Shown here piece after piece: positions 1-64,000 of a stretch of DNA of 64,000 nt. The stretch comes from Gemmatimonas sp. (GTDB lineage Bacteria; Gemmatimonadota; Gemmatimonadetes; Gemmatimonadales; Gemmatimonadaceae), in NCBI GenBank assembly GCA_021154325.1, contig JAJKIR010000159.1, positions 1-64,000 on the forward strand, read 5' to 3'. The first letter of the stretch is position 1. Each line of letters opens with the position of its first letter. The translations under genes were made by a program, and so were the position numbers. The notes beneath the pieces are model-generated. The model did not search any database, had not been told where the DNA came from, and worked only from the letters and a program-made list of their open reading frames with translations.

Positions 1-177
1 ACGCTCTCCTCAGCAGCGACGCGTCCACTGATCTTGGAAGCATCCTGTGGTTTTGAACAAAGCAAATCATGAGCTGAGCGAGGAGCCCTCCTTTACAAGG
101 AGCCCGTCAGTGGTTTCAGCGTCGTGTCAGTGAGTGTCAGGGGCCATCGCCTTGCTTCGCCACCCCAGAAAGCACGG
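1..177. other. left-edge stretch without a recognisable gene
   Basis: I see no credible coding region here. The open frames that cross it are short and have no ribosome binding site or recognisable product. They are shadows, or extend into the antisense of the minus-strand esterase gene. No promoter or repeat stands out. Confidence 0.5.
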
Positions 178-214
178 AAGAAAAACAACGAGGGCGGCCG
201 ATTGGCCGCCCTCG
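178..214 (-). terminator. rho-independent terminator of the esterase gene
   Basis: An 11-bp perfect GC-rich stem (189-199 with 204-214) closes a 4-nt loop. On the minus strand it is followed by a T-rich tract (plus-strand 181-188 is A-rich). It lies about 20 bp beyond the stop codon of the minus-strand SGNH hydrolase gene, so it ends the porin-esterase transcript. Confidence 0.85.
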
Positions 215-233
215 TTCGTTCTGACTGCGTGTT

Positions 234-1505
234 CTACTTTTCCGGGCAAGTCGTGCCGGCAGGGATGGCCAGCTTTGTGAGAGTCGTTGTGTACTTCGCG
301 TTGATCGCGTCGATCAGGTAATCGGCGATCAGGATGTGCGCACAGGTGCTCGGGTGCGCTCCATCGAGCGAAATCCACTTGCCGAACGGAGAGGTCGGGG
401 CGGCGAAGTTCGGTCCGAGGGGAGAGATCTCGCCCTTCAGCTTGAGACTGTCGAGCGCCCGGTTCGGATCGAGATAGGCGAAGCCGATCGCCTGCGCCTT
501 CCCACTGATGTAGCTGTTCACGGCCGTGACATAGCCAGTGAGCGTCGTCAGCTCCTGCGAATCGAGCACGAAGACATCGCCCACGGGCGGCTGGGCCGTC
601 TTCTCGCAGAAGATCGTGGACGGATGCGTGCCCGCGCGAATCGCGGCAACGATCTGGAAGCTGATCAGCGAGTTCGTCGTCGCCGTGCAGGTCGTCGGAT
701 CCGCTGTGACGGGCTTGCCGGCGGCCTGACTGAGCGCGCCGAGGAAAGCGGGGCTTTGCAGAACTCGGCCGGAGAAGAGAATCGGCGCGTTGGCAACATT
801 GACGATGCCCATCAGCACGCCTTTGAGCGCCGCGTTATTCGCGGTGAGGTCCGTGATGAACTTATCGTAATTCGACTGGAAGGTCGCCTGCGGTGTGACA
901 CCCGGGGAGATCCCAGGCGCGGGCGTGAGTATTCCCGAAACAGCCGGCGCGAGAACGTCGTTGTTGCCGATCCAGACCGTCGCGAAGGTCGGATTCGCCT
1001 CGCGCGCGCGCTGCACCTGATTCTCGCCGCCGAGAATGAGCTGGGTGAGGAGATTGGCGGACGGCGTCAATGTCGATGACGGTGCGTCGGGATCGAATGT
1101 CGTGGCGCCGGGCACCGCGACGTTGTTCAGGATCGCGACCGTGCCGCTCCGCAGGTAGCAGGTCGAGCTCGTGCTCGTCGGAAAGCCCGTCGGCGTGAGG
1201 CGTGTTTGCGTGTTGAAATTGTTGATCGGCGGCGGACAGCCGGGGTTCGCGAGGGAGGCGTACGCGAAGCGCGTCCCCATCTGCTTCGCGAGCAGCACCG
1301 CGTAGCTCCGCTGCTGGGTGGAGTCGCTGATGCCGGCCGATTGATAGCCGGCGGTAATGCTGTTGCCTAACGCGACGTAGCTCTGAAAGATGCCGTTCGC
1401 GTCGGCCGGGCGAGGCCCGAGGACCTTCGCCGTCTTGTCGGTGCACGCACTGGCGGCGACGACGCTGAGCAGAGCCGCGCCGCGGAACAAGATTCTATTC
1501 GACAT
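234..1505 (-). CDS. SGNH/GDSL-type esterase, probable lipoprotein
   Basis: Predicted 423-residue secreted hydrolase of the SGNH superfamily (esterase or lipase; substrate unknown). The N-terminus MSNRILFRGA is followed by a hydrophobic run ending in a cysteine near residue 21, so it may be a lipoprotein, although the lipobox is weak. Block I reads ALGNSITAGY, with Ser about residue 49 as the expected nucleophile. It has Asn where the classic GDS motif has Asp. WIGNNDVL fits block III and LDGAHPS near the C-terminus supplies the Asp/His pair. I chose the ATG at 1505 over one 21 nt upstream because GGGGAG precedes it at good spacing. It sits 24 bp after the FadL-type porin gene, so the two are probably co-transcribed, which suggests lipid or ester uptake and hydrolysis. 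The family call is firm; the substrate is not known. Confidence 0.85.
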   Translation of the reverse strand: MSNRILFRGAALLSVVAASACTDKTAKVLGPRPADANGIFQSYVALGNSITAGYQSAGISDSTQQRSYAVLLAKQMGTRFAYASLANPGCPPPINNFNTQTRLTPTGFPTSTSSTCYLRSGTVAILNNVAVPGATTFDPDAPSSTLTPSANLLTQLILGGENQVQRAREANPTFATVWIGNNDVLAPAVSGILTPAPGISPGVTPQATFQSNYDKFITDLTANNAALKGVLMGIVNVANAPILFSGRVLQSPAFLGALSQAAGKPVTADPTTCTATTNSLISFQIVAAIRAGTHPSTIFCEKTAQPPVGDVFVLDSQELTTLTGYVTAVNSYISGKAQAIGFAYLDPNRALDSLKLKGEISPLGPNFAAPTSPFGKWISLDGAHPSTCAHILIADYLIDAINAKYTTTLTKLAIPAGTTCPEK

Positions 1506-1529
1506 TCGGAAATCTCCCCGAAGCACGGT

Positions 1530-2954
1530 TCAGAACGAGCTCTTGAGGCCCAGCGCGAAGATGTTCGCGGTGAGCGAGTAGACCCCGGTGTTCAACTGCG
1601 CGGCCGTTTGCGTCGTCGTGCTCGACCGCTCGTCGATGCGACCGCGACGACCCGGCGTCGTGACGAGCACCCAACCGCCATCCACGACGAGGCGGCCCAT
1701 CACCGGCGCCGAGAACCCTAACGAGTAGTTCGCACGATCCTGCTCGGGGAGGAGCGGCGTCACTGTGATGTCGGGCGCGGCGCGCGTGACCCCGGCAAAG
1801 CCGCCGCGGACGTGCACGTTGTTCGCGAACTTGTATTCGGCGCCGAGGCGAAGCGCCGATGAGTTGTTGTAATCCTCGACCAGCGTTCGGCTCGGCGTCG
1901 CGAGGTTGGAGAAGTTGATCGGCAGCTCCTTGAACGACTTGTAGCCCACGAAGGCGTAATCCGCCTCGAACTCCCAGTTCGGAATGCCGGTGTACGCGAA
2001 CCCGGCCTGGAACTGCGACGGATGCGAGATCTTCGTGCTCACCTTCTGCGCCGACAGCGGAGCGCCGGCGGCAAAGAAGGGAGCGACGATCGCGTCGATA
2101 GACGTTCCCGCTGGTATGACGACCTGCGTCGGGTTCGACGGATTCGGGATCGCCGCGGGAACGACGAGCCCAGTCGCCACCTGCGTGAACGTCGCATCCG
2201 CATCGTCGTACTTGAAGTTGATCTGGGTGAGATAGCGGAGACCGAGCGTCCAGTTAGGCGAGAGCTTCCCCTGAATGCCGACATGCGCGCCGTAGCCCCA
2301 CGCGTCGCCTTTGAGCCGCGCCCGCGCGAACTCGGTGCGTTGTGGGATTCCGAGCTGCGCCAGCGTGACGGAGGTCCCACCGATCGTCTCGACCTGCTGC
2401 GACAGATCCACGGACTGGATCAGCTCGACGCTCGAGTGGCCGATGATCGGGCCCGCCCCGATGCTCCAGTTCTTGTTGATCTGCCAGCCGACATTCGGCT
2501 GCACATAGATCGTCTGCAGCGACGCCTTCTTCGCCGAGAAGCGGCCCGGGAAGTCGTCGTGCCATTGCGACGTGAGGCCGTACGGGACGTACGCGCCAAT
2601 GCCGTACGATAGACGGCTCGACGGATTGTGATAATTCACGAACGCGTTCGGGATGATCGCGGTCGGCACGTCACCCTTGTATGTCCGAAAGGTCGTGTCC
2701 TGGACGAACTTGCCATCGATGACGATGGCGGCGGCGCCGACGGCCCACGTCCATCCATTCAGATTCGTGACGGCCGCGGGGTTCCAGTAGATCGACGACG
2801 CGTCATGGCAGCCATTGGCGACGGCGGCGTAGCCGCGCCCGAGACCACAGGTGCTGATCTCGTTCAGACCGAAGCCCTGGGCCCGAACAGCGCTTCCAGT
2901 GACTGTGAGTGCAGTAAGTGCTAACCAATACCGTGAACCACGGCGAAGCTGCAT
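1530..2954 (-). CDS. FadL/OmpP1/TodX-type outer-membrane transport protein
   Basis: Predicted 474-residue outer-membrane beta-barrel of the FadL family, which admits long-chain fatty acids and other hydrophobic compounds. A signal peptide (MQLRRGSRYWLALTALTV, cleavage after VRA) precedes the family's N-terminal signature: GFGLNEIS, GLGRGYAAVA and DASSIYWNPAAV, which correspond to the N-terminal hatch of FadL. The chain ends in Phe, as is usual for barrels recognised by BamA. An ORF reaches further upstream, but the ATG at 2954 has GGAGG seven bases before it and gives the signal peptide directly. It is followed at 24 bp by the esterase gene. Confidence 0.9.
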   Translation of the reverse strand: MQLRRGSRYWLALTALTVTGSAVRAQGFGLNEISTCGLGRGYAAVANGCHDASSIYWNPAAVTNLNGWTWAVGAAAIVIDGKFVQDTTFRTYKGDVPTAIIPNAFVNYHNPSSRLSYGIGAYVPYGLTSQWHDDFPGRFSAKKASLQTIYVQPNVGWQINKNWSIGAGPIIGHSSVELIQSVDLSQQVETIGGTSVTLAQLGIPQRTEFARARLKGDAWGYGAHVGIQGKLSPNWTLGLRYLTQINFKYDDADATFTQVATGLVVPAAIPNPSNPTQVVIPAGTSIDAIVAPFFAAGAPLSAQKVSTKISHPSQFQAGFAYTGIPNWEFEADYAFVGYKSFKELPINFSNLATPSRTLVEDYNNSSALRLGAEYKFANNVHVRGGFAGVTRAAPDITVTPLLPEQDRANYSLGFSAPVMGRLVVDGGWVLVTTPGRRGRIDERSSTTTQTAAQLNTGVYSLTANIFALGLKSSF

Positions 2955-3064
2955 GATCGTCCTCCGGTGAGTGGCACGAGCGTGGTGGGACGCCTGGGCG
3001 GCGCGTAATATAGGAAAGCGGCCTCGCGCTGTCTGTAGCGATCTTCGGCGCGTGTGACACCAAC

Positions 3065-5962
3065 CTACGGGCGCAGTGTTGCCGAGAGATAGCCTCGCGT
3101 CTGATGGCGCACCGGCTCGTCGAGCGAGTAGCCGACACCGGCAATGAGACGCACGCCCGGAAGTCCCAGCACGGGAACCGGGCTCTGATCCATAGTCAGC
3201 TCGATACCGAGCACACGGTGCCAATCGTCGAAGCGATTCGTCGCGAATCCGGCGCTCGCGGCCACGAAGTATGGTGACAGCCCCGCGAGCGATGTGGCGC
3301 CCCGATAGGTGACCACTCGATCGCCGCCAACGATGCCACTCGGAAGAGCAGGCACGCTGACGCGCTGCGTCAGCAGCGACGCGTCGACGAGATTCGACGG
3401 GAGCCCGCCGATGACGAACTGCTCGAAAGATGGCGCTCCCGTCGAAACGCGACCGTAGCTCGCGCCAGCATCGAGCGAGGGGAAGCCGCGCACGACGAGC
3501 CGCACCGCCGTCGACGCGACGAACCTCTCGTACTCGGCAGCGCCGGTCTCGCCGCCGGTGAGGTGCACAGAGATGCCCTCGGATCCGAAGGCCGCGGCGC
3601 CGCTCTGGCGCAGGGTCGCGGCGAGCTCGCCGAAGCCGAGATCGCGACTCATATCTATCGTGCGAGTCTCTCTGGAACTCAGTCCGCCGAGACTACCGCC
3701 GACACCGAGACGAATGTCGGCGCGATCGAGCGAGTGGGTGTAGTCGATGCGCGCACGAGCGCCGGTAAGTCGATCGAGGTTGTCTGCGCGCAACGTGGCG
3801 CTGAATGGATCGAAGAGCGGAGTCGTCGTTGCGGCGGTGAAACCGCCGATTCGGATGACGGGGCGCCAACCGCGCCAGACCAGGTCGACCGCGCCGCCGC
3901 GCCAAGCGTCGCCGCTCCCGATTGCGACCTGACCAAGCACCGTGAGCCGACCCACGGCGTCCGCATTCACGATCGCGAGCGTTGCCTCGCGCCCATTGGA
4001 TGTGGCGGCGACAGCGGGCACCCAGCGCGTAATGCGGTCTCCGAGTCCATAGCGACGCTCCACCGTCGCGCCCGTTGGAGAAAAGCTCCGCACCCCCGAC
4101 GAGGGCATCACGACGACTGGATATAAGTGCGTATCGAGCAGAATGGACGGCGATTCAGGAAGCGACAGCGGTTTGGCCAGTCGCCGCGCATCGTATCCCC
4201 GAGAGTGCAGCGAGAGAAACCAGATCGAGCTGTCGGCTGGATTCACGTCCGGCGCGATCGCCGCGCCGGTAACTCGCGTCAGTGCCCGAGCCGTCGGGCC
4301 GGAAGGACCGAGATCGATACGCTCGAGATTCGGTGCTCCGGCGCGGTCACTCACCACGACGAGCGAGATGCGGTCGATCCAGTCCGGGTCGAAGCGATTG
4401 GCGCCATCGTCCGGATCGATGAACCGCGGCGGGGCGCCGGACGTATCCACGAACGCGATGCGCCAACGATTTTCACGTTGCACGGCGACGGCAATCCCGC
4501 CGCCATCGGGCTGCCATCGCGGGCGCGCGAACGACGTTGCAACGTCGCCGGTGGCAACGGTGCGCATGCGACGCGACGCCACATCGATGATGACGACGTC
4601 GCAATGTCCGCCGGCGCAGCGGAGCGCCGCGATGTGTGACCCGTCGGGGGACGGGTCCGCATTGCGCACGCCGGCTTGGCTCGTTAGGCGTCGGAGGTCG
4701 TGGCGCGCGTAGTCCCAGATGTACAGCTCGGGGCGCAGCGATCCGTCGGGCCGTCGGGTCGAGCGCCAGAGCAGCAGCCGCCTGCCGTCTGGAAACCAGC
4801 GCGGATCCTCGTAGGAGCGTCCGTCGCTTGCGACCAGCGTCGCGATCGCCCGTTTGGGAACGGGATAAATCCGGCGGGCGGGAACGTCTTCCGGGTCGCG
4901 CTGCAGCAGACGCGCGCGAGCGCGACGCTCGCTCGAGTCCGATTCCGGCGTCGTGTTCCAGACGACCACGCGCGATGGCCGCGTCGCCGAGCGGAGCACC
5001 ACCGCGATGTGCCGACCGTCGCGCGAGATGGCGGGATCACCAGTCGCTCGGGCAAGGTGCTGCACGAGATCGCCCTCCACGAGCCCCGCGCGCGTGAGCG
5101 CGCTGTCGATCTGCACGGCGTCGGCCGTGACCTCGGCGCGGAAGCGGTCGTAGACGAGCGCCGGCGGATCACCATAGACGCCGGCGAAGGCTTCGTCGAA
5201 GGTGCGGTTGGTGCGCGCGCTGAGCCGCCGCCAGACGTCGACGAGGCTGGAGTCGCCATGTCGCCGAGCGAGCCACTCAAGGAACGCGGAGCCCGCGAGA
5301 TAGGCGAACTCGCCGCCCTCGAAGTCGCCCCAGCTGCTCAACTGGGCGTAGTTAGGCAGCCGGCCCTCGATTGCCCACTGACGCAGCGTCGCCGGACGCC
5401 AGATGCCGTGCGGCCGCCCGGTTCCGGTGACGATGCCCTCGATGTATGTCGCATAGCCCTCGAGCACCCAGCGCGGGGCGCGCAGGGGGATAGGCCCAAG
5501 GTCGACGGGCGCCGCGCGCCAGAGGAGTCGCGTCCAGGGATTCCGGGAGGGTCTCGTTAGGTGCGCGACGTGCCCGAACTCGTGCACGGCGAGCATCTCG
5601 CCCCACGTCCGAAATTGACCGATGCTCTCGCGCGGATCGGGTGGCGACGCCCAGAAGACGATGACAGGATGATCGATCGCCGTGAACGCGAATCCGTTCG
5701 AGACGTCGAATGGATCGTCGATCACGATCTGCACGCGACCGGGAGGCGAGTATCCGACGAGCCGTCCAACGGCCGAATCTACCGCGGGGAGTCGTTCAGC
5801 GACGAACCGCGACCATTGCGCTAGCTCGTCGGGGTAATGAACGTCGAAGCGGCCAACCGTTAGCGTGTGCCAGCGGAGCCACGGTCGCGCGAAGAGTTGA
5901 GCGTGGGCTCGGCTGGGCTGCAGGGTCGAGAGAGCGCTGACGATCGCAAGCGCGGCACGCAT
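3065..5962 (-). CDS. secreted gluzincin-like peptidase with TolB-type beta-propeller and long C-terminal region
   Basis: Predicted 965-residue exported protein. The ATG at 5962 gives a signal peptide (MRAALAIVSALSTLQPSRAH, cleavage after AHA); earlier in-frame starts only add low-complexity sequence. Residues 127-131 are HEFGH and a third ligand candidate, Glu168 in VLEGYATY, follows 37 residues later, the HExxH...E layout of gluzincin (peptidase MA clan) metalloproteases. From about 330 to 600 there are PD40/TolB-like blades with phrases such as PRWFPDGRR, DPSPDGSH and PRWQPDGGG. The last 300 residues are rich in alternating beta-strand patterns and may form an outer-membrane barrel, although the chain ends LRP rather than in an aromatic residue. 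I do not recognise a named family for the whole architecture; the function is inferred as surface or periplasmic proteolysis. Confidence 0.75.
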   Translation of the reverse strand: MRAALAIVSALSTLQPSRAHAQLFARPWLRWHTLTVGRFDVHYPDELAQWSRFVAERLPAVDSAVGRLVGYSPPGRVQIVIDDPFDVSNGFAFTAIDHPVIVFWASPPDPRESIGQFRTWGEMLAVHEFGHVAHLTRPSRNPWTRLLWRAAPVDLGPIPLRAPRWVLEGYATYIEGIVTGTGRPHGIWRPATLRQWAIEGRLPNYAQLSSWGDFEGGEFAYLAGSAFLEWLARRHGDSSLVDVWRRLSARTNRTFDEAFAGVYGDPPALVYDRFRAEVTADAVQIDSALTRAGLVEGDLVQHLARATGDPAISRDGRHIAVVLRSATRPSRVVVWNTTPESDSSERRARARLLQRDPEDVPARRIYPVPKRAIATLVASDGRSYEDPRWFPDGRRLLLWRSTRRPDGSLRPELYIWDYARHDLRRLTSQAGVRNADPSPDGSHIAALRCAGGHCDVVIIDVASRRMRTVATGDVATSFARPRWQPDGGGIAVAVQRENRWRIAFVDTSGAPPRFIDPDDGANRFDPDWIDRISLVVVSDRAGAPNLERIDLGPSGPTARALTRVTGAAIAPDVNPADSSIWFLSLHSRGYDARRLAKPLSLPESPSILLDTHLYPVVVMPSSGVRSFSPTGATVERRYGLGDRITRWVPAVAATSNGREATLAIVNADAVGRLTVLGQVAIGSGDAWRGGAVDLVWRGWRPVIRIGGFTAATTTPLFDPFSATLRADNLDRLTGARARIDYTHSLDRADIRLGVGGSLGGLSSRETRTIDMSRDLGFGELAATLRQSGAAAFGSEGISVHLTGGETGAAEYERFVASTAVRLVVRGFPSLDAGASYGRVSTGAPSFEQFVIGGLPSNLVDASLLTQRVSVPALPSGIVGGDRVVTYRGATSLAGLSPYFVAASAGFATNRFDDWHRVLGIELTMDQSPVPVLGLPGVRLIAGVGYSLDEPVRHQTRGYLSATLRP

Positions 5963-5971
5963 CGCACGTAG

Positions 5972-6003
5972 ACAAGAAAGGGACGGGCGATGTCGCCCGT
6001 CCC
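5972..6003 (-). terminator. rho-independent terminator after the small minus-strand gene
   Basis: A perfect 10-bp stem (5980-5989 with 5994-6003) with a 4-nt loop is followed on the minus strand by TTTCTT. It lies just past the stop of the 70-residue membrane protein gene and just upstream of the peptidase-propeller gene, so it separates the two minus-strand transcripts. Confidence 0.7.
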
Positions 6004-6030
6004 GTCGAATACATTCGCTCCGCACCGTGC

Positions 6031-6243
6031 TCAGACGCGCGATACGTCGCGCTCCGTCTCCACTTCGTTCCGTCTGGCTCGGCGACGGGCAATGGCATCC
6101 ATCAGCCACGTCTGCGGGATGAGAAAGAGCGGCGTGAGAAAGAAGCCCAGGAGCGTGTTCAGCCAGATGAGCGCGATGTAGAATGCGCCAAGCGCCACAC
6201 CAACCCACAGAACTCCGAGCGGACCATGCGATTCCACGAGCAT
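6031..6243 (-). CDS. small two-helix membrane protein of unknown function
   Basis: Predicted 70-residue protein starting MLVESHGPLGVLWVGVALGA. Two hydrophobic segments (about residues 9-26 and 28-43) are followed by a positively charged tail (AIARRRARRNEVE), which would place the C-terminus in the cytoplasm. The open frame extends upstream, but only with Arg/Ser-rich sequence that overlaps tilS. The start lies 20 bp from the proposed tilS start on the other strand, giving a short divergent promoter region. GGAG directly abuts the ATG, which is poor spacing. A terminator follows the stop, which supports a real transcript. I do not recognise the family. Confidence 0.55.
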   Translation of the reverse strand: MLVESHGPLGVLWVGVALGAFYIALIWLNTLLGFFLTPLFLIPQTWLMDAIARRRARRNEVETERDVSRV

Positions 6244-6263
6244 CTCCGGTTGCGGCGGTGCGA

Positions 6264-7682
6264 ATGAAGATAGATGTGAGACGGCGCGTGGCAAAGAGGC
6301 AGCGAGCGCTTCCGGTGAGCACGACTCACGAGCTCGTGACGATCGTGAGCCGCTGCCTGCCACAGAAGGGCAGTGCCGTTCTCGCGATCTCGGGCGGAGT
6401 CGATTCGATGTGTCTCCTCGACGCGGCAGCGCGCGCGAGAGAGGCACTGGCGTGCCAGCTCGTCGTCGCGACGTTCGATCATGCCTCGGGCGCGCACAGC
6501 GGCCGCGCGGCGGCCTTCGTGGCACGTGCGGCGTCGCGCTACGCCCTTCCGGTGGTGATCGGGCGCGCGCGTGAGGTCGGTCGGAGTGAGTCGGCGTGGC
6601 GCGATGCCCGGTGGGAGTTCCTACGGTCGGTTTCCGAGCGCGAGAAGGGACCGATTCTCACCGCGCACAACCGCGACGACCAGGTCGAGACGGTACTCAT
6701 GCGAGCCCTTCGCGGCGCGGGCGCACGTGGCCTCGCTGGCCTGCGAGCGTCGTCGCCCGTGCGCCGTCCATTCCTGGATGTTTCGCGGGCCAAGTTGCAC
6801 GCGTATGCCGAGGAGCGCGGGATTCGGTGGATCGAGGATCCCACGAATTGCTCACTCGCGTACCTGCGCAATCGCGTGCGTCGCGATCTCCTCCCGGCTC
6901 TAATGCGCGCGCGGCCCGCACTCGGCACGGAATTGATCGAGCTGGCCGAACGCGCGGCGACATGGCGCGGAGACCTGGCGAAGATGGTAGACACCGCGAT
7001 CGAGCATCGGGTGCTACGCGACGCGCGCGGAGTCGGGAGCCTGTACGCTCTCATTACGGATCTTCGCGAGCTCTCGCCGGAAGCGCTACGCGTTCTGTGG
7101 CCGGAGCTGGCCGCGCGAATTGGCGTGAGACTCGATAGGCCGGGAACGGTCCGCGCGTCGGAACTGACGCTCGGGGGCGAGACTGGCGATCGCGTGCAAT
7201 TGTCCGGGGGGTGGGAGCTCAGCCGGTCGCGGGAGTGGATCGAGCTCCACGCCGCAACCCAGTCATCGGCGGAGTCGCTGCTTCCACGGAGGCTGGTGCC
7301 ACCGATGACGTGGGGTTCCTGGCGGTTCACCCTGGCCGAGCCGTCCTCGGGAATTGATCGGGCGGGGGAAACCGCGGGCAGCGAATGGGTATCGGATCGC
7401 TGGCGGGCAGCCTTTCCGCTCGACATCGCGCTTCAGATTCGGCCGTGGCGACCCGGCGATCGGCTCTGCATTCGGCGAGGAAATCAACTCGCAAGGCGGA
7501 AGGTGAAGTACCTTTTATCGGATGCTCGAATCTCGGGACACATCCGCGCGGGCTGGCCCGTAGTGCTCGCCGGTGATGAGATCGTCTGGATTCCAGGTGT
7601 TCGCCGCAGCGACGCGGCAGCCGCACGGTCCGGTGGGCCGGTTGTGACCTATGTCTGTGACTATCTCGATCGCCGATCCTAG
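6264..7682 (+). CDS. tilS: tRNA(Ile)-lysidine synthase TilS
   Basis: Cytoplasmic enzyme that uses ATP and lysine to convert cytidine 34 of the CAU-anticodon tRNA-Ile to lysidine, changing both its charging identity and its decoding to AUA. The PP-loop SGGVDS lies at residues 43-48 of the start chosen here and is followed by FDHASG and AHNRDDQVET, which match the N-type ATP pyrophosphatase core. The C-terminal part (IRPWRPGDRL, KVKYLLSDARI) fits the TilS C-terminal domain. The start is uncertain: the ATG at 6264 and a GTG near 6315 both lack a strong ribosome binding site, and the later one would be closer to the family's usual distance to the PP-loop. The next gene, hpt, overlaps by 32 bp; tilS-hpt-ftsH is a widely conserved order. 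Confidence 0.92.
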   Translation: MKIDVRRRVAKRQRALPVSTTHELVTIVSRCLPQKGSAVLAISGGVDSMCLLDAAARAREALACQLVVATFDHASGAHSGRAAAFVARAASRYALPVVIGRAREVGRSESAWRDARWEFLRSVSEREKGPILTAHNRDDQVETVLMRALRGAGARGLAGLRASSPVRRPFLDVSRAKLHAYAEERGIRWIEDPTNCSLAYLRNRVRRDLLPALMRARPALGTELIELAERAATWRGDLAKMVDTAIEHRVLRDARGVGSLYALITDLRELSPEALRVLWPELAARIGVRLDRPGTVRASELTLGGETGDRVQLSGGWELSRSREWIELHAATQSSAESLLPRRLVPPMTWGSWRFTLAEPSSGIDRAGETAGSEWVSDRWRAAFPLDIALQIRPWRPGDRLCIRRGNQLARRKVKYLLSDARISGHIRAGWPVVLAGDEIVWIPGVRRSDAAAARSGGPVVTYVCDYLDRRS

Positions 7683-8208
7683 ACTATCCGGCCGTGCCGT
7701 ACGCCGGATCGTCTATACGCAGCAACAGATCGCGGGGCGCGTTCGTGAAATCGGAGAAGAAATCGCGAAAGCGTATCCGGATGGGGATCTACTCGTCCTC
7801 GGCCTATTGAAGGGGAGCTTTATATTTCTCAGCGATCTGGTGCGGGAGATCCGGCGGCCGCTACAGATCGATTTCCTCGTAGCAGCGAGTTACGGCGACG
7901 CGACGGTGTCCAGCGGTACCGTAAAGCTCGTTTATGATCCGGAAACCGAATTGGGGGGTAAGCATATTCTCCTGGTGGAGGATATCGTCGACACCGGGCG
8001 TACCCTGAACCGACTGATGGACCTTCTACAGGCACGGAAACCGCGTTCGCTGGAGATCTGCGCGTTGCTGCACAAGCATGTGGCCGCCGAGCTCCGGTAT
8101 CCAACGCGATTTGTTGGGTTTGACGCGCCGAACGAGTTCCTGGTCGGATACGGGTTGGATCACGCGGAAAATTTCCGTCACCTTCCGTACATCGCGAGCT
8201 TGCAGTAA
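7651..8208 (+). CDS. hpt: hypoxanthine phosphoribosyltransferase
   Basis: 185-residue purine salvage enzyme transferring phosphoribose from PRPP to hypoxanthine (and usually guanine). The PRPP-binding motif is VEDIVDTGRTL at residues 109-119. An upstream LKGSFIFLSDLVREI segment and a downstream FVGFDAPNEFLVGYGLDHAE segment match the family core and its base-binding end. Length is normal. It starts inside the tilS tail and ends directly against the ftsH start codon (TAA then ATG with no gap), so expression is probably translationally coupled within a tilS-hpt-ftsH operon. Confidence 0.95.
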   Translation: MSVTISIADPRLSGRAVRRIVYTQQQIAGRVREIGEEIAKAYPDGDLLVLGLLKGSFIFLSDLVREIRRPLQIDFLVAASYGDATVSSGTVKLVYDPETELGGKHILLVEDIVDTGRTLNRLMDLLQARKPRSLEICALLHKHVAAELRYPTRFVGFDAPNEFLVGYGLDHAENFRHLPYIASLQ

Positions 8209-10197
<1,989 letters not shown>

Positions 10198-10200
10198 TGG

Positions 10201-10271
10201 GCGGAGAGCAGAGGGCAGAGAGTAGAGGGTAACTGCTCAGCAGTTCACTCTCGGCCCTCGCCCTCTGCCTA
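10201..10271 (+). repeat. 7-bp-period inverted array between ftsH and folP
   Basis: The gap holds imperfect heptads of the type GCAGAGG/GTAGAGG (10206-10230) and then their rough complement (CCCTCTGCC side, 10246-10269). The centre is a perfect 7-bp stem, AACTGCT at 10231-10237 with AGCAGTT at 10239-10245. The array begins 3 nt after the ftsH stop and ends about 12 nt before the folP start. It lacks a T-tract, so I do not call it a terminator. Confidence 0.7.
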
Positions 10272-10283
10272 GCGAGAGAGAAA

Positions 10284-11165
10284 ATGCCTTCGGCGACCTC
10301 GTGGCGTGTGAAGGGCCGGCTGCTGACGATGCACCGGCCCTTGATCATGGGCATACTGAACGTGACCCCCGACAGCTTTAGCGACGGGGGTCAGTTTTTT
10401 TCACCGGACGCGGCTATCGAGCATGCCAGGCGCATGCGAGCCGAGGGGGCTGACATCATCGACGTGGGTGGGGAGTCGACGCGGCCGCAGGGCGCGCTGC
10501 CGGTGGACTCGGCCGAAGAGCTGCGACGGATCATTCCCGTGATCGAAGCGATCGCCGAGTCGGTTCCCGAAGTCGTCCTCTCCATCGACACCGTGAAGTC
10601 CGAGGTCGCGCGACGGGCCCTCGAGGCGGGGGCGCGGATCGTCAACGACGTCTCGGGCTTTCGCCTCGACCCTCGAATGGGCGAGATTTGCGCAGACACC
10701 GACGCTGGAGTGGTCCTGATGCATTCTCGAGGCGGCGTGAGTGAGATGGGCACATATGCTCACGCCGAGTACGGCGACGTCGTGGACGATGTGCTCGCGG
10801 AGCTCGGGCAACGCGTGGAGGTGGCGCGGCGCTCGGGGGTCGCGACCGATCGCATCGCCGTCGATCCTGGCATCGGCTTCGCGAAGCGTGGTGAGCACTC
10901 ACTCAACATGTTGGCGGCGCTGCCGGAGCTGGCGAAATGGGGCTACCCCATCGTCGTCGGGGTGTCGCGCAAGCGGTTTCTCGGCGAGATCGCCGGCGTG
11001 AACGAACCAGCGGCACGCGTTCACGCGACGGTGGGCGCCAACGTGGCCGCGCTCCATCGCGGCGCGCGCGTCTTTCGCGTGCACGACGTCGCGGCAAATC
11101 GCCAGGCGCTCGACGTCGCGTGGGCGATCATGCAGCGCGAGACCGAGGCGAGCGGACGAACGTGA
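10284..11165 (+). CDS. folP: dihydropteroate synthase
   Basis: 293-residue folate enzyme condensing 6-hydroxymethyl-dihydropterin pyrophosphate with p-aminobenzoate. Both family signatures are clear: IMGILNVTPDSFSDGG near the N-terminus and GADIIDVGGESTRP shortly after. SIDTVKSEVARRALEAG and VNDVSGFR follow, and the DPGIGFAK and VGVSRKRFL segments complete the TIM-barrel active site. The ATG at 10284 is preceded by a GAGAGAG stretch; a second ATG at 10329 would remove only the first 15 residues. It overlaps the GTG start of cdaA by 4 nt. Confidence 0.96.
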   Translation: MPSATSWRVKGRLLTMHRPLIMGILNVTPDSFSDGGQFFSPDAAIEHARRMRAEGADIIDVGGESTRPQGALPVDSAEELRRIIPVIEAIAESVPEVVLSIDTVKSEVARRALEAGARIVNDVSGFRLDPRMGEICADTDAGVVLMHSRGGVSEMGTYAHAEYGDVVDDVLAELGQRVEVARRSGVATDRIAVDPGIGFAKRGEHSLNMLAALPELAKWGYPIVVGVSRKRFLGEIAGVNEPAARVHATVGANVAALHRGARVFRVHDVAANRQALDVAWAIMQRETEASGRT

Positions 11166-11962
11166 GCTTTCTCGAGCAGCTCCGGCTTCTCACCGTCGGC
11201 TGGCGCGACGTTCTCGAGATCGCGGTCGTCGCGTACGCGATCTACCGCGTGCTGCTCCTGCTGCATCGCTCGCGCGCCGTGCCGGTGCTGATCGGCATCG
11301 TCGTGCTGCTTCTCACGTACGCCATGGCGGCCGTGCTGAAGCTGACGATGATCACGTACCTGCTGACGCTTCTCTACACGTACGGGGCGATCGCGCTATT
11401 GATCATCTTCGCGCCGGAGCTGCGGATCGCGCTGTCGGTGATCGGCCGATCACCGATGCTGCGCTTCATCCGACACATGGGTGACTCTGACGTGGCGGAC
11501 GAGACGGCCAACGCCGTCGAGCGGCTGAGCCGATCGGGGATCGGAGCGATCGTGGTCATCGAGCGCGAGGTGCCGCTCGACGACTACGTGCGCTCGGGGT
11601 CGGAGATGCAGGCGAAGGTTTCGGCCGATCTCCTGACGACGATCTTTACGCCCTACTCGCCGCTTCACGACGGTGCCGTGATCATTCGGGGTGACACCAT
11701 CGTCGGCGCCGGCTGCATTCTCCCGCTGTCGCAGGCCGCGCTGCTCGATCGCTCGTTAGGCACGCGGCACCGGGCGGCGCTCGGGCTCAGCGAGGAGACC
11801 GACGCGCTCGTGCTCGTCGTATCGGAGGAGACGTCGGCCATCTCGGCGGCGGTGCAGGGACGACTCTGGCGCAACCTGACCTCGGCGCAGCTTCGGGACA
11901 TGCTCGCTGGCGTCCCGCCGCGATCGAGTGCGGAACAGCCTCGCCTCGAGGCGCGCGCGTAG
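11162..11962 (+). CDS. cdaA: diadenylate cyclase CdaA (c-di-AMP synthase)
   Basis: 266-residue membrane enzyme that makes cyclic di-AMP from two ATP. Three N-terminal hydrophobic helices (about residues 13-90) precede the DAC domain. The catalytic LHDGAVI motif and the nucleotide-binding GTRHRAALG motif are both intact, followed by DALVLVVSEETSAIS. The start is a GTG overlapping the folP stop (GTGA), which is supported by the position of the first helix. No CdaR-type regulator follows; the next gene is a DUF2723 membrane protein, overlapping by 35 nt. c-di-AMP usually governs potassium, osmotic and cell-wall homeostasis. Confidence 0.94.
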   Translation: MSFLEQLRLLTVGWRDVLEIAVVAYAIYRVLLLLHRSRAVPVLIGIVVLLLTYAMAAVLKLTMITYLLTLLYTYGAIALLIIFAPELRIALSVIGRSPMLRFIRHMGDSDVADETANAVERLSRSGIGAIVVIEREVPLDDYVRSGSEMQAKVSADLLTTIFTPYSPLHDGAVIIRGDTIVGAGCILPLSQAALLDRSLGTRHRAALGLSEETDALVLVVSEETSAISAAVQGRLWRNLTSAQLRDMLAGVPPRSSAEQPRLEARA

Positions 11963-13955
11963 CGGCGCGGCGAGGCTGGGCGCCGAGCACGGAGCCTGGA
12001 TCGCGGGCGCCGTGCTGCTCGTCGTCTACCTCGTGACCCTCGCGCCCGACGTCACCTTCTGGGACGCGGGAGAATTCATCGCGAGCGCACGCTCGTTAGG
12101 CATCCCACATCCCCCCGGCACGCCGCTCTTCATCCTCCTGCTCGCGGCGTGGGCGCGGCTGTTCGCCTTCCTGCCGTACGGCGTCGCCTGCAACCTTTTC
12201 TCGGCGGTGTGCACCGTGACGGCGGCGGTGCTCGCCGCGGCGCTCGTTCGTAGCGGGCCCCGACTGGAGCGGGGCCGCAACGACGGGTGGTACGTCATGG
12301 GAGCGATCCTCTGCGCTGGCGGCATGAGCACGGTGCGGCTCAACGCCACGGAGACCGAGGTCTATGCCGCCTCGATGGCGCTCGTGGGTATCACTCTCGC
12401 TGTCGCGGATCGAGCGGGTCGCTCGGCAAGCGCGCGCTGGCGTGTCCTCACCGCGTACCTGATCGTGCTCGCGGCGCCTCTGCATCTGAGCGCGCTCGTC
12501 GCCGCGCCCGTAGCCGTGTACCTCGCGGCAAGCAGCGAAGACGGACTGGTCGATTGGCAGACCGCGCTGGCGCTGACCGGCGTCACCATCGCGGCAATCG
12601 GGGGCGGTAGGGCGTCGCTCGTTCTCGGGCTGGTTGGCGTCGTGATCGTCATCGCGTCGGCACCGCTCGCGGGTCAGATGTGGCGCTCGATTCCGAGGCA
12701 GACGCCGGGCGCCATGCGACTGGTGTTCGTCTCGCTGGTGGCTGCTTCGGCGGTGCTCGTTCTGCTCGTTCGTGCCCGGCACGATCCGGCGATCAATCAG
12801 GGAAACCCGTCGACGGCGGCGTCACTTCTGGAGGTGATAGGGCGACGGCAGTACGACGTTCCAGGCCTCTGGCCGCGCAGCGCACCGCTCTGGCTGCAGC
12901 TCGCGAACTGGTTCGAGTACGCCGACTGGCAGGCGGCGCTCTCGTTAGGTCCGACGCCCGTCGCGACGTTGGGCCGCACGGCGTTCACGATCGTCTTCGT
13001 CGGTCTCGGCCTCATCGGGGCGTCTGCCCAACGCGGCGCCGATCCTCGCAGGTGGCGCGCTTTGCTCCTTCTCTTCGCGTGCGGAAGCATCGGCGTGGTG
13101 CTCTACCTCAACATGCGCGCGAGCCCCTCGTTCGGCTGGGGGATTCTCCCCGCGAACGCGACTCGTGAGGCGCGAGAGCGGGACTACTTTTTCGTGCTCG
13201 GTTTCTGGGCCTGGGGACTCTGGGCCGGCTATGGTGCCGTTATCCTTGCGCAGCGCCTGCGCGTCCGACCCGTTTTCGGCGTGCTCGTTGCCGCGCTGCC
13301 GCTCGCGCTGAACTGGACGGCCGTCACGCGCCGCCATCAGCCCGAGGCATCGCTGCCGCGCTGGCTGGGCGAAGCGCTGCTTCAAGCGTCGCCACGGAAC
13401 GCCGTCCTCTTCGTGGAGGGTGACAACGACACCTATCCTCTCTGGTTTCTGCAACAAGTCGACTCGCTACGACGCGACGTGACGGTCGTGACGGTGCCAC
13501 TCCTCGGCGCGCGTTGGTACAACGCCGAGCTCGCCCGACGTCACCACCTGCTTCCGGATCGTGAAGCGGACATCGGGGCTGGCATACCCGTTACCGCGGC
13601 GATCGCGGGTCGTGCGCGGGATCTCGGTCGGCCGGTGGCGGCATCGGTGTCGCTCGATGAGCAAACGCGCAACCACCTTGGGCATGATTGGCGGCTGTGG
13701 GGGCTGGTCTACGTCGAGGACCGCTCCTCCGATTCCGGGCAGACGAGCGCTCATGGGATAGCGATCGATACGGCGACGACCCGGGCGTGGGCCCGACGGA
13801 TCGACGGATGGATCGGTGAACGGCGAGTGCGTGGGTCGATCGATTCGATGGACGATTATGCGCTGGGACTTCTCGAATGCCCCCGTTTATCGCTGCTGCC
13901 ACAACGCACTTCAGCGCAGAGTGATTCACTTGCCTCGCTCTGTAACCACCGATAA
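11928..13955 (+). CDS. DUF2723-type polytopic membrane protein, glycosyltransferase-like
   Basis: 675-residue protein with about ten predicted membrane helices and a soluble C-terminal part. The N-terminal segment VTFWDAGEFIA then GIPHPPGTPLFILL is the signature of the DUF2723 family, which is related to protein O-mannosyltransferase and GT-C type enzymes. The acidic pair in the first loop is the likely catalytic or metal site by analogy. The C-terminal region (VEGDNDTYPLWFLQQVD) is the family's soluble domain. The proposed GTG start overlaps the cdaA tail; a later start is possible. The acceptor and the sugar donor are unknown. Confidence 0.8.
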   Translation: MRNSLASRRARSGAARLGAEHGAWIAGAVLLVVYLVTLAPDVTFWDAGEFIASARSLGIPHPPGTPLFILLLAAWARLFAFLPYGVACNLFSAVCTVTAAVLAAALVRSGPRLERGRNDGWYVMGAILCAGGMSTVRLNATETEVYAASMALVGITLAVADRAGRSASARWRVLTAYLIVLAAPLHLSALVAAPVAVYLAASSEDGLVDWQTALALTGVTIAAIGGGRASLVLGLVGVVIVIASAPLAGQMWRSIPRQTPGAMRLVFVSLVAASAVLVLLVRARHDPAINQGNPSTAASLLEVIGRRQYDVPGLWPRSAPLWLQLANWFEYADWQAALSLGPTPVATLGRTAFTIVFVGLGLIGASAQRGADPRRWRALLLLFACGSIGVVLYLNMRASPSFGWGILPANATREARERDYFFVLGFWAWGLWAGYGAVILAQRLRVRPVFGVLVAALPLALNWTAVTRRHQPEASLPRWLGEALLQASPRNAVLFVEGDNDTYPLWFLQQVDSLRRDVTVVTVPLLGARWYNAELARRHHLLPDREADIGAGIPVTAAIAGRARDLGRPVAASVSLDEQTRNHLGHDWRLWGLVYVEDRSSDSGQTSAHGIAIDTATTRAWARRIDGWIGERRVRGSIDSMDDYALGLLECPRLSLLPQRTSAQSDSLASLCNHR

Positions 13956-13966
13956 CTTGGTGCGTT

Positions 13967-14659
13967 ATGCGATTTTCTGACCTGCCGGAGCGCCTGCGGG
14001 AGGTCAGTGGACGGATCGATGCCGCAGTTCGGCGGGGCGGTCATGGTCAGCGGGTCACGATCATTGGTGTGACGAAGACCCACGGCCCCGATGCCGTGGA
14101 GGCGGCGTTCGAGGCAGGGCTCCGGGACGTCGGTGAGAACCGGGTTCAGGAGGCGCTGAAGAAGATGGACTCGGTTCGTGCGGCAGTCCGGTGGCATCTC
14201 ATAGGCCACCTGCAGCGGAACAAGGCCAAGCACGTGGCCCAGTTCGACCTCGTGCATTCCATCGACAGCTCGCGACTGGCTGACGCGGTAAACGAGATCG
14301 GCGGGGAACGCCACCGGCCGATCGAGGTCTTGTTGCAGGTAAACGTCGTCGGCGAGGAATCGAAGGGAGGCTACCCGTTGGAGACGCTGCAAGCGGAGGG
14401 AGAGCGACTGCGCGAATTCAGTGGACTCCGTGTACGCGGCGTGATGGCGATGGCGCCACTGGACGCGGACGAGCAGACGCTGCGGCGCGTCTTCTCCGCG
14501 GCGCGCGCCGGACGAGATACGCTCGCCGCGGTTGGCCATCCGGCAACGGAGCTCTCGATGGGGATGTCGAACGATTTCGAAGTCGCGGCGGAGGAAGGCG
14601 CCACGCTCGTCCGCCTCGGAACGATCCTCTTCGGCGCGAGGGAAGGAGGGACGCCATGA
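13967..14659 (+). CDS. YggS/PLPBP family pyridoxal-phosphate-binding protein
   Basis: 230-residue cytoplasmic protein of the YggS/PROSC family, which binds pyridoxal phosphate without a known catalytic reaction and keeps vitamin B6 and amino-acid pools in balance. The PLP lysine lies in GVTKTH near residue 37. VGENRVQEALKK, WHLIGHLQRNKAK, LLQVNVVGEESKGG, GVMAMAP and LSMGMSNDFEVA match the family from end to end. It starts 11 bp after the DUF2723 gene and overlaps divIVA by 4 nt. A yggS-divIVA neighbourhood is usual in Gram-positive division clusters. Confidence 0.93.
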   Translation: MRFSDLPERLREVSGRIDAAVRRGGHGQRVTIIGVTKTHGPDAVEAAFEAGLRDVGENRVQEALKKMDSVRAAVRWHLIGHLQRNKAKHVAQFDLVHSIDSSRLADAVNEIGGERHRPIEVLLQVNVVGEESKGGYPLETLQAEGERLREFSGLRVRGVMAMAPLDADEQTLRRVFSAARAGRDTLAAVGHPATELSMGMSNDFEVAAEEGATLVRLGTILFGAREGGTP

Positions 14660-15210
14660 AGGACGAGATCTTTCGACTGACGCCGCTCGACGTGCGCCGG
14701 ATGGAGTTCCCGAAGTCGATGCGCGGGTATGACGCCGCGCGCGTCGACGACTTTCGCGAGCAGATCGCGGACGAGCTCGAGCGCCTAACGAGAGCAAACC
14801 AGGACCTCGAGGCGAACGTGCGTTCACTCACCGAGCAGCTCCGCGGCTTCCGCGACCGAGACAAGGCGTTGAACGATGCGCTGGTCTCCGCGCAGCAGCT
14901 GCGGGCCGAGGTGCGGGAGCAGTCGGAGCGCGAGGCGCAACTCATCCTCCGCGAAGCGCGCTCCGAGGCCGACCGGATCGTGCAGGGCGCGCAGATGGAC
15001 GCCATGCGCTTTTCCGATCAGATCACTCTCCTCGCGCGCATGCGACGGGGTTATCTGAAGCAGTTCCGCGTGATGCTCGAGCGCCAGCTCGCCGAGATCG
15101 CCGTCGAGGAGGACGTACCCGATCCCGATCCAGCGGCGATCATTGGCGAGGAGCAGGAGCCTGAACCGCCTGCGTCCAATCCGCGCTCCGGAGCGCTCTT
15201 CCGCGGATGA
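14656..15210 (+). CDS. divIVA: DivIVA domain protein
   Basis: 184-residue coiled-coil protein. The first 60 residues match the DivIVA lipid-binding domain: a short [26 protein letters not shown] segment followed by a long heptad-rich helix. The middle (residues 80-130) is coiled coil, and the tail is acidic (EEDVPDPDP). DivIVA proteins gather at curved membranes, meaning poles and septa, and recruit partners. Start and stop are both 4-nt overlaps with neighbours (yggS, nucleoside phosphorylase). Its role in an apparent diderm is not established, and it is a possible polar partner for the MglA-type module further along the window. Confidence 0.9.
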
Positions 15211-16088
15211 CGACGCACGTGCAGATGACAGCTGACATGGAGAGCGCCAACGGTGAGCCCGTGTCGCCGCTTCACACGCTGGAACGCGTGGAGCAAGCGG
15301 CGGCCGCGGTGCGAGAGCGATTCGATGCCGTTCCGGACGTTGGCGTGATCCTCGGAACGGGGTTGGGGCGACTCGGTGCCGAGATCGAGACGGCCGTCGC
15401 GATCGATTACGCAGACATCCCGCACTTTCCGCTGTCGACGGTGGAATCGCACGCGGGCCGGCTGCTTTGTGGACGGTTGGCGGGGAAAACGGTGATCGCG
15501 ATGCAGGGCCGCTTTCATCGCTACGAGGGCTACACGCTGCAACAGGTCACCTTTCCCGTGCGCGTGCTGCGCGCGTTAGGCGCGCACACCCTGGTGGTGT
15601 CGAACGCCTGCGGGGGGATGCATCCGTTCTGGCGTGCGGGCGACCTGATGTTGATTGCGGACCACATCAACCTGCTCGGCGACAATCCTCTCACCGGACC
15701 TAACGACGACCGACTCGGGCCGCGCTTTCCGGACATGTCCGACGCGTACGATGCCAGGCTCCGGGCGCTCGCACGCGAGGTCGCGCTGGCGCGCGGGATC
15801 GAGTTGCGTGAAGGCGTGTACGTCGCCGTCAGCGGGCCGAATCTCGAGACGCGCGCCGAGTATCGGTTCCTGCGCGCAATCGGTGCCGACGTCGTCGGAA
15901 TGTCGACGGTGCCGGAGGTGATCGTTGCCGTGCACGGCGGGATGCGCGTGCTCGGCGTCTCGATTATCACCGACATGTGCCTGCCCGACGCACTCGAGCC
16001 GGCAACGGTGGAGAAGATCATCGCGGTTGCGAATGGCGCCGAGCCGAAGCTCACGCGTCTGGTCTCGGGCGTCCTCGAGCGGTTGTAA
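15207..16088 (+). CDS. purine-nucleoside phosphorylase (trimeric PNP type)
   Basis: 293-residue salvage enzyme that splits purine ribosides and deoxyribosides with phosphate. The phosphate-binding GTGLG near residue 52, [32 protein letters not shown] and [19 protein letters not shown] follow the order of the mammalian-like, low-molecular-mass PNP family. [13 protein letters not shown] contains the substrate-binding Met. The ATG overlaps the divIVA stop (ATGA). Ten to twenty poorly conserved residues precede the domain, so a slightly later start is possible. Confidence 0.93.
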
Positions 16089-16091
16089 GCG

Positions 16092-19000
16092 ATGACCGCC
16101 ACCAACACCGACATGGCGCAATCGGCGCAATTCGAGCCCCTGCCGCCCGACCGTCCCGCCGACGCGATCGAGCAGGAGCTCCTTGCGCAGTGGGAGCGGG
16201 AGCGCCTGTTCGAGCAGCAGCTGGCGGCGAACGCGGAGTCGCCGTCGTTCGTGTTCTTCGAGGGACCGCCCACGGCAAACGGGCGGCCCGGCATCCATCA
16301 CGTCTTCGCCAGAACGATCAAGGATCTCTTCTGCCGCTATCGCGCGATGAAGGGCTTCCGCGTGGAACGAAAGGCCGGGTGGGACACGCACGGTCTCCCG
16401 GTCGAGATCGAGGTGGAGAAGCAGTTAGGGATCAGTGGCAAGCAGCAGATCGAAGCGATCGGCGTCGCCGAGTTCAATCGGCTGTGCCGCGAGAGCGTCT
16501 TCCGGTATCGCGCGGACTGGGAGCGGCTGAGCGCCCGTATTGGCTTCTGGCTCGACTACGCGCATCCGTACATCACCTACACGAACGACTACGTCGAGAG
16601 TGTCTGGTGGGCACTGAAGACGCTGTATGATCGCGAGCTTCTGTACCGGGGGCACAAGATCCTGCCTTACTGCCCGCGGTGCGGCACGGCGCTGTCGAGC
16701 CACGAAGTCGCGCAGGGCTATGAGGAGGTGGAGGACCCGAGCGTCTACATCGCTCTCGAGATTGATAGCGCGGCCGCGGCTAACGCCGCGACCAGTACCG
16801 ACCGCGCCTCGGCCGGCCGACGAGCCGTGCGGCGCATCCTCGTCTGGACCACGACACCCTGGACTCTCGTGTCGAACGCGGCGCTGGCCGTGAATCCGGA
16901 GTTCGAGTATCTGGAGGTCGTGCGTCGAGAAGGTGAGGATCATCGAACGCTCATCCTGGCCGCCGACCGGGTGCGCGCCGTTCTCGGCGAGGACTACGAG
17001 AAGCGGTGGGAGATCGTCCGACGGCTGCGCGGTGCCGAGATGGTGGGTTGGCGCTATCAGCGCCCGATCGATTGGCTGGAGTACCCTGAGGGCAGCGCCC
17101 ACGAGGTGATCGTCGGCGAATCATTCGTGTCGGCGGAGGACGGGAGCGGCGTGGTGCACATGTCGCCGGCGTTCGGCGCGGACGACTACGCCGCGGGGCG
17201 CCGCCATAACCTCGCCTTCCTGCAGCCGGTGGACGCGCGCGGCCAGTTCCCTCGAGAGCTGCCGGTCGTGGGCGGACTGTTCGTGAAGGATGCCGACGCT
17301 TTGCTGATCGCGGAGCTGAAGCACCGGGGCGTGCTGTGGAAGGAAGGGCGGATCATGCACTCGTATCCGCACTGCTGGCGGTGTGGGACGCCGCTGCTCT
17401 ACTACGCGCGCACGTCGTGGTTCGTGCGGACGACTGACTATCGAGATTCGATGCTCGTACGCAACGCCGCCGTCGACTGGCATCCGCCGGAGGCCGGGGA
17501 AGGACGCTTTGGCGAGTGGCTGAAGAACAACATCGATTGGGCGATCTCGCGCGACCGGTATTGGGGAACGCCGCTGCCCGTCTGGGTCTGCGACGCCGAG
17601 GAGACGCACGTCGACGTCGTGGGGAGCTACGCGGAGCTCGGCGAGCGCGTCGGACACTCGCTGCCTAACGATTTCGATCCCCACAAGCCATATGTCGACG
17701 CGCATCACTGGCGCTGTCGACAGCCCGGGTGCGCCGGCCAGATGCGGCGCGTCCCGGAAGTCATCGACACCTGGTTCGACTCCGGCTCGATGCCGTTCGC
17801 GCAATGGCACTACCCGTTCGAGAATCGAGATCGGTTTGCCGCGCAGTATCCCGCCGACTTCATCGCCGAAGGGATCGATCAGACGCGTGGATGGTTCTAC
17901 TCGCTGCTTGCGATCGCGTCGGGTCTGGAGCTGGAGAAGGTGAGCGCGCGCACGGGGCTGGAAGCGCCCGCGAGCGACGGGACGCACCAGCCGCCGTATC
18001 GCGCCGTGGTCGTCAACGACACGGTGTTGGACCAGGAAGGGCTCAAGATGTCGAAGAGCCGCGGCAACATCGTCGATCCGTGGACGGTGATCGAGCGGTA
18101 CGGAGTGGACGCGGTGCGTCTCTTCTTCGTGGCAACGAGCAACGTGTGGGTGCCTCGACGCTTCGACGAACGCGCGATCCGGGAGCAGGCGGGGCGCTTT
18201 CTCCTCACGTTCAAAAACATCTACAGCGGGATCTTCGCGCAGTACGCGAACTTTGGCTGGACGCGATCCGAGATCGATCCCCCGGTCGAGCGCCGGCCAC
18301 CGCTCGATCGATGGGTCCTAGGTCGGCTGGCGGCGCTGGAGCGCGCGGTCGACGATTCGCTGTATCACTATCAGGCGACGGATGCGGCGCGGGCGATCAT
18401 CGAATTCGTCGACGACGATCTCGCGAACTGGTACGTGCGGCTGAGCCGAGCGCGATTCTACGATGTCGATGGCGAGGACAACCGCGCGGCGTTTGCGACG
18501 CTCTTCGAGGTGCTGGTGTCAGTGTGCCGGTTGCTCGCTCCCATCGCTCCATTCATGAGCGACTGGATTCACCGACAGCTCGTCGGGAGCTCGGTGCATC
18601 TGGCGCCGTTCGTTGGCGAGCGGCCGGCGGCGAGCGCGAGCGATGCCGGGTTGCAGGGCGCGATGTCGGCGGTGCGAACGCTGGCTCGGCTGGGACGAGC
18701 GGCGCGGGAGGAGGCCGGGATCAAGGTTCGTCAGCCTTTGACGCGGCTCGTTTGCGTGGCGCCCAATGTTCCGGAGTCGGCTCTCGAGCCTCTCGTGGAC
18801 CTGCTCAAGACGGAGCTGAACGTGAAGGCGGTCGATTTCGCGACGTCAGCCGATGCGCTCGTGACACTCGAGTCGAAACCGAATTTCCGTTCGCTGGGTA
18901 AGAAGTTTGGAAAAAAGACGCCGCTCGCGGCTGAGGCCATCAAGGCTTTCTCGGGCGACCAGCTGCGTTTGTTCCTTCGCGGCGAGCCGCTCGTCGTGAC

Positions 19001-19400
19001 GGTCGACGGTGAGACGCACGCGTTGGATCAGGAGGACGTGACCATTGTTCGGCGAGCGTCGGGCGCGCTGGTGGTGGAGGAGGACGGTGGATTCTTCGCG
19101 GCAATTGACCCGAGTGTTACTCTCGAGTTGAAGCGCGAAGGGCTCGCCCGGGAGTTGATTAGCCGGGTACAACGTATGCGAAAGGAGGCGGGACTGGCGG
19201 TCAGCGATCGAATCGTGCTGACCGTCGTGGGAGGCGATGAGGTCCGTGCGGTGATCGATGCCCACGGGGACTGGATCGCATCGGAAGTGTTGGCAACCGA
19301 GCTCGTCATGAGTGGGGAGCTCACCGGTCGGTATGACGCCATGCAGGAGCTCGACCTCGATGGGTCCGTAGCTCGTGTGGCCTTCACCAGGATACAGTAG
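16092..19400 (+). CDS. ileS: isoleucyl-tRNA synthetase, eukaryote-like type 2
   Basis: 1102-residue class I aminoacyl-tRNA synthetase charging tRNA-Ile. The HIGH-like motif is GIHH at residues 67-70 within GPPTANGRPGIHHVFAR, the wording of the type 2 (eukaryote-like) group rather than the bacterial type 1. KMSKS is at 652-656. The editing domain lies between, and a CxxC...C-type zinc region near residue 195 (PYCPRCGTALSSHE) and another near 430 (HCWRCGT) are present. Type 2 enzymes are known in several bacteria for intrinsic mupirocin resistance. It starts 3 bp after the phosphorylase stop and ends 2 bp before the dksA-like start. Confidence 0.96.
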   Translation: MTATNTDMAQSAQFEPLPPDRPADAIEQELLAQWERERLFEQQLAANAESPSFVFFEGPPTANGRPGIHHVFARTIKDLFCRYRAMKGFRVERKAGWDTHGLPVEIEVEKQLGISGKQQIEAIGVAEFNRLCRESVFRYRADWERLSARIGFWLDYAHPYITYTNDYVESVWWALKTLYDRELLYRGHKILPYCPRCGTALSSHEVAQGYEEVEDPSVYIALEIDSAAAANAATSTDRASAGRRAVRRILVWTTTPWTLVSNAALAVNPEFEYLEVVRREGEDHRTLILAADRVRAVLGEDYEKRWEIVRRLRGAEMVGWRYQRPIDWLEYPEGSAHEVIVGESFVSAEDGSGVVHMSPAFGADDYAAGRRHNLAFLQPVDARGQFPRELPVVGGLFVKDADALLIAELKHRGVLWKEGRIMHSYPHCWRCGTPLLYYARTSWFVRTTDYRDSMLVRNAAVDWHPPEAGEGRFGEWLKNNIDWAISRDRYWGTPLPVWVCDAEETHVDVVGSYAELGERVGHSLPNDFDPHKPYVDAHHWRCRQPGCAGQMRRVPEVIDTWFDSGSMPFAQWHYPFENRDRFAAQYPADFIAEGIDQTRGWFYSLLAIASGLELEKVSARTGLEAPASDGTHQPPYRAVVVNDTVLDQEGLKMSKSRGNIVDPWTVIERYGVDAVRLFFVATSNVWVPRRFDERAIREQAGRFLLTFKNIYSGIFAQYANFGWTRSEIDPPVERRPPLDRWVLGRLAALERAVDDSLYHYQATDAARAIIEFVDDDLANWYVRLSRARFYDVDGEDNRAAFATLFEVLVSVCRLLAPIAPFMSDWIHRQLVGSSVHLAPFVGERPAASASDAGLQGAMSAVRTLARLGRAAREEAGIKVRQPLTRLVCVAPNVPESALEPLVDLLKTELNVKAVDFATSADALVTLESKPNFRSLGKKFGKKTPLAAEAIKAFSGDQLRLFLRGEPLVVTVDGETHALDQEDVTIVRRASGALVVEEDGGFFAAIDPSVTLELKREGLARELISRVQRMRKEAGLAVSDRIVLTVVGGDEVRAVIDAHGDWIASEVLATELVMSGELTGRYDAMQELDLDGSVARVAFTRIQ

Positions 19401-19402
19401 CA

Positions 19403-19822
19403 ATGCCCACAACGAACAGTGCCGCCAAGAAGCCGAAGGCGATGACCAAGAAGAATCTCCAGCATTTCGAGAAGCGGCTGCTGGAGGAGCGTCGCCGGGT
19501 GTTGAAGGAGCTCGGCCGGGCCGACGAAGCATTCGGCAATACGCCGCAGTCCGCGGATGGCGATCTGAGCAGCTATTCCTTTCACATGGCGGACCAAGGT
19601 ACCGATGCCATGGAGCGCGAGAAGGCGTTTCTTTTCGCGAGTCAGGAAGGGCGCTTCCTCTGGCACATCGACGAGGCGCTGCGGCGGCTCTATCGGTCAC
19701 CAGATACCTTCGGCAAGTGTCATAATTGTGGGCAGGAGATTGCGTTCGAGCGGCTGGACGCTCTCCCGCACGCCCGGTACTGCATCGACTGCAAGCAACG
19801 CGAGGAAGATGCGAAGAAGTAG
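19403..19822 (+). CDS. TraR/DksA family zinc-finger protein
   Basis: 139-residue cytoplasmic protein with a long N-terminal helical hairpin and a C-terminal four-cysteine zinc finger (CHNCGQE and CIDCKQ), the layout of TraR/DksA proteins. Those bind the RNA polymerase secondary channel and modify initiation, often with ppGpp. The coiled-coil tip acidic residues of E. coli DksA cannot be assigned with confidence here (SADGDLSSYS lies near that point). A Lys-rich N-terminus precedes the domain. It lies between ileS and lspA, an arrangement seen in many bacteria; its last 14 bp overlap the first lspA. Confidence 0.9.
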   Translation: MPTTNSAAKKPKAMTKKNLQHFEKRLLEERRRVLKELGRADEAFGNTPQSADGDLSSYSFHMADQGTDAMEREKAFLFASQEGRFLWHIDEALRRLYRSPDTFGKCHNCGQEIAFERLDALPHARYCIDCKQREEDAKK

Positions 19823-20354
19823 TAACGCGGCGCTGTTCTGGCCGGTGATGATTCTGGTGACGGTGAGCGATTTCATCACGAAATGGCTCGCCGTGAAGTG
19901 GCTCGTGCTGAAGGCCATGCCGCACCCGGTATTCGGCGACTGGTTCCGCCTCGCGCTCGTGCGAAACCCCGGGGCCGCGTTCGGGCTGAACGTCGGCATC
20001 TACTCGCGGTACATCTTCATGGGCCTAACGATCGTCGCGCTCGTGATCCTGGCGCGGCTGTATCGCAGCACGCGGCCGGGGGACGCGTCGCGGGTGATGG
20101 CGCTCGCGCTCGTCTGTGGCGGCGCCATCGGCAACCTTATCGACCGCGTGACCTCCGTCGACGGCGTGATCGATTTCATCGACGTCGGCATCAGCGAGAT
20201 CACCCGCTGGCCGACATTCAACGTCGCTGACATGGCCGTGAGCTTCGGCGCGTTTCTCCTCGCGTGGGTGCTCTGGGAGGAGGACCGCGACCTCTCCACC
20301 GAGGTCAGTCCGGTGTCGGCCGCCTCCGTGGCTCGCGAGTCGGGAGAAGCTTAA
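19809..20354 (+). CDS. lspA: lipoprotein signal peptidase, first of two tandem copies
   Basis: 181-residue integral membrane aspartic peptidase that removes signal peptides from diacylated prolipoproteins. Four hydrophobic segments are visible. The catalytic aspartates lie in GNLIDR and FNVADMAVS, both intact, and RNPGAAFGL matches the conserved first motif. I chose the ATG at 19809 (MRRSSNAALFWPV), inside the end of the dksA-like gene; the frame is open further upstream but only as a shadow. A second lspA follows 124 bp later with about half of the aligned residues identical by eye. Confidence 0.93.
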   Translation: MRRSSNAALFWPVMILVTVSDFITKWLAVKWLVLKAMPHPVFGDWFRLALVRNPGAAFGLNVGIYSRYIFMGLTIVALVILARLYRSTRPGDASRVMALALVCGGAIGNLIDRVTSVDGVIDFIDVGISEITRWPTFNVADMAVSFGAFLLAWVLWEEDRDLSTEVSPVSAASVARESGEA

Positions 20355-20390
20355 CAGCAGCTATCAGCTATCGGCTCGCAGTTATCAGGG
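20355..20390 (+). repeat. 7-bp-period array after the first lspA
   Basis: Heptads of the CAGCTAT type (CAGCTAT twice, CGGCTCG, CAGTTAT) start directly at the lspA stop codon. No complementary arm is visible here. The remaining 88 bp to the second lspA show nothing I can name. Confidence 0.6.
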
Positions 20391-20478
20391 AGTTCGGAAC
20401 GAATCGCTCGTTTTGTGTGGCGATTTCGAGCATTTCCCACCAAGATCAAAAGCGTCGTTCCATCCTCTGACTGCCGCG

Positions 20479-21018
20479 ATGTCTCGCTCTTCGAACGCCA
20501 GAATATTCTGGACGGCTGCCCTCGTCGTCGTCGCCCTCGACCTCGCGACGAAGCTCATCGTTCAGAAAACGCTCACTTTTCTCGAGCCGCTTCGGCTCCT
20601 CGGCGACGTGGTTCGGTTCACCCTCGTGTACAACAAGGGCGCCGCGTTCAGCATGTCGCTCGGTGCGCAGTCGCGCTGGATCTTCGGCACGTTCGCCCTC
20701 ATCGCGCTCGTCATCCTCTGGCGGCTCTACCGTCAGGGCCCGCCGCAGGACCACATGCGCGCGCTCGCGCTGGGTCTGGCGTGGGGTGGTGCGGCGGGCA
20801 ATCTCATCGATCGGATTCGTGAGCCGCTGGGCGTCGTCGACTTCATCGACATCGGCGTGGGGACGGTGCGGTTCTGGACGTTCAACGTCGCCGATTCGGC
20901 CGTCACGATCGGCGCGGTGCTTCTCGCCTGGGTACTCTGGCACGAGGACCGGCGCACCGCGGCCGCCGCGCCAGCCGCGCCCAAGCCCGATCGCGCCGAG
21001 GAGCAGATCGGCACGTGA
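20479..21018 (+). CDS. lspA: lipoprotein signal peptidase, second tandem copy
   Basis: 179-residue second signal peptidase II. The catalytic motifs GNLIDR and FNVADSAVT and the conserved YNKGAAFSM segment are intact, so it should be active. Four membrane helices are followed by an Ala/Pro-rich cytoplasmic tail of about 25 residues. I start at ATG 20479 (MSRSSNARIFW); the open frame begins 66 nt earlier but adds an unlikely N-terminus. The GTG start of rluD overlaps its stop. A paralogue immediately upstream suggests a local duplication that has since diverged. Confidence 0.93.
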   Translation: MSRSSNARIFWTAALVVVALDLATKLIVQKTLTFLEPLRLLGDVVRFTLVYNKGAAFSMSLGAQSRWIFGTFALIALVILWRLYRQGPPQDHMRALALGLAWGGAAGNLIDRIREPLGVVDFIDIGVGTVRFWTFNVADSAVTIGAVLLAWVLWHEDRRTAAAAPAAPKPDRAEEQIGT

Positions 21019-22031
21019 CCGCCCAGCCGGGCGGCCAACCCGCGTCAGCGACGCACGAGCTCATCGCGCCTAACGACGCACCACGCCTCGACGTGCTCGT
21101 CGCCGGGCACCTCGACATCTCCCGCAACCAGGCCGCGACGCTGATCGCGAACGGCCGGGTCGCCGTCGATGGCCGGCGGGAGCGAGCCAGCTATCGCGCT
21201 CGCGCTGGCGAACGGATTACCGTGACCGTACCGCCGCCGCCGTCGCGGGCTGTGGTCGCGGAGAGCATCCCGCTGAACATCGCCTACGAGGACGAGGACG
21301 TCCTCGTCGTCGACAAGCCGGCTGGGATGGTCGTGCATCCCGCACCCGGCAACTGGTCGGGGACGCTCGTGAACGCGCTCAAGGGGCGCGGGGCACCGCT
21401 CTCCGAAGTCGCCGAAGAGGGTCGGGAGGGAATCGTCCATCGGTTGGACAAGGAGACTTCCGGTCTCCTCCTGGTCGCCAAGACGGATCGGGCGCACCGC
21501 GTGCTCGGCGCCGAGCTGCAGGCTCGGCGCATCGTGCGCCGGTATGCCGCGATGGCCTGGGGTCATCTGAGCGAGGATCGCCTCACGGTCGAGAAGCCGA
21601 TCGCCCGTGACCCGCGAGACCGAAAGCGGATGGCGATCGTCAGTACAGGACGGCCGGCGCGGACGGACTTCACCCGGCTGGCGCGCTTCGATTCCGCCGA
21701 TTTGCTGCGGGCGCACCTCTATACCGGGCGCACGCATCAGATTCGCGTGCATCTCGCGGCGATCGGACACCCGGTCGTCGGCGACGATACATACGGCGGG
21801 GGAGGAGGGCGCCGGCTCATGCAGCTTCCCCCGCGTCGACACTTCCTGCACGCCGCGTGGTTGCAGTTTCGTCATCCGGTGAGCGGGCAGGAGATCGACA
21901 TTCGCTCACCGCTGCCGGAGGATCTCCGCCGAGCGCTGGCCGCCACTGCACAGGGAAGTCTTCCCGACGACGCATTCGCTGGCGACCTCGATCCGCTGGA
22001 GTACTTTGGCTTCTACAGCCTCCACCTTTGA
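21015..22031 (+). CDS. RluD-family 23S rRNA pseudouridine synthase
   Basis: 338-residue cytoplasmic enzyme that isomerises uridines in large-subunit rRNA. An N-terminal S4 RNA-binding domain (LDISRNQAATLIANGRVAVDG, about residues 30-60) leads to the catalytic domain with HRLDKETSGLLLVAKT, whose Asp is the nucleophile, and ARLYTGRTHQIR-type wording (HLYTGRTHQIRVHL). This is the RluA/RluC/RluD group; which uridines are modified cannot be read from sequence alone. The start is a GTG overlapping the second lspA. An lspA-rluD pair is common in bacteria. Its last 26 bp overlap the first cheW. Confidence 0.93.
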   Translation: MTAQPGGQPASATHELIAPNDAPRLDVLVAGHLDISRNQAATLIANGRVAVDGRRERASYRARAGERITVTVPPPPSRAVVAESIPLNIAYEDEDVLVVDKPAGMVVHPAPGNWSGTLVNALKGRGAPLSEVAEEGREGIVHRLDKETSGLLLVAKTDRAHRVLGAELQARRIVRRYAAMAWGHLSEDRLTVEKPIARDPRDRKRMAIVSTGRPARTDFTRLARFDSADLLRAHLYTGRTHQIRVHLAAIGHPVVGDDTYGGGGGRRLMQLPPRRHFLHAAWLQFRHPVSGQEIDIRSPLPEDLRRALAATAQGSLPDDAFAGDLDPLEYFGFYSLHL

Positions 22032-22479
22032 GCCTAACGTCGCGCCGGTCACCGGGGCGCGCCGCACGCTGCTCTTTCGCGTCGGCAGCACGGTTTACGG
22101 GTGCGACATCGACGACATCCGCGAGATCGTTCCCTTCCGCCGCGCGACGCGTCTGCCGGGGGCACCCAATTACGTCCAGGGACTGATCAACCTCCGCGGA
22201 ACGATCGTGACCGTGCTCGATCTCGGCGCCCGCCTCGACCCCAGCCACCCACCGGTCGGGGACGGGTCGATCATGCTCGTCGCCATGCCCGGCAACAACC
22301 GGCTGGTGGGCGTGGCGGTCCAGGAAGTCATGGACGTGCGCGTCGTCGGCGATTCGAGCGATGACGTCATCGCCGATAGCGCCGGCAACGACGCGGTGCG
22401 TGGGCTCGCGTACGTGGACGGCGGGACGGTCATCCTCCTCGACATCCACTCACTCGTCAGGCAGGTCCTGCTCTCCTAG
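22006..22479 (+). CDS. cheW: CheW adaptor, first copy
   Basis: 157-residue CheW-domain protein that couples receptors to CheA. LFRVGSTVYGCDIDDIREIV, APNYVQGLINLRGTIVTVLDL and TVILLDIHSLV match the two-lobed SH3-like CheW fold. The TTG start lies inside the end of rluD; a later start at the V of VTGARRTLL is possible but would trim only the linker. It opens the long chemosensory operon. Its stop codon overlaps the AGGAGGT of cheY, so the two are tightly coupled. Two more CheW proteins lie at 38-39 kb. Confidence 0.9.
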   Translation: MASTASTFEPNVAPVTGARRTLLFRVGSTVYGCDIDDIREIVPFRRATRLPGAPNYVQGLINLRGTIVTVLDLGARLDPSHPPVGDGSIMLVAMPGNNRLVGVAVQEVMDVRVVGDSSDDVIADSAGNDAVRGLAYVDGGTVILLDIHSLVRQVLLS

Positions 22480-22487
22480 GAGGTTCC

Positions 22488-22850
22488 TTGAGTCACACTG
22501 TTCTTATCTGCGACGACGCGATCTTCATGCGAACCATGGTCGGCGACATTCTCAGCCAGGCTGGATTTGAGGTTGTCGGCGAGGCGGAGACGGGCGTGCA
22601 GGCGGTCGAGAAGTACAAGCAGCTCAAGCCCGATCTCGTGACGATGGATATCGTGATGCCCGACATGGGCGGCATCGACGCGGTCCGCGAAATCTGCAAG
22701 CACGATCCGCAGGCGAGGATCCTCATGTGCTCGGCGATGGGGCAGCAGGCGCTCGTCGTCGAAGCGATCCAGGCGGGGGCGAAGGATTTTGTCGTGAAGC
22801 CGTTCCAGCCTTCGAGAGTTCTCGAAGCGGTGCAGCGAGTTCTGGGGTGA
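22488..22850 (+). CDS. cheY: CheY response regulator
   Basis: 120-residue single-domain receiver. Asp9-Asp10 bind magnesium, Asp54 in VTMDIVMPDM is the phosphoacceptor and Lys104 in VVKPF completes the site. The TTG start is fixed by a near-perfect AGGAGGT at 22478-22484. A stand-alone CheY next to cheA and cheC suggests phosphate flow to an output motor or polarity target, with CheC as phosphatase. The stop codon marks the exact start of a 7-bp-period inverted array. Confidence 0.94.
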   Translation: MSHTVLICDDAIFMRTMVGDILSQAGFEVVGEAETGVQAVEKYKQLKPDLVTMDIVMPDMGGIDAVREICKHDPQARILMCSAMGQQALVVEAIQAGAKDFVVKPFQPSRVLEAVQRVLG

Positions 22851-22939
22851 TCGGTGGTTGGTGGTCGGTGATTGGTGACGGCGGCGTGCAACGTCGTCAC
22901 GAGTAACCAACCACCAGTCACCAATCACCAGCCACCGCC
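22851..22939 (+). repeat. 7-bp-period inverted array between cheY and cheA
   Basis: Left arm 22851-22879 is built of heptads such as GTGGTTG, GTGGTCG and GTGATTG. Right arm 22905-22939 has the complementary type (ACCACCA, GTCACCA, ATCACCA, GCCACC). Segments 22859-22878 and 22917-22936 can pair over 20 bp with two mismatches. It fills the gap from the cheY stop to 1 nt before the cheA ATG, leaving no conventional ribosome binding site for cheA. Confidence 0.75.
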
Positions 22940-22940
22940 T

Positions 22941-24974
22941 ATGGATCCCTCCCAGTACGCCGATCTCTTCCTCACGGAGAGTCGCGAGCACGTCTCGGCG
23001 ATGAACCAGTGGCTCCTGCAGCTCGAGCGGGAGGGAGCCGCTGGGAGCGCCGAGCCGGTGAGCGCGATTTTTCGCGCCGTACACACGGTGAAGGGGATGA
23101 GCGCGACGATGGGATACGCCGCCGTCGCGGAGCTGTCGCACGAGCTGGAGACGCTGCTCGACCGGGTGCGTCGCGGAGAGCTCGCGGTCAATGCGGAGCT
23201 GATGGATCTGCTCTTCCGCTCCGCGGATGTTCTCGAGACATCGATCGAGGGCGCCGTCGCGGGCCGCGCCGTGCCGATGGACGATGTGATGCGGCGACTG
23301 CGCGCGTTCGGCGAATCGCGACCCAGCCCTGCCGCGCCGTTGCCGGAGCGCTCCGACGAGCCTAACGAGTGGACAGCGCCGCTGCCGGTGGGGTCGGGGA
23401 TGCTGGTGCGCGTGCGACTCCAGCCGGAGACGCCGCTCAAGGGTGTCCGCGCCTTTCTCGTCGTGCAGGCGCTGCGTCGGCTCGGGGACGTCATCGTCGT
23501 GAGCCCGCCCGTGAGCTCACTCCAGGCGGAGCAGTTCGGCCACGACTTCGCGCTGCGACTCGTGACGACAGTGGGCGAAGCCGAGATCGACCGCGTGGCG
23601 CGCGGGGCGGGTGACGTCGTCGCGGTGCAGATCGGAGAGCCTGGTGGAGCGCCGCGATCCGCCGCCGCACCGGAGCCTCGGCTGAGCCGGGCCGAGCCCG
23701 TTGTCTCGCCAGCCACTGCCGCGGACAGCCTCGCCCTTGGCGTGGCGCGTCTCGCGCAAAAGGAACCACCATCGGTCACCGTGCCTAACGCTGCGGCGGA
23801 GGCGGCCGAGGCGACGGGAGTGCGCCAGTCGCGACATGTCCGAATCGACCTTCGCCGGCTCGACTCGCTCATGAACCTCATCGGCGAGCTCGTGATCACG
23901 CGCGGGCGGCTCCTGCAGATTTCGACGGGCCTCGAGGATCCGGCGCTGGCCGACAGCGTGACGCAAGCCTCGCGGCTGATCGGCGATCTGCGCGACGAGA
24001 TCATGACGAGTCGGATGGTGCCGGTGTGGCAGATCTTCGACCGGTTTCCACGGCTCGTTCGCGACGCGTCGCGCGCGTTAGGCAAGCGGATCGAGTTCAC
24101 GATCGACGGGAAGGACATCGAGCTCGATCGATCGATGCTGGACGAGATCGGCGATCCGATCGTGCATCTCCTGCGGAACGCCATCGATCATGGTATCGAG
24201 TCACCGGAGGAACGCGTCGCGGCGGGCAAGCCGGCGGCGGGGAAGCTCCGCTTGAGCGCGGCGCGAGACCGGTCCGCGGTCATGATCCGCGTGAGCGATG
24301 ACGGCAAGGGAATCGACCGCGATCGCGTGCTGGCCAAGGCCAAGGCGACAGGTCTTATCGACCCCAACAAGACGTCGCTCAACGATGACGAGCTGCTGCG
24401 CATCATCGGGCGGCCGGGCTTCTCGACGGCAGAGCGCGTGACCGACCTGTCAGGACGCGGCGTCGGCATCGACGCGGTCTACACGCGCGTGCGCGCGCTC
24501 GGCGGCGCGGTCGACATTCGCTCGGCGCCCGGGCAGGGGACGACGGCAACGCTGCGACTGCCGCTCACGCTCGCGATTGTCCGCGCGCTGCTGGCGCGCG
24601 TCGCGGACGAGGTGTACGCGATTCCGCTGACCCACGTGTCGGAAACGGTGGAGCTCCAGGACGCGGCATTGCGCACACTGCAGGGACGCGAGGTGCTGGT
24701 GCTGCGCTCCGACGTGCTGCCGGTGCTACGGCTGCGGGCGTTGGTGGGGCTGGGACAGCGCGCGGCAGTGGCGGGCCAGCCTAACGAGCAAGTCATCATC
24801 ATCGATCTACCCGATCGCCGCGTCGGTCTCGTCGTCGACGAGCTCGGGGGGCAGCAGGAAATCGTCGTCAAGCAGTTCGACGGCGTGAAGGACGGACTCA
24901 CATTCTTCGGCGGCGCGACGATCCTCGGGAACGGCTCGCCGGCACTCATCGTCGACGTCAGCAGCTTCCCATGA
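22941..24974 (+). CDS. cheA: CheA chemotaxis histidine kinase
   Basis: 677-residue kinase. The Hpt domain carries His48 (AVHTVKGMSATMG). A regulatory domain of about 80 residues in the P2 position (VRVRLQPETPLKGVRAFLVV) precedes the dimerisation helices (RLDSLMNLIGELVITRGRLL). The ATPase has the N box HLLRNAIDHGIE and the glycine-rich SDDGKGI and GRGVGIDAV motifs, and a CheW-like domain closes the chain. I start at ATG 22941 because upstream codons read through the repeat array. The cheC start overlaps its end by 4 nt. No receptor gene is present in the window, so its input is unknown. Confidence 0.96.
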   Translation: MDPSQYADLFLTESREHVSAMNQWLLQLEREGAAGSAEPVSAIFRAVHTVKGMSATMGYAAVAELSHELETLLDRVRRGELAVNAELMDLLFRSADVLETSIEGAVAGRAVPMDDVMRRLRAFGESRPSPAAPLPERSDEPNEWTAPLPVGSGMLVRVRLQPETPLKGVRAFLVVQALRRLGDVIVVSPPVSSLQAEQFGHDFALRLVTTVGEAEIDRVARGAGDVVAVQIGEPGGAPRSAAAPEPRLSRAEPVVSPATAADSLALGVARLAQKEPPSVTVPNAAAEAAEATGVRQSRHVRIDLRRLDSLMNLIGELVITRGRLLQISTGLEDPALADSVTQASRLIGDLRDEIMTSRMVPVWQIFDRFPRLVRDASRALGKRIEFTIDGKDIELDRSMLDEIGDPIVHLLRNAIDHGIESPEERVAAGKPAAGKLRLSAARDRSAVMIRVSDDGKGIDRDRVLAKAKATGLIDPNKTSLNDDELLRIIGRPGFSTAERVTDLSGRGVGIDAVYTRVRALGGAVDIRSAPGQGTTATLRLPLTLAIVRALLARVADEVYAIPLTHVSETVELQDAALRTLQGREVLVLRSDVLPVLRLRALVGLGQRAAVAGQPNEQVIIIDLPDRRVGLVVDELGGQQEIVVKQFDGVKDGLTFFGGATILGNGSPALIVDVSSFP

Positions 24975-25603
24975 CCATACCCATGGACGACATCCGCTCG
25001 CTCAAGGCGATCCAGCTCGATGCGCTGAAGGAAGTAGCGAACATCGGCGCCGGGCACGCCGCGACCGCGCTCTCGCAGATGATTGGAGGGACGATCATGA
25101 TCAGCGTCCCGACAATCAATATCTCGCGTCTCGAGGAGATCCCGCCACAGGTGGCCGAGCCCGACGAGCCTGTCGCGGCGGTGCTGATGCACATGCTCGG
25201 CGATCTCACCGGACGCACCATGCTCGTCTTTCCCCGGCCATCCGCGCTGCGCCTCGCTGAGCTGATGCTCCACCGCGATGCGGGGGCGTCGCAGGAGCTC
25301 GGCGAGATGGAGCAGTCCGCGCTCAAGGAGGCGGGGAACATCCTCAGCTCGGCGTACATGAACGCGCTGAGCGAATTCATGCACATCATGCTCCTGCCAT
25401 CGCCGCCGAGCCTCGCGGTGGACATGTCGACGGCGGTGCTGACGACGGCCTATCTGCAATTCAGCTCGCAGAAGGATTACGTCTTCTGCGTCGAGAGCGA
25501 GTTCATGATGGTGCAGATGGCGGAGAAGCTGCGCGGCTTCTTTCTGCTGTTGCCCGATCCGGCGTCGCTTCAGGCGCTGCTGCGCGCCGTCCGCGTCGCA
25601 TAA
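24971..25603 (+). CDS. cheC: CheC-type CheY-P phosphatase
   Basis: 210-residue protein with the duplicated CheC/FliY/CheX phosphatase motif. The first site is LKEVANIGAGHAATAL (Glu21, Asn24), the second LKEAGNILSSAYMNAL. Both Glu-x-x-Asn pairs are kept, so two active sites are likely; at the position after GAG the first site has His where the family often has Asn. CheC removes phosphate from CheY and can be stimulated by CheD, whose gene lies 11 kb downstream in the same operon. It starts in a 4-nt overlap with cheA. Confidence 0.94.
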   Translation: MTIPMDDIRSLKAIQLDALKEVANIGAGHAATALSQMIGGTIMISVPTINISRLEEIPPQVAEPDEPVAAVLMHMLGDLTGRTMLVFPRPSALRLAELMLHRDAGASQELGEMEQSALKEAGNILSSAYMNALSEFMHIMLLPSPPSLAVDMSTAVLTTAYLQFSSQKDYVFCVESEFMMVQMAEKLRGFFLLLPDPASLQALLRAVRVA

Positions 25604-25616
25604 CGATTGTCGGCTG

Positions 25617-28412
25617 ATGAGCACCACGATGCCGCCGGCGCGACTACCGTCGCTCACGTCCCACCGCGATCGGGACGTGCTGCGGTCGTTCGCCCAGCGC
25701 ATCGATCCCGCCGACGCGGGTGCTCACAACAATCTCGGCGTCCTCTATTACAACAAGGGTCTGCACGAGGAGGCCGTTGCGGCGTTCATGCGCGCGCTCG
25801 AGCTCGACCAGAAGATGCAGGTCGCGCAGCGCAATCTCGAGATCGCGTACTTCAACACCGGCTACTACGACAAGCGGATTCCCGAGCTGCGCGAGCGTCT
25901 GCGCCAGCATCCCGAGGATCGTGACGCACGCTGGGAGCTCGGCCGCACTTACGCCTTGGTAGGCCAGCAGCCGCAGGCCATCGAGGAGTTCACATCGCTG
26001 CTTCAGTACCATCCGAACGACGTGGGGGCGCTGCTTCAGCTCGCGCTTGCCGAGAAGCAGGCTGGCGACATCGGCCGCGCGCAGGAGTGGCTCCAGCGCG
26101 CGCTCGCGCTCGACAAGGACAGCTCGATTCTGCACTTCTACCTCGGCGAGGTGCTGTACAACCGCGGTCTCAACGACGAGGCGCTGAGCGCGCTGAAGCG
26201 CGCGATGGAGCTGAACCCGGAGAATCACGACGCCCTCTACCTCATGGGCTTCGTGCTCGGCGACATGGGGCGCCACGAGCAGGCGCGCGACATCACGAAG
26301 CGGGCGATCAAGCTCAATCCGACGCTGTCGCGCGCGCAGCCGAATCTCTCGCTCGAGAATGGCAAGCCGCAGCGGTACGAGGAGGCCGTTGCCGCGCGGG
26401 AGGAGCGCCGCGGGCGCGAGATGCAGGTGACGGGCGAGGGCCGTCTCGCGCGCTACAATCTCGGTCTCGCGTTCCGGCAGAAAGGATACTTCGTCGAGGC
26501 GCTGCGCGAGTATAGCCTCGCGCTGGAACAAGGCGAGGATCGCGACCTCGTGCTGCAGGCCATGGCGGAGGTGCACATCCTCCGCAAAGATCCCAAGGCG
26601 GCCATCGAGCTCTATGAGCAGCTGCTCAACTCGCAGCCGAACAGCCCCAAGCTGTGGAACGAGCACGGTGTTACGCTCCACCAGGATGGCCGCTTCGACG
26701 AGGCGGAGGCGAGCTACCGGAAGGCGATCGCCGCCGATTTGCACTACGCCCTTGCCCACAATAACCTCGGGATCGCCCTTTACCACCGAGGCGATGTCGA
26801 GGGCGCGCTCAAGTCGTTAGGCAGCGCCGTCGACTCGCAGCCGTCGTTCGTGAAGGCGCGGCTCAACCTCGCGCTGCTCCTCTACAAGGGGAAGCGGCTG
26901 CAGAAGGCGCTCGAGGCATATCGTCAGGCGCTGACCACCGAGACCGAACATCCCGTGGCATGGAACGGAATCGGCCTCGTCCTCGCCGACCTCAAGAAGC
27001 ATGACGACGCGAAGAACGCGTTCGCTCGCGCGATTCAGGCTCGTCCCCGCTACGCCGAAGCGCATTACAATCTGAGCTTCACGCTCTCGAGCCTTGGCGA
27101 CTTCGAGGGTGCGCTGCGCGAGACGAAGCTCGCGCTCGAGATCGATCCGTATTACGTCGGGCAGAAGTTCGAGCTTGCGATCGACCTGCAGCACGAGGAT
27201 CCGGACCTCTCGATCCAGCCGGATCTCGGGTCGGAGAAGCGCGCCGACGAGCCGATCGAGGAATTCAGCTTTGACGCAAAGCTGCTCGACACGCTGTTCA
27301 CGGAGCTGGCGCCGGCGCCACCTCCGGCGGGGACGGCGGTAGCAAGCGGCAATGAGCGGGCCGCCTATAAAATGGCTGCCGACTACCTCACGAAGGGGAT
27401 GCACGACCGCGCCGCGGCGGAGATACGCCGGGCGATGGCGCGTGGCGCCGATCGCGCCGAGGGTCAGGCATTGCTCGGCAGCATCTTCGCGAAGCAGGGG
27501 CTGCACGGCGAGGCATTGGAGCGGTATCGAGAGGCGAGGCGCGAAGCCACAGGTACGACCGCGCCGCGGCTGGCGCTTATCGGCGAGGCGTGGTCACTCG
27601 TCAGACTCGGCCGGGCCGGCGAAGCGCGGCCCGTTGCCGAGGAGCTTCTCGCACGCGAAGCGGAGGACATCGAGATCCTCATGCTCGTGGCGACAGCGCG
27701 CGGCGACGCGGGCGATCCGGCGGGCGCGCTCGCAGCGCTCGAAACTGCCCGGCGTGTCGCGCCGATGCGCGCCGACGTGCAGCAGAAGGTCGGCGACATC
27801 GCGCGCTCCCTCGGGGATATCGAGGGAGCGATTGCCGCGTATCGACACGCGCTCACGCTCGATCCTGATTTCGCCGTGGTGCGCTTTCAGTTGGCGCGGC
27901 TGCTTGCTTCCAAGGGCGCGGTGAAGGAAGCGGAGCAGGAGCTCGTCGCCGCGCTCGACGCCGTGCCGACGTATGCGGAGGCGACGCTCGAGCTCGCGGC
28001 GCTGCGCCGGCAGGTCGGACGGGCGGGAGATGGCCTGCCGCTGCTGATCGACCTTCTCCAGCGCGACCCCTATCACTTCGACGCCCTCATCGCGTTAGGC
28101 GAGACGCTCCTCTCGCTCGGCCGGCAGCGCGACGCGGTGACCGCGTTCGCGCGCGTTCTGCGATTCGATCCGTCGCACGTGGGAGCGCTCTACCACGAGG
28201 GCGCGCTGCTCGCGGAGCAGAAGCGGTATCGCGAGGCCATCTCGCGCTGGGAGAAGGTGATCGCGCAGGCACCGGCGAGCGACTACGCCAAGCGCGCCAA
28301 GCGTGAGATGCGCACTGCCGCCGACCTCGCCCGCATCTTCGGCGACAAGCCGTCGGCAGATGCCAAACCGCGCCGCACGAGCGGTCCGACCACTTCTCAC
28401 TCGCGGAGCTGA
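25617..28412 (+). CDS. large tetratricopeptide-repeat protein
   Basis: 931-residue cytoplasmic protein made almost wholly of TPR units, at least a dozen, in two blocks: about residues 35-530 and 580-910. An acidic linker (about 530-580) separates them. Typical units read HNNLGVLYYNKGLHEEAVAA and LGEVLYNRGLNDEALSALKR. No signal peptide or catalytic motif is present. It lies 13 bp after cheC and 3 bp before the DUF4388 gene. Its likely role is a scaffold that assembles the Che proteins, roadblock proteins and MglA; the partners are inferred from position only. Confidence 0.88.
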   Translation: MSTTMPPARLPSLTSHRDRDVLRSFAQRIDPADAGAHNNLGVLYYNKGLHEEAVAAFMRALELDQKMQVAQRNLEIAYFNTGYYDKRIPELRERLRQHPEDRDARWELGRTYALVGQQPQAIEEFTSLLQYHPNDVGALLQLALAEKQAGDIGRAQEWLQRALALDKDSSILHFYLGEVLYNRGLNDEALSALKRAMELNPENHDALYLMGFVLGDMGRHEQARDITKRAIKLNPTLSRAQPNLSLENGKPQRYEEAVAAREERRGREMQVTGEGRLARYNLGLAFRQKGYFVEALREYSLALEQGEDRDLVLQAMAEVHILRKDPKAAIELYEQLLNSQPNSPKLWNEHGVTLHQDGRFDEAEASYRKAIAADLHYALAHNNLGIALYHRGDVEGALKSLGSAVDSQPSFVKARLNLALLLYKGKRLQKALEAYRQALTTETEHPVAWNGIGLVLADLKKHDDAKNAFARAIQARPRYAEAHYNLSFTLSSLGDFEGALRETKLALEIDPYYVGQKFELAIDLQHEDPDLSIQPDLGSEKRADEPIEEFSFDAKLLDTLFTELAPAPPPAGTAVASGNERAAYKMAADYLTKGMHDRAAAEIRRAMARGADRAEGQALLGSIFAKQGLHGEALERYREARREATGTTAPRLALIGEAWSLVRLGRAGEARPVAEELLAREAEDIEILMLVATARGDAGDPAGALAALETARRVAPMRADVQQKVGDIARSLGDIEGAIAAYRHALTLDPDFAVVRFQLARLLASKGAVKEAEQELVAALDAVPTYAEATLELAALRRQVGRAGDGLPLLIDLLQRDPYHFDALIALGETLLSLGRQRDAVTAFARVLRFDPSHVGALYHEGALLAEQKRYREAISRWEKVIAQAPASDYAKRAKREMRTAADLARIFGDKPSADAKPRRTSGPTTSHSRS

Positions 28413-28415
28413 CGC

Positions 28416-29579
28416 ATGGCGATCGAAGGCCCGCTTCGCGAACTGGGAATCCACGACGTCTTCCAGCTGCTCGACCTCAGCCGGAAGACGGGTGTGCTGC
28501 GCGTGGCGTCGGAGCTGCGCGACGACGAGGGCGTCGTGTACTTCGATTCGGGCCGCGTCGTGCACGCGCACGTGCGCTCGAAGGCAGTGCCGCTCGAGCT
28601 CACGCTGCTGCAATCGGGAAAGATCAGCAAGGACGATCTCGAGTCTGCACGCGCCAGGCGCACCAACGGCCGCGCCGAGGCAGACCTCGTCGACCTGCTG
28701 GTAGAAGGGGGCGCGGTGACGTCGAAAGAGATCGAGCGCCAGCTGCGCATGCAAATCGAGAGCGTCGTCTTCGAGCTGATGTCGTGGCGCGAGGGATTCT
28801 TCTCCTTCGAGGAGCGCGCGGCCAACGAGCTGGTGCACACCCGGGAGGCGCGGATCCGCGTGTCCACGGAATCCCTGCTCATGGAGGGCGCGCGCCGGAT
28901 CGACGAATGGTCGCGGATCGCGGACAAGGTGCCGAGTCTCGCTGTCGTACCGGTGCTCGCGCCCGTGCGCGACGATGGCGAAGCGTCGCAGCTCGACCTC
29001 CTGCCGCCCGAGTGGGAGGTGCTCTCGATGATCGACGGCTCGCGCGACCTGCGCGCAATCGCGGGGTCGTTAGGCAGACCGGAGTTCGACATCGCGCGGG
29101 TGGTGTACGGTCTCGTCACCACGGGCGTCGTCGAAGTGAGGACGCCGGACCACGCGACCCCGCTGGCCGAGGATCACGGGACGGAGTCGGCGCTGGCGCA
29201 GGCGCGCGCGGCGCTGGCCCGGGGGGCTGTCGACGAGGCGCTCACGGCGGCGCGTGGCGTCCTGGCCAAAGAGCCGGGGAACGCTCGGGCGCACCTGCTC
29301 GCCGCAAGCATCCTCGGAACGTTGAACCGACGCGATGAAGTCGTGGACGAGCTCCGCCGCGCGGTGCGCGCGGATCCGCTCACGCCGGAGATACATCTCG
29401 AGCTCGGCTTTGCCGCCGTGTACGTCGGCGACTTCGTGACGGCGCGGTCGAGCTGGGAGCACTTCCTCCGCCTCGCTCCGACGGGGCCCGAAGTGGGCCG
29501 GGTGCGCGCGGCGATCGAAGCCTTGACGCGGCTGATGCACGTTCTGGAAGCGCACGCCGAGGCGGTGGCCAATGGCTGA
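28416..29579 (+). CDS. DUF4388 (PATAN-like) protein with C-terminal TPR-like helices
   Basis: 387-residue protein. Residues 1-115 (MAIEGPLRELGIHDVFQLLD, then VVYFDSGRVVHAHV) match the DUF4388/PATAN domain, a protein-interaction module often found with response regulators, MglA and type IV pilus regulators. A middle segment (SRIADKVPSLA, EWEVLSMIDGSRDLRAIAGSLG) resembles the winged-helix-like region that accompanies this family. The C-terminal 110 residues form TPR-like helices. A second protein with the same N-terminal plan lies at 33.8 kb. Overlap with the next gene is 8 bp. Confidence 0.85.
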   Translation: MAIEGPLRELGIHDVFQLLDLSRKTGVLRVASELRDDEGVVYFDSGRVVHAHVRSKAVPLELTLLQSGKISKDDLESARARRTNGRAEADLVDLLVEGGAVTSKEIERQLRMQIESVVFELMSWREGFFSFEERAANELVHTREARIRVSTESLLMEGARRIDEWSRIADKVPSLAVVPVLAPVRDDGEASQLDLLPPEWEVLSMIDGSRDLRAIAGSLGRPEFDIARVVYGLVTTGVVEVRTPDHATPLAEDHGTESALAQARAALARGAVDEALTAARGVLAKEPGNARAHLLAASILGTLNRRDEVVDELRRAVRADPLTPEIHLELGFAAVYVGDFVTARSSWEHFLRLAPTGPEVGRVRAAIEALTRLMHVLEAHAEAVANG

Positions 29580-30438
29580 TGACGTCCGCCGCTGGAGCGA
29601 CGAGCTTGCGCGAGATCCCGCCAGTCTCGTGTTCTTGCCGTTAGGCGAGACCCTGCGGCGGCAGGGCCAGCTCGATCTCGCGCTCAAGATTGCGATGCGC
29701 GGCCTCGAGCGGCACTCGCATAACACCGACGCGCACGATCTGCTCGCACGGATCGCGGTGGATCGGGGCGAGCTGCAGCGCGCGTTCGACGAGTGGGACA
29801 TGGTGCTCCGCCTAACGCCTGGCCATCTCGGCGCGCTGAAGGGGATGGCGTTCGTGCGATTCCAGCAGGGGAACGCGGCGGAGGCCGAGGAATATCTGCG
29901 GCAAGCGGCAGAGCAGGGTGGCGACGCGGAAGTGGTAGCCGCGCTCACGAATCTGCGATCGCGCGGGACCAGGGACGCGGGACGAGGGACGCGGGACGAC
30001 AGGAGCGACAATCATGCGCGCCCCGCGGCCCACGTCCCTCGTCCCGCGGATGTCCCCCACCCCGCGGCCAATGATCCCCGCGCGCTCTTCGCGGACATCC
30101 TCGGTCAGGAGGAGCAGACCGCCCTCTTGCTCGACGATCAGGGGCTGGTGCTCGCGGGGATCTACATGGGCGAGGATGGTCAGGACGTCGCGGCCGAAGT
30201 TGGCGCGGAGCTGAGCGGCGTCACTGATGCGGCGCGCCGCGCCACGAAGCATCTCGACATCGGCGAGTGGCGCGCGATCGTGCTCGAGACGGAGGTCGCG
30301 GTCGTGACGATGGCGCCATCCGCGGGGGACGGCCTGCTCGTCGTCGCCGCGTCCAAGGCGACGCCGCTGGGACTCGTGCGGCGAGTACTCGACCGGTGCC
30401 TCGATCGCGCGCGCCAGTGGCTGGAGGGCTCGCAATGA
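29572..30438 (+). CDS. TPR plus roadblock/LC7 protein with a repeat-derived insert
   Basis: 288-residue protein. Residues 1-130 are three to four TPR units. Residues about 168-280 (LFADILGQEEQTALLLDDQG onward) match the roadblock/LC7 fold of MglB-like proteins, which act on Ras-like GTPases. Between them, residues 131-165 are low-complexity (Gly-Thr-Arg-Asp repeats, then His-Val-Pro-Arg) and are encoded exactly by a 7-bp-period inverted array (29963-30066). The array keeps the frame, so it serves as a linker here. The downstream roadblock gene overlaps by 4 nt. Confidence 0.85.
   Translation: MADDVRRWSDELARDPASLVFLPLGETLRRQGQLDLALKIAMRGLERHSHNTDAHDLLARIAVDRGELQRAFDEWDMVLRLTPGHLGALKGMAFVRFQQGNAAEAEEYLRQAAEQGGDAEVVAALTNLRSRGTRDAGRGTRDDRSDNHARPAAHVPRPADVPHPAANDPRALFADILGQEEQTALLLDDQGLVLAGIYMGEDGQDVAAEVGAELSGVTDAARRATKHLDIGEWRAIVLETEVAVVTMAPSAGDGLLVVAASKATPLGLVRRVLDRCLDRARQWLEGSQ
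29963..30066 (+). repeat. 7-bp-period inverted array inside a coding sequence
   Basis: Left arm 29963-29999 is five heptads of GGGACGC/GGGACGA/GGGACCA type. Right arm 30021-30066 is the complementary CCCGCGT/CCCTCGT type. Positions 29976-29991 and 30033-30048 form a perfect 16-bp inverted repeat. It lies wholly within the reading frame of the TPR-roadblock gene. The left arm has five GGG tracts with 4-nt spacers on the coding strand. Confidence 0.8.
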
Positions 30439-30785
30439 GCGCTTCGCCATTTGCCACAATCCTCTCGACGTTGACGCGCCAGCGCGGCGTGCGCGCGAGT
30501 CTCGTCGTGGACGAGAGCGACGGGATCGTGATCGAATCGAACCTGCAAATCGGGCAGGACGGCGACCGAGTGGCTGCCCTCGCGGCGTCCCTTTATCGCA
30601 AGGCGCGGCTCTCCGCGGGTGCCGCCCGGCTTGGTACAGCGACGTTCATGCAGCTCGAGGCCGAGCGCGGCCGAATCTGTGCCGCGGGCCACAATGACCT
30701 CGTCCTCGTAGTGGTCGCCGATCCCGCGGCGAACATCGGCATGATCCGCGTCGAAATGATCAAAGCTGCGGGGGCTCTCCCATGA
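30435..30785 (+). CDS. roadblock/LC7 domain protein
   Basis: 116-residue single-domain protein. The pattern FATILSTLTRQRGVRASLVV, then SDGIVIESNLQIGQDGDRVA and LVLVVVADPAANIGMIRVEM, is the helix-strand-helix order of roadblock/LC7 proteins, the family of MglB. Such proteins bind Ras-like GTPases (here MglA, 0.5 kb downstream) as dimers and stimulate GTP hydrolysis or position them. Start ATG overlaps the previous stop (ATGA) and its own stop overlaps the next gene in the same way. Confidence 0.85.
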   Translation: MSASPFATILSTLTRQRGVRASLVVDESDGIVIESNLQIGQDGDRVAALAASLYRKARLSAGAARLGTATFMQLEAERGRICAAGHNDLVLVVVADPAANIGMIRVEMIKAAGALP

Positions 30786-31255
30786 CCATTACCGCCGTCG
30801 AGACATGGGTGGAGGCCCCGCTGCGCAAGTTTGTGGAGGAAGCACGAACGGTGCTGGGGCTGCTGCTGCATCCGAGCGGACAGGTCGTGGCGCAATTCGG
30901 ATTCGCGCGTGCGGTGGACGTCATGTCCGCGTGCGCGCTCGCGGCCGCGATCCACGCATCGTCAGGCGAGCTGGGAAAGCAGCTCGAGGGCAAGGCGTTT
31001 CGCGGACTCCACCACCCGGGCCGCGATCGTCAGCTGTATCTCGCCGAAGCGGCGACGTCGCGCGGCGCGTTCATCTTCCTCACCGTCTTCGATCAGGAGA
31101 GCTCGTTCGGACTCGTTAGGATGTACTTCGACACCTTCTGCAAGGATCTCGCGGCGGCCGCTCCGCCGATGAGCCATCAGCCCGAGGTGGTGCTCGAGGA
31201 TCGGTTCGAGCATGAGCTGAACAGGAACCTTGCGGCACTGTTTGGAAGAGGATAG
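30782..31255 (+). CDS. roadblock/LC7-like protein, third in a row
   Basis: 157-residue protein with a roadblock-like core (residues about 15-130): LGLLLHPSGQVVAQFGFARA, then LYLAEAATSRGAFIFLTVFD and FGLVRMYFDTFC. An extra C-terminal helix (LEDRFEHELNRNLAALFGR) is amphipathic and might contact MglA. It is more diverged than its neighbour, so the family call rests on fold pattern and context. It ends 12 bp before mglA and starts in a 4-nt overlap. Confidence 0.75.
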   Translation: MTITAVETWVEAPLRKFVEEARTVLGLLLHPSGQVVAQFGFARAVDVMSACALAAAIHASSGELGKQLEGKAFRGLHHPGRDRQLYLAEAATSRGAFIFLTVFDQESSFGLVRMYFDTFCKDLAAAAPPMSHQPEVVLEDRFEHELNRNLAALFGRG

Positions 31256-31267
31256 GCACCTCTCCCC

Positions 31268-31864
31268 ATGTCTCTCGTCAACTACGCCACCCGCGAGATC
31301 ACCTGCAAGATCGTCTACTACGGACCTGGTCGGTCCGGAAAGACGACGAACTTGCATTACATCTACGGGCAGGTGCCGGAGGACCGAAAGGGGAAGATGG
31401 TGTCGCTCGCGACGCAGACAGACCGCACGCTCTTCTTCGATTTTCTGCCGCTCGATCTCGGCACGATCTCCGGCTTCACGACGAAGTTCCAGCTCTACAC
31501 GGTGCCGGGACAGGTCTATTACCAGACGACGCGCAAGCTCGTGCTCCAGGGCGCGGACGGCGTCGTCTTCGTCGCCGATTCGCAGGCGCGGCAACTCCAG
31601 GAAAACATCGAGAGCCTCCAGGACCTTCACTCGAATCTCGCCGAGCAGGGGATCGAGGCGCGCTCGGTGCCGCTCGTGCTGCAATACAACAAACAGGATC
31701 TGCCGCGGGACCTCGTTCTCACCCCGGCCGAGCTGAATGACGCGCTGAACTTTCGCGGCGTTCCCGAGTTCGGTGCCGACGCGCTGCACGGCCCGGGCGT
31801 GTTCGAGACGCTGCGCAGCATCTCCGAGCTCGTGCTCAAGCGATTGAGCGCGCCGGTGCGATAG
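31268..31864 (+). CDS. mglA: MglA-like Ras-type small GTPase
   Basis: 198-residue cytoplasmic GTPase. Walker A GPGRSGKT spans residues 19-26, TLFFDFLPLDLG is the characteristic MglA switch region, TVPGQVYY holds the Walker B/switch II segment with Gln82, and NKQD at 141-144 gives guanine specificity. In Myxococcus, MglA-GTP marks the leading pole and drives gliding and type IV pili, with MglB as its GTPase activator. Here three roadblock proteins precede it directly, so the regulator role may be split among them. Confidence 0.95.
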   Translation: MSLVNYATREITCKIVYYGPGRSGKTTNLHYIYGQVPEDRKGKMVSLATQTDRTLFFDFLPLDLGTISGFTTKFQLYTVPGQVYYQTTRKLVLQGADGVVFVADSQARQLQENIESLQDLHSNLAEQGIEARSVPLVLQYNKQDLPRDLVLTPAELNDALNFRGVPEFGADALHGPGVFETLRSISELVLKRLSAPVR

Positions 31865-31872
31865 GCCATCCG

Positions 31873-33822
31873 ATGCAAGTCGATCCCCGCCACCGCTTCG
31901 ACAACTTCATCGTCGGCTCCGCCAACCGGCTCGCCGTCGCCGCGGCGCGCGCCGTCGCGGAGTCGCCGGGTGCGGTCTACAATCCGCTGTTCATCTACAG
32001 CGGCTCCGGCCTCGGCAAGACACACCTGATGGGCGCGATCGGCAATCACGCGAGCGGGCGGGGTGGGGGCGCGAACCTCGACATCGAGTACGTCTCGCTG
32101 GACGATTTCGTCGAGCAGCTGCACGCGGCGATCGCGAGCGGCGAGGGTGAACGGTTCAAGCAACGTTACCAGCGCGTCGACGTGCTCCTCATCGACGACA
32201 TGCAATTTCTCACCGGCCGGCGCGAGACGCAGACCGAACTTCTGCGTTTGCTCAACGCGATGCAGGGAAGCGGACGTCAGATTGTCATGTCGAGCGACCG
32301 GCCGCCGGCGGAGATCGCCGATGTCGACGAACGGCTCATCACGCGTTTGTCCGGCGGTCTCATCGTCGACATCGGGCCACCGGACTTCGAGACGCGGATC
32401 GCGATCATGCGAGCGAAATGCGAGGAGCGCGGCGTGCGCTTCTGGCCGGGTGTCGTCGAGGAGCTGGGACGGCTCGAGTTCCGGAACGTCCGCGAGCTCC
32501 AGGGCGCGCTCAACCGGCTGATTGCCTTCCAGACGTTAGGCGGCGAGCAGATCAAGCCCGAGGACGTCCTGACGGTTCTCGGTGACCTGCCCGAAGCGAA
32601 GCGCGCCGCCGAACACGGTACGCGAGGCGTTCCCGCGCCTAACGAATTCCAGAGCTTCGTCTCCGACATCGCCACCGCCGTCGCACAACACGTCGAATCG
32701 TGGAAAGCGCGCGTCGCCGAGGCGATCGCCTACTGGACCGGCGAGGGCTATCGCACGGGCCAGCTCGAGCGGCTCCTCGACGAGACGGCGCCGCCCCCGA
32801 ACTGGGAGTCGCTCCTCCGCGGCTTCGGCGCCACCGTCGAGCGGCTCAAGGCGCTCGAGCAGCAAGCCACTGAGGTCGATGCCGCGTTAGGCGGCAACGA
32901 GGTCTTCCGCGATCCGGAGCGGCTCCGCGAGGCCGAGATCCTCCTCGACCGTGCGCTCGCCGGTGCGACGCCACCTCCCGGCCCGTCGGCCGCGTTCACC
33001 AGGCAGGGCTTCGAGGTGTCCTCGAGCAATCAGCTCGCCGTGCGCGCCGCCGATGACATCGTCGCCGAGCCGGGGAAGCGATACAGCCCGCTCTTCATCC
33101 ACGGGCCGAGCGGCGTCGGCAAGACGCACCTGCTGAACGCGATCGGGAACGAGCTCGTCGACGGCAGCGGCGGCGCGACGGCGGTCGCGTGCATCAGCGC
33201 GCAGGTCTTCATGGACGAGTTGATCGAAGCCCTCCAGGACGGCACCGTCGAGCGCTGGCGCGCGCGCTACCGTTCGGCGGACGCGCTGCTCATCGACGAC
33301 GTGCAATTCGTCGCCGGCAAGGAGCGCACGCAGGACGAGCTCTTTCACGTCTTCAACGCGCTGCACGCCGAAGGGAAGCAGCTCGTCTTCTGCAGCGACC
33401 GCCCGCCGCGCGATCTGGACGGCCTCGAGGATCGGCTACGCTCGCGCTTCGAGGGCGGGCTCGTCGTCGAGATGCAATCGCCCGATCGTGCGCTGCGCGA
33501 GAAGCTTTACGCACGCTATCTCGCCGCGACGGAACACGAGCCCGGGCCCGATCTTCTCGCCTATCTCGCCGAGCGTCCTATGGCGAGCGTGCGCGAGATC
33601 ATAGGAACGGTCAACCGACTGGTCGCGGCCGCGGACGTCGCGGGCGCGCCGCTCACGCTCGCAGTCGCCCGCGCCGAGCTCGATCCTGAGTCATCCGCGT
33701 CCGCCAGACCGGCGACGCCCGCGGCGGTGCGCGCGGCGGCCGACACTTTCTTCCTCGACGACGAGAAGGTGGTGTGGGAATGGACGGATGCGTCGACGCG
33801 GATGCTGGAGGAGCTGAAATGA
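31873..33822 (+). CDS. twin DnaA-type AAA+ ATPase lacking the DNA-binding domain
   Basis: 649-residue protein containing two DnaA domain III-like ATPases. First copy: Walker A GSGLGKTH at 44-51, Walker B LLIDDMQFL at 105-113, sensor 1 MSSDRPPAEI, and sensor 2 NVRELQGALNRL near 205-216. Second copy: GPSGVGKT at 411-418, LLIDDVQFV at 472-480, CSDRPPRDL, arginine-finger segment DRLRSRFEGGL at 520-530, and VREIIGTVNRL near 573-583. The first copy has TRL where the second has SRF after the finger Arg. A helical spacer of about 130 residues joins them. There is no DnaA domain I and no domain IV with the DnaA-box-binding helix-turn-helix. It sits 8 bp after mglA. I infer an ATP-driven switch or assembler acting on proteins, not a replication initiator. 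Confidence 0.88.
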   Translation: MQVDPRHRFDNFIVGSANRLAVAAARAVAESPGAVYNPLFIYSGSGLGKTHLMGAIGNHASGRGGGANLDIEYVSLDDFVEQLHAAIASGEGERFKQRYQRVDVLLIDDMQFLTGRRETQTELLRLLNAMQGSGRQIVMSSDRPPAEIADVDERLITRLSGGLIVDIGPPDFETRIAIMRAKCEERGVRFWPGVVEELGRLEFRNVRELQGALNRLIAFQTLGGEQIKPEDVLTVLGDLPEAKRAAEHGTRGVPAPNEFQSFVSDIATAVAQHVESWKARVAEAIAYWTGEGYRTGQLERLLDETAPPPNWESLLRGFGATVERLKALEQQATEVDAALGGNEVFRDPERLREAEILLDRALAGATPPPGPSAAFTRQGFEVSSSNQLAVRAADDIVAEPGKRYSPLFIHGPSGVGKTHLLNAIGNELVDGSGGATAVACISAQVFMDELIEALQDGTVERWRARYRSADALLIDDVQFVAGKERTQDELFHVFNALHAEGKQLVFCSDRPPRDLDGLEDRLRSRFEGGLVVEMQSPDRALREKLYARYLAATEHEPGPDLLAYLAERPMASVREIIGTVNRLVAAADVAGAPLTLAVARAELDPESSASARPATPAAVRAAADTFFLDDEKVVWEWTDASTRMLEELK

Positions 33823-33835
33823 GGGGGAGCCACAG

Positions 33836-35461
33836 ATGGCGATAAAAGGCTCGCTGAAGGAGGCATCCCTCCCCGACGTTCTCCAGCTTCTTGCGATGGG
33901 GAAGAAGACCGGATGCCTCGCGGTGACTCACCGGAGCAACTTCGGGTACATCTTCTTCGAGAAGGGGCGCATTTGTTATGCGTCGATCGTGAATCGTCGC
34001 GATCGGCTCGGCGACATGCTGGTGAAGAACAGCGTCATCTCGCAGGAACAGCTGGAGAGCGCCGTCGCCGCGCAATCGAAGACGCGCGACAAGCGCATCG
34101 GCGAGCTGCTCGTGGAGCAGAGCGCGCTCACGCGCGAGGAGCTTCATCAGTACGTCCGGCGCCAGATCGAGGAGGCGGTGTATTTCCTCTTCACCTGGAT
34201 GCAGGGGACGTTCAACTTCGAGGCCGACGTCCATCCCGAGGAGCAGGACCTCCTCGTCTCGATCAATCCGGAGTCGCTCCTCCTCGAGGGCGCGCGCCGG
34301 ATGGACGAGTGGAATCTCGTGGAGAAGAAGATCCCGAGCTTCGATCTCGTCTTCGAGGTGGACCAGAGCCGTCTCAGCGCGACCGACGCGTCGCTGACCG
34401 AGGAGCAGCGAACCGTGCTCGACCTCATTGACGGCCAGCGCGACGTGCAGAGCATCATCGACGAGTCTGGTCTCGTCGAGTTCGAGGTCGGCAAGGCAAT
34501 TTATGGTTTGCTCACGGCCGGCTTCGTGCAGCGCGTCGGCCGCACCAAGGCAAACCTCGATCCGCAAGTCTCCGAGACGCGGATTGAGGAGCATCGGAAT
34601 CTCGGTATCGCGTTCTACAAGACTGGCATGCTCGATGAGGCGCTGCGCGAGTTGCGCCGCGTCGTCGAACTGCGGCCCGCGGACGGCTCCGCGCGCTTCT
34701 TCATCGGCGTCGTGCTCGCGCGCCAGGGTAAGTGGGCCGAGTCAATGACCGTGCTGAAGGAGGCGTCGGCGCAGCCCGGCGTGCGTTACGGCGTTCTGCA
34801 CAACCTCGCGTACGTGCTGGAGCGCCAGGGACGTTACGCGGAAGCGCAGAGCGCGCTCGAGGAGGCGGCGCGCCGCGGCGGCGCGACCGACCCACGCGTC
34901 CAGACCTCGATTGGCATCGTCGCGCTGCTCGCGGGCGACGTCGTCAGCGCCGATGCGGCGTTAGGCGCGGCGCGTCCGCTCTTCGCCAATCGCCCGCCGA
35001 CCGCCGCGTGGTTCCACTATGCGGCGCTCACCGCGGCGCTGCTTGGCGATCATCAGCGCGCGGCAGCGCTCCTCACCGATGGGATCGCCGCGCATCCGCA
35101 CGCGGCGGCGCTCCACAACAATCTCGCCGTGGTGCACGAGCGACAGGGTCGCTTCGACGAGGCGCTCGCGATCGTGGAGCACGGGATGCAGGAAGATCCC
35201 GGACTCGCGCAGCTGCAGAAGAATTTCGGCGACCTGCTCTACCGACTCGGGCGCTACGACGATGCCTTCGAGGCGTATCAGCGCGCGGTGAAGGCGAACC
35301 CTGACATCGGCAGCGATGTCTATCTCAAGCTCGGCAACATCCGCTTCCGGCGTCGCGATCGCGACGAGGCGGTGCGGTGCTGGGAGCGTGCCCTCGAGCT
35401 GGATCCGGAGAACGCGATCGTCCGGACGAATCTCGAGTCCGTGCGCCAAGTGCTCGGATGA
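33836..35461 (+). CDS. DUF4388 protein with GspE/PilB N-terminal-like motif and TPR repeats
   Basis: 541-residue protein. Residues 1-60 (MAIKGSLKEASLPDVLQLLA, GYIFFEKGRICYASI) form a DUF4388/PATAN domain. Residues 60-130 (RLGDMLVKNSVISQEQLESA, then RIGELLVEQSALTREELHQY) repeat the pattern of the N-terminal domain of GspE/PilB-type secretion and pilus ATPases. Six or more TPR units fill residues 245-535. The plan resembles the protein at 28.4 kb. The presence of pilus-ATPase-like motifs next to MglA hints at type IV pilus control. Its last 4 nt overlap cheR. Confidence 0.85.
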   Translation: MAIKGSLKEASLPDVLQLLAMGKKTGCLAVTHRSNFGYIFFEKGRICYASIVNRRDRLGDMLVKNSVISQEQLESAVAAQSKTRDKRIGELLVEQSALTREELHQYVRRQIEEAVYFLFTWMQGTFNFEADVHPEEQDLLVSINPESLLLEGARRMDEWNLVEKKIPSFDLVFEVDQSRLSATDASLTEEQRTVLDLIDGQRDVQSIIDESGLVEFEVGKAIYGLLTAGFVQRVGRTKANLDPQVSETRIEEHRNLGIAFYKTGMLDEALRELRRVVELRPADGSARFFIGVVLARQGKWAESMTVLKEASAQPGVRYGVLHNLAYVLERQGRYAEAQSALEEAARRGGATDPRVQTSIGIVALLAGDVVSADAALGAARPLFANRPPTAAWFHYAALTAALLGDHQRAAALLTDGIAAHPHAAALHNNLAVVHERQGRFDEALAIVEHGMQEDPGLAQLQKNFGDLLYRLGRYDDAFEAYQRAVKANPDIGSDVYLKLGNIRFRRRDRDEAVRCWERALELDPENAIVRTNLESVRQVLG

Positions 35462-36315
35462 TCAGTCGCCGCGAGGAAGCCGGGGGGCAGACGCCGGCCT
35501 CGTCGGAGCTCGATCGTGAGTTCGAGGAGCTGACGCGGAAGATCTCGCGCGACCGCGGCTTCGCCTGCGCCAGCTACAAGGAGAAGTGCCTGCGGCGCCG
35601 CATCGCCGTGCGGATGCGCGCGCGCGGTGTCCACAGCTACGCGGACTACGCGCGCGTCCTTGACAGCGACTCCGGCGAATACGATCGGCTGCTCGACGCG
35701 CTGACGATCAACGTCACGAAGCTCTTCCGCAACTGGCCGGTCTACGAGGCGATTGCCGAACGAGTGATCCCGCCGCTGTGGGATGCCGAGACTCGGCCCA
35801 TTCATGTGTGGTCCGCCGGCTGCTCGAGCGGCGAGGAGCCGTACTCGCTCGCGATCCTCTTCCATCGTTATGCAGCGCTGCGGCGCCAGTTGCGCGACGT
35901 CGGCCGCGTCCACGTGGATGGAACGGACATCGATCGGGCGAGTCTCGCTTCGGCGGAACGCGGCCAGTTCAACGAGGGCGCGTTCGACGAGACGCCTGCC
36001 GATCTGCGGTCGCAGTACTTCTCGGCGACGGCGCCGTTCACCGTCGCGCCGGCGGTACGCGCGAGTGTGCGCTTCCGACGTATGGATCTGCTCGATCAGT
36101 GGCCGACGCAGCCTGGCGGATACCAATTGATCGCGTGTCGGAACGTGCTGATCTACTTCGATCGGGACACCCAGGAGCGTCTTCTCGCCCGATTCCACGA
36201 CGTGCTCGCTCCCACCGGGTTCCTCGTGCTCGGCAAGGTCGAGACGCTGCTTGGGTCCGTGCGATCCCAGTTCGCGGCCGTGGATGCCCGCGAGCGCATC
36301 TTCCGCCGCGTATGA
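35458..36315 (+). CDS. cheR: CheR chemoreceptor methyltransferase
   Basis: 285-residue S-adenosylmethionine-dependent methyltransferase that methylates receptor glutamates. The N-terminal helical domain contains KCLRRRIAVRMRARG. The SAM-binding motif VWSAGCSSGEEPYSLAI is intact, as is IACRNVLIYFDRDTQ in the CheR-specific half. I chose ATG 35458, overlapping the previous stop (ATGA), over the longer open frame. With cheB and cheD next to it, the cluster keeps a full adaptation set even though no receptor gene is present in the window. Confidence 0.95.
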   Translation: MISRREEAGGQTPASSELDREFEELTRKISRDRGFACASYKEKCLRRRIAVRMRARGVHSYADYARVLDSDSGEYDRLLDALTINVTKLFRNWPVYEAIAERVIPPLWDAETRPIHVWSAGCSSGEEPYSLAILFHRYAALRRQLRDVGRVHVDGTDIDRASLASAERGQFNEGAFDETPADLRSQYFSATAPFTVAPAVRASVRFRRMDLLDQWPTQPGGYQLIACRNVLIYFDRDTQERLLARFHDVLAPTGFLVLGKVETLLGSVRSQFAAVDARERIFRRV

Positions 36316-36812
36316 TCGAGGCGGACCAGACGACGGAGATCCGCGTGAAGGTGGCGGAGTGCGCCGTCGGCCGCAATGAGCAAACACTCATCACGATCGG
36401 GCTCGGCTCGTGCGTGGCGATCGTGCTCTACGACAGCCGGGCGCGGATTGGGGGACTCGCCCACACACTCCTGCCAGACGAGTCGATGGCGCGCGACCGC
36501 TCCAACCCGGCGAAGTTCGCGGCGTCGGCGGTCACCGTCCTCCTCGCCGAGATGGCCCGTCTCGGAGCCGACGCCCGCCGTGTAAGGGCGAAGCTCGTCG
36601 GGGGCGCGAGCATGTTCGCGAATCTCCTGCCCAGCGGCGGGATCAACATCGGAGAGCGCAACGTTGCCGCCGCGCGACAGGCACTGGAGCGGAGCGGCAT
36701 CCACATCGTCGCCGAGGACGTCGGCAGCGATCATGGCCGGAGCGTGTACTTCCATCTCGACGATGGGCGTGTCGAGGTCCGTTCTCTGAAGAAAGGCAAC
36801 CGTGTCATCTGA
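36312..36812 (+). CDS. cheD: CheD receptor glutamine deamidase
   Basis: 166-residue enzyme that deamidates specific receptor glutamines and can bind CheC. The catalytic Cys34 lies in GLGSCVAIVLY, His51 in GGLAHTLLP, and the conserved LVGGASMF and NIGERN segments follow. It overlaps cheR by 4 nt and the cheB GTG start by 11 nt. Coexistence with CheC in the same operon suggests the CheC-CheD-CheY-P feedback known from Bacillus. Confidence 0.95.
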   Translation: MIEADQTTEIRVKVAECAVGRNEQTLITIGLGSCVAIVLYDSRARIGGLAHTLLPDESMARDRSNPAKFAASAVTVLLAEMARLGADARRVRAKLVGGASMFANLLPSGGINIGERNVAAARQALERSGIHIVAEDVGSDHGRSVYFHLDDGRVEVRSLKKGNRVI

Positions 36813-37962
36813 CGCCGCGCCCGCGAGCGCGCTGCGCGAGACGCCAAAGCGCGGCGTTCTCGTCGTGGACGACAGCGCGTTCATGCGCCGCCTGATCTCG
36901 CAGATTCTCGAGGCGTCGGGCGAGTTTCAGGTCGTCGGCACCGCCCGCAATGGCGTTGACGCGCTGCAGAAGGTGCACGCACTCGACCCCGATCTCGTGA
37001 CGATGGACGTCGACATGCCCGAGCTCGACGGTCTCCAGGCGTTAGGCTACATCATGAGCGAGTCGCCGCGGCCCGTCGTCATGCTGAGCGCGGCGACGAC
37101 CCGCTCGGGGCACGATGCGACACTGCGGGCGCTCGAGCTCGGGGCGGTGGACTTCGTGCGCAAACCGTCAGGGCCGATCAGCCTCGATCTCGAGAGGGTG
37201 AGTGAGCGACTGCTCGGCGCTCTGCGCGCGGCGGCACAGGCCAACGTGCGCGGCGTACGGATGCTCGCGATCAATCGCCTCCCGGAGCGAGACACGCCCG
37301 CGCGCCCTGCCGTGGCGATTCCTGCGCCGTCCGTCTCGCCGGCGACGAGGCCGCGTGTCGCGGCGCCGGGAACGGCAGCCACGCGCGTGGTCGTCATCGC
37401 GTCATCGACCGGGGGGCCGCGCGCACTGGCCGAGGTCGTACCCAATCTGCCGCGTGGATTGGGCGCGGCGGTGCTCGTCGTGCAGCACATGCCGGCGGGA
37501 TTCACGAAGAGTCTGGCCCAGCGACTCCACGCGCTGAGCAAGTTGCCGGTCAGCGAAGCGGAAGCGGGCGAGCCGCTCCTCACCGATCGCGTGTATCTGG
37601 CGCCGGGCGGACGCCACATGTCCGTGACCGGTGCCGTTGGCGCGGCGACAATCGTGCTCGACGATTCTGCGCCGATCTGGGGAGTGAGGCCGTCGGCGGA
37701 CCCGCTGTTCCGCTCCGTCGCCGACCGCTTCGGCGGCGATGCCGTGGCGGTCGTGCTCACCGGCATGGGGCGCGATGGTGCGGAGGGCACTCGCGCCATT
37801 CGCGCGGCGGGTGGACGCGCGGTGCTGCAGGATCGCGCGACCTCGACGATCTTCGGCATGCCTAACGCGGCGCTGCAGATCGCGGGCGCGGACCGGGTCG
37901 CGGCGCTCGGTGAGATCGGTCCAGCAATCGTGCAGATGCTGGCCGTGAACGGTGAACGGTGA
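36802..37962 (+). CDS. cheB: CheB protein-glutamate methylesterase
   Basis: 386-residue response regulator and esterase. The receiver domain has Asp23-Asp24 and phosphoacceptor Asp69 (VTMDVDMPELDG); a Pro/Ala-rich linker leads to the catalytic domain with the Ser in VIASSTGGP, the His in VQHMPAGFT and the Asp in TGMGRDGAEG. It demethylates receptors. The GTG start lies within the cheD tail. The last four residues (NGER) and the stop codon are encoded by the first heptads of a 7-bp-period array, so the natural C-terminus may have been replaced. Confidence 0.95.
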   Translation: MSSDAAPASALRETPKRGVLVVDDSAFMRRLISQILEASGEFQVVGTARNGVDALQKVHALDPDLVTMDVDMPELDGLQALGYIMSESPRPVVMLSAATTRSGHDATLRALELGAVDFVRKPSGPISLDLERVSERLLGALRAAAQANVRGVRMLAINRLPERDTPARPAVAIPAPSVSPATRPRVAAPGTAATRVVVIASSTGGPRALAEVVPNLPRGLGAAVLVVQHMPAGFTKSLAQRLHALSKLPVSEAEAGEPLLTDRVYLAPGGRHMSVTGAVGAATIVLDDSAPIWGVRPSADPLFRSVADRFGGDAVAVVLTGMGRDGAEGTRAIRAAGGRAVLQDRATSTIFGMPNAALQIAGADRVAALGEIGPAIVQMLAVNGER

Positions 37963-38008
37963 ACGGTGGACCGTGCACGGTGAACCGTGCACGGTCCACG
38001 GTCCACGG
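37944..38008 (+). repeat. 7-bp-period array with a 15-bp hairpin at the cheB end
   Basis: Heptads of GTGAACG/GTGCACG/GTCCACG type run from inside the cheB 3' end. Positions 37966-37980 and 37985-37999 form a perfect 15-bp stem with a 4-nt TGAA loop. Only a short T run follows (38011-38013), so it is a weak terminator candidate at best. The remaining 78 bp before the second cheW show no further signal. Confidence 0.8.
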
Positions 38009-38086
38009 CATTTGTGACCCCCGACAGCCCTGACTGTCATTCTCAGGAAGTGGCTCGTCCCGTTCCATCTGCTCTCACCTGCTGCC

Positions 38087-38707
38087 ATGGCCCAGGACAC
38101 CGGCGACGACGAAGGATCAGCGCTGTCGATCGAGGACTTTGCGGCCTCGATCGCGGCCTCGCTCGCGGCCAACGCACAGCCGGCGGCCGCGGAGCAGCCT
38201 GTGTCCGAACCCGGAGCAGCGCTGAGCTTTCGCGAGCGGGTGCGGCAGCGCGTCGGCATCGCGCAGCTCCTCATCTTTCGAGTCGCGCGGGAGCTGTTCG
38301 CGGTGGAGCTGGTGACGGCGGAAGAAGCGCTCGACATACCGGTGTTGCATCGGCTCCCCGAGATGCCGCCCTCGATGCTCGGAGTCTTCACGCTGCGCGG
38401 GGCGCTCGTCTCGGTCTTCGAGCCGCAGGTGGCGCTCGGGATTCGATGCGAGAAGGCCGCGACGGTAGTGGTCTTCTGTGGCGGCGATCGTCGTGTTGCC
38501 ATCGCTGCCGACGACGTGGACGATGTCGCGACCGTGGATCTCGCGACCGTGCGCGACGCACCCGGTGCGCGCGCGAAGGATGGGGCGCTGCTGGGCATTG
38601 TCCATCGCGGCGCCGATCTGATCGCGGTGCTCGACGCGCAGGAAATCGTGGCGACGCATAGTGCCGCAACGGCGGTGCTCGACGAGCCCGCGGAGGAGAG
38701 AGTATGA
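38087..38707 (+). CDS. CheW-domain protein, second copy
   Basis: 206-residue protein. An Ala/acid-rich N-terminal 60 residues precede a CheW domain: LLIFRVARELFAVELVTAEE, then MLGVFTLRGALVSVFEPQ and LLGIVHRGADLIAVLDAQEI. The usual INLRG wording is changed to FTLRG. It is longer and more diverged than the first CheW and could serve a different array or an output complex. Its stop overlaps the third cheW by 4 nt. Confidence 0.85.
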   Translation: MAQDTGDDEGSALSIEDFAASIAASLAANAQPAAAEQPVSEPGAALSFRERVRQRVGIAQLLIFRVARELFAVELVTAEEALDIPVLHRLPEMPPSMLGVFTLRGALVSVFEPQVALGIRCEKAATVVVFCGGDRRVAIAADDVDDVATVDLATVRDAPGARAKDGALLGIVHRGADLIAVLDAQEIVATHSAATAVLDEPAEERV

Positions 38708-39210
38708 ACGCCGAAGCAACGAAGCTCGTCACCTTTCGTCTCGCCGACGATCTTTTCGCGGCGGACATCTTCGCCGTCGAGCGCGTGCTGCGATATCAGG
38801 CGCCCCGCGTGCTGCCGGACGTGCCGCACTGGATCGAAGGCGTCATCGAATACCAGCAGCGCGTGATTCCGGTCGTGAATCTGCGGCGGCGGTTCGAGCT
38901 GGCGGAGCGACCGCCGGCGCCGGACACGCGGATTGTCGTCCTCACTGCGCGCGGCGAATGGATCGGGATCGTCGTCGACTCGGTGGTGGAGGTCTCGGCG
39001 GTGGAGGCCGGAATGATAGCTGCCGCGCCGTCCTTCTTCCGCGGGCTTGCCGGGGACTACCTCAAGGGCATCGTCCGGCGCGGCGAAGGGGAGCGGCTCG
39101 TGATCGTGCTCGACGTGGAACAGTTGTTGTCGGCGACGGAGCGGATCGCGCTGCAGCTGGGGAGCGAGCGCGGAACGCCGATCGCCGGTGGCGCCGTCGT
39201 CGATGCCTAA
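38704..39210 (+). CDS. CheW-domain protein, third copy
   Basis: 168-residue protein with a CheW fold throughout: LVTFRLADDLFAADIFAVER, WIEGVIEYQQRVIPVVNLRR and GERLVIVLDVEQLL. The segment VIEYQQRVIPVVNLR stands in for the canonical INLRG loop. Tight overlaps on both sides (4 nt with the previous cheW, 8 nt with the following TPR gene) show co-expression. Confidence 0.88.
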   Translation: MNAEATKLVTFRLADDLFAADIFAVERVLRYQAPRVLPDVPHWIEGVIEYQQRVIPVVNLRRRFELAERPPAPDTRIVVLTARGEWIGIVVDSVVEVSAVEAGMIAAAPSFFRGLAGDYLKGIVRRGEGERLVIVLDVEQLLSATERIALQLGSERGTPIAGGAVVDA

Positions 39211-40096
39211 CGACGCGAACACGACGTGGCGGGAGCGTTACGGCGCGCTCCAGCGGCGTCTCGCCGGTGAGGGGGCGCCGCGCGAGCTGGACGCGCTGAA
39301 GACGGAGATCGGCGTGCTCTTCAAGCAGCTCGAGCAGGAGATCGGCGACCTAACGGCGCTGCGCGACGATGTCAAACAGCTCGTCGACCAGTGGAAGACG
39401 CTTCGCGCCCGCAATGGCGGCGCCAACGGCGGCAGCTCCGGCGCGCACCCGGTGCCGCCGTCGAATGCGCCCCAGTTCAGCGGTGAGCGCCCGGTGGTGC
39501 GCGCCGACCACATCGGTGCCTCGACCTTCATCGAGAAAGGGTGGAGCAAGTTGTCGCTCGGCGACCACGAAGGTGCGGAGGTCGCGCTCCGGAAGGCGCT
39601 GGAGCTGTCGCCTAACGATCCGCAGACCGAGGCGCTGCTCGGGTGGGCGTTGATGCTGCAGGAGAAGTACGACGACGCACTGCTCATGTTCCAGAAGGTG
39701 TTGATGCGCCAGCCGCAAAACGCGCTCGCCCGCATCAACGTCGGCTACATTTGCCTGAAGAAGCGCATCTTCGGCGAAGCCATCGAGCATCTGTCGCGAG
39801 CGATCCGGCTCGACAACGACAAGAAGGCGTCGCTGTACGCGCATTTCTATCTCGGCCTGGTGTATCTCGAGCGCGACATGTTCGAGGACGCGCAGACCTT
39901 CTTCCGGAAGACGATCGCGCTCGGCCCCGGCCTGATCGAAGCGTACTTCGAGCTGGGGCGAGCGCTCTGGTTCAACGGGCAGCGCGACGAGGCGATCGAG
40001 ACGTGGAAGAACGGCTTCGCGGCGAACAAGTTCAATCCATGGGGAAAGCGCTGCGCCGATGTGCTCACGACAGTCGAGCGTGGGGGAGAGCCCTAA
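39203..40096 (+). CDS. coiled-coil and TPR protein
   Basis: 297-residue cytoplasmic protein. Residues 10-75 form a coiled coil (ELDALKTEIGVLFKQLEQEI), followed by a low-complexity linker and four TPR units (about 110-275, for example GWSKLSLGDHEGAEVALRKA). I use ATG 39203, which overlaps the cheW stop and lies immediately before a CCTAACG copy; an in-frame ATG five codons upstream is also open. The TAA stop is followed at once by a GGGACGC repeat array. Confidence 0.85.
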   Translation: MPNDANTTWRERYGALQRRLAGEGAPRELDALKTEIGVLFKQLEQEIGDLTALRDDVKQLVDQWKTLRARNGGANGGSSGAHPVPPSNAPQFSGERPVVRADHIGASTFIEKGWSKLSLGDHEGAEVALRKALELSPNDPQTEALLGWALMLQEKYDDALLMFQKVLMRQPQNALARINVGYICLKKRIFGEAIEHLSRAIRLDNDKKASLYAHFYLGLVYLERDMFEDAQTFFRKTIALGPGLIEAYFELGRALWFNGQRDEAIETWKNGFAANKFNPWGKRCADVLTTVERGGEP

Positions 40097-40276
40097 CGCG
40101 GGACGTGGGGCGCGGGACGCGGGTTGCGGGGTGCGGTATTCGGGACGCGGGACGCGGGACGCGGGGCATGTCCTGGATCGCGCGAATCCGCGCGATCTTA
40201 TGCGGACTCGTTCTGCTTCCGGCGTCTGCGTCTATGCGCCCTTCCCGCGTCCCGCCTCCCGCGTCCCGCGCCCCGC
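40097..40276 (+). repeat. 7-bp-period inverted array spanning the start of the peptidase gene
   Basis: Left arm 40097-40167 is built of GGGACGC-type heptads and ends 1 nt before the ATG. Right arm 40242-40276 is five perfect-period CCCGCGT/CCCGCCT-type heptads inside the coding sequence. Positions 40107-40123 and 40258-40274 pair perfectly over 17 bp. The start codon and signal peptide codons lie in the intervening loop. Positions 40142-40166 follow (G3N4)3G4, a canonical quadruplex pattern on the coding strand. Confidence 0.82.
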
Positions 40277-41193
40277 AAGACGCTCCCGTCCGGCTCGATC
40301 GGGGCCGCTTCACCGCGGTTTGCTATCCGGCCGACGAGAAGTTGGCGACTGCTTTGCTCGCGCGCGCCGTGAGCAACGATTCGTTTCCCGGGCTGCCGCG
40401 GCCCGCACAGCGTGTCCTGATCGCGATCGCGCCCGATCAGCGGCGCTTCCGCGAGTGGGCCGGCGCCGGCGCGCCGGAGTGGGGCGCCGCGCTCGCGTTC
40501 CCGGATTCGCGCCGTATCGTGATGCAGGGGAAGAGCGCGGGCTCCGACGCCGGCGATCCACTCGCCGTCCTTCGGCACGAGCTCGCGCATCTCGCGCTGC
40601 ACGAGTACCTCGGCGATCTGCCCCCCCGCTGGTTCGACGAGGGATACGCGAGCTACGCGGCCCGGGAGCTGACGCGAAACGAGGTGCTGGCGACGAACTT
40701 CGCGCTTGCGCTGCGCGGCATGCCGTCCTTCGACGAGCTCGACGACCGATTCACGGAGGGCGCCACCAGCGCACAGGCCGCCTATGCGCTCGCCTATCGG
40801 GCGGTGGACGACATGGCGTCTATTGATACATCCCACGGGCTGACGCTGCTCTTCGAGCACTGGAAGGCGAGCGGCTCACTCGACCGGGCGGTGCGCTCCG
40901 CCTACGGCATGACGCTCCTGACCCTCGAGCGTGACTGGCAGCAGCGAACGCGGCGCCGCTATGGCGGGCTGGCGCTCTTCAGCGACCTGACGCTCGCGAG
41001 TGTCATCATGCTGCTCATCATCACGCCGCTCTATCTGGCGCGCCGCCGGCGCGACCGGCGGCGCATGGCCGCGCTAGTCGCGGCGGACGTTGCGGCCGAG
41101 CGGCTGGCCCTCGATCCGATCGAGCAGCTGCTCGGCGAAGTGGTGGAGGCGCCGGACGCGACACCACCGGCGCGGGGTGACGAGCCGGAGTGA
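40168..41193 (+). CDS. exported, membrane-anchored zinc peptidase (peptidase MA type)
   Basis: 341-residue protein. MSWIARIRAILCGLVLLPAS is a signal peptide. The zinc motif HELAH is at 137-141, with Glu158 (RWFDEGYASY) as third ligand, the gluzincin layout. A membrane helix near 272-292 (TLASVIMLLIITPLYLA) is followed by a positive stop-transfer stretch and a cytoplasmic tail. I chose ATG 40168; the open frame upstream only reads through the repeat array. Residues 24-37 (Pro/Arg/Ser-rich) are encoded by the right arm of that array. It closes the chemosensory operon, so a role at the cell surface is possible but unproven. Confidence 0.8.
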   Translation: MSWIARIRAILCGLVLLPASASMRPSRVPPPASRAPQDAPVRLDRGRFTAVCYPADEKLATALLARAVSNDSFPGLPRPAQRVLIAIAPDQRRFREWAGAGAPEWGAALAFPDSRRIVMQGKSAGSDAGDPLAVLRHELAHLALHEYLGDLPPRWFDEGYASYAARELTRNEVLATNFALALRGMPSFDELDDRFTEGATSAQAAYALAYRAVDDMASIDTSHGLTLLFEHWKASGSLDRAVRSAYGMTLLTLERDWQQRTRRRYGGLALFSDLTLASVIMLLIITPLYLARRRRDRRRMAALVAADVAAERLALDPIEQLLGEVVEAPDATPPARGDEPE

Positions 41194-41232
41194 GGAAGTC
41201 GTGCTCGCTGAGCACGCGTTCATCAAACCTTA

Positions 41233-41297
41233 ACGTGGAATTCACGTAACTTCGCTTCGTCACGTCGCTTGACAGCGATTTCCGGCCGACCTACACT
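41233..41297 (+). promoter_or_regulatory. sigma-70-type promoter with upstream dyad
   Basis: TTGACA at 41269-41274 and TACACT at 41292-41297 are spaced by exactly 17 bp. Transcription would start around 41303-41305, just before the ATG at 41306, so the message would be leaderless or nearly so. Upstream, ACGTG at 41233-41237 and CACGT at 41243-41247 form a perfect 5-bp dyad with a 5-bp spacer, a possible operator. Confidence 0.7.
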
Positions 41298-41305
41298 ACG
41301 GCCCT

Positions 41306-41479
41306 ATGGCAACTCGCGAGACCAGTACGCGAACCCGCAGTGTGATCTGGTGGGGTGCGGCGGCGGTGACTCTCCTCGCAGGCTACGCGGACCTCGCGCG
41401 CGGCGGCGAAACGATCGCTCCGCTGCTGCTCGTCGCCGGCTATTGCGTGCTCGTCCCGCTTGCCATCCTCAAGTCCTGA
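41306..41479 (+). CDS. small two-helix membrane protein, probably leaderless
   Basis: A 57-residue open frame starting MATRETSTRTRSVIWWGAA and ending VPLAILKS. A charged N-terminus is followed by two hydrophobic segments (about residues 14-28 and 36-54). A consensus promoter places the transcript start within about 3 nt of the ATG, and no ribosome binding site is present or needed. Codon use is like that of its neighbours. I do not recognise the family; the two-helix shape with a short loop is common among small membrane proteins. The 106 bp between this gene and the tRNA hold nothing I can name. Confidence 0.7.
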   Translation: MATRETSTRTRSVIWWGAAAVTLLAGYADLARGGETIAPLLLVAGYCVLVPLAILKS

Positions 41480-41585
41480 TCTTGCGCCAAGCACAGGTGG
41501 GCGACGGCCCACGCATACACATTTCGAGCGACGAAAACCAGCCGCGGCACGCGCGTCGCACGGACGATTGGACGCGCGCTCGAGA

Positions 41586-41659
41586 GGGCGAATAGCTCAG
41601 TTGGTTAGAGCACCCGCCTTACACGCGGGATGTCGGGGGTTCGAGTCCCTCTTCGCCCA
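41586..41659 (+). tRNA. tRNA-Val (anticodon TAC)
   Basis: A full cloverleaf can be drawn: acceptor stem GGGCGAA (41586-41592) with TTCGCCC (41652-41658), D arm GCTC...GAGC, anticodon stem CCCGC/GCGGG around the loop CTTACAC, and a T arm with GGTTCGAGT. The loop gives anticodon TAC, which reads GTA and other valine codons. The discriminator is A and CCA is not encoded. Confidence 0.96.
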
Positions 41660-41787
41660 TCCCTTGCGGTTGCACACGCGGAAAAAGCGAAGCGTAGTTA
41701 TGCAGTTAGGCTGTGGGGAAGGGTAAGAGGGACCTTTGCTGGGCGATCTCGGGTAATTCTCGTCAACGTTTTGGAGGAGCTCCAACT

Positions 41788-43527
41788 GTGATGGCATCTC
41801 GACGCCGTGTGCTCACGGCGGCCGGCGCAATCGCGATGACGGCAGTCAGCGCACCACACATCGTTCGGGCGCAGACTCGTGGTCAGCAGCCGGGCGCCGA
41901 CACCCCGCGGATTCTGATCGCCACGTGCCATACGGCCACCCCGAGCAGTCTCGGGATGGACGTCGCCGAGGCGCTGCGCGGCCGCGTTCAGTCAGAGAAT
42001 TCCGTCCGGCAGCTGTACGTGCTGTCGCGCAACGACATCAACAACTACCTCACGTCGTCCGGCTACAAGGCGGATTCGGCGCTGAGCGTCTCGGATCTCA
42101 AGGAGTTGGCGAAGCTGATGCGCGCCGACGAGATCCTCGATTGCACCGGCGCGAAGACGCCTAACGGCCTTCACGTCGACGCGCGGCTGCTGCTGGCGCG
42201 CGACGTCTCGCTCGCGCAACCCCTGCCGGGCGTCGACGCTCGCGATGCGGGCGACGCGGCGAAGCGGATCGAGCACGAGCTCGCCGATGCGCGCAAGGCA
42301 CTTCCCGAGTATCGGAAGTGCGAGTCGGCGCTCCGCGATCAGAAGTGGACCGAGGCTGCCACCGCGGCGCGGGCTGGTCTCGCGAAGGACGCGAACAGCA
42401 CGCTCTCGCAGCTCTGCCTCATGTCGGCGTTCCAGTACGGCAAGGCAGGGCCGGACTCCGTGCTCCGCATCGCCGAAGCGATCATGCGCTCGGATTCCCT
42501 GAACGCGCTCGCCATGCGCAACGCGGTCGACGCGTACATGACGAAGGCCGATACGGCGAAGGCGGTGCAGACGATGGTGCGCCTCTCCCGCGTCGATCCC
42601 AGCGTCCGTCCGACGCTGCTCACGATGCTCGGTGCGCTGAACAAGCCCGAGGTGGCGCTGCCGATCGCCAACGAGATGCTGCAGGACAATCCGGGCGACC
42701 CGGCGGTGCTCCGCATGCGCTTCCTGCTCCTCGCCAGCGCCAAGGACTACAAGAAGGCGCTCACCGCAGGCGAAGAGTGGATGAAGGCCGATACGGCCGC
42801 CGCCACGGCGGACCTCTACACCCGACTCATCGCGATCGCGTCGGCCGACAGTCAGCCGCAGGTCGCGTCGCAGTATGCCGCGCGCGCCGTGCAGAAGTTC
42901 GGCAACAGGCCCGACCTCTACATGATGTATGCGCAGACGCTGCGTAAGTCGGGTCAGCTGCAGCAGTCGCTGGACGCGGCAAAGCGCGCCGTCGAGCTCG
43001 ATCCCAAGGTCGAGAATGGCATTCCGCTCGTGATCATCACGTACGGAGAGCTCAAGCAGACGGACAGCGCGTTCGCATGGGCGCGAAAGGTCGTTGCCGC
43101 CGGCGCCGACAAGAACGCAGTCGGAAACGCGCTGCTCTCGAGCGTGGGTGTGGCGGTGAAGGCCGCGCAGGACACCACGGGCAAGGATGCTCTGCAGATG
43201 CGTCAGGCGTGGATGAATGCCTACCAGCTCGCGAGCGTGGTCGACAGCATCGCGCCTACGCCGCAGGTGAAGCTCTTCGTCGGCCTCTCCTCGTTCCAGG
43301 TCGGCCTCAACGCACTCCAGAACCTCAACAAGTCGCGGAGTTGCGCGGATGCTCAACTCGCGGACGATATGTGGTCGGCCTCGCAGATCGCGCTGCCCCA
43401 GGCCGCGGCATACGACAAGAACACCGCGGGTCAGCTGATGGGAGCGATCCAGCAGTATTACCCGAACATCGCGCCGGCCAAGAAGGCGTTGTGCAAGACG
43501 ACGACGCGATCGGGCACGAAGCACTAG
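41788..43527 (+). CDS. secreted TPR-like protein, possible Tat substrate
   Basis: About 579 residues. GGAGGAG at 41773-41779 favours the GTG at 41788; the ATG immediately after it (41791) is the alternative. The N-terminus has a twin-arginine-like pattern (SRRRVLTAAGAIAMTAVSA, cleavage after VRA), so export by Tat is possible. Residues 30-150 form a domain I do not recognise (RILIATCHTATPSS, then VRQLYVLSRNDINNYLTSSG), perhaps a substrate-sensing or TolB-N-like part. The rest is a series of degenerate TPR helices. A bidirectional terminator follows. No function can be given beyond a likely periplasmic binding or assembly role. Confidence 0.8.
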   Translation: MMASRRRVLTAAGAIAMTAVSAPHIVRAQTRGQQPGADTPRILIATCHTATPSSLGMDVAEALRGRVQSENSVRQLYVLSRNDINNYLTSSGYKADSALSVSDLKELAKLMRADEILDCTGAKTPNGLHVDARLLLARDVSLAQPLPGVDARDAGDAAKRIEHELADARKALPEYRKCESALRDQKWTEAATAARAGLAKDANSTLSQLCLMSAFQYGKAGPDSVLRIAEAIMRSDSLNALAMRNAVDAYMTKADTAKAVQTMVRLSRVDPSVRPTLLTMLGALNKPEVALPIANEMLQDNPGDPAVLRMRFLLLASAKDYKKALTAGEEWMKADTAAATADLYTRLIAIASADSQPQVASQYAARAVQKFGNRPDLYMMYAQTLRKSGQLQQSLDAAKRAVELDPKVENGIPLVIITYGELKQTDSAFAWARKVVAAGADKNAVGNALLSSVGVAVKAAQDTTGKDALQMRQAWMNAYQLASVVDSIAPTPQVKLFVGLSSFQVGLNALQNLNKSRSCADAQLADDMWSASQIALPQAAAYDKNTAGQLMGAIQQYYPNIAPAKKALCKTTTRSGTKH

Positions 43528-43549
43528 CGAACGTCGTTCACGATCAAAG

Positions 43550-43582
43550 AGAAGCCCGCCGCAGTTGCGGCGGGCTTCTGCT
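43550..43582. terminator. bidirectional terminator between convergent genes
   Basis: A perfect 13-bp stem (43550-43562 with 43567-43579) with an AGTT loop lies between the stop codons of the plus-strand TPR gene and the minus-strand lipid kinase gene. T-rich sequence follows on the plus strand only weakly (CTTTAG), and A-rich sequence precedes the stem, giving T's on the minus strand. Confidence 0.8.
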
Positions 43583-44494
43583 TTAGTCGCTATCGCTTTC
43601 GGTGCCCGGAGTGTGCACCAGGTGCACGCAGAGGTCGTGCGCCCGCGCCATGTAGTCCAACTTCCGCGCGTCCGACGTCTCGCCGTCGACGTTCACGCTC
43701 AACTGCTGCGACGATTCGATCGTCACCCAGGGCAGCTGCGCGTAATGGACGCCCGGTTCGCCGAGGTGCTCGCCGCGCTTCACCTTGAGCAGGAGCCGGG
43801 CAAAATCGCCGCGGCCCATCGCTTCCACGATGCAGAGATCGATGAGGCCGTCGGTGACCGAGGCGCGTGGCGTCACGAGCGTACCGCCCCCGGAGGCTCT
43901 CGTTAGGCCGACCGCGAACATCAGGAACTCGCCGTCGAAGGCGAGGTCGGGGCCGCGGAAGCTGGCCTGGTAGGGCTCGAACTCCGCGAACTTGCGCACG
44001 CCGGTGATCGCGTACGCCATCGGCCCGAGCGTCTCCTTCGCCTCGGGCGGCGTCTCGGCCGTTGCTTCCGCTCCGACGCCGCCCGTCGACACGTTCAGAA
44101 AGCGCCGTCCGTTGAGCGACGCCGTATCGATTCGCGTCGGCTTGCGACGCAGAATAACATCCATCGCATGATCGACATCGGCGGGGATACCGGCCTGCGT
44201 GGCGAAATCGTTCGCGGTGCCGAGGGGGATGATGCCGAGCGGCGTGTCGAACCCGTCGAGGCCGTTGACCACCTCGTTCACCGTTCCGTCGCCGCCGACC
44301 GCGATCACGGTGTCCGCGCCGGCCTTCGCCGCCGCGGCGGCCATCGCGGTCGCATCGCCGGCTTCGAGCGTGACGTGCGGCTCCACGAGATGGCCCTTGC
44401 CCCGCACCCAATCGATGAGGTGGCGCACGTCCTCGCGCTCGGCGCGCGCTCCGTGGATGATCATCGCGTAGTGCTTGCGCCTGCTGCGAGGCAT
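43583..44494 (-). CDS. diacylglycerol kinase-family lipid kinase (YegS-like)
   Basis: 303-residue cytoplasmic or membrane-associated kinase. The nucleotide-binding GGDGTVNEVVNGL motif is intact, preceded by a YAMIIHG strand and followed by LGIIPLGTANDFATQAG, all typical of the DAGK catalytic domain. The C-terminal beta-sandwich includes SVNVDGE. Substrates in this family include diacylglycerol, phosphatidylglycerol and sphingoid bases; which applies cannot be told. I start at ATG 44494; the open frame upstream overlaps the rsmH promoter region. It is divergent from the dcw cluster. Confidence 0.92.
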   Translation of the reverse strand: MPRSRRKHYAMIIHGARAEREDVRHLIDWVRGKGHLVEPHVTLEAGDATAMAAAAAKAGADTVIAVGGDGTVNEVVNGLDGFDTPLGIIPLGTANDFATQAGIPADVDHAMDVILRRKPTRIDTASLNGRRFLNVSTGGVGAEATAETPPEAKETLGPMAYAITGVRKFAEFEPYQASFRGPDLAFDGEFLMFAVGLTRASGGGTLVTPRASVTDGLIDLCIVEAMGRGDFARLLLKVKRGEHLGEPGVHYAQLPWVTIESSQQLSVNVDGETSDARKLDYMARAHDLCVHLVHTPGTESDSD

Positions 44495-44585
44495 CGAGAC
44501 TCGAGCTCGGTCAGTGGACGAAGGCTTTCTGGTCGTACGTGGCAAGGGATGCAGGGGTTGGCACGTCGGGGAAGGGTCAGTTAGT

Positions 44586-45557
44586 ATGTCCGCCCCGTCA
44601 CCCGGCGTCGACGGTTCCATCCTCCATAGCGCATATCACGCGCCTGTGCTCGCCAGAGAGGTTATCGAACTTCTTGGCGGCCGCGCGAGCGTATTGGATG
44701 GCACCCTAGGCGGCGGAGGACATGCCCTCGCCCTCCTCCAGGCAGGCGTGCATCAGGTCACCGGTATCGACCGGGACCCCGATGCCCTCGACGCCGTGCG
44801 TGAACGACTCGCTTCCTACACACCCAATGGCCGTTTTCGAGCCCTTCTCGGCAACTTCGCGGAGATCGACGAGATACCCGAGCTGGCCGGCGAGAAGTTC
44901 GTGGGCATCCTGCTCGATCTCGGCATCTCGTCGCACCAGATCGACGATCCCCGGCGCGGCTTCACGTTCCGCGAAGATGCTCCGCTCGACATGCGAATGG
45001 ATCGTGGCCGGGGCAGTGGAATCACGGCAGCCGATCTCCTCAACAGCTTCGACGAGCAGGCGCTGGCGTCGATCTTCCGCGAATACGGCGACGAGCGGCG
45101 CGCACACCGGCTCGCGCGCGAGGTCGTGCGCCGCCGCGGCAACAAGGCGTTCGCGGTGAGCGACGATTTCGTCGGCGCGATTCGCGGGGCCTTGGGGCCA
45201 CGGACTGGGCCGCCCGATTTCGCGCGGCTCTTCCAGTCGCTCCGAATAGCCGTGAACGACGAGCTCACCGGTCTCGAGCGCGCACTTCCGGCGCTGCGCG
45301 ATCGACTGCAACCGGGCGGTACGATGGCGATCATCGCCTATCACTCGGGCGAGGATCGCCTCGTGAAGCACGCCTTTCGGGAGTGGAGCAGCGACTGCAT
45401 CTGCCCGCCGAAGCAGCCGATGTGTACCTGCCGGGGGCACGCGCTGGGTGACCTCATCGGCCGCAAGGCGACGACACCTGGGCCAGACGAGCTCGCGAGC
45501 AATCCGCGCTCGCGCAGTGCACGCCTGCGCGCCTTTCGCCTGGCGGACGCGACGTGA
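44586..45557 (+). CDS. rsmH: 16S rRNA (cytosine-1402-N4) methyltransferase RsmH
   Basis: 323-residue methyltransferase (formerly MraW) that modifies C1402 in the decoding site. YHAPVLAREVIELL, LDGTLGGGGHALALL, LLDLGISSHQID, GFTFREDAPLDMRMD and IIAYHSGEDRLVKHAF cover the family from end to end. The ATG at 44586 has a weak AAGGG before it; the frame is open 111 nt further upstream without conservation. It opens the division and cell wall cluster. The usual partner mraZ is not upstream; a lipid kinase on the other strand is there instead. Confidence 0.96.
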   Translation: MSAPSPGVDGSILHSAYHAPVLAREVIELLGGRASVLDGTLGGGGHALALLQAGVHQVTGIDRDPDALDAVRERLASYTPNGRFRALLGNFAEIDEIPELAGEKFVGILLDLGISSHQIDDPRRGFTFREDAPLDMRMDRGRGSGITAADLLNSFDEQALASIFREYGDERRAHRLAREVVRRRGNKAFAVSDDFVGAIRGALGPRTGPPDFARLFQSLRIAVNDELTGLERALPALRDRLQPGGTMAIIAYHSGEDRLVKHAFREWSSDCICPPKQPMCTCRGHALGDLIGRKATTPGPDELASNPRSRSARLRAFRLADAT

Positions 45558-45883
45558 GCCGCCGGCGGCCGTCGCGGCGCTCGGTGATTGCGCTCGCGCT
45601 CTTTGGTTTCGTCCTCGTGGCCACAGGCGTCATTGCACGCAGAACATACGGCATCGGCGAGGCGCGCGGGTTGCGCGAGCTCGACCGGAAGCGACAGGCG
45701 CTCGAGGCTGAGCGCGTGAAGCTCGAAGGAGAGATTCGCGACGCGTCGAGTCGAGCGAGACTGGCACCGATCGCCGAGCAGAGATTGAACATGCACGTCC
45801 CATCGCCCGACCAAGTGATCATGCTCGCCCCCGGACGATCCAGTCCGCGCGGGACACGTACCGACTCCACACCGCGTCGATGA
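45554..45883 (+). CDS. ftsL: FtsL-like division protein
   Basis: 109-residue bitopic membrane protein. After a positive N-terminus (SRRRPSRRSV) a single helix (residues 10-28) leads to a periplasmic coiled coil (GLRELDRKRQALEAERVKLE). Size, topology and position between rsmH and ftsI are those of FtsL, which bridges FtsQ and FtsB with FtsWI. Sequence identity in this family is always low, so the call is mainly positional. GTG start overlaps the rsmH stop (GTGA), and the ftsI start overlaps its stop. Confidence 0.85.
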   Translation: MSRRRPSRRSVIALALFGFVLVATGVIARRTYGIGEARGLRELDRKRQALEAERVKLEGEIRDASSRARLAPIAEQRLNMHVPSPDQVIMLAPGRSSPRGTRTDSTPRR

Positions 45884-47931
45884 TCCGCTCTCGACGGATC
45901 AAGATCGTTCACGCGCTGCTCGCCACGTTCGCTCTGGCGGTCATCGCTCAGGCGGCGCACGTGCAGCTGCTGCAAGGTCACACGTGGCGGGCGCGCGCCG
46001 CGCGGCAGCAGCTCTCGCCTCGCGAGATGCCCGCGCCGCGGGGCGACATTCTCGACGCCGCCGGGCTCGTACTCGCGCAGAGCCGGGAGATGGTGCAGCT
46101 CGAGGTCGCGCCGCGGGAAGTGCGCGCCGAGGATCGCGCGACGCTGCGTCGCGTGCTCACTCGCGCCAAGCTCAAGCCGGAGTGGATTCGGCGCGCGCTC
46201 GATGTGCATCACGCGTGGGTGACGCTGCCGGGCAGATACCTCACGACAGATGTCGCCGCAGCGACGCGGCTCCGCGGCGTGTATGCGAGCGCGGCCAGCG
46301 TGCGCGCATACGCGATGTCAGAGGGGACACGTCGGCTCGTCGGCCGCGTCGACGCGCAGAATCACGCGGTGGATGGCATCGAGCTGGCGCTTGATACGGT
46401 GCTCCGTGGCACGGCGGGAACGGCGACGCTGGTTCGCGACATTCGCGGGCGGAGCTTCGAGTCGCCTAACGCGCCGCGAGTCGCGCCGCGGCCCGGCAAC
46501 ACCATCGTCCTGACGCTCAACCACGAGCTGCAGGAGATTGCCGAGCACGCGCTAGCGGAAGCGGTGACGAAGATGGGCGCGGACGGGGGTGACATCGTCG
46601 TGCTCGACCCTCGCGAGGGCGACGTCTTGGCGATGGCGAGCCGCCGTCAGGACGTCCGATCGACCGCGGCCACGGCGCTCACGGAGCCGTTCGAACCCGG
46701 GTCGACGCTCAAGCCGTTCATTGCCGCCGGACTGCTTGCGCGCGGCAAGGCGCGCGAGACGGACATGATCAACACGGGCGACGGGACGCTCGAGCTCGAG
46801 GGACGCGTCATTCACGATGACCATCTCGTAGGGCGCGCGTCGCTAGCGACCGTGCTCCAGTGGTCGAGCAACATCGGCATCGTGAAGTTCGCGCAGCGGC
46901 TCACGCGCCGCGAGGAGTTCGAGGTGCTGCGCGACTTCGGCTTCGGTACGGCGACGGGAGTGCCCTATCCCTCGGAGGCGAATGGTGTCCTTCGCGAGCC
47001 GGCGCGGTGGTCGCCGCAATCGCCGGCGTCGCTCGCAATGGGCTACGAGATCTCGGTGACGCCGCTGCAGCTCGCGGTCGCGTACGCGACCTTCGCGAAC
47101 GGCGGCGAGCTGCTCGAGCCGGCTCTGGTGCGGGAGATCCGCGCGCCTGACGGAAGCGTGATCTACCGCCACCAGCGGCGCGTCGTGCGTCGCGTGATGA
47201 CGCCCGATGTCGCGACGCGCATGCGTAAGATGTTGCTCAACGTCGTCGAGAATGGCACGGCGCTCCAGGCCGATCTGGCGAGCTTTCTCCTCGCGGGAAA
47301 GACGGGCACGCCGCGTCGCACCGTGAACGGGCGCTACGCGGCGCAGCAGTACAACCCGAATTTCGTCGGGCTCTTTCCGGGCGACGAGCCGCAGTACGTC
47401 ATCGTCGTGAAGCTCACCAATCCACGGGACGAAAAGGGGAGCTTTTACAGTGCGGCGACGGCCGCCCCGCTCACGAAGACGGTGCTGCAGGCCGCGCTCG
47501 CCGCGCGCGACGCCGCGCTCGACCGCCACAAGCTCGCGTCGAGCGCCGACGCGGCGCTCGCGCTCCGGCCGGATTCCGCGCTCGTGGGCGACACGAGCCC
47601 GCGCGGGCAGCTCTCGCTCGCGGGGTCGGCTGCCGCTCGTCCGGAGACGGCGCGGGCCGACAGTGCGCGGCGCGCGGCGCGTGAAGTCGTGAGCGCCGGG
47701 AGCGTTCCGTTCGTCGTCTCCCTCGCGCAGCACCGGGCTCCGGCGCGCATCGCCGAGGCGCCGCGCGCTGTGCCGGACGTGCGCGGGCTGTCGCTCCGCG
47801 ACGCGGTTCGCTCGCTCCACGGCGCCGGCTTCCACGTGCGGCTCGTCCGGGGCACGGATGGTGCCACGGAGCCCGCGGCCGGGAGCGTTGCTCCCGCGGG
47901 CGCGGTCGTTCGTCTATTTCACGACTTCTAA
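45880..47931 (+). CDS. ftsI: FtsI-type penicillin-binding protein 3 with PASTA domain
   Basis: 683-residue septal transpeptidase. One N-terminal helix (residues 9-26) and a dimerisation domain precede the transpeptidase domain with nucleophile Ser275 in STLK (275-278), the SSN motif at 329-331 and KTG at 474-476. After a low-complexity Ala/Asp/Ser stretch (about 545-610), the last 65 residues (VPDVRGLSLRDAVRSLHGAG) form a PASTA domain, which binds peptidoglycan or regulates partners. PASTA-bearing FtsI is typical of Firmicutes and a few diderm phyla, not of Proteobacteria. Confidence 0.95.
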   Translation: MIRSRRIKIVHALLATFALAVIAQAAHVQLLQGHTWRARAARQQLSPREMPAPRGDILDAAGLVLAQSREMVQLEVAPREVRAEDRATLRRVLTRAKLKPEWIRRALDVHHAWVTLPGRYLTTDVAAATRLRGVYASAASVRAYAMSEGTRRLVGRVDAQNHAVDGIELALDTVLRGTAGTATLVRDIRGRSFESPNAPRVAPRPGNTIVLTLNHELQEIAEHALAEAVTKMGADGGDIVVLDPREGDVLAMASRRQDVRSTAATALTEPFEPGSTLKPFIAAGLLARGKARETDMINTGDGTLELEGRVIHDDHLVGRASLATVLQWSSNIGIVKFAQRLTRREEFEVLRDFGFGTATGVPYPSEANGVLREPARWSPQSPASLAMGYEISVTPLQLAVAYATFANGGELLEPALVREIRAPDGSVIYRHQRRVVRRVMTPDVATRMRKMLLNVVENGTALQADLASFLLAGKTGTPRRTVNGRYAAQQYNPNFVGLFPGDEPQYVIVVKLTNPRDEKGSFYSAATAAPLTKTVLQAALAARDAALDRHKLASSADAALALRPDSALVGDTSPRGQLSLAGSAAARPETARADSARRAAREVVSAGSVPFVVSLAQHRAPARIAEAPRAVPDVRGLSLRDAVRSLHGAGFHVRLVRGTDGATEPAAGSVAPAGAVVRLFHDF

Positions 47932-47934
47932 ACT

Positions 47935-49410
47935 GTGACGGAGTTCTCGCTCCACGACATCGTCGCCGCGCTCGAGTCCGCGCAGCTGCTGCAGGAACGC
48001 CGCGGTACGCTGCCGGCGACGGCCACCGGCATCACCGACGACAGTCGGCTCGTCAAACCCGGAACTCTTTTCGTCGCTGTTCGTGGGACGGAGCGCGACG
48101 GCCACGACTTTCTCGAGATGGCGCAGCGCGCCGGCGCAGTCGCGGCCGTCGCGGAGCAGGCGAGCCGCATTCCCGCGGGTATGCCGGCTTTCATCGTGCG
48201 CGATGGACGCCGGGCGGCGCCGCTTACGGCCGGGGCGGCGTACGGGTGGCCCGCTCGGGGGCTGCAGCTCGTGGGCGTCACGGGAACGAACGGCAAGACA
48301 ACTACCGTCAACATGCTCCGCCACGTTCTCGACACGCCGAGCGGACGCAGTGCGTCGATCGGCACGCTCGGCGTGCTCGTGGGCAGTGCCGGTGATGCAG
48401 TGGAGGGTGGTGGAGGTCTGACGACGCCGGGGCCCGTCGAGCTGCAGCGCGTGCTGCGTGTGCTGGCCGACGCTGGCGTCGCGCGCGTCGCAATGGAAGT
48501 CTCGTCTCACTCTCTCCACCAGCGTCGCGTCGAGGGCGTGCTGTTCGACGTCGTCGTCTTCACCAACCTCACGCGCGATCACCTCGATTACCACGGCACG
48601 ATGGAGGAGTACTTTCGCGCGAAGTCGCGCCTCCTCGAGTACCTGTTGCCGCACGGCACCGTCGTCTACAACCTGGACGACACGGCGTGGACGGCGCTGC
48701 GCACGGACCGGCGGCGCGTCGGCTTCAGCGAGCGGGTGATGACGGCGGAGGTGCACTCGGAGCAGGTCCGCTTCGGGCCGCGCGGTAGCGAGTGGACGCT
48801 CGCTCTCGCGGGAGAGCGACAGCCGTTGCAGTTGCCGCTCATCGGTGACTTCAACGTCATGAACGCGCTCGGCGCGGCCGCCGCGGCGTACGCGTTAGGC
48901 ACGTCCACGGAGCAGATCGCGGCGCGGCTCTCGTCGCTGCCGCAGGTGCCGGGCCGGCTCGAGCTGCTCAACGAGTCGCCGGCGGTGCTGCGCGACTATG
49001 CCCACACCCCGGACGCGCTCGAGCGCGCTCTCACTGCCGTGCGGCCGTTCGCGCGCGGACGGCTCATCGTGGTGTTCGGCTGCGGCGGCGACCGCGATCG
49101 CGGCAAGCGGCCGGTGATGGGCGAGATCGCCGAGCGACTTTCGGAAGTCGCCATCGTGACGAGCGACAATCCGCGCACCGAAGATCCCGAGGCGATCCTC
49201 GACGATATCGAGCGCGGCATGGGCGGCACGAATCACGAGCGGATCACCGACCGCCTGGAGGCGATCCAGCGCGCGCTCGCCATCGCCGCGGCCGAAGACG
49301 TCATTCTCCTCGCCGGGAAGGGTCACGAGACGTACCAGGTGCGGGGAACGACGAAATATCCCTTCGACGAGAAGGAGATCGTCCGATCGTTGATGGCGAA
49401 TGCCCATTAG
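47935..49410 (+). CDS. murE: UDP-MurNAc-tripeptide ligase MurE
   Basis: 491-residue cytoplasmic Mur ligase adding the third stem residue. The ATP site is GVTGTNGKTTTVNML; the specificity motif is DNPRTEDP, the DNPR form associated with meso-diaminopimelate. GKGHETYQ is near the C-terminus. The GTG start lies 3 bp after ftsI. It sets the peptidoglycan type of the organism as DAP-containing by inference from the motif. Confidence 0.96.
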   Translation: MTEFSLHDIVAALESAQLLQERRGTLPATATGITDDSRLVKPGTLFVAVRGTERDGHDFLEMAQRAGAVAAVAEQASRIPAGMPAFIVRDGRRAAPLTAGAAYGWPARGLQLVGVTGTNGKTTTVNMLRHVLDTPSGRSASIGTLGVLVGSAGDAVEGGGGLTTPGPVELQRVLRVLADAGVARVAMEVSSHSLHQRRVEGVLFDVVVFTNLTRDHLDYHGTMEEYFRAKSRLLEYLLPHGTVVYNLDDTAWTALRTDRRRVGFSERVMTAEVHSEQVRFGPRGSEWTLALAGERQPLQLPLIGDFNVMNALGAAAAAYALGTSTEQIAARLSSLPQVPGRLELLNESPAVLRDYAHTPDALERALTAVRPFARGRLIVVFGCGGDRDRGKRPVMGEIAERLSEVAIVTSDNPRTEDPEAILDDIERGMGGTNHERITDRLEAIQRALAIAAAEDVILLAGKGHETYQVRGTTKYPFDEKEIVRSLMANAH

Positions 49411-49419
49411 AATCGCTGC

Positions 49420-50790
49420 ATGACATTCTGGACTCTCGATCGCGTCGCGGACGCGCTGCAACCATTCGCCCGCGGCAATCTGCCGCGTGGCGCCGGCTCA
49501 TTCGCGCGGGTGTGGACCGACACCCGCACCATCGGCAAGGGTGATCTCTTCGTCGCCCTCGTCGGCGAGCGCTTCGACGCGCACGAGTTCCTGCGCCAGG
49601 CGGTGGCGAGCGGTGCCGCCGGCGTCGTCGTGTCGCGAATCGACAACGCGCGCGACCTCGGCGTGCCGGTGTTCGAGGTTGAGGATACGCTCATCGCGCT
49701 CGGCGCGCTCGGTCGTTACCGGCGACGCGCCTGGGGGAAGCCCGTCGTCGGGGTCGTGGGCACGAATGGGAAGACGAGCACCAAGGAGCTGCTCAAAGCG
49801 GCGTTAGGCGCCGCCCTCGAGACGCACGCGACGCAGGGCAACCTCAACAACCTCGTCGGCGTTCCGCTCACCCTTCTCGCGATCCCGGACACCGCTGATG
49901 TCGCCGTCATCGAGATGGGCACGAATCAGCCCGGCGAGGTCGCCCGCCTTCGCGCGATCGTCGAGCCCGACATCGCGGTCGTCACCTCCATCGCGGAGGA
50001 GCATCTCGAGGGGCTCGGCGACCTCGCGGGTGTGATGCGCGAAGAGCTCGCCGCGTGCGACGGCGTTGCGACCGCCATCGTTCCGGCCGCACAACCTGAG
50101 GTCGTCGCGGAGGCGAGGAAGCGCGCCCGCGTGGTGATCGCGGCCGGGCTCGACGAGGGTGACGTCCATGCGGACCGCTGGGAGCTTGGCGCGGATGGCC
50201 GCGGGCGCCTGGAGATCGTCGGCGTGCCGTTCGAGGTGCCGCTTCGCGGCGTTCACAACTTGCGAAACACCATGCTTGCGCTCGCCGCCGCGCGCGGGCT
50301 CGGCGTCTCCTGGGAGCAGGCGGCGCGTGGTATCCAGGCGATGCCGGTGCCGCCGATGCGCTCGAACGTGGAAGCGATCGGACGCGTAACGCTCGTGAAT
50401 GATGCCTACAACTCGAACCCGGGCTCGGCACGCGCTGCCCTCGAGCTGCTCCAACATGCCGGACGCGGGCGTCAGCGTGTCGCCATCCTCGGCACGATGC
50501 TCGAGCTTGGACCGAGCGGGCCGTCTCTCCACGAGTCGCTGGCGCGCGAAGCGCTTGCGTCGCCAATCGAGATCGTCGCTGGGCTCGGGGAGTTCGCCGC
50601 GGCGCTGGAGCGCGCGTCCAACGGCTCGATGAACGAGCGGCTTGTTACGGGCAGCGATGTCGACAGTCTCTGGAGTCGGCTCGTGTCGCGCCTGGAGCCG
50701 GACGCGGTTATCCTGCTCAAAGCATCGCGCGGGGTTCGACTCGAGCAATTAGTGCCGAAGATCAAACAGTGGGCGGAATCACAAGGGTGA
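49420..50790 (+). CDS. murF: UDP-MurNAc-pentapeptide synthetase MurF
   Basis: 456-residue ligase that adds D-Ala-D-Ala. VVGVVGTNGKTSTKELLKAA holds the ATP-binding loop; GNLNNLVGVPLTLL and EMGTNQPGEVARL are hallmarks of MurF. NDAYNSNPGSARAALELL matches the C-terminal region. It starts 9 bp after murE. The final GGG and TGA codons lie in the first heptad of a repeat array that continues to the mraY start. Confidence 0.96.
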   Translation: MTFWTLDRVADALQPFARGNLPRGAGSFARVWTDTRTIGKGDLFVALVGERFDAHEFLRQAVASGAAGVVVSRIDNARDLGVPVFEVEDTLIALGALGRYRRRAWGKPVVGVVGTNGKTSTKELLKAALGAALETHATQGNLNNLVGVPLTLLAIPDTADVAVIEMGTNQPGEVARLRAIVEPDIAVVTSIAEEHLEGLGDLAGVMREELAACDGVATAIVPAAQPEVVAEARKRARVVIAAGLDEGDVHADRWELGADGRGRLEIVGVPFEVPLRGVHNLRNTMLALAAARGLGVSWEQAARGIQAMPVPPMRSNVEAIGRVTLVNDAYNSNPGSARAALELLQHAGRGRQRVAILGTMLELGPSGPSLHESLAREALASPIEIVAGLGEFAAALERASNGSMNERLVTGSDVDSLWSRLVSRLEPDAVILLKASRGVRLEQLVPKIKQWAESQG

Positions 50791-50887
50791 ACGGTGAGCG
50801 GTGAACCGTGAACGGACGGATCGACCACCGTTCACCGTTCACGGTCCACCGATGACCAAGCACCAACCACCAAGCACCAGTCACCAA
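50786..50887 (+). repeat. 7-bp-period array filling the murF-mraY gap
   Basis: GGTGAAC-type heptads (50786-50813) are followed by the complementary CCGTTCA type (50828-50850) and then by a second family, CCAAGCA/CCAACCA (50852-50887). Positions 50786-50796 and 50826-50836 pair perfectly over 11 bp. It starts at the murF stop and ends 2 nt before the TTG of mraY, leaving no ribosome binding site. Confidence 0.78.
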
Positions 50888-50889
50888 TT

Positions 50890-52038
50890 TTGCTCTACTA
50901 CCTCCTCTATCCGCTCACCCCGAAGTTCCGAATCTTCAACCTCCTCAACTACATCTCCTTCCGCGCGGTGATGGCGGCGGTGACGGGGTTGATCTTGTCG
51001 TTCATCATCGGCCCCATCATCCTGCGGGCCCTCCGGCGGCAGGCGGTGAATCAGGTCGTGCGCGAGGGGACACCTGACAGCCACGCGTCGAAGGGAACCA
51101 CGCCGACCATGGGCGGACTGATCATCATCGCGTGCTCGATGATCCCCATCCTGCTCTGGTCGAAGTTCAGCCTGCGACGGCCGTATGTACTCGTCGCGCT
51201 GTTCGTGATGCTGTGGATGGGCGCGATCGGCCTGCTCGACGATTACCTGAAGCTCAAGCAGAAGCGGGAAGGGAAGAAGAATCGCGGACTCGTCGAGCGG
51301 TACAAGCTGGTTGGTCAGGTCATCGTCGGCGTGGTCCTCGGCTGGTATCTCTGGCAGCATCCGCTGGTGCCGTATCTCCCCGGTGCTTCGACTTCGGTTC
51401 CATTCTTCAAGTACGTCGTGGTCGTGCCGGCGGCCGGATTCGCCTGGCTTTACGTCGTGTTTACGACGTTCATCCTCACCGGCACGAGCAACGCCGTGAA
51501 CATCACCGATGGCCTCGACGGTCTCGTTTCCGGGCTTGGGGCGATCGCGTTCGGCACCTTCGCGATCTTCAGCTACATCATGGGCCGCGTCGACGCGAGC
51601 CAGTATCTCGGGATCTTTTACCTGCCGGACGCGGGCGAGCTCACTGTCTTCTGTCTGTCGATTGTCGGCGCGCTCATCGGCTTCCTCTGGTTCAACACGC
51701 ACCCGGCGGACGTCTTCATGGGAGACACGGGCTCGCTCGCGCTCGGCGGCGCGTTAGGCGCCGTGGCCATTCTCCTCAAGTCGGAGTTCCTGCTCGCATT
51801 CGTCGGCGCCGTGTTCGCGGCCGAGACGGTGTCGGTGATTCTGCAGCGGTACACCTTCAAGTACCGGCGCAGACGGTATGGCCTCGAGTACGCGCAGGCG
51901 CACAAGGTTTTTCGAAAGGCGCCACTCCATCATCACTTCGAGATGCTGGGATGGCACGAATCGAAGGTGGTCGTGCGGTTCTGGATCATCGGGATCCTCT
52001 GCGCGTTCTTCGCGCTGACGACGATCAAGCTTCGCTGA
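50890..52038 (+). CDS. mraY: phospho-MurNAc-pentapeptide transferase MraY
   Basis: 382-residue integral membrane enzyme that makes lipid I from UDP-MurNAc-pentapeptide and undecaprenyl phosphate. About ten helices are visible. SKGTTPTMGGL, LLDDYLKLKQ (the DDD/DD-type acidic pair), NAVNITDGLDGL and PADVFMGDTGSLALGG cover the catalytic motifs, and PLHHHFEMLGW the conserved His loop. The TTG start is inferred from the N-terminal LYYLLYPLTPKFRIFNLLNY wording; no Shine-Dalgarno sequence precedes it. Confidence 0.95.
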   Translation: MLYYLLYPLTPKFRIFNLLNYISFRAVMAAVTGLILSFIIGPIILRALRRQAVNQVVREGTPDSHASKGTTPTMGGLIIIACSMIPILLWSKFSLRRPYVLVALFVMLWMGAIGLLDDYLKLKQKREGKKNRGLVERYKLVGQVIVGVVLGWYLWQHPLVPYLPGASTSVPFFKYVVVVPAAGFAWLYVVFTTFILTGTSNAVNITDGLDGLVSGLGAIAFGTFAIFSYIMGRVDASQYLGIFYLPDAGELTVFCLSIVGALIGFLWFNTHPADVFMGDTGSLALGGALGAVAILLKSEFLLAFVGAVFAAETVSVILQRYTFKYRRRRYGLEYAQAHKVFRKAPLHHHFEMLGWHESKVVVRFWIIGILCAFFALTTIKLR

Positions 52039-52048
52039 CGGAGATCTC

Positions 52049-53497
52049 GTGAGATCACAGCAGCGACGCGTCGTCGACCCGGCATTGCCGGCGGGCTGGC
52101 TCAACGGCGAGATCGCCGTCGTTGGGCTCGCGCGCAGTGGCCGCGCCGTTGCGACGCTGCTCGCGCGCACGGGCGCGGACGTGTACGCGTCGGACACCGG
52201 CAGAGACAAGACGCTCGACGCCAGCGCCGCGGCGCTCCGCTCCGAAGATGTCGACGCGCAGCTCGGTGGGCATGACCTGGAGCGTATCGGCCGCGCCTCG
52301 CTCGTTGTCGCCAGCCCCGGCGTTCCACCGTCGGCGCCACCCCTCGCCACGGCGCGCGCGCGAGGAATCGAGATCGTGAGCGAGGTGGAAATCGCGCTAC
52401 GGCTGCTTCCGAACCTGCGCTACATCGCGATCACCGGCACCAACGGCAAGACGACGACGACGGCGCTCACCGCGCATCTCCTCTCCGCACTGGGTCATCG
52501 GGCCGTCGCAGCCGGAAACATCGGCCTTCCGCTGGCCGAGATCGCGCTCCGGCCGGAGCCACCGGACTGGGTCGCGCTCGAGATCTCGTCGTTTCAGCTG
52601 CACGACACGCCGAGCATCGATCCGCGCGTCGGCATCCTCACGAATCTCTCGGCGAATCATCTCGATCGTTATGCGACGATCGAGGAGTATTACGGCGACA
52701 AGGCGCTCCTCTTTCGCAACGCGACGGCGGCATCGCACTGGGTGACCAACGGCGACGATGTCGTCGTCGAAGCGCTGGCTGAAGCGGCGGCGGGAATCCA
52801 CTGCCGGTTCTCCATTCGCGGGCGCAGCGATGCATGGGTCGACACGTCGCGCGGCATGCTCGAGGTGCTTGGCGAGCCGCTTCTCGCCCGCGGCGACTTG
52901 CATCTGATCGGGGATCACAACGTCGCCAACGCGCTTGCGTCGGCGCTCGCCGTGCTGCTCGCGAGCGAGTCGCATCGGACGCCACAGTCGCTCGGCGCCG
53001 TTGCACGCGGCCTGCGCACCTTTCATGGACTCGAGCATCGAATCGAGGCCGTCGGCGAGAGCAACGGCGTCCTCTGGATCAACGACTCCAAGTCCACGAA
53101 CGTCGCGTCGACCGAGGTCGCGCTCCGCGGGATGACACGTCCAACGGTGCTCCTGCTCGGCGGACGTCACAAGGGCGAGCCGTACACCTCGTTGTCGAAT
53201 GAGATTCGTCGCACGGTGAAAGTGGTGCTCGCGTATGGAGAGTCAGCACCGATCATCGAGAAGGACCTGGGCAGCATCGTTCCCGTGGAGCGACTCGGCT
53301 CCTCATTCGCGGACGTCGTTGCGGCGGCGCGCCGCGCGGCTACGCCGGGGGACGTCGTTCTTCTCTCGCCGGCGTGCTCGAGCTACGACATGTTCGAGAA
53401 CTATGAACAGCGGGGCCGCGAGTTCAAGCGGCTCATCAACATCGGCAACGGCGTCCGGCGGCACACGCCAGTGGCGAAACGCGAAGCGAAGACGTGA
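52049..53497 (+). CDS. murD: UDP-MurNAc-L-alanine:D-glutamate ligase MurD
   Basis: 482-residue ligase. The N-terminal UDP-binding part has VVGLARSGRAVATLLARTG; the ATP loop is ITGTNGKTTTTALTAHLL; VALEISSFQLHDT and LNWINDSKSTN-type wording (VLWINDSKSTNVAST) are MurD hallmarks. The GTG start is preceded by a GGAG at suitable spacing. It lies 10 bp after mraY and abuts ftsW with no gap (stop TGA, then GTG). Confidence 0.95.
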   Translation: MRSQQRRVVDPALPAGWLNGEIAVVGLARSGRAVATLLARTGADVYASDTGRDKTLDASAAALRSEDVDAQLGGHDLERIGRASLVVASPGVPPSAPPLATARARGIEIVSEVEIALRLLPNLRYIAITGTNGKTTTTALTAHLLSALGHRAVAAGNIGLPLAEIALRPEPPDWVALEISSFQLHDTPSIDPRVGILTNLSANHLDRYATIEEYYGDKALLFRNATAASHWVTNGDDVVVEALAEAAAGIHCRFSIRGRSDAWVDTSRGMLEVLGEPLLARGDLHLIGDHNVANALASALAVLLASESHRTPQSLGAVARGLRTFHGLEHRIEAVGESNGVLWINDSKSTNVASTEVALRGMTRPTVLLLGGRHKGEPYTSLSNEIRRTVKVVLAYGESAPIIEKDLGSIVPVERLGSSFADVVAAARRAATPGDVVLLSPACSSYDMFENYEQRGREFKRLINIGNGVRRHTPVAKREAKT

Positions 53498-54742
53498 GTG
53501 GAGGCGAGGCGTAGCACGGTGACGGTGGGACCGGTGGTACGAGAAGAACCGATCGCGACGCGCGGCCGAGCGGAGCAGCGCAACGGCGAGCGCACGCGTT
53601 GGCGCATCGGTGCCGAGGCGCAGGGGCTGATGCTGGTGAGCGCGATGCTCCTCGCCTATGGCCTGGCCGTGCTCTACAGCGCCAGCGCGCTCGTCGCGAT
53701 GAACGAGAATCACGCGAGCGCTTTCTATCTGCTGCGGCAGCTCACGGGCGCGGCCGCGGGCGCCGTCGCATTCGCGATCGTCGCGAAGATCGACGCCGAC
53801 AAGTGGCGGGAGTGGGCCTGGCCGCTGTTGCTGCTCACGATCGTGACGATGGCACTGACGCTCGTACTGCCGGACTCGATCGCCCCTCGCATCAATGGCT
53901 CGAAGCGCTTTCTCTTCGGCAGCTCGTTCCAGCCGTCGGAGCTCGGAAAGCTCGGCGTCATCGTGTGGGTGTCGATGCTCGTCGTCCGGAAGGGCGACTC
54001 GCTGCGCCGCCTAACGAAGGGGCTCGTTCCGTTTCTCGTCGTGATCGGCCTCCTCGACGTGCTCGCGGCGCTCGAGCCCGACCTCTCGGTATCGATGCTG
54101 TACACGCTGCTCATGGCGCTCCTGCTGTTCGTCGGCGGCGCGCGGATGAGCTACTTCGTCGCGTTAGGCGCGCTGGCCATTCCCGTGCTCTGGCACAAGA
54201 TCGAGCGGCTGCAGTATGCGCTCCTCCGCGTGTCCACCTTCCTCGATCCCGGTGGTGCGCCCGCGGCGGTGAACTACCAGCTGAAGCAGTCGCTCGTCGC
54301 GGTGGGATCGGGCGGCGCGTTCGGCGTCGGATTCGGGGAAGGACGACAGCAGGCTGGCTTCCTGCCGTATCCGTACAGCGATTTCATCGCCAGCAACATC
54401 GGGGAGGAGTGGGGCTTCGTCGGACTCGCCGCGATCGTCGTAGCGTTTGCCATTTACGCGCTGCTCGGATTCCGCATCGCGCGCAAGGCGCGATCGCCGT
54501 TCCTGCAACTGGTCGCGGTCGGGCTCACGTTCGTCACCGTGCTCACGGCATACCTGCACATCGGCGTCGTCATTGGGCTCCTGCCGACGACGGGGCTCAC
54601 GCTGCCGTTCGTCTCGTACGGCCGCTCCAATCTCGTGCTCACCATGCTGTTCACCGGCATCCTCGTGAACATCGGCAGCACGAAGGAGCGGGTACTCGGC
54701 GGCGGCGCGACGGATCCGCTCGCCGTTCCTGCTTCGCAGTAG
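53498..54742 (+). CDS. ftsW: FtsW, septal peptidoglycan glycosyltransferase (SEDS family)
   Basis: 414-residue polytopic protein that polymerises glycan strands at the septum with FtsI. A charged N-terminus of about 45 residues is followed by ten hydrophobic segments. INGSKRFLFGSSFQPSELGK, the large loop with SLVAVGSGGAFGVGFGEGRQ, FLPYPYSDFIASNIGEEWGF and LPFVSYGRSNLV match the SEDS core. Where most FtsW proteins have a Ser or Gly pair in the last motif, this one reads GRSN. The GTG start directly follows the murD stop. Confidence 0.94.
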   Translation: MEARRSTVTVGPVVREEPIATRGRAEQRNGERTRWRIGAEAQGLMLVSAMLLAYGLAVLYSASALVAMNENHASAFYLLRQLTGAAAGAVAFAIVAKIDADKWREWAWPLLLLTIVTMALTLVLPDSIAPRINGSKRFLFGSSFQPSELGKLGVIVWVSMLVVRKGDSLRRLTKGLVPFLVVIGLLDVLAALEPDLSVSMLYTLLMALLLFVGGARMSYFVALGALAIPVLWHKIERLQYALLRVSTFLDPGGAPAAVNYQLKQSLVAVGSGGAFGVGFGEGRQQAGFLPYPYSDFIASNIGEEWGFVGLAAIVVAFAIYALLGFRIARKARSPFLQLVAVGLTFVTVLTAYLHIGVVIGLLPTTGLTLPFVSYGRSNLVLTMLFTGILVNIGSTKERVLGGGATDPLAVPASQ

Positions 54743-54744
54743 CG

Positions 54745-55869
54745 ATGGCAAAACGCGGAAGCGCATCGCCCGGCGGCCTGCGTGTCTTTTTCGCCGGCGG
54801 CGGCACGGGCGGCCATCTGTATCCCGGTCTCGCGATTGCCCGCGCGCTGAAGCAACTGCGACCAGACATCGAGCCCTTCTTCATCGGTGCGCGGCGCGGC
54901 ATCGAGCGCGACATCCTGCCGACGACCGAGTTCGCGCACATTCTGCTGGACCTGCATCCGCTCTATCGCAGCAAGGTGTGGAATAACGCGGAGACAGTGC
55001 GTGGCGCGATCGGCGCCTGGCGCGAGCTCGCGCGGGTCGCCGCCGAGCGGAAGCCGGCGGCCGTTGTGGGCACGGGCGGCTACGCGTCCGGTATCGCACT
55101 CGCCTACGCCGCGGCGCACCGCATTCCCTATGCGCTCCAGGAGCAGAACAGCTATCCCGGCCTAACGATGCGCTTCTTCGCGCGCTGGGCGCGCGAGGTC
55201 TACCTCGGCTACCCCGAGGCGAGGCGCTATCTCGGGAAGGCCAAGCCCGAGGCGCTGATCGACACGGGCAATCCCATAGAGCCGCCGCCGTCGCCGCGGC
55301 CAGACCGGGCGGCCGCACGTGCCGCCTGGGGACTGCCAGCCGAGGGCGGGCGCGTTCTCCTCGTTTTCGGAGGGAGTCAGGGTGCTCGCGCGATCAACAG
55401 CGCCGTCGCGGAGTGGCTGCGCTCGGGCAGGCGACCCTCGGATCTCTTCGTCATCTGGGCCACAGGGAAGGGGACGTACGACGAATTCGCGTCGCTCGCG
55501 ACGAGCGGCGTCGTCGTCCGCCCGTACATCGCGCCGATGCGCGAAGCGTACGCGGCGGCCGACCTGGCGGTCGCGCGTGCGGGTGCCATGGGCACGGCCG
55601 AGATGTGCGCGTGGGGGATTCCGTCGCTCCTCGTGCCGCTGCCGACGGCGGCCGCGGACCATCAGAGCGTGAACGCGCGCACGCTCGCCGCGGCGGGGGC
55701 CGCGGTGTACATCCCGCAGGCGGACTTCACGGCATCGCGCCTCGACGCAACGCTGCGCGAGCTGCTCGGGAATCCGGACGAGCTCACGCGTCTCGCGAAG
55801 GGGGCGGCGGCGCGCGCGCGGCCGAATGCCGCGCGCGAGATCGCAGCTCGCATCGCCGCATTGCTGTAG
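54745..55869 (+). CDS. murG: lipid II synthase MurG
   Basis: 374-residue GT-B glycosyltransferase attaching GlcNAc to lipid I at the inner face of the membrane. FFAGGGTGGHLYPGLAIARA is the first G-loop, VVGTGGYASGIALAYAA and EQNSYPGLTMRF follow, and VFGGSQGARAINSA with VARAGAMGTAEMCAWGIPSL makes the UDP-GlcNAc site. I chose ATG 54745, 2 bp after ftsW; an open frame extends far upstream as a shadow of ftsW. Its TAG stop is followed directly by a repeat array. Confidence 0.95.
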   Translation: MAKRGSASPGGLRVFFAGGGTGGHLYPGLAIARALKQLRPDIEPFFIGARRGIERDILPTTEFAHILLDLHPLYRSKVWNNAETVRGAIGAWRELARVAAERKPAAVVGTGGYASGIALAYAAAHRIPYALQEQNSYPGLTMRFFARWAREVYLGYPEARRYLGKAKPEALIDTGNPIEPPPSPRPDRAAARAAWGLPAEGGRVLLVFGGSQGARAINSAVAEWLRSGRRPSDLFVIWATGKGTYDEFASLATSGVVVRPYIAPMREAYAAADLAVARAGAMGTAEMCAWGIPSLLVPLPTAAADHQSVNARTLAAAGAAVYIPQADFTASRLDATLRELLGNPDELTRLAKGAAARARPNAAREIAARIAALL

Positions 55870-55950
55870 TGGGATGCGGGATGGGGGACGCGGGACGCGG
55901 GAACCAATAACCGTTCACCGTTCACCGTCCACCGACGACCGACCACCGAC
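55870..55950 (+). repeat. two heptad families between murG and murC
   Basis: From the murG stop, GCGGGAT/GGGACGC-type heptads run to 55903, with five G-tracts on the coding strand. Then CCGTTCA/CCGTCCA/CCGACGA-type heptads run 55911-55950. The two families are not complementary to each other, unlike at most other sites. The array ends 17 nt before the murC ATG. Confidence 0.75.
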
Positions 55951-55967
55951 TAGATTCCGCGCCGCAC

Positions 55968-57356
55968 ATGCCACTCCTCGATTCCGCCGACCCACGACCT
56001 GTCCACTTCGTGGGCATCGCCGGCGCGGGCATGAGCGCCCTCGCCGAGCTGTTCGTGCGCCGTGGGGTGAAGGTCACGGGGTGCGACGCGAATCCGAGCG
56101 GCGTCGATGATCTGCGGCGACTCGGGATCGTCGTGGGGCCGCACGATCCTGCGCACGTCCAGGGCGCCCGCGCGCTCGTCGTTACCTCGGCCATGCCGAA
56201 GGATCATCCCGAGCTCCAGCGCGCTAGAGACAATGGCGTGCCCGTCATCCGCCGCGCCGAAGCGCTTGGAGAAGTGACGCGCGGCCGCGAGCTCGTTGGC
56301 ATCGCCGGTACCCACGGCAAGACGACGACGACCGTGATGACGACGCAGGCGCTCGCCGCCGCGGGCCGCGATCCGACGGCGCTCGTCGGAGGGCGGGTGC
56401 CAGAGTGGTCCGGCAACCTGCGCGCGGGCAGCGATCGGTTGTACGTCGCCGAGGCCGATGAATACGATCGGTCCTTTCTCGCGCTCGCACCGACAGTGGC
56501 CGTGGTCACGAACATCGAAGCCGACCATCTCGACATCTACGACGGGCTCGCCGACATTCGCGCCGCCTTTGCCCAGTTCGTCGCACCGGCCCGGACGATC
56601 GTGCTCTGTGCGGAGGACGTTGGGGCAGCGGCAATGCGACTCCCCACTGGAAGCGAGGTGATTCGCTACGCCGTCGCTGACGGCACGGGAGCGCCCGACG
56701 CCCGTCTCGTCGCGCGCGACGTGACGCTCGAGGCGGGCGGCGCGCGCTATCTGGCCGACTGGGACGGCGAGTCGTTAGGCACCGTGTCGCTCGGCGTGCC
56801 CGGGCGTCACAACATACTCAACTCCCTCGCTGCCTTGGGCGCAGGTCTCGCGCTCGGCGCACCGGGTGCGGAGCTCGTACGCGGGCTCGGCGCCTTTCGC
56901 GGTGTCGAGCGCCGATTTCAGCGCGTCGGCGACGCGCGCGGCATCACGATCCTCGACGACTACGCGCATCACCCGACGGAGATCACGGCCACGCTCGCGG
57001 CGGCGCGCGGCGCATTTCCAACGCGGCGCATCGTTGCGGCCTTCCAGCCGCATCTCTTCTCGAGAACGCGTGACTTCGCCCGCGAGTTCGCCACCGCGCT
57101 CTCCACGGCCGACGCGCTCTATCTCACCGAGATCTATCCGTCCCGCGAGCAGCCGATCGAGGGCGTGACGTCTTCCCTCATCGAGCAGCATCTCGCCGCG
57201 GCGGGCGGCCGACTCGCCTGGCGCGGCGACCGACCTGGACTCGCCGCGGCGATCGCCAGGAACGCGCGCAAAGGCGATGTCGTGATCCTCATGGGCGCGG
57301 GTGACATCACCCGTTCCGGTCCGGAGCTGCTTGCGCTCCTCGAGGAGCACCCATGA
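55968..57356 (+). CDS. murC: UDP-MurNAc:L-alanine ligase MurC
   Basis: 462-residue ligase adding the first stem residue. VHFVGIAGAGMSALAELF is the N-terminal dinucleotide-like fold, GIAGTHGKTTTTVMTT the ATP loop, EADEYDRSFL and NIEADHLDIY the metal and substrate region, and DDYAHHPTEI the C-terminal motif. The last 4 nt overlap ftsQ. murB and ddl, often nearby in other bacteria, are not present between murC and ftsQ. Confidence 0.96.
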   Translation: MPLLDSADPRPVHFVGIAGAGMSALAELFVRRGVKVTGCDANPSGVDDLRRLGIVVGPHDPAHVQGARALVVTSAMPKDHPELQRARDNGVPVIRRAEALGEVTRGRELVGIAGTHGKTTTTVMTTQALAAAGRDPTALVGGRVPEWSGNLRAGSDRLYVAEADEYDRSFLALAPTVAVVTNIEADHLDIYDGLADIRAAFAQFVAPARTIVLCAEDVGAAAMRLPTGSEVIRYAVADGTGAPDARLVARDVTLEAGGARYLADWDGESLGTVSLGVPGRHNILNSLAALGAGLALGAPGAELVRGLGAFRGVERRFQRVGDARGITILDDYAHHPTEITATLAAARGAFPTRRIVAAFQPHLFSRTRDFAREFATALSTADALYLTEIYPSREQPIEGVTSSLIEQHLAAAGGRLAWRGDRPGLAAAIARNARKGDVVILMGAGDITRSGPELLALLEEHP

Positions 57357-58069
57357 GCGACGACGCGGAATCTGCCCCGCGTGGCTGGTCGCGTATCCGC
57401 GTTAGGCTCACGTTGATCGCCGCCGGCCTGGTGCTGATCGCGGGCGCGCCCTTCTGGGGACCGCTCCTCATGCGCCAGCTCTCCTTCTTTCGCGTGCGGA
57501 AGGTCGAGATCATTGGCGCTCGTTATGTGTCGGTGGGCGAGGTGATCGATCGCCTGCACATCGACACCACGGCGTCGATCTGGGATCCGACCGGCCCGCT
57601 CGCGGCGCGGCTCGCCTCGCATCCGCAGCTCCGGCGCGTCCGCGTGCGTCGCAAGCTTCCCGGAACGCTGGTCGTCGAGGTCGACGAGAATCTCCCCGTG
57701 GCGCTCGTGGCCACGAACGATGGGCTCAGGGCATACGACGCGCGCGGCGTTGCGCTTCCGATCGATCTCGCGCGGACGCCGATCGACGCGCCGGTCCTGC
57801 CGCGGCGCGATCTCGGCATCCTCTCGTTCCTCGGTCTCTTGCGCACGGAGGCACCGGCGCTCTACGATCGCGTGAGCGAAATCCGCATCGTGGGCGCGGA
57901 TGAAGTGGTGATCGACCTCGATGGCACGCCCGTGCGCGCGATGCGCGACGTATCCACGGCCCGTCTCGCCGAGATCGAGCCCGTTGAAGAAGACCTTGCC
58001 CGCCGCGGCTTTCGTGCGGCGGAGCTCGACCTCCGTTACAAAGACCAGGTCATCGCCAGACTGCCATGA
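57353..58069 (+). CDS. ftsQ: FtsQ/DivIB-like division protein
   Basis: 238-residue bitopic membrane protein. One helix (about residues 18-36) leads to a periplasmic POTRA domain (FFRVRKVEIIGARYVSVGEV) and a beta domain (RRVRVRRKLPGTLVVEVDE). Position between murC and ftsA and the membrane-POTRA layout identify it. It overlaps both neighbours by 4 nt. FtsQ is the hub that recruits FtsL, FtsB and later proteins. Confidence 0.93.
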   Translation: MSDDAESAPRGWSRIRVRLTLIAAGLVLIAGAPFWGPLLMRQLSFFRVRKVEIIGARYVSVGEVIDRLHIDTTASIWDPTGPLAARLASHPQLRRVRVRRKLPGTLVVEVDENLPVALVATNDGLRAYDARGVALPIDLARTPIDAPVLPRRDLGILSFLGLLRTEAPALYDRVSEIRIVGADEVVIDLDGTPVRAMRDVSTARLAEIEPVEEDLARRGFRAAELDLRYKDQVIARLP

Positions 58070-59325
58070 ATCCGGAACGCCTCGTCGCGGGACTCGACAT
58101 CGGGTCCGCCAAGACGACCGCCATCATCGCCGAGACGTCGGGCGATCTGCCGAAGCATCCCTCGATCAAGCTCCTCGGTGTCGGCCAGGCGCGTACCACG
58201 GGTATGCGACGCGGCATCGTCTCCGACATCGAGGAGACGACGCGCTCGATTCGCCAGGCGCTGCAGGACGCGGAGCGGATGGCCGGCACGCAGGTGCAGG
58301 AGCTCTACGCCGGGATCGCCGGCGAGCACGTCCAGGCAATGATCAGCAAAGGCATCGTCGCCGTCAGCGGCGACGAGATCAGCAAGCAGGACATCGACCG
58401 CGCCAACGAGGTCGCGCGCGCGCAGGCGATTCCGCCCGACCGCGAGCTGCTCCACGCGATACCGCAGGAGTACACCGTCGATCGCAACAGCGGCATCCGC
58501 GATCCGATCGGGATGATCGGGACGCGACTGGAGACGGAGATGTATCTCGTCACGATCGGCAGCTCGCCGGCGCTGAATCTGCGCAAGTCCGTCGAGCGCG
58601 CCGGGTACCGCGTGCGCGAGCTGGTGCTCGAGCCGCTCGCGAGCGCGCTCGCCGTGCTCACCGAAGACGAGAAGGAGCTGGGCGTCGCGCTCGTCGAGAT
58701 GGGCGCGGGCACGACTGACCTCGCGCTCTTTCACGAGGGAAAGATCCGCCATCTCGGCACGGTGGCCTTCGGCGGCAACAATGTCACGAGCGACATCGTG
58801 CACGGGTTGGGCGTGACACAGGCGGACGCAGAGCGACTGAAGGAGCGATTCGGCTGCGCGTACGAGCCACTCGTCGACCCATCAGACGTGATTCAGCTGC
58901 CGAGCACCGTCGCGCAGGGCGACCGGCAGATTCCGCGCGAGCTGCTCGCGCACATCATCCATCAGCGGATGGATGAGATCTTCGACATGGTTCAGCGCGA
59001 CATCGCCACAGCGGGGTACGCGGGGAAGCTCAGCGCCGGCGTCGTTCTCACCGGCGGCGCGGCGGCGATGCAGGGGGTCGCCGAGCTCGCGAGCGACGTC
59101 TTCGGCACGGGCGTCCGCGTGGGGCTGCCCGCCGAGAATATCGGAGGGCTCAGCGACTCCGTGGAAGCGCCCCGTTTTGCGACCGCGGTCGGTCTCGCTC
59201 AGTACGCCGCGCACCGGGTCGCGCTCGGCGCCGCGGGTGCTGGTGTGCGCCGGCTCACAGCGAGCGGCGGCGGCGTAGGGAAGTTTGCGGAGAAGATCAA
59301 GTTCTGGCTGCAGGATTTTTTTTGA
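58066..59325 (+). CDS. ftsA: FtsA, actin-like tether of the Z ring
   Basis: 419-residue ATPase of the actin/Hsp70 fold. VAGLDIGSAKTTAIIAE is phosphate 1, the SHS2-type 1C subdomain follows (EEYTVDRNSGIRDPIG-like wording), VEMGAGTTDLALFHEGKIRH is phosphate 2 and VLTGGAAAMQGVAELA the adenosine motif. The last residues (GKFAEKIKFWLQDFF) form the amphipathic membrane-targeting helix. A run of eight T's spans the last two Phe codons and the stop. A 519-bp gap separates it from ftsZ. Confidence 0.96.
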   Translation: MNPERLVAGLDIGSAKTTAIIAETSGDLPKHPSIKLLGVGQARTTGMRRGIVSDIEETTRSIRQALQDAERMAGTQVQELYAGIAGEHVQAMISKGIVAVSGDEISKQDIDRANEVARAQAIPPDRELLHAIPQEYTVDRNSGIRDPIGMIGTRLETEMYLVTIGSSPALNLRKSVERAGYRVRELVLEPLASALAVLTEDEKELGVALVEMGAGTTDLALFHEGKIRHLGTVAFGGNNVTSDIVHGLGVTQADAERLKERFGCAYEPLVDPSDVIQLPSTVAQGDRQIPRELLAHIIHQRMDEIFDMVQRDIATAGYAGKLSAGVVLTGGAAAMQGVAELASDVFGTGVRVGLPAENIGGLSDSVEAPRFATAVGLAQYAAHRVALGAAGAGVRRLTASGGGVGKFAEKIKFWLQDFF

Positions 59326-59376
59326 TCGGCGCGAAGTACCCCACCTGGTAAGCACCCAATCCGTCACCGCCGCCCC

Positions 59377-59485
59377 AAAGCGGTGGCGCTGACAAACGCG
59401 GACGAATCGAACTGCGACGGACGCCGACAAGATTATTTGTCTGCGTCTGTCCGCATGTGCCTGCGTCAGTCAGCGCCACCGCTTT
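59377..59485 (+). repeat. long inverted repeat between ftsA and ftsZ
   Basis: Positions 59377-59393 and 59469-59485 are perfectly complementary over 17 bp. Inside them, a second imperfect stem (about 59421-59435 with 59442-59458) closes on a short AT-rich loop, so the transcript could fold into one structure of about 110 nt. Part of the right arm again shows a 7-bp period (TGCGTCT, TGTCCGC, ATGTGCC). No strong T-tract follows. Confidence 0.75.
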
Positions 59486-59844
59486 TGGTTTCGAGCAGTC
59501 GAATTTGCTGGCGCGCCGCATGCGAAGGGAGTTCGTCGCAATTGGACTTTGGCTCCACGCGACGGCTGTGCGCGCGTTCTCTCTCTGTCGCTCACACAAA
59601 GCTGTCGCGCACTCGTGTGCTGTGGAAAACTCCACTCGAAATTCTCCGTGATTCTTCCTCTGATGTCTCGTCAGTGCAGAAGAAGAGGACTAGGCGCGCG
59701 CACAGAAAGCATTATATTGCCCGAGCGTTTTCCACCGGCGGTGCGCAGCTTCTCCCTCCTCGTAGGCCGCTTCGAAACACGCACGTGTAGTTCTCTCCCC
59801 GCTATACCGTCCCCACACATCGCAGTACGGGAGCTTCACTCTCA
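59486..59844 (+). promoter_or_regulatory. ftsZ upstream region with a possible promoter
   Basis: This stretch is less GC-rich than its surroundings. A TATATT at 59713-59718 is a candidate -10 element, without a clear -35 partner. Short open frames cross it but have no ribosome binding site, and their products look like shadows. A separate promoter for ftsZ is common in bacteria and would fit, but the sequence alone does not settle it. No Shine-Dalgarno sequence is obvious just before the ftsZ ATG. Confidence 0.4.
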
Positions 59845-61044
59845 ATGATCTTCGAGTTCGAAGAGAGCGCGACGCAAGCCGCTCGCATGAAGGTCGTGGG
59901 CGTCGGCGGCGGTGGCGGTAATGCCGTCAATCGCATGATCGACGAGCATCTGGAAGGCGTCGAGTTCATCTCCGTCAATACCGATGCGCAGGCGCTGCTG
60001 GCGTCGAAGTCCGATGTGAAGATCCAGATCGGGAAGAAGCTGACGCGCGGACTTGGCGCGGGGGCGCGTCCCGAGATAGGCAAGCAGGCCATCGAGGAGA
60101 ACCGCGACGAAGTTTCGCGGACACTCACGAACTCCGATCTCGTCTTCATCACGTGCGGCATGGGCGGCGGTACCGGCACCGGCGCCGCGCCCGTCGTCGC
60201 CGAGCTGGCGAAGGAAGCAGGCGCGCTCACCGTCGGCATTGTCACGAAGCCGTTCCTCTTCGAGGGGCGGAAGCGCATGCGTCAGGCGGAGCAGGGCATC
60301 GCCGACATGCGCAAGAACGTCGACACGATGATCGTCGTCCCGAACGAGCGGTTGCTCGCCGTCGTCGGAAAGGGCATTCCATTCCAGGACGCACTGAAAA
60401 AGGCCGACGAAGTGCTGCTGCATGCGACACAGGGCATCTCGTCGCTGATCAGCGTGACTGGCCTCGTGAACGTGGACTTTGCCGACGTTCGCACCGTCAT
60501 GCAGGCGGGTGGATCGGCGTTGATGGGCACCGGCGTCGGCCGCGGTGAGAACCGCGCCATCGAGGCCGCCCAACAGGCGATCAGCTCTCCACTGCTGGAC
60601 AACGTGAGCGTCTCCGGCGCCACTGGCGTCCTCGTCAACATCACCGGCGGCGCGGACCTCACGTTAGGCGAGGTCCACCAGATCAACGAGATCATTCACG
60701 ACGCCGTCGGCGACGACGCGGAGATCATCTTCGGCGCCGTGCACGAGCCCGCGATGCAGGGCGAGATTCGCGTCACCGTCATCGCCACTGGCTTCGACAA
60801 GGAGATGCAGCCGACGCTGATCACGCCGGTGCAGTCCCTCGCATCGACGCCCGGGCCGGCGGCAAAGGGCTCGCCCGTGATTCCTTTCCCCGCCAATCGT
60901 CCTGCACGAGTGAGCAGCGTGGGGAACGGACGCCCGTCGAACGGCGAAGTGCCGCGTGCCCCACGATCGGCACCGCTCGACAAGGGCACCCAGGATCTCA
61001 GCGACATGGAGATCCCGACGTTCATTCGGAGACAGATGGATTGA
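59845..61044 (+). CDS. ftsZ: cell division GTPase FtsZ
   Basis: 399-residue tubulin homologue forming the division ring. The tubulin signature GGGTGTG is at 107-113; [16 protein letters not shown] begins the nucleotide fold and [13 protein letters not shown] contains the T7 loop catalytic acids. A low-complexity linker of about 60 residues leads to the C-terminal peptide [16 protein letters not shown], which binds FtsA. The TTG start of the M23 gene overlaps its stop codon. Confidence 0.98.
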
Positions 61045-62321
61045 AGGCTGTAATCATCCGCGTCGCCACGTATGCCGTGGCGGCGATCCTCCTCGCTGGC
61101 GCGCTCTACTCCACGCCGCCACTTCCCGACCGACGACCCGCCGAAGAGCTCCTCGGCCCACGACAGCAGAGCATCGTCACCATTCCGGTGACGATGCTCC
61201 GCGAGCGCCTCGACACGCTCGCGAGCGGTGAATCGCTGCGCAGCGTCTTCGCGCGCGGCGGCGTGAGCGAAGTGCTGGCCAACGAGGCGATCAAGGCGCT
61301 CACACTGATCGATCCCGGCCGCGTGCGCGCCGGCATGCCGATCGTCTTCCGCTCCGCCCCGGACTCTGCACCCAACGAGATCGTCCTGCAGCTCGGCATC
61401 GATCGCTTGCTTCACCTGCGACGCGACGGAGCCGATTGGACCGAGTCCGAGGAGCACCTGCCGTGGACGACGGACACCGTCGTCGTGAGCGGCACGATCT
61501 CGTCGACGCTCTATGAAGCGATGGACTCGAGTGCCAAGGCGATCCTGGCCGCGGCGGCGCGGCAGCAGCTCACCTGGTCGCTCGCCGACGTCTTCGACTA
61601 CAAGATCGACATGAGCCGCGACCTCCAGCCCGGCGACGCGTTCCGCGTCATGGCCGAGCGCTCGTCGTCGACGCGCGGCGCGGTGCGAATGGGCAAAATC
61701 CTCGCGGCGACGTTCACGCTCTCGGGTGCCGAGCTGCAGGCGATTCGTTATGCGAGCAATACGGTGCGTGGCGACTTCTTCGACGCGAGCGGCAGGTCAC
61801 TCCGCGCCGCATTTCTTCGCGCGCCGCTCGAGTTCCGGCGAATCTCCTCGACGTTCGGTGGCCGGTATCATCCTATCCTCGGGGTCTGGAAGCAGCACAA
61901 GGGGACGGACTACGCCGCGTCCGCGGGCACACCCGTGCGCGCCATCGGGGACGGTGCCGTCGTGCGAGCCGGTTGGGGGAGCGGCTACGGCAACGTACTC
62001 GAGATCCGTCACCGCAATGGTTTCGTGACGCGCTACGGGCATCTCCGCGGTTTCGCCTCCGGCGTCCACGTCGGCTCACGCGTGACGATCGGCCAGACGG
62101 TAGCCTACGTGGGGTCAACCGGTCTTGCGACGGGGCCGCACTTGCACTTCGAGATGCTGGTCGACGGCGTGCAGCGTGATCCGCGTACCGCGTTCCGAGA
62201 CCGCAGCGGCGATCCCGTCCCAGCCTCGGACCGCCCCGAGTTCGAGCGGCTACGCTCCCAGATGATGGCTGCGCTCGAGGCGGAGACGCCGACACCAGTG
62301 AAGGGACTGGCATCGAGGTGA
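61041..62321 (+). CDS. M23-family peptidoglycan endopeptidase, membrane-anchored
   Basis: 426-residue protein. An N-terminal membrane anchor or signal (residues 3-22) precedes a region with LysM-like or OapA-type wording ([15 protein letters not shown]) and a C-terminal LytM domain. That domain has the zinc ligands in [18 protein letters not shown] (His and Asp) and GPHLHFEML (His-x-His). All catalytic residues are kept, so it may be an active DD-endopeptidase rather than an EnvC-type activator. TTG start in overlap with ftsZ. Co-transcription suggests a role in septal cell wall splitting. Confidence 0.92.
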
Positions 62322-62352
62322 TGGTTAGTGGCGAGTGACGAGTGGTTGGTGA
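62322..62352 (+). repeat. 7-bp-period array after the M23 gene
   Basis: Heptads of TAGTGGC/GAGTGAC/GAGTGGT type begin at the stop codon of the M23 peptidase gene and end just before the terminator stem. No complementary arm is visible. Confidence 0.6.
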
Positions 62353-62361
62353 ATTCGGATT

Positions 62362-62391
62362 GCCGGCGAGTGAGCTCGCCGGCTTTTTTTT
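62362..62391 (+). terminator. strong rho-independent terminator ending the dcw cluster
   Basis: A perfect 9-bp GC-rich stem (62362-62370 with 62375-62383) with a TGAG loop is followed at once by eight T's (62384-62391). It is the clearest terminator in the window. Confidence 0.93.
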
Positions 62392-62397
62392 CTGGCG

Positions 62398-62439
62398 CCC
62401 GGCACCTAGCACCTAGCACCCAGCACCTAGCACCTTTCC
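62398..62439 (+). repeat. 7-bp-period array before the last gene
   Basis: Five to six heptads of AGCACCT/AGCACCC type run from the terminator to 3 nt before the ATG of the following gene. Since this array lies downstream of a terminator, it is probably part of the next transcript or of its promoter region. Confidence 0.65.
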
Positions 62440-62442
62440 CTC

Positions 62443-64000
62443 ATGTCCCCTTGGATTCTCGCCGCGCTCGCTGGTCTCGTGTTCGCGTTCCTGCAGTATG
62501 TGGGACGTGATCTGCGCCTCGGCGCGCGCGCGATTCTGCCGGCGGCGCTCCGTGCCGTCGCCATCACGCTGCTCGCCGCACTACTGCTCGACGCGCCGGC
62601 GGGCCGCCGTAAGCCGCTCGCGACATGGGTCGCGCTCGACGCGTCCGCGAGCTGGCGGCGGGGAGGCGATACGAGCGCCTGGCGGCGCGCGTGGCGTGAG
62701 GTGCGCGCGGCACGTCCCGAGTCACTCTTCCTCTTCGGCGACTCGCTGCGCGCGCTGCGCGGCACCGACAGCCTAACGACTCCCGGTGATCTCGCCTCGA
62801 CCGCGCGGCCTGCGGTCGAGCGCGCGCTCGGCCGCGGTCATCCGCTGGTCGTGGTCACCGATGGTGAGCTTGCCGACCCGGAGGCCCTGAACGAGCTGCC
62901 CGCGGGCTCACGGGTGATCGTCGAACCGCACCGTTCGGCGTCTGATCTCGCCGTCTCGTCGCTCGAGTTGCCGCGGGCAGTCGTCAGCGGTGACACCGTA
63001 GAGCTGCGCGTCGGTCTGGTGGCCGGTGGCAGCGGCGCGTCGGCGGCAACGCTCGCAATCACGGTCGGCGACGCGTCCGTGCTCAGCGTCCCCGTGGACG
63101 CGTTGGCGCCGTATGCCGAGCGTGCCCTCACCGTGCGTGCACGCATGGAGGGTCGGGAAGGGCCGACCATCGTGCGCGCGATCGTGCGGAGCCCGGGCGA
63201 CACCGAGGCGCATAACGATACCCTGGCCATGGCGGTGGATCTGTCGCGCGCGGCGAGCGCGGTGTTCGTCTCGACGTCCCCGGACTTCGATGCTCGTTAT
63301 GCACTGAGCGTGCTGCGCGGCGCCCTTGCCGTGCCGACGCGTGGCTACTTTCGGGTCGCGCCGGGAGCGTGGCGTGTCGACGGCTCGCTCGCGGCGGTGT
63401 CCGAGGCTGACGTTCGCACCGCGTTTCGCGACGCGCCCGTCGCGATCCTGCACGGCGACACGTCCGCGTTCGGCGCGCCGCGCAGCGCAACGAGTGGCCC
63501 GCTCGCGCTGGTGGTTCCCGCTGCGGCGAGCGACGGCGAGTGGTACGCCGCGGACGCACCGCCCTCGCCGCTCGCTCCCGCCTTGAGCGGACTGCCCTGG
63601 GACAGCCTGCCGCCGATCACCGTCGGTGCGGCGCCGCCGGCGGGCCAATGGCGTGCCCTCGAGGTGCGCCGTGGGCGGGAGGAGGACCGACGTGTCATCA
63701 TCGCTGGGAGCGACACGCCGCGCCGCGTCGTGATCGTTGCGGCATCGGGACTCTGGCGTTGGCGCTTCCGCGGCGGTGCTTCCGCAGATGCGTTCACCGC
63801 GCTCTGGGGCAGCCTCTTCGACTGGCTCGCGGCCGAACGCGCCGATCGCAGGGCGGCCGTCCCAACCGGAATCGTGGTGCGCGCGGGCGAGCCGGTCCGC
63901 TGGCACCGCGGAAGCGCGACGGACTCCGCGGTGCTCGTCGTGCTCCGGCGTGTGGCTCGCAATGATTCCGCCCGCGTAGATTCGATGACGCTGCGCTTCC
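62443..64000 (+). CDS. membrane-anchored protein of unknown function, cut by the window edge
   Basis: Open from ATG 62443 to the right edge without a stop (at least 519 residues). MSPWILAALAGLVFAFLQYV is a hydrophobic start and a second hydrophobic stretch (residues about 35-50) follows. The segment ATWVALDASASWRR and then HPLVVVTDGELADPEALNEL recalls von Willebrand factor A-like proteins of the BatA/aerotolerance group, but a complete metal site is not evident. The rest is rich in short beta strands, suggesting tandem Ig-like domains facing the periplasm. Codon use is like that of its neighbours. The family is not firmly recognised. Confidence 0.7.
   Translation, partial: MSPWILAALAGLVFAFLQYVGRDLRLGARAILPAALRAVAITLLAALLLDAPAGRRKPLATWVALDASASWRRGGDTSAWRRAWREVRAARPESLFLFGDSLRALRGTDSLTTPGDLASTARPAVERALGRGHPLVVVTDGELADPEALNELPAGSRVIVEPHRSASDLAVSSLELPRAVVSGDTVELRVGLVAGGSGASAATLAITVGDASVLSVPVDALAPYAERALTVRARMEGREGPTIVRAIVRSPGDTEAHNDTLAMAVDLSRAASAVFVSTSPDFDARYALSVLRGALAVPTRGYFRVAPGAWRVDGSLAAVSEADVRTAFRDAPVAILHGDTSAFGAPRSATSGPLALVVPAAASDGEWYAADAPPSPLAPALSGLPWDSLPPITVGAAPPAGQWRALEVRRGREEDRRVIIAGSDTPRRVVIVAASGLWRWRFRGGASADAFTALWGSLFDWLAAERADRRAAVPTGIVVRAGEPVRWHRGSATDSAVLVVLRRVARNDSARVDSMTLRF

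Follow-up and report, generated by a model that had tools for sequence, protein, structure and literature searches.

The locus raises the question of what an ATPase of the DnaA type is doing in an operon that also encodes the Ras-like GTPase MglA. We analyzed a window of 64,000 nucleotides, the whole stretch of Gemmatimonas DNA from which the lines above are taken, in which an open reading frame (31873-33822, forward strand) encodes a protein of 649 residues with two DnaA domain-III AAA+ modules. We call this protein and its family Twin. A reading of the bare sequence had proposed that such a two-domain ATPase was re-used for cell polarity. The part of that proposal which stands is that a DnaA-type AAA+ module has left replication for a locus containing mglA, while its emphasis on there being two domains is not supported.

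The genes around Twin all lie on the forward strand. Upstream are a CheA-like kinase and a CheC-like gene (22872-25603, named by inspection and gene order, and likewise part of the conserved gene order), a 931-residue repeat protein that is TPR-like by inspection (TPR931, 25617-28412), a PATAN (DUF4388) protein termed PATAN1 (28416-29579), a TPR and roadblock fusion protein that is conserved in the operon (29572-30438), a second roadblock/LC7 protein (30426-30785, PF03259) and an MglB-like roadblock protein (30782-31255). The latter has no Pfam match and is assigned by its predicted fold, with an AF2 pLDDT of 92.6 and the MglB structures 6izw and 6hjm as the best Foldseek matches; it may be a roadblock GAP of the MglB type, with the GAP activity being putative. 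The adjacency to mglA that had been read from the sequence was confirmed, as the gene immediately upstream of Twin (31268-31864) matches Myxococcus xanthus MglA in the PDB with an E-value of 2.9e-74 and is, judged on its sequence, a genuine MglA. Directly after Twin comes PATAN2 (33836-35461), a protein with a PATAN (DUF4388) domain and TPRs, followed by CheR, CheD-like, CheB and two CheW genes (35377-39210; CheR, CheB and the second CheW by Pfam, the others by inspection) and by a TPR protein that ends the conserved order (TPR302, 39188-40096). This order, TPR931-PATAN1-TPR/roadblock-roadblock-MglB-like-MglA-Twin-PATAN2-CheR-CheD-CheB-CheW-CheW-TPR302, recurs entirely or in large parts across families f1, f2, f3, f5, f8 and f10.

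The predicted architecture of Twin agrees with what the sequence-only reading had described, namely two domain-III modules in one chain with neither DnaA domain I nor domain IV. Specifically, PF00308 (Bac_DnaA) matches Twin in two stretches with an E-value of 1.2e-109, and the families for domains I and IV are absent among the best 25 of 26 Pfam matches. Domain I, which in DnaA serves DnaB loading, is missing in that the reading frame begins where domain III begins. The AF2 model (mean pLDDT 89, pTM 0.52, which leaves the relative placement of the domains uncertain) comprises a first AAA domain at residues 1 to about 238 (31873-32586), a helical linker at residues 260-365 (32635-32967), a second AAA domain with a complete lid at residues 375-608 (32995-33696) and then a poorly ordered tail of low confidence. 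The best Foldseek match to this model is domain III of Bacillus subtilis DnaA (8bv3), with a TM score of 0.94 on the target. Both copies retain Walker A (K49 and K417), Walker B (D108/D109 and D474/D475), sensor 1 and sensor 2, as had been claimed, and for copy 1 the assignment rests additionally on ATP-site residues that are conserved family-wide. The DnaA-type arginine finger seen earlier in copy 2 is indeed present there (R525), although it is not confined to that copy since copy 1 carries one as well (R158). The linker, which has the motif EFxxFLSDxxxxVxxxVE...W.GEGYRT..LE...DPxR, matches no Pfam family above cut-off. A motif in the tail, DxxFFxDxEKVVWxWxxxxxRxxEEL (33733-33819), yielded nothing convincing outside the Twin-family genes when other proteins of the loci were searched.

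We compared the neighborhoods of 80 Twin loci, mostly of about 14 kb. PATAN2 lies directly downstream of Twin in all 80, with a median gap of 2 bp. This holds also for the 14 loci of family f7 (L087-L100), where Twin and PATAN2 occur together away from the mglA, roadblock and che genes and adjoin an isoleucyl-tRNA-synthetase-like gene, with a DivIVA-like gene in most of these loci (names by inspection). Since the f7 pair stands separate from mglA, it is the adjacency of Twin and PATAN2 that is the constant. The closest partner of Twin is thus the PATAN-TPR gene just downstream and not mglA, with the reservation that this adjacency could reflect co-expression only. A gene for a peptidase-like membrane protein (named by inspection) follows the Twin-PATAN2 pair in 14/14 of the f7 loci, and a similar peptidase-like gene lies after the TPR gene in the window at about 40096-41193.

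A protein search of 295 genomes of the class Gemmatimonadetes found full-length Twin relatives in families f1, f2, f3, f5 and f7, and forms of about 400 residues in f8 and f10. When a phylum sample of 326 genomes was searched with a linker profile, 193 matched, almost all of them a single time; among the genomes listed, the only one with two matches has them on two contigs, and every listed match falls within the class Gemmatimonadetes. Given full-length relatives in several families and this spread of the linker, the reading frame is far more than chance, and Twin is an old family of the class. A profile scan of contigs from beyond the phylum returned matches that resemble canonical DnaA. The two-AAA proteins share the order AAA1, linker, AAA2 and tail, and in a tree of the AAA domains copy 1 forms one clade and copy 2 another (SH-aLRT 99 each), the two joining with a support of 93 apart from the DnaA of Gemmatimonadota. 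The one-AAA forms group with copy 1. This topology fits a single old internal duplication with later losses of copy 2, the deep joins being tentative because the tree search was short and the branches are long.

The two copies differ in what they have kept. In copy 1 the Walker A lysine and the Walker B aspartate are each present in 81 of 81 proteins across the family, and the arginine finger in 71 of 81. Copy 2 of families f1-f3 has the Walker A lysine in 54/55 proteins and the finger in 51/55, so that the ATP site of copy 2 is complete in most two-AAA proteins, and copy 2 is therefore not a dead ATPase in general. Copy 2 of f7, on the other hand, has lost the Walker A lysine in all 14 sampled proteins and retains Walker B in 1/14. 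In B. subtilis DnaA, I190 serves single-stranded DNA binding and R264 is the arginine finger (PMC10721633). An I190-type residue is present in copy 2 of 46 of the 55 f1-f3 proteins and, together with the finger, in 14/14 f7 proteins; the features of copy 2 that correspond to contacts thus outlive its ATP site. The R202 position is also kept in copy 2. Many of the initiator-specific contacts are gone from copy 1 (the I190, R206 and K222 positions), whose I190 equivalent is histidine in 37/56 f1-f3 proteins and mostly other residues elsewhere.

The reduction of Twin goes further than the decay of copy 2. Copy 2 is absent, with the tail retained, from the f8 and f10 forms, from genus g8 (L250, L253) and from G148 (L245). 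Two further candidates for one-AAA forms, G230 and G117, were rejected (contig end; frame break) and left out of the counts. In G016 a 73-residue reading frame (L237:8927-9148), MAKDSKKGESEEESGEFADFMADISQEIAQRVESLDTKPQAPPPEKKKTPIAPEAGLIVEWPNIADRMIEEMR, takes the place of Twin between mglA and PATAN2; it consists of linker helix 1 and the tail with the AAA part missing. Searches with PATAN2 in seemingly Twin-less genomes uncovered AAA-less frames of the same kind in genera g3, g5 and g14. These mini-forms are about 55-75 residues long, retain of Twin only linker helix 1 and the WP tail at the C-terminus, and mostly overlap the start of PATAN2 (TGATG or TAATG). Close pairs have nonsynonymous to synonymous ratios of 0-0.36, that is, they are under purifying selection. 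Wherever PATAN2 was present and Twin had been missed or only partly found in the first search, a Twin-family gene precedes PATAN2 (11/11 assessable loci): one is a two-AAA form at a contig end, two have one diverged AAA domain and eight are AAA-less, with G016 being a further AAA-less case beyond these 11. The first linker helix is accordingly one of two elements that survive in the minimal form, and the other, the tail motif, is common to two-AAA, one-AAA and AAA-less relatives.

The mini-forms make up one clade with a support of 100 in a PATAN2 tree built without the insertion columns. These columns cover a helical segment inserted into the PATAN domain of PATAN2 (33995-34171, forward strand, in the window), of which about 53 residues are missing in the AAA-less clade; the insertion is absent in 9/9 PATAN2 proteins of that clade and present in 88/88 others. 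That AAA domains and insertion were lost in the same clade suggests that the AAA cap and the insertion work together, but as a single event on the tree it falls short of proof and could be a coincidence. The insertion partially resembles two 24-residue motifs of the MshEN type. It recalls the tandem RLGxxLVxxG...Q motifs of the MshEN domain that binds c-di-GMP (PMC5013675), but unlike that domain it has a spacer of 6 instead of 5, and its motifs are degenerate in many members, such that a relaxed motif occurs twice in 25 of the 88. The Pfam MshEN family does not match it.

Every form seen retains the beginning of the linker and the tail, encoded next to PATAN2, and the AAA domains can be dispensed with, which is explained most economically if Twin is an adaptor that carries an ATP switch derived from DnaA. 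The shrinkage to a peptide of 70 residues likewise suggests that Twin is an adaptor whose ATP switch can be removed and not a replication protein. We therefore favor, with a probability of roughly 0.6, a reading in which Twin is an adaptor of PATAN2 that carries a DnaA-derived AAA cap and belongs to a module of MglA, roadblock, PATAN and chemosensory proteins. Twin would dock on PATAN2 by the first linker helix (EFxxFLSD..V..VE) and by the C-terminal tail (EKVVWxWP....R.IEE), with the AAA domains forming a regulatory cap. Copy 1 would bind ATP, and copy 2 would be a duplicate that has diverged and in which the arginine finger has lasted best; this finger may serve the ATP site of copy 1 in the same or in a neighboring chain. 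ATP binding might then close or assemble the cap and hydrolysis release it, and the cap would probably target the helical insertion of PATAN2 or work jointly with it. A simple one-way pairing of finger and site does not explain everything, since the finger of copy 1 also survives in 14/14 f7 proteins, although copy 2 there lacks an ATP site that it could serve. More tentative is the fuller version, that a DnaA-derived ATPase has moved wholly out of replication to become an ATP-gated adaptor in the control of cell polarity and pili, perhaps also gated by c-di-GMP through the PATAN insertion, that can be reduced to a 70-residue docking peptide. The natural series of two AAA domains, one and none indicates which elements matter, and its members could serve directly as constructs in tests of how PATAN-TPR proteins are regulated.

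The foremost alternative is the one first proposed for the pair of domains, that they serve self-assembly or the capping of a filament. Twin would then be a scaffold in which ATP-bound domains stack head to tail as in DnaA, the stack marking a pole or carrying MglA and PATAN2, and the degenerate copy 2 of f7 acting as a chain terminator. Each module does model as DnaA domain III, both copies carry the finger, and copy 1 has a full ATP site. We nevertheless consider a scaffold improbable, as copy 2 has decayed in f7 and been lost several times, and copy 1 lacks much of the initiator-specific contacts. Self-assembly and capping are both weakened further by the clade that has dispensed with both AAA domains and kept the linker helix and tail.

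The position of mglA, which is the gene immediately upstream of Twin in 65 of the 80 loci, would fit a different role, in which MglA is the target: the AAA domains of Twin would stand in for RomR/RomX as its exchange or activation factor, and PATAN2 would be only the next effector. In f7, moreover, MglA is still encoded elsewhere in the genome in 18 of 19 sampled Twin-positive genomes. We doubt this role as well, given that the PATAN2 pairing persists when mglA moves away and that the g5 mini-locus has no adjoining mglA. As observations on mglA itself, the operon MglA of genus g29 (L079, L111, L112) is strongly diverged (about 150 bits versus about 270 or more) and changed in its P-loop region, yet Twin and PATAN2 are kept, and the otherwise similar locus L050 (G211) showed no mglA in the interval from the roadblock gene to Twin.

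Less probable still is a role in linking replication state to polarity, by binding of single-stranded DNA, oriC or DnaA or by an Hda-like action on DnaA. The sequence-only reading had raised such a link, and evidence for it was not found. The retention in copy 2 of the I190-type residue and of R202 would speak for DNA contacts, and Twin does score against Hda models. However, its 171.6 bits against TIGR03420 (Hda), summed over both copies, stay below the cut-off of 194.8, and its N-terminus, MQVDPRHRFDNF, starts directly at domain III and by inspection holds no Hda clamp-binding motif. It likewise falls under every cut-off of the DnaC, DnaI and IstB NCBIfam equivalogs. Domain IV (PF08299) is missing from Twin and occurs once in the source genome, in a separate canonical DnaA of 462 residues on contig C206, and exactly one PF08299 match is present in 29/30 sampled genomes and none in 1/30. 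This excludes Twin as the only DnaA of its genome, and the AF2 model contains no hidden C-terminal helix-turn-helix, two possibilities that had been named at the outset. Finally, Twin sits in a motility-type operon, and its AAA-less relatives retain that place.

Both copies of Twin share with DnaA domain III (8bv3, 2z4r) the AAA+ fold, Walker A and B, sensor 1, the arginine finger and sensor 2. Unlike DnaA, Twin has no domain I or IV, has two modules per chain, a linker domain and tail of its own, a copy 1 that mostly lacks the residue for single-stranded DNA, and a gene away from replication loci. Hda, DnaC, DnaI and IstB resemble it in belonging to the AAA clade of DnaA and in missing the DnaA-box-binding domain, but Twin differs from them in having two modules, in lacking their partner-binding N-termini and in its motility-type operon. 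That Twin began as an IstB-like helper ATPase from a mobile element, or as a phage gene, and then settled in the operon is a negligible prospect: IstB_IS21 is a secondary Pfam match, but the IstB score is far under the DnaA score and under the NCBI cut-off, the operon position is conserved and the conserved order includes no transposase gene. Automatic annotation may nonetheless misname Twin as the replication initiator, as it reaches 521 bits against the NCBI DnaA equivalog TIGR00362 (cut-off 343.9), which it passes because the scores of its two domains are summed. To our knowledge, all DnaA-clade ATPases of known function act on DNA, on helicases or on DnaA itself. If our preferred adaptor reading is true, the Twin family would carry the DnaA motor into an MglA/PATAN operon and thus into protein-only signaling, which would be the first such re-use that we know of.

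Control of type IV pili and of cell polarity is the probable task of the operon as a whole. MglA together with SgmX recruits PilB (PMC11580455), the PATAN protein PixE is a proposed binder of PilB1 (PMC7690835), and PATAN genes have been found near mglA (PMC4316618, with no mention of DnaA in its main text). Like the MglA-MglB-SgmX pilus polarity system of M. xanthus (PMC11580455, PMC7519303), the operon combines MglA, an MglB-fold roadblock protein, TPR proteins and chemosensory genes; unlike that system, for which the portions of these two papers that we consulted describe no DnaA-type ATPase, it has PATAN-TPR proteins and Twin as fixed parts. Cyanobacterial PATAN proteins that act on pilus motors, such as PixE (PMC7690835), resemble PATAN2 in tying PATAN to chemosensory or light signaling and to pili, whereas PATAN2 has TPRs instead of a receiver domain and an adjoining Twin or mini-Twin gene. 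Operons of this type are already known; what is new, as far as we checked, is the DnaA-type component and the series of reductions. Searches of open papers on MglA with DnaA and on DnaA-like relatives turned up no description of Twin.

A link to pili is also visible in gene content. The source genome (G000) has both PilT and PilM matches and was scored on these as having a type IVa pilus machine. Within f7, a family in which the presence of Twin varies, PilT is above cut-off in 35/35 Twin-positive genomes versus 36/57 others (Fisher p 1.4e-5, with kinship ignored), and at E <= 1e-144, a threshold picked after seeing the data, in 33/35 versus 4/57; this comparison omits two genomes of ambiguous Twin status and uses E-values transcribed by hand. 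PilM at a loose threshold correlates weakly with Twin (p 0.014). Because many genomes with pili lack Twin, its part would be that of an accessory, and any effect of Twin on pili or motility is what we infer from this co-occurrence and from the operon. As a minor observation, f7 genera g60 and g66 have no Twin and mostly lower-scoring PilT and PilM matches, which possibly belong to another type of pilus.
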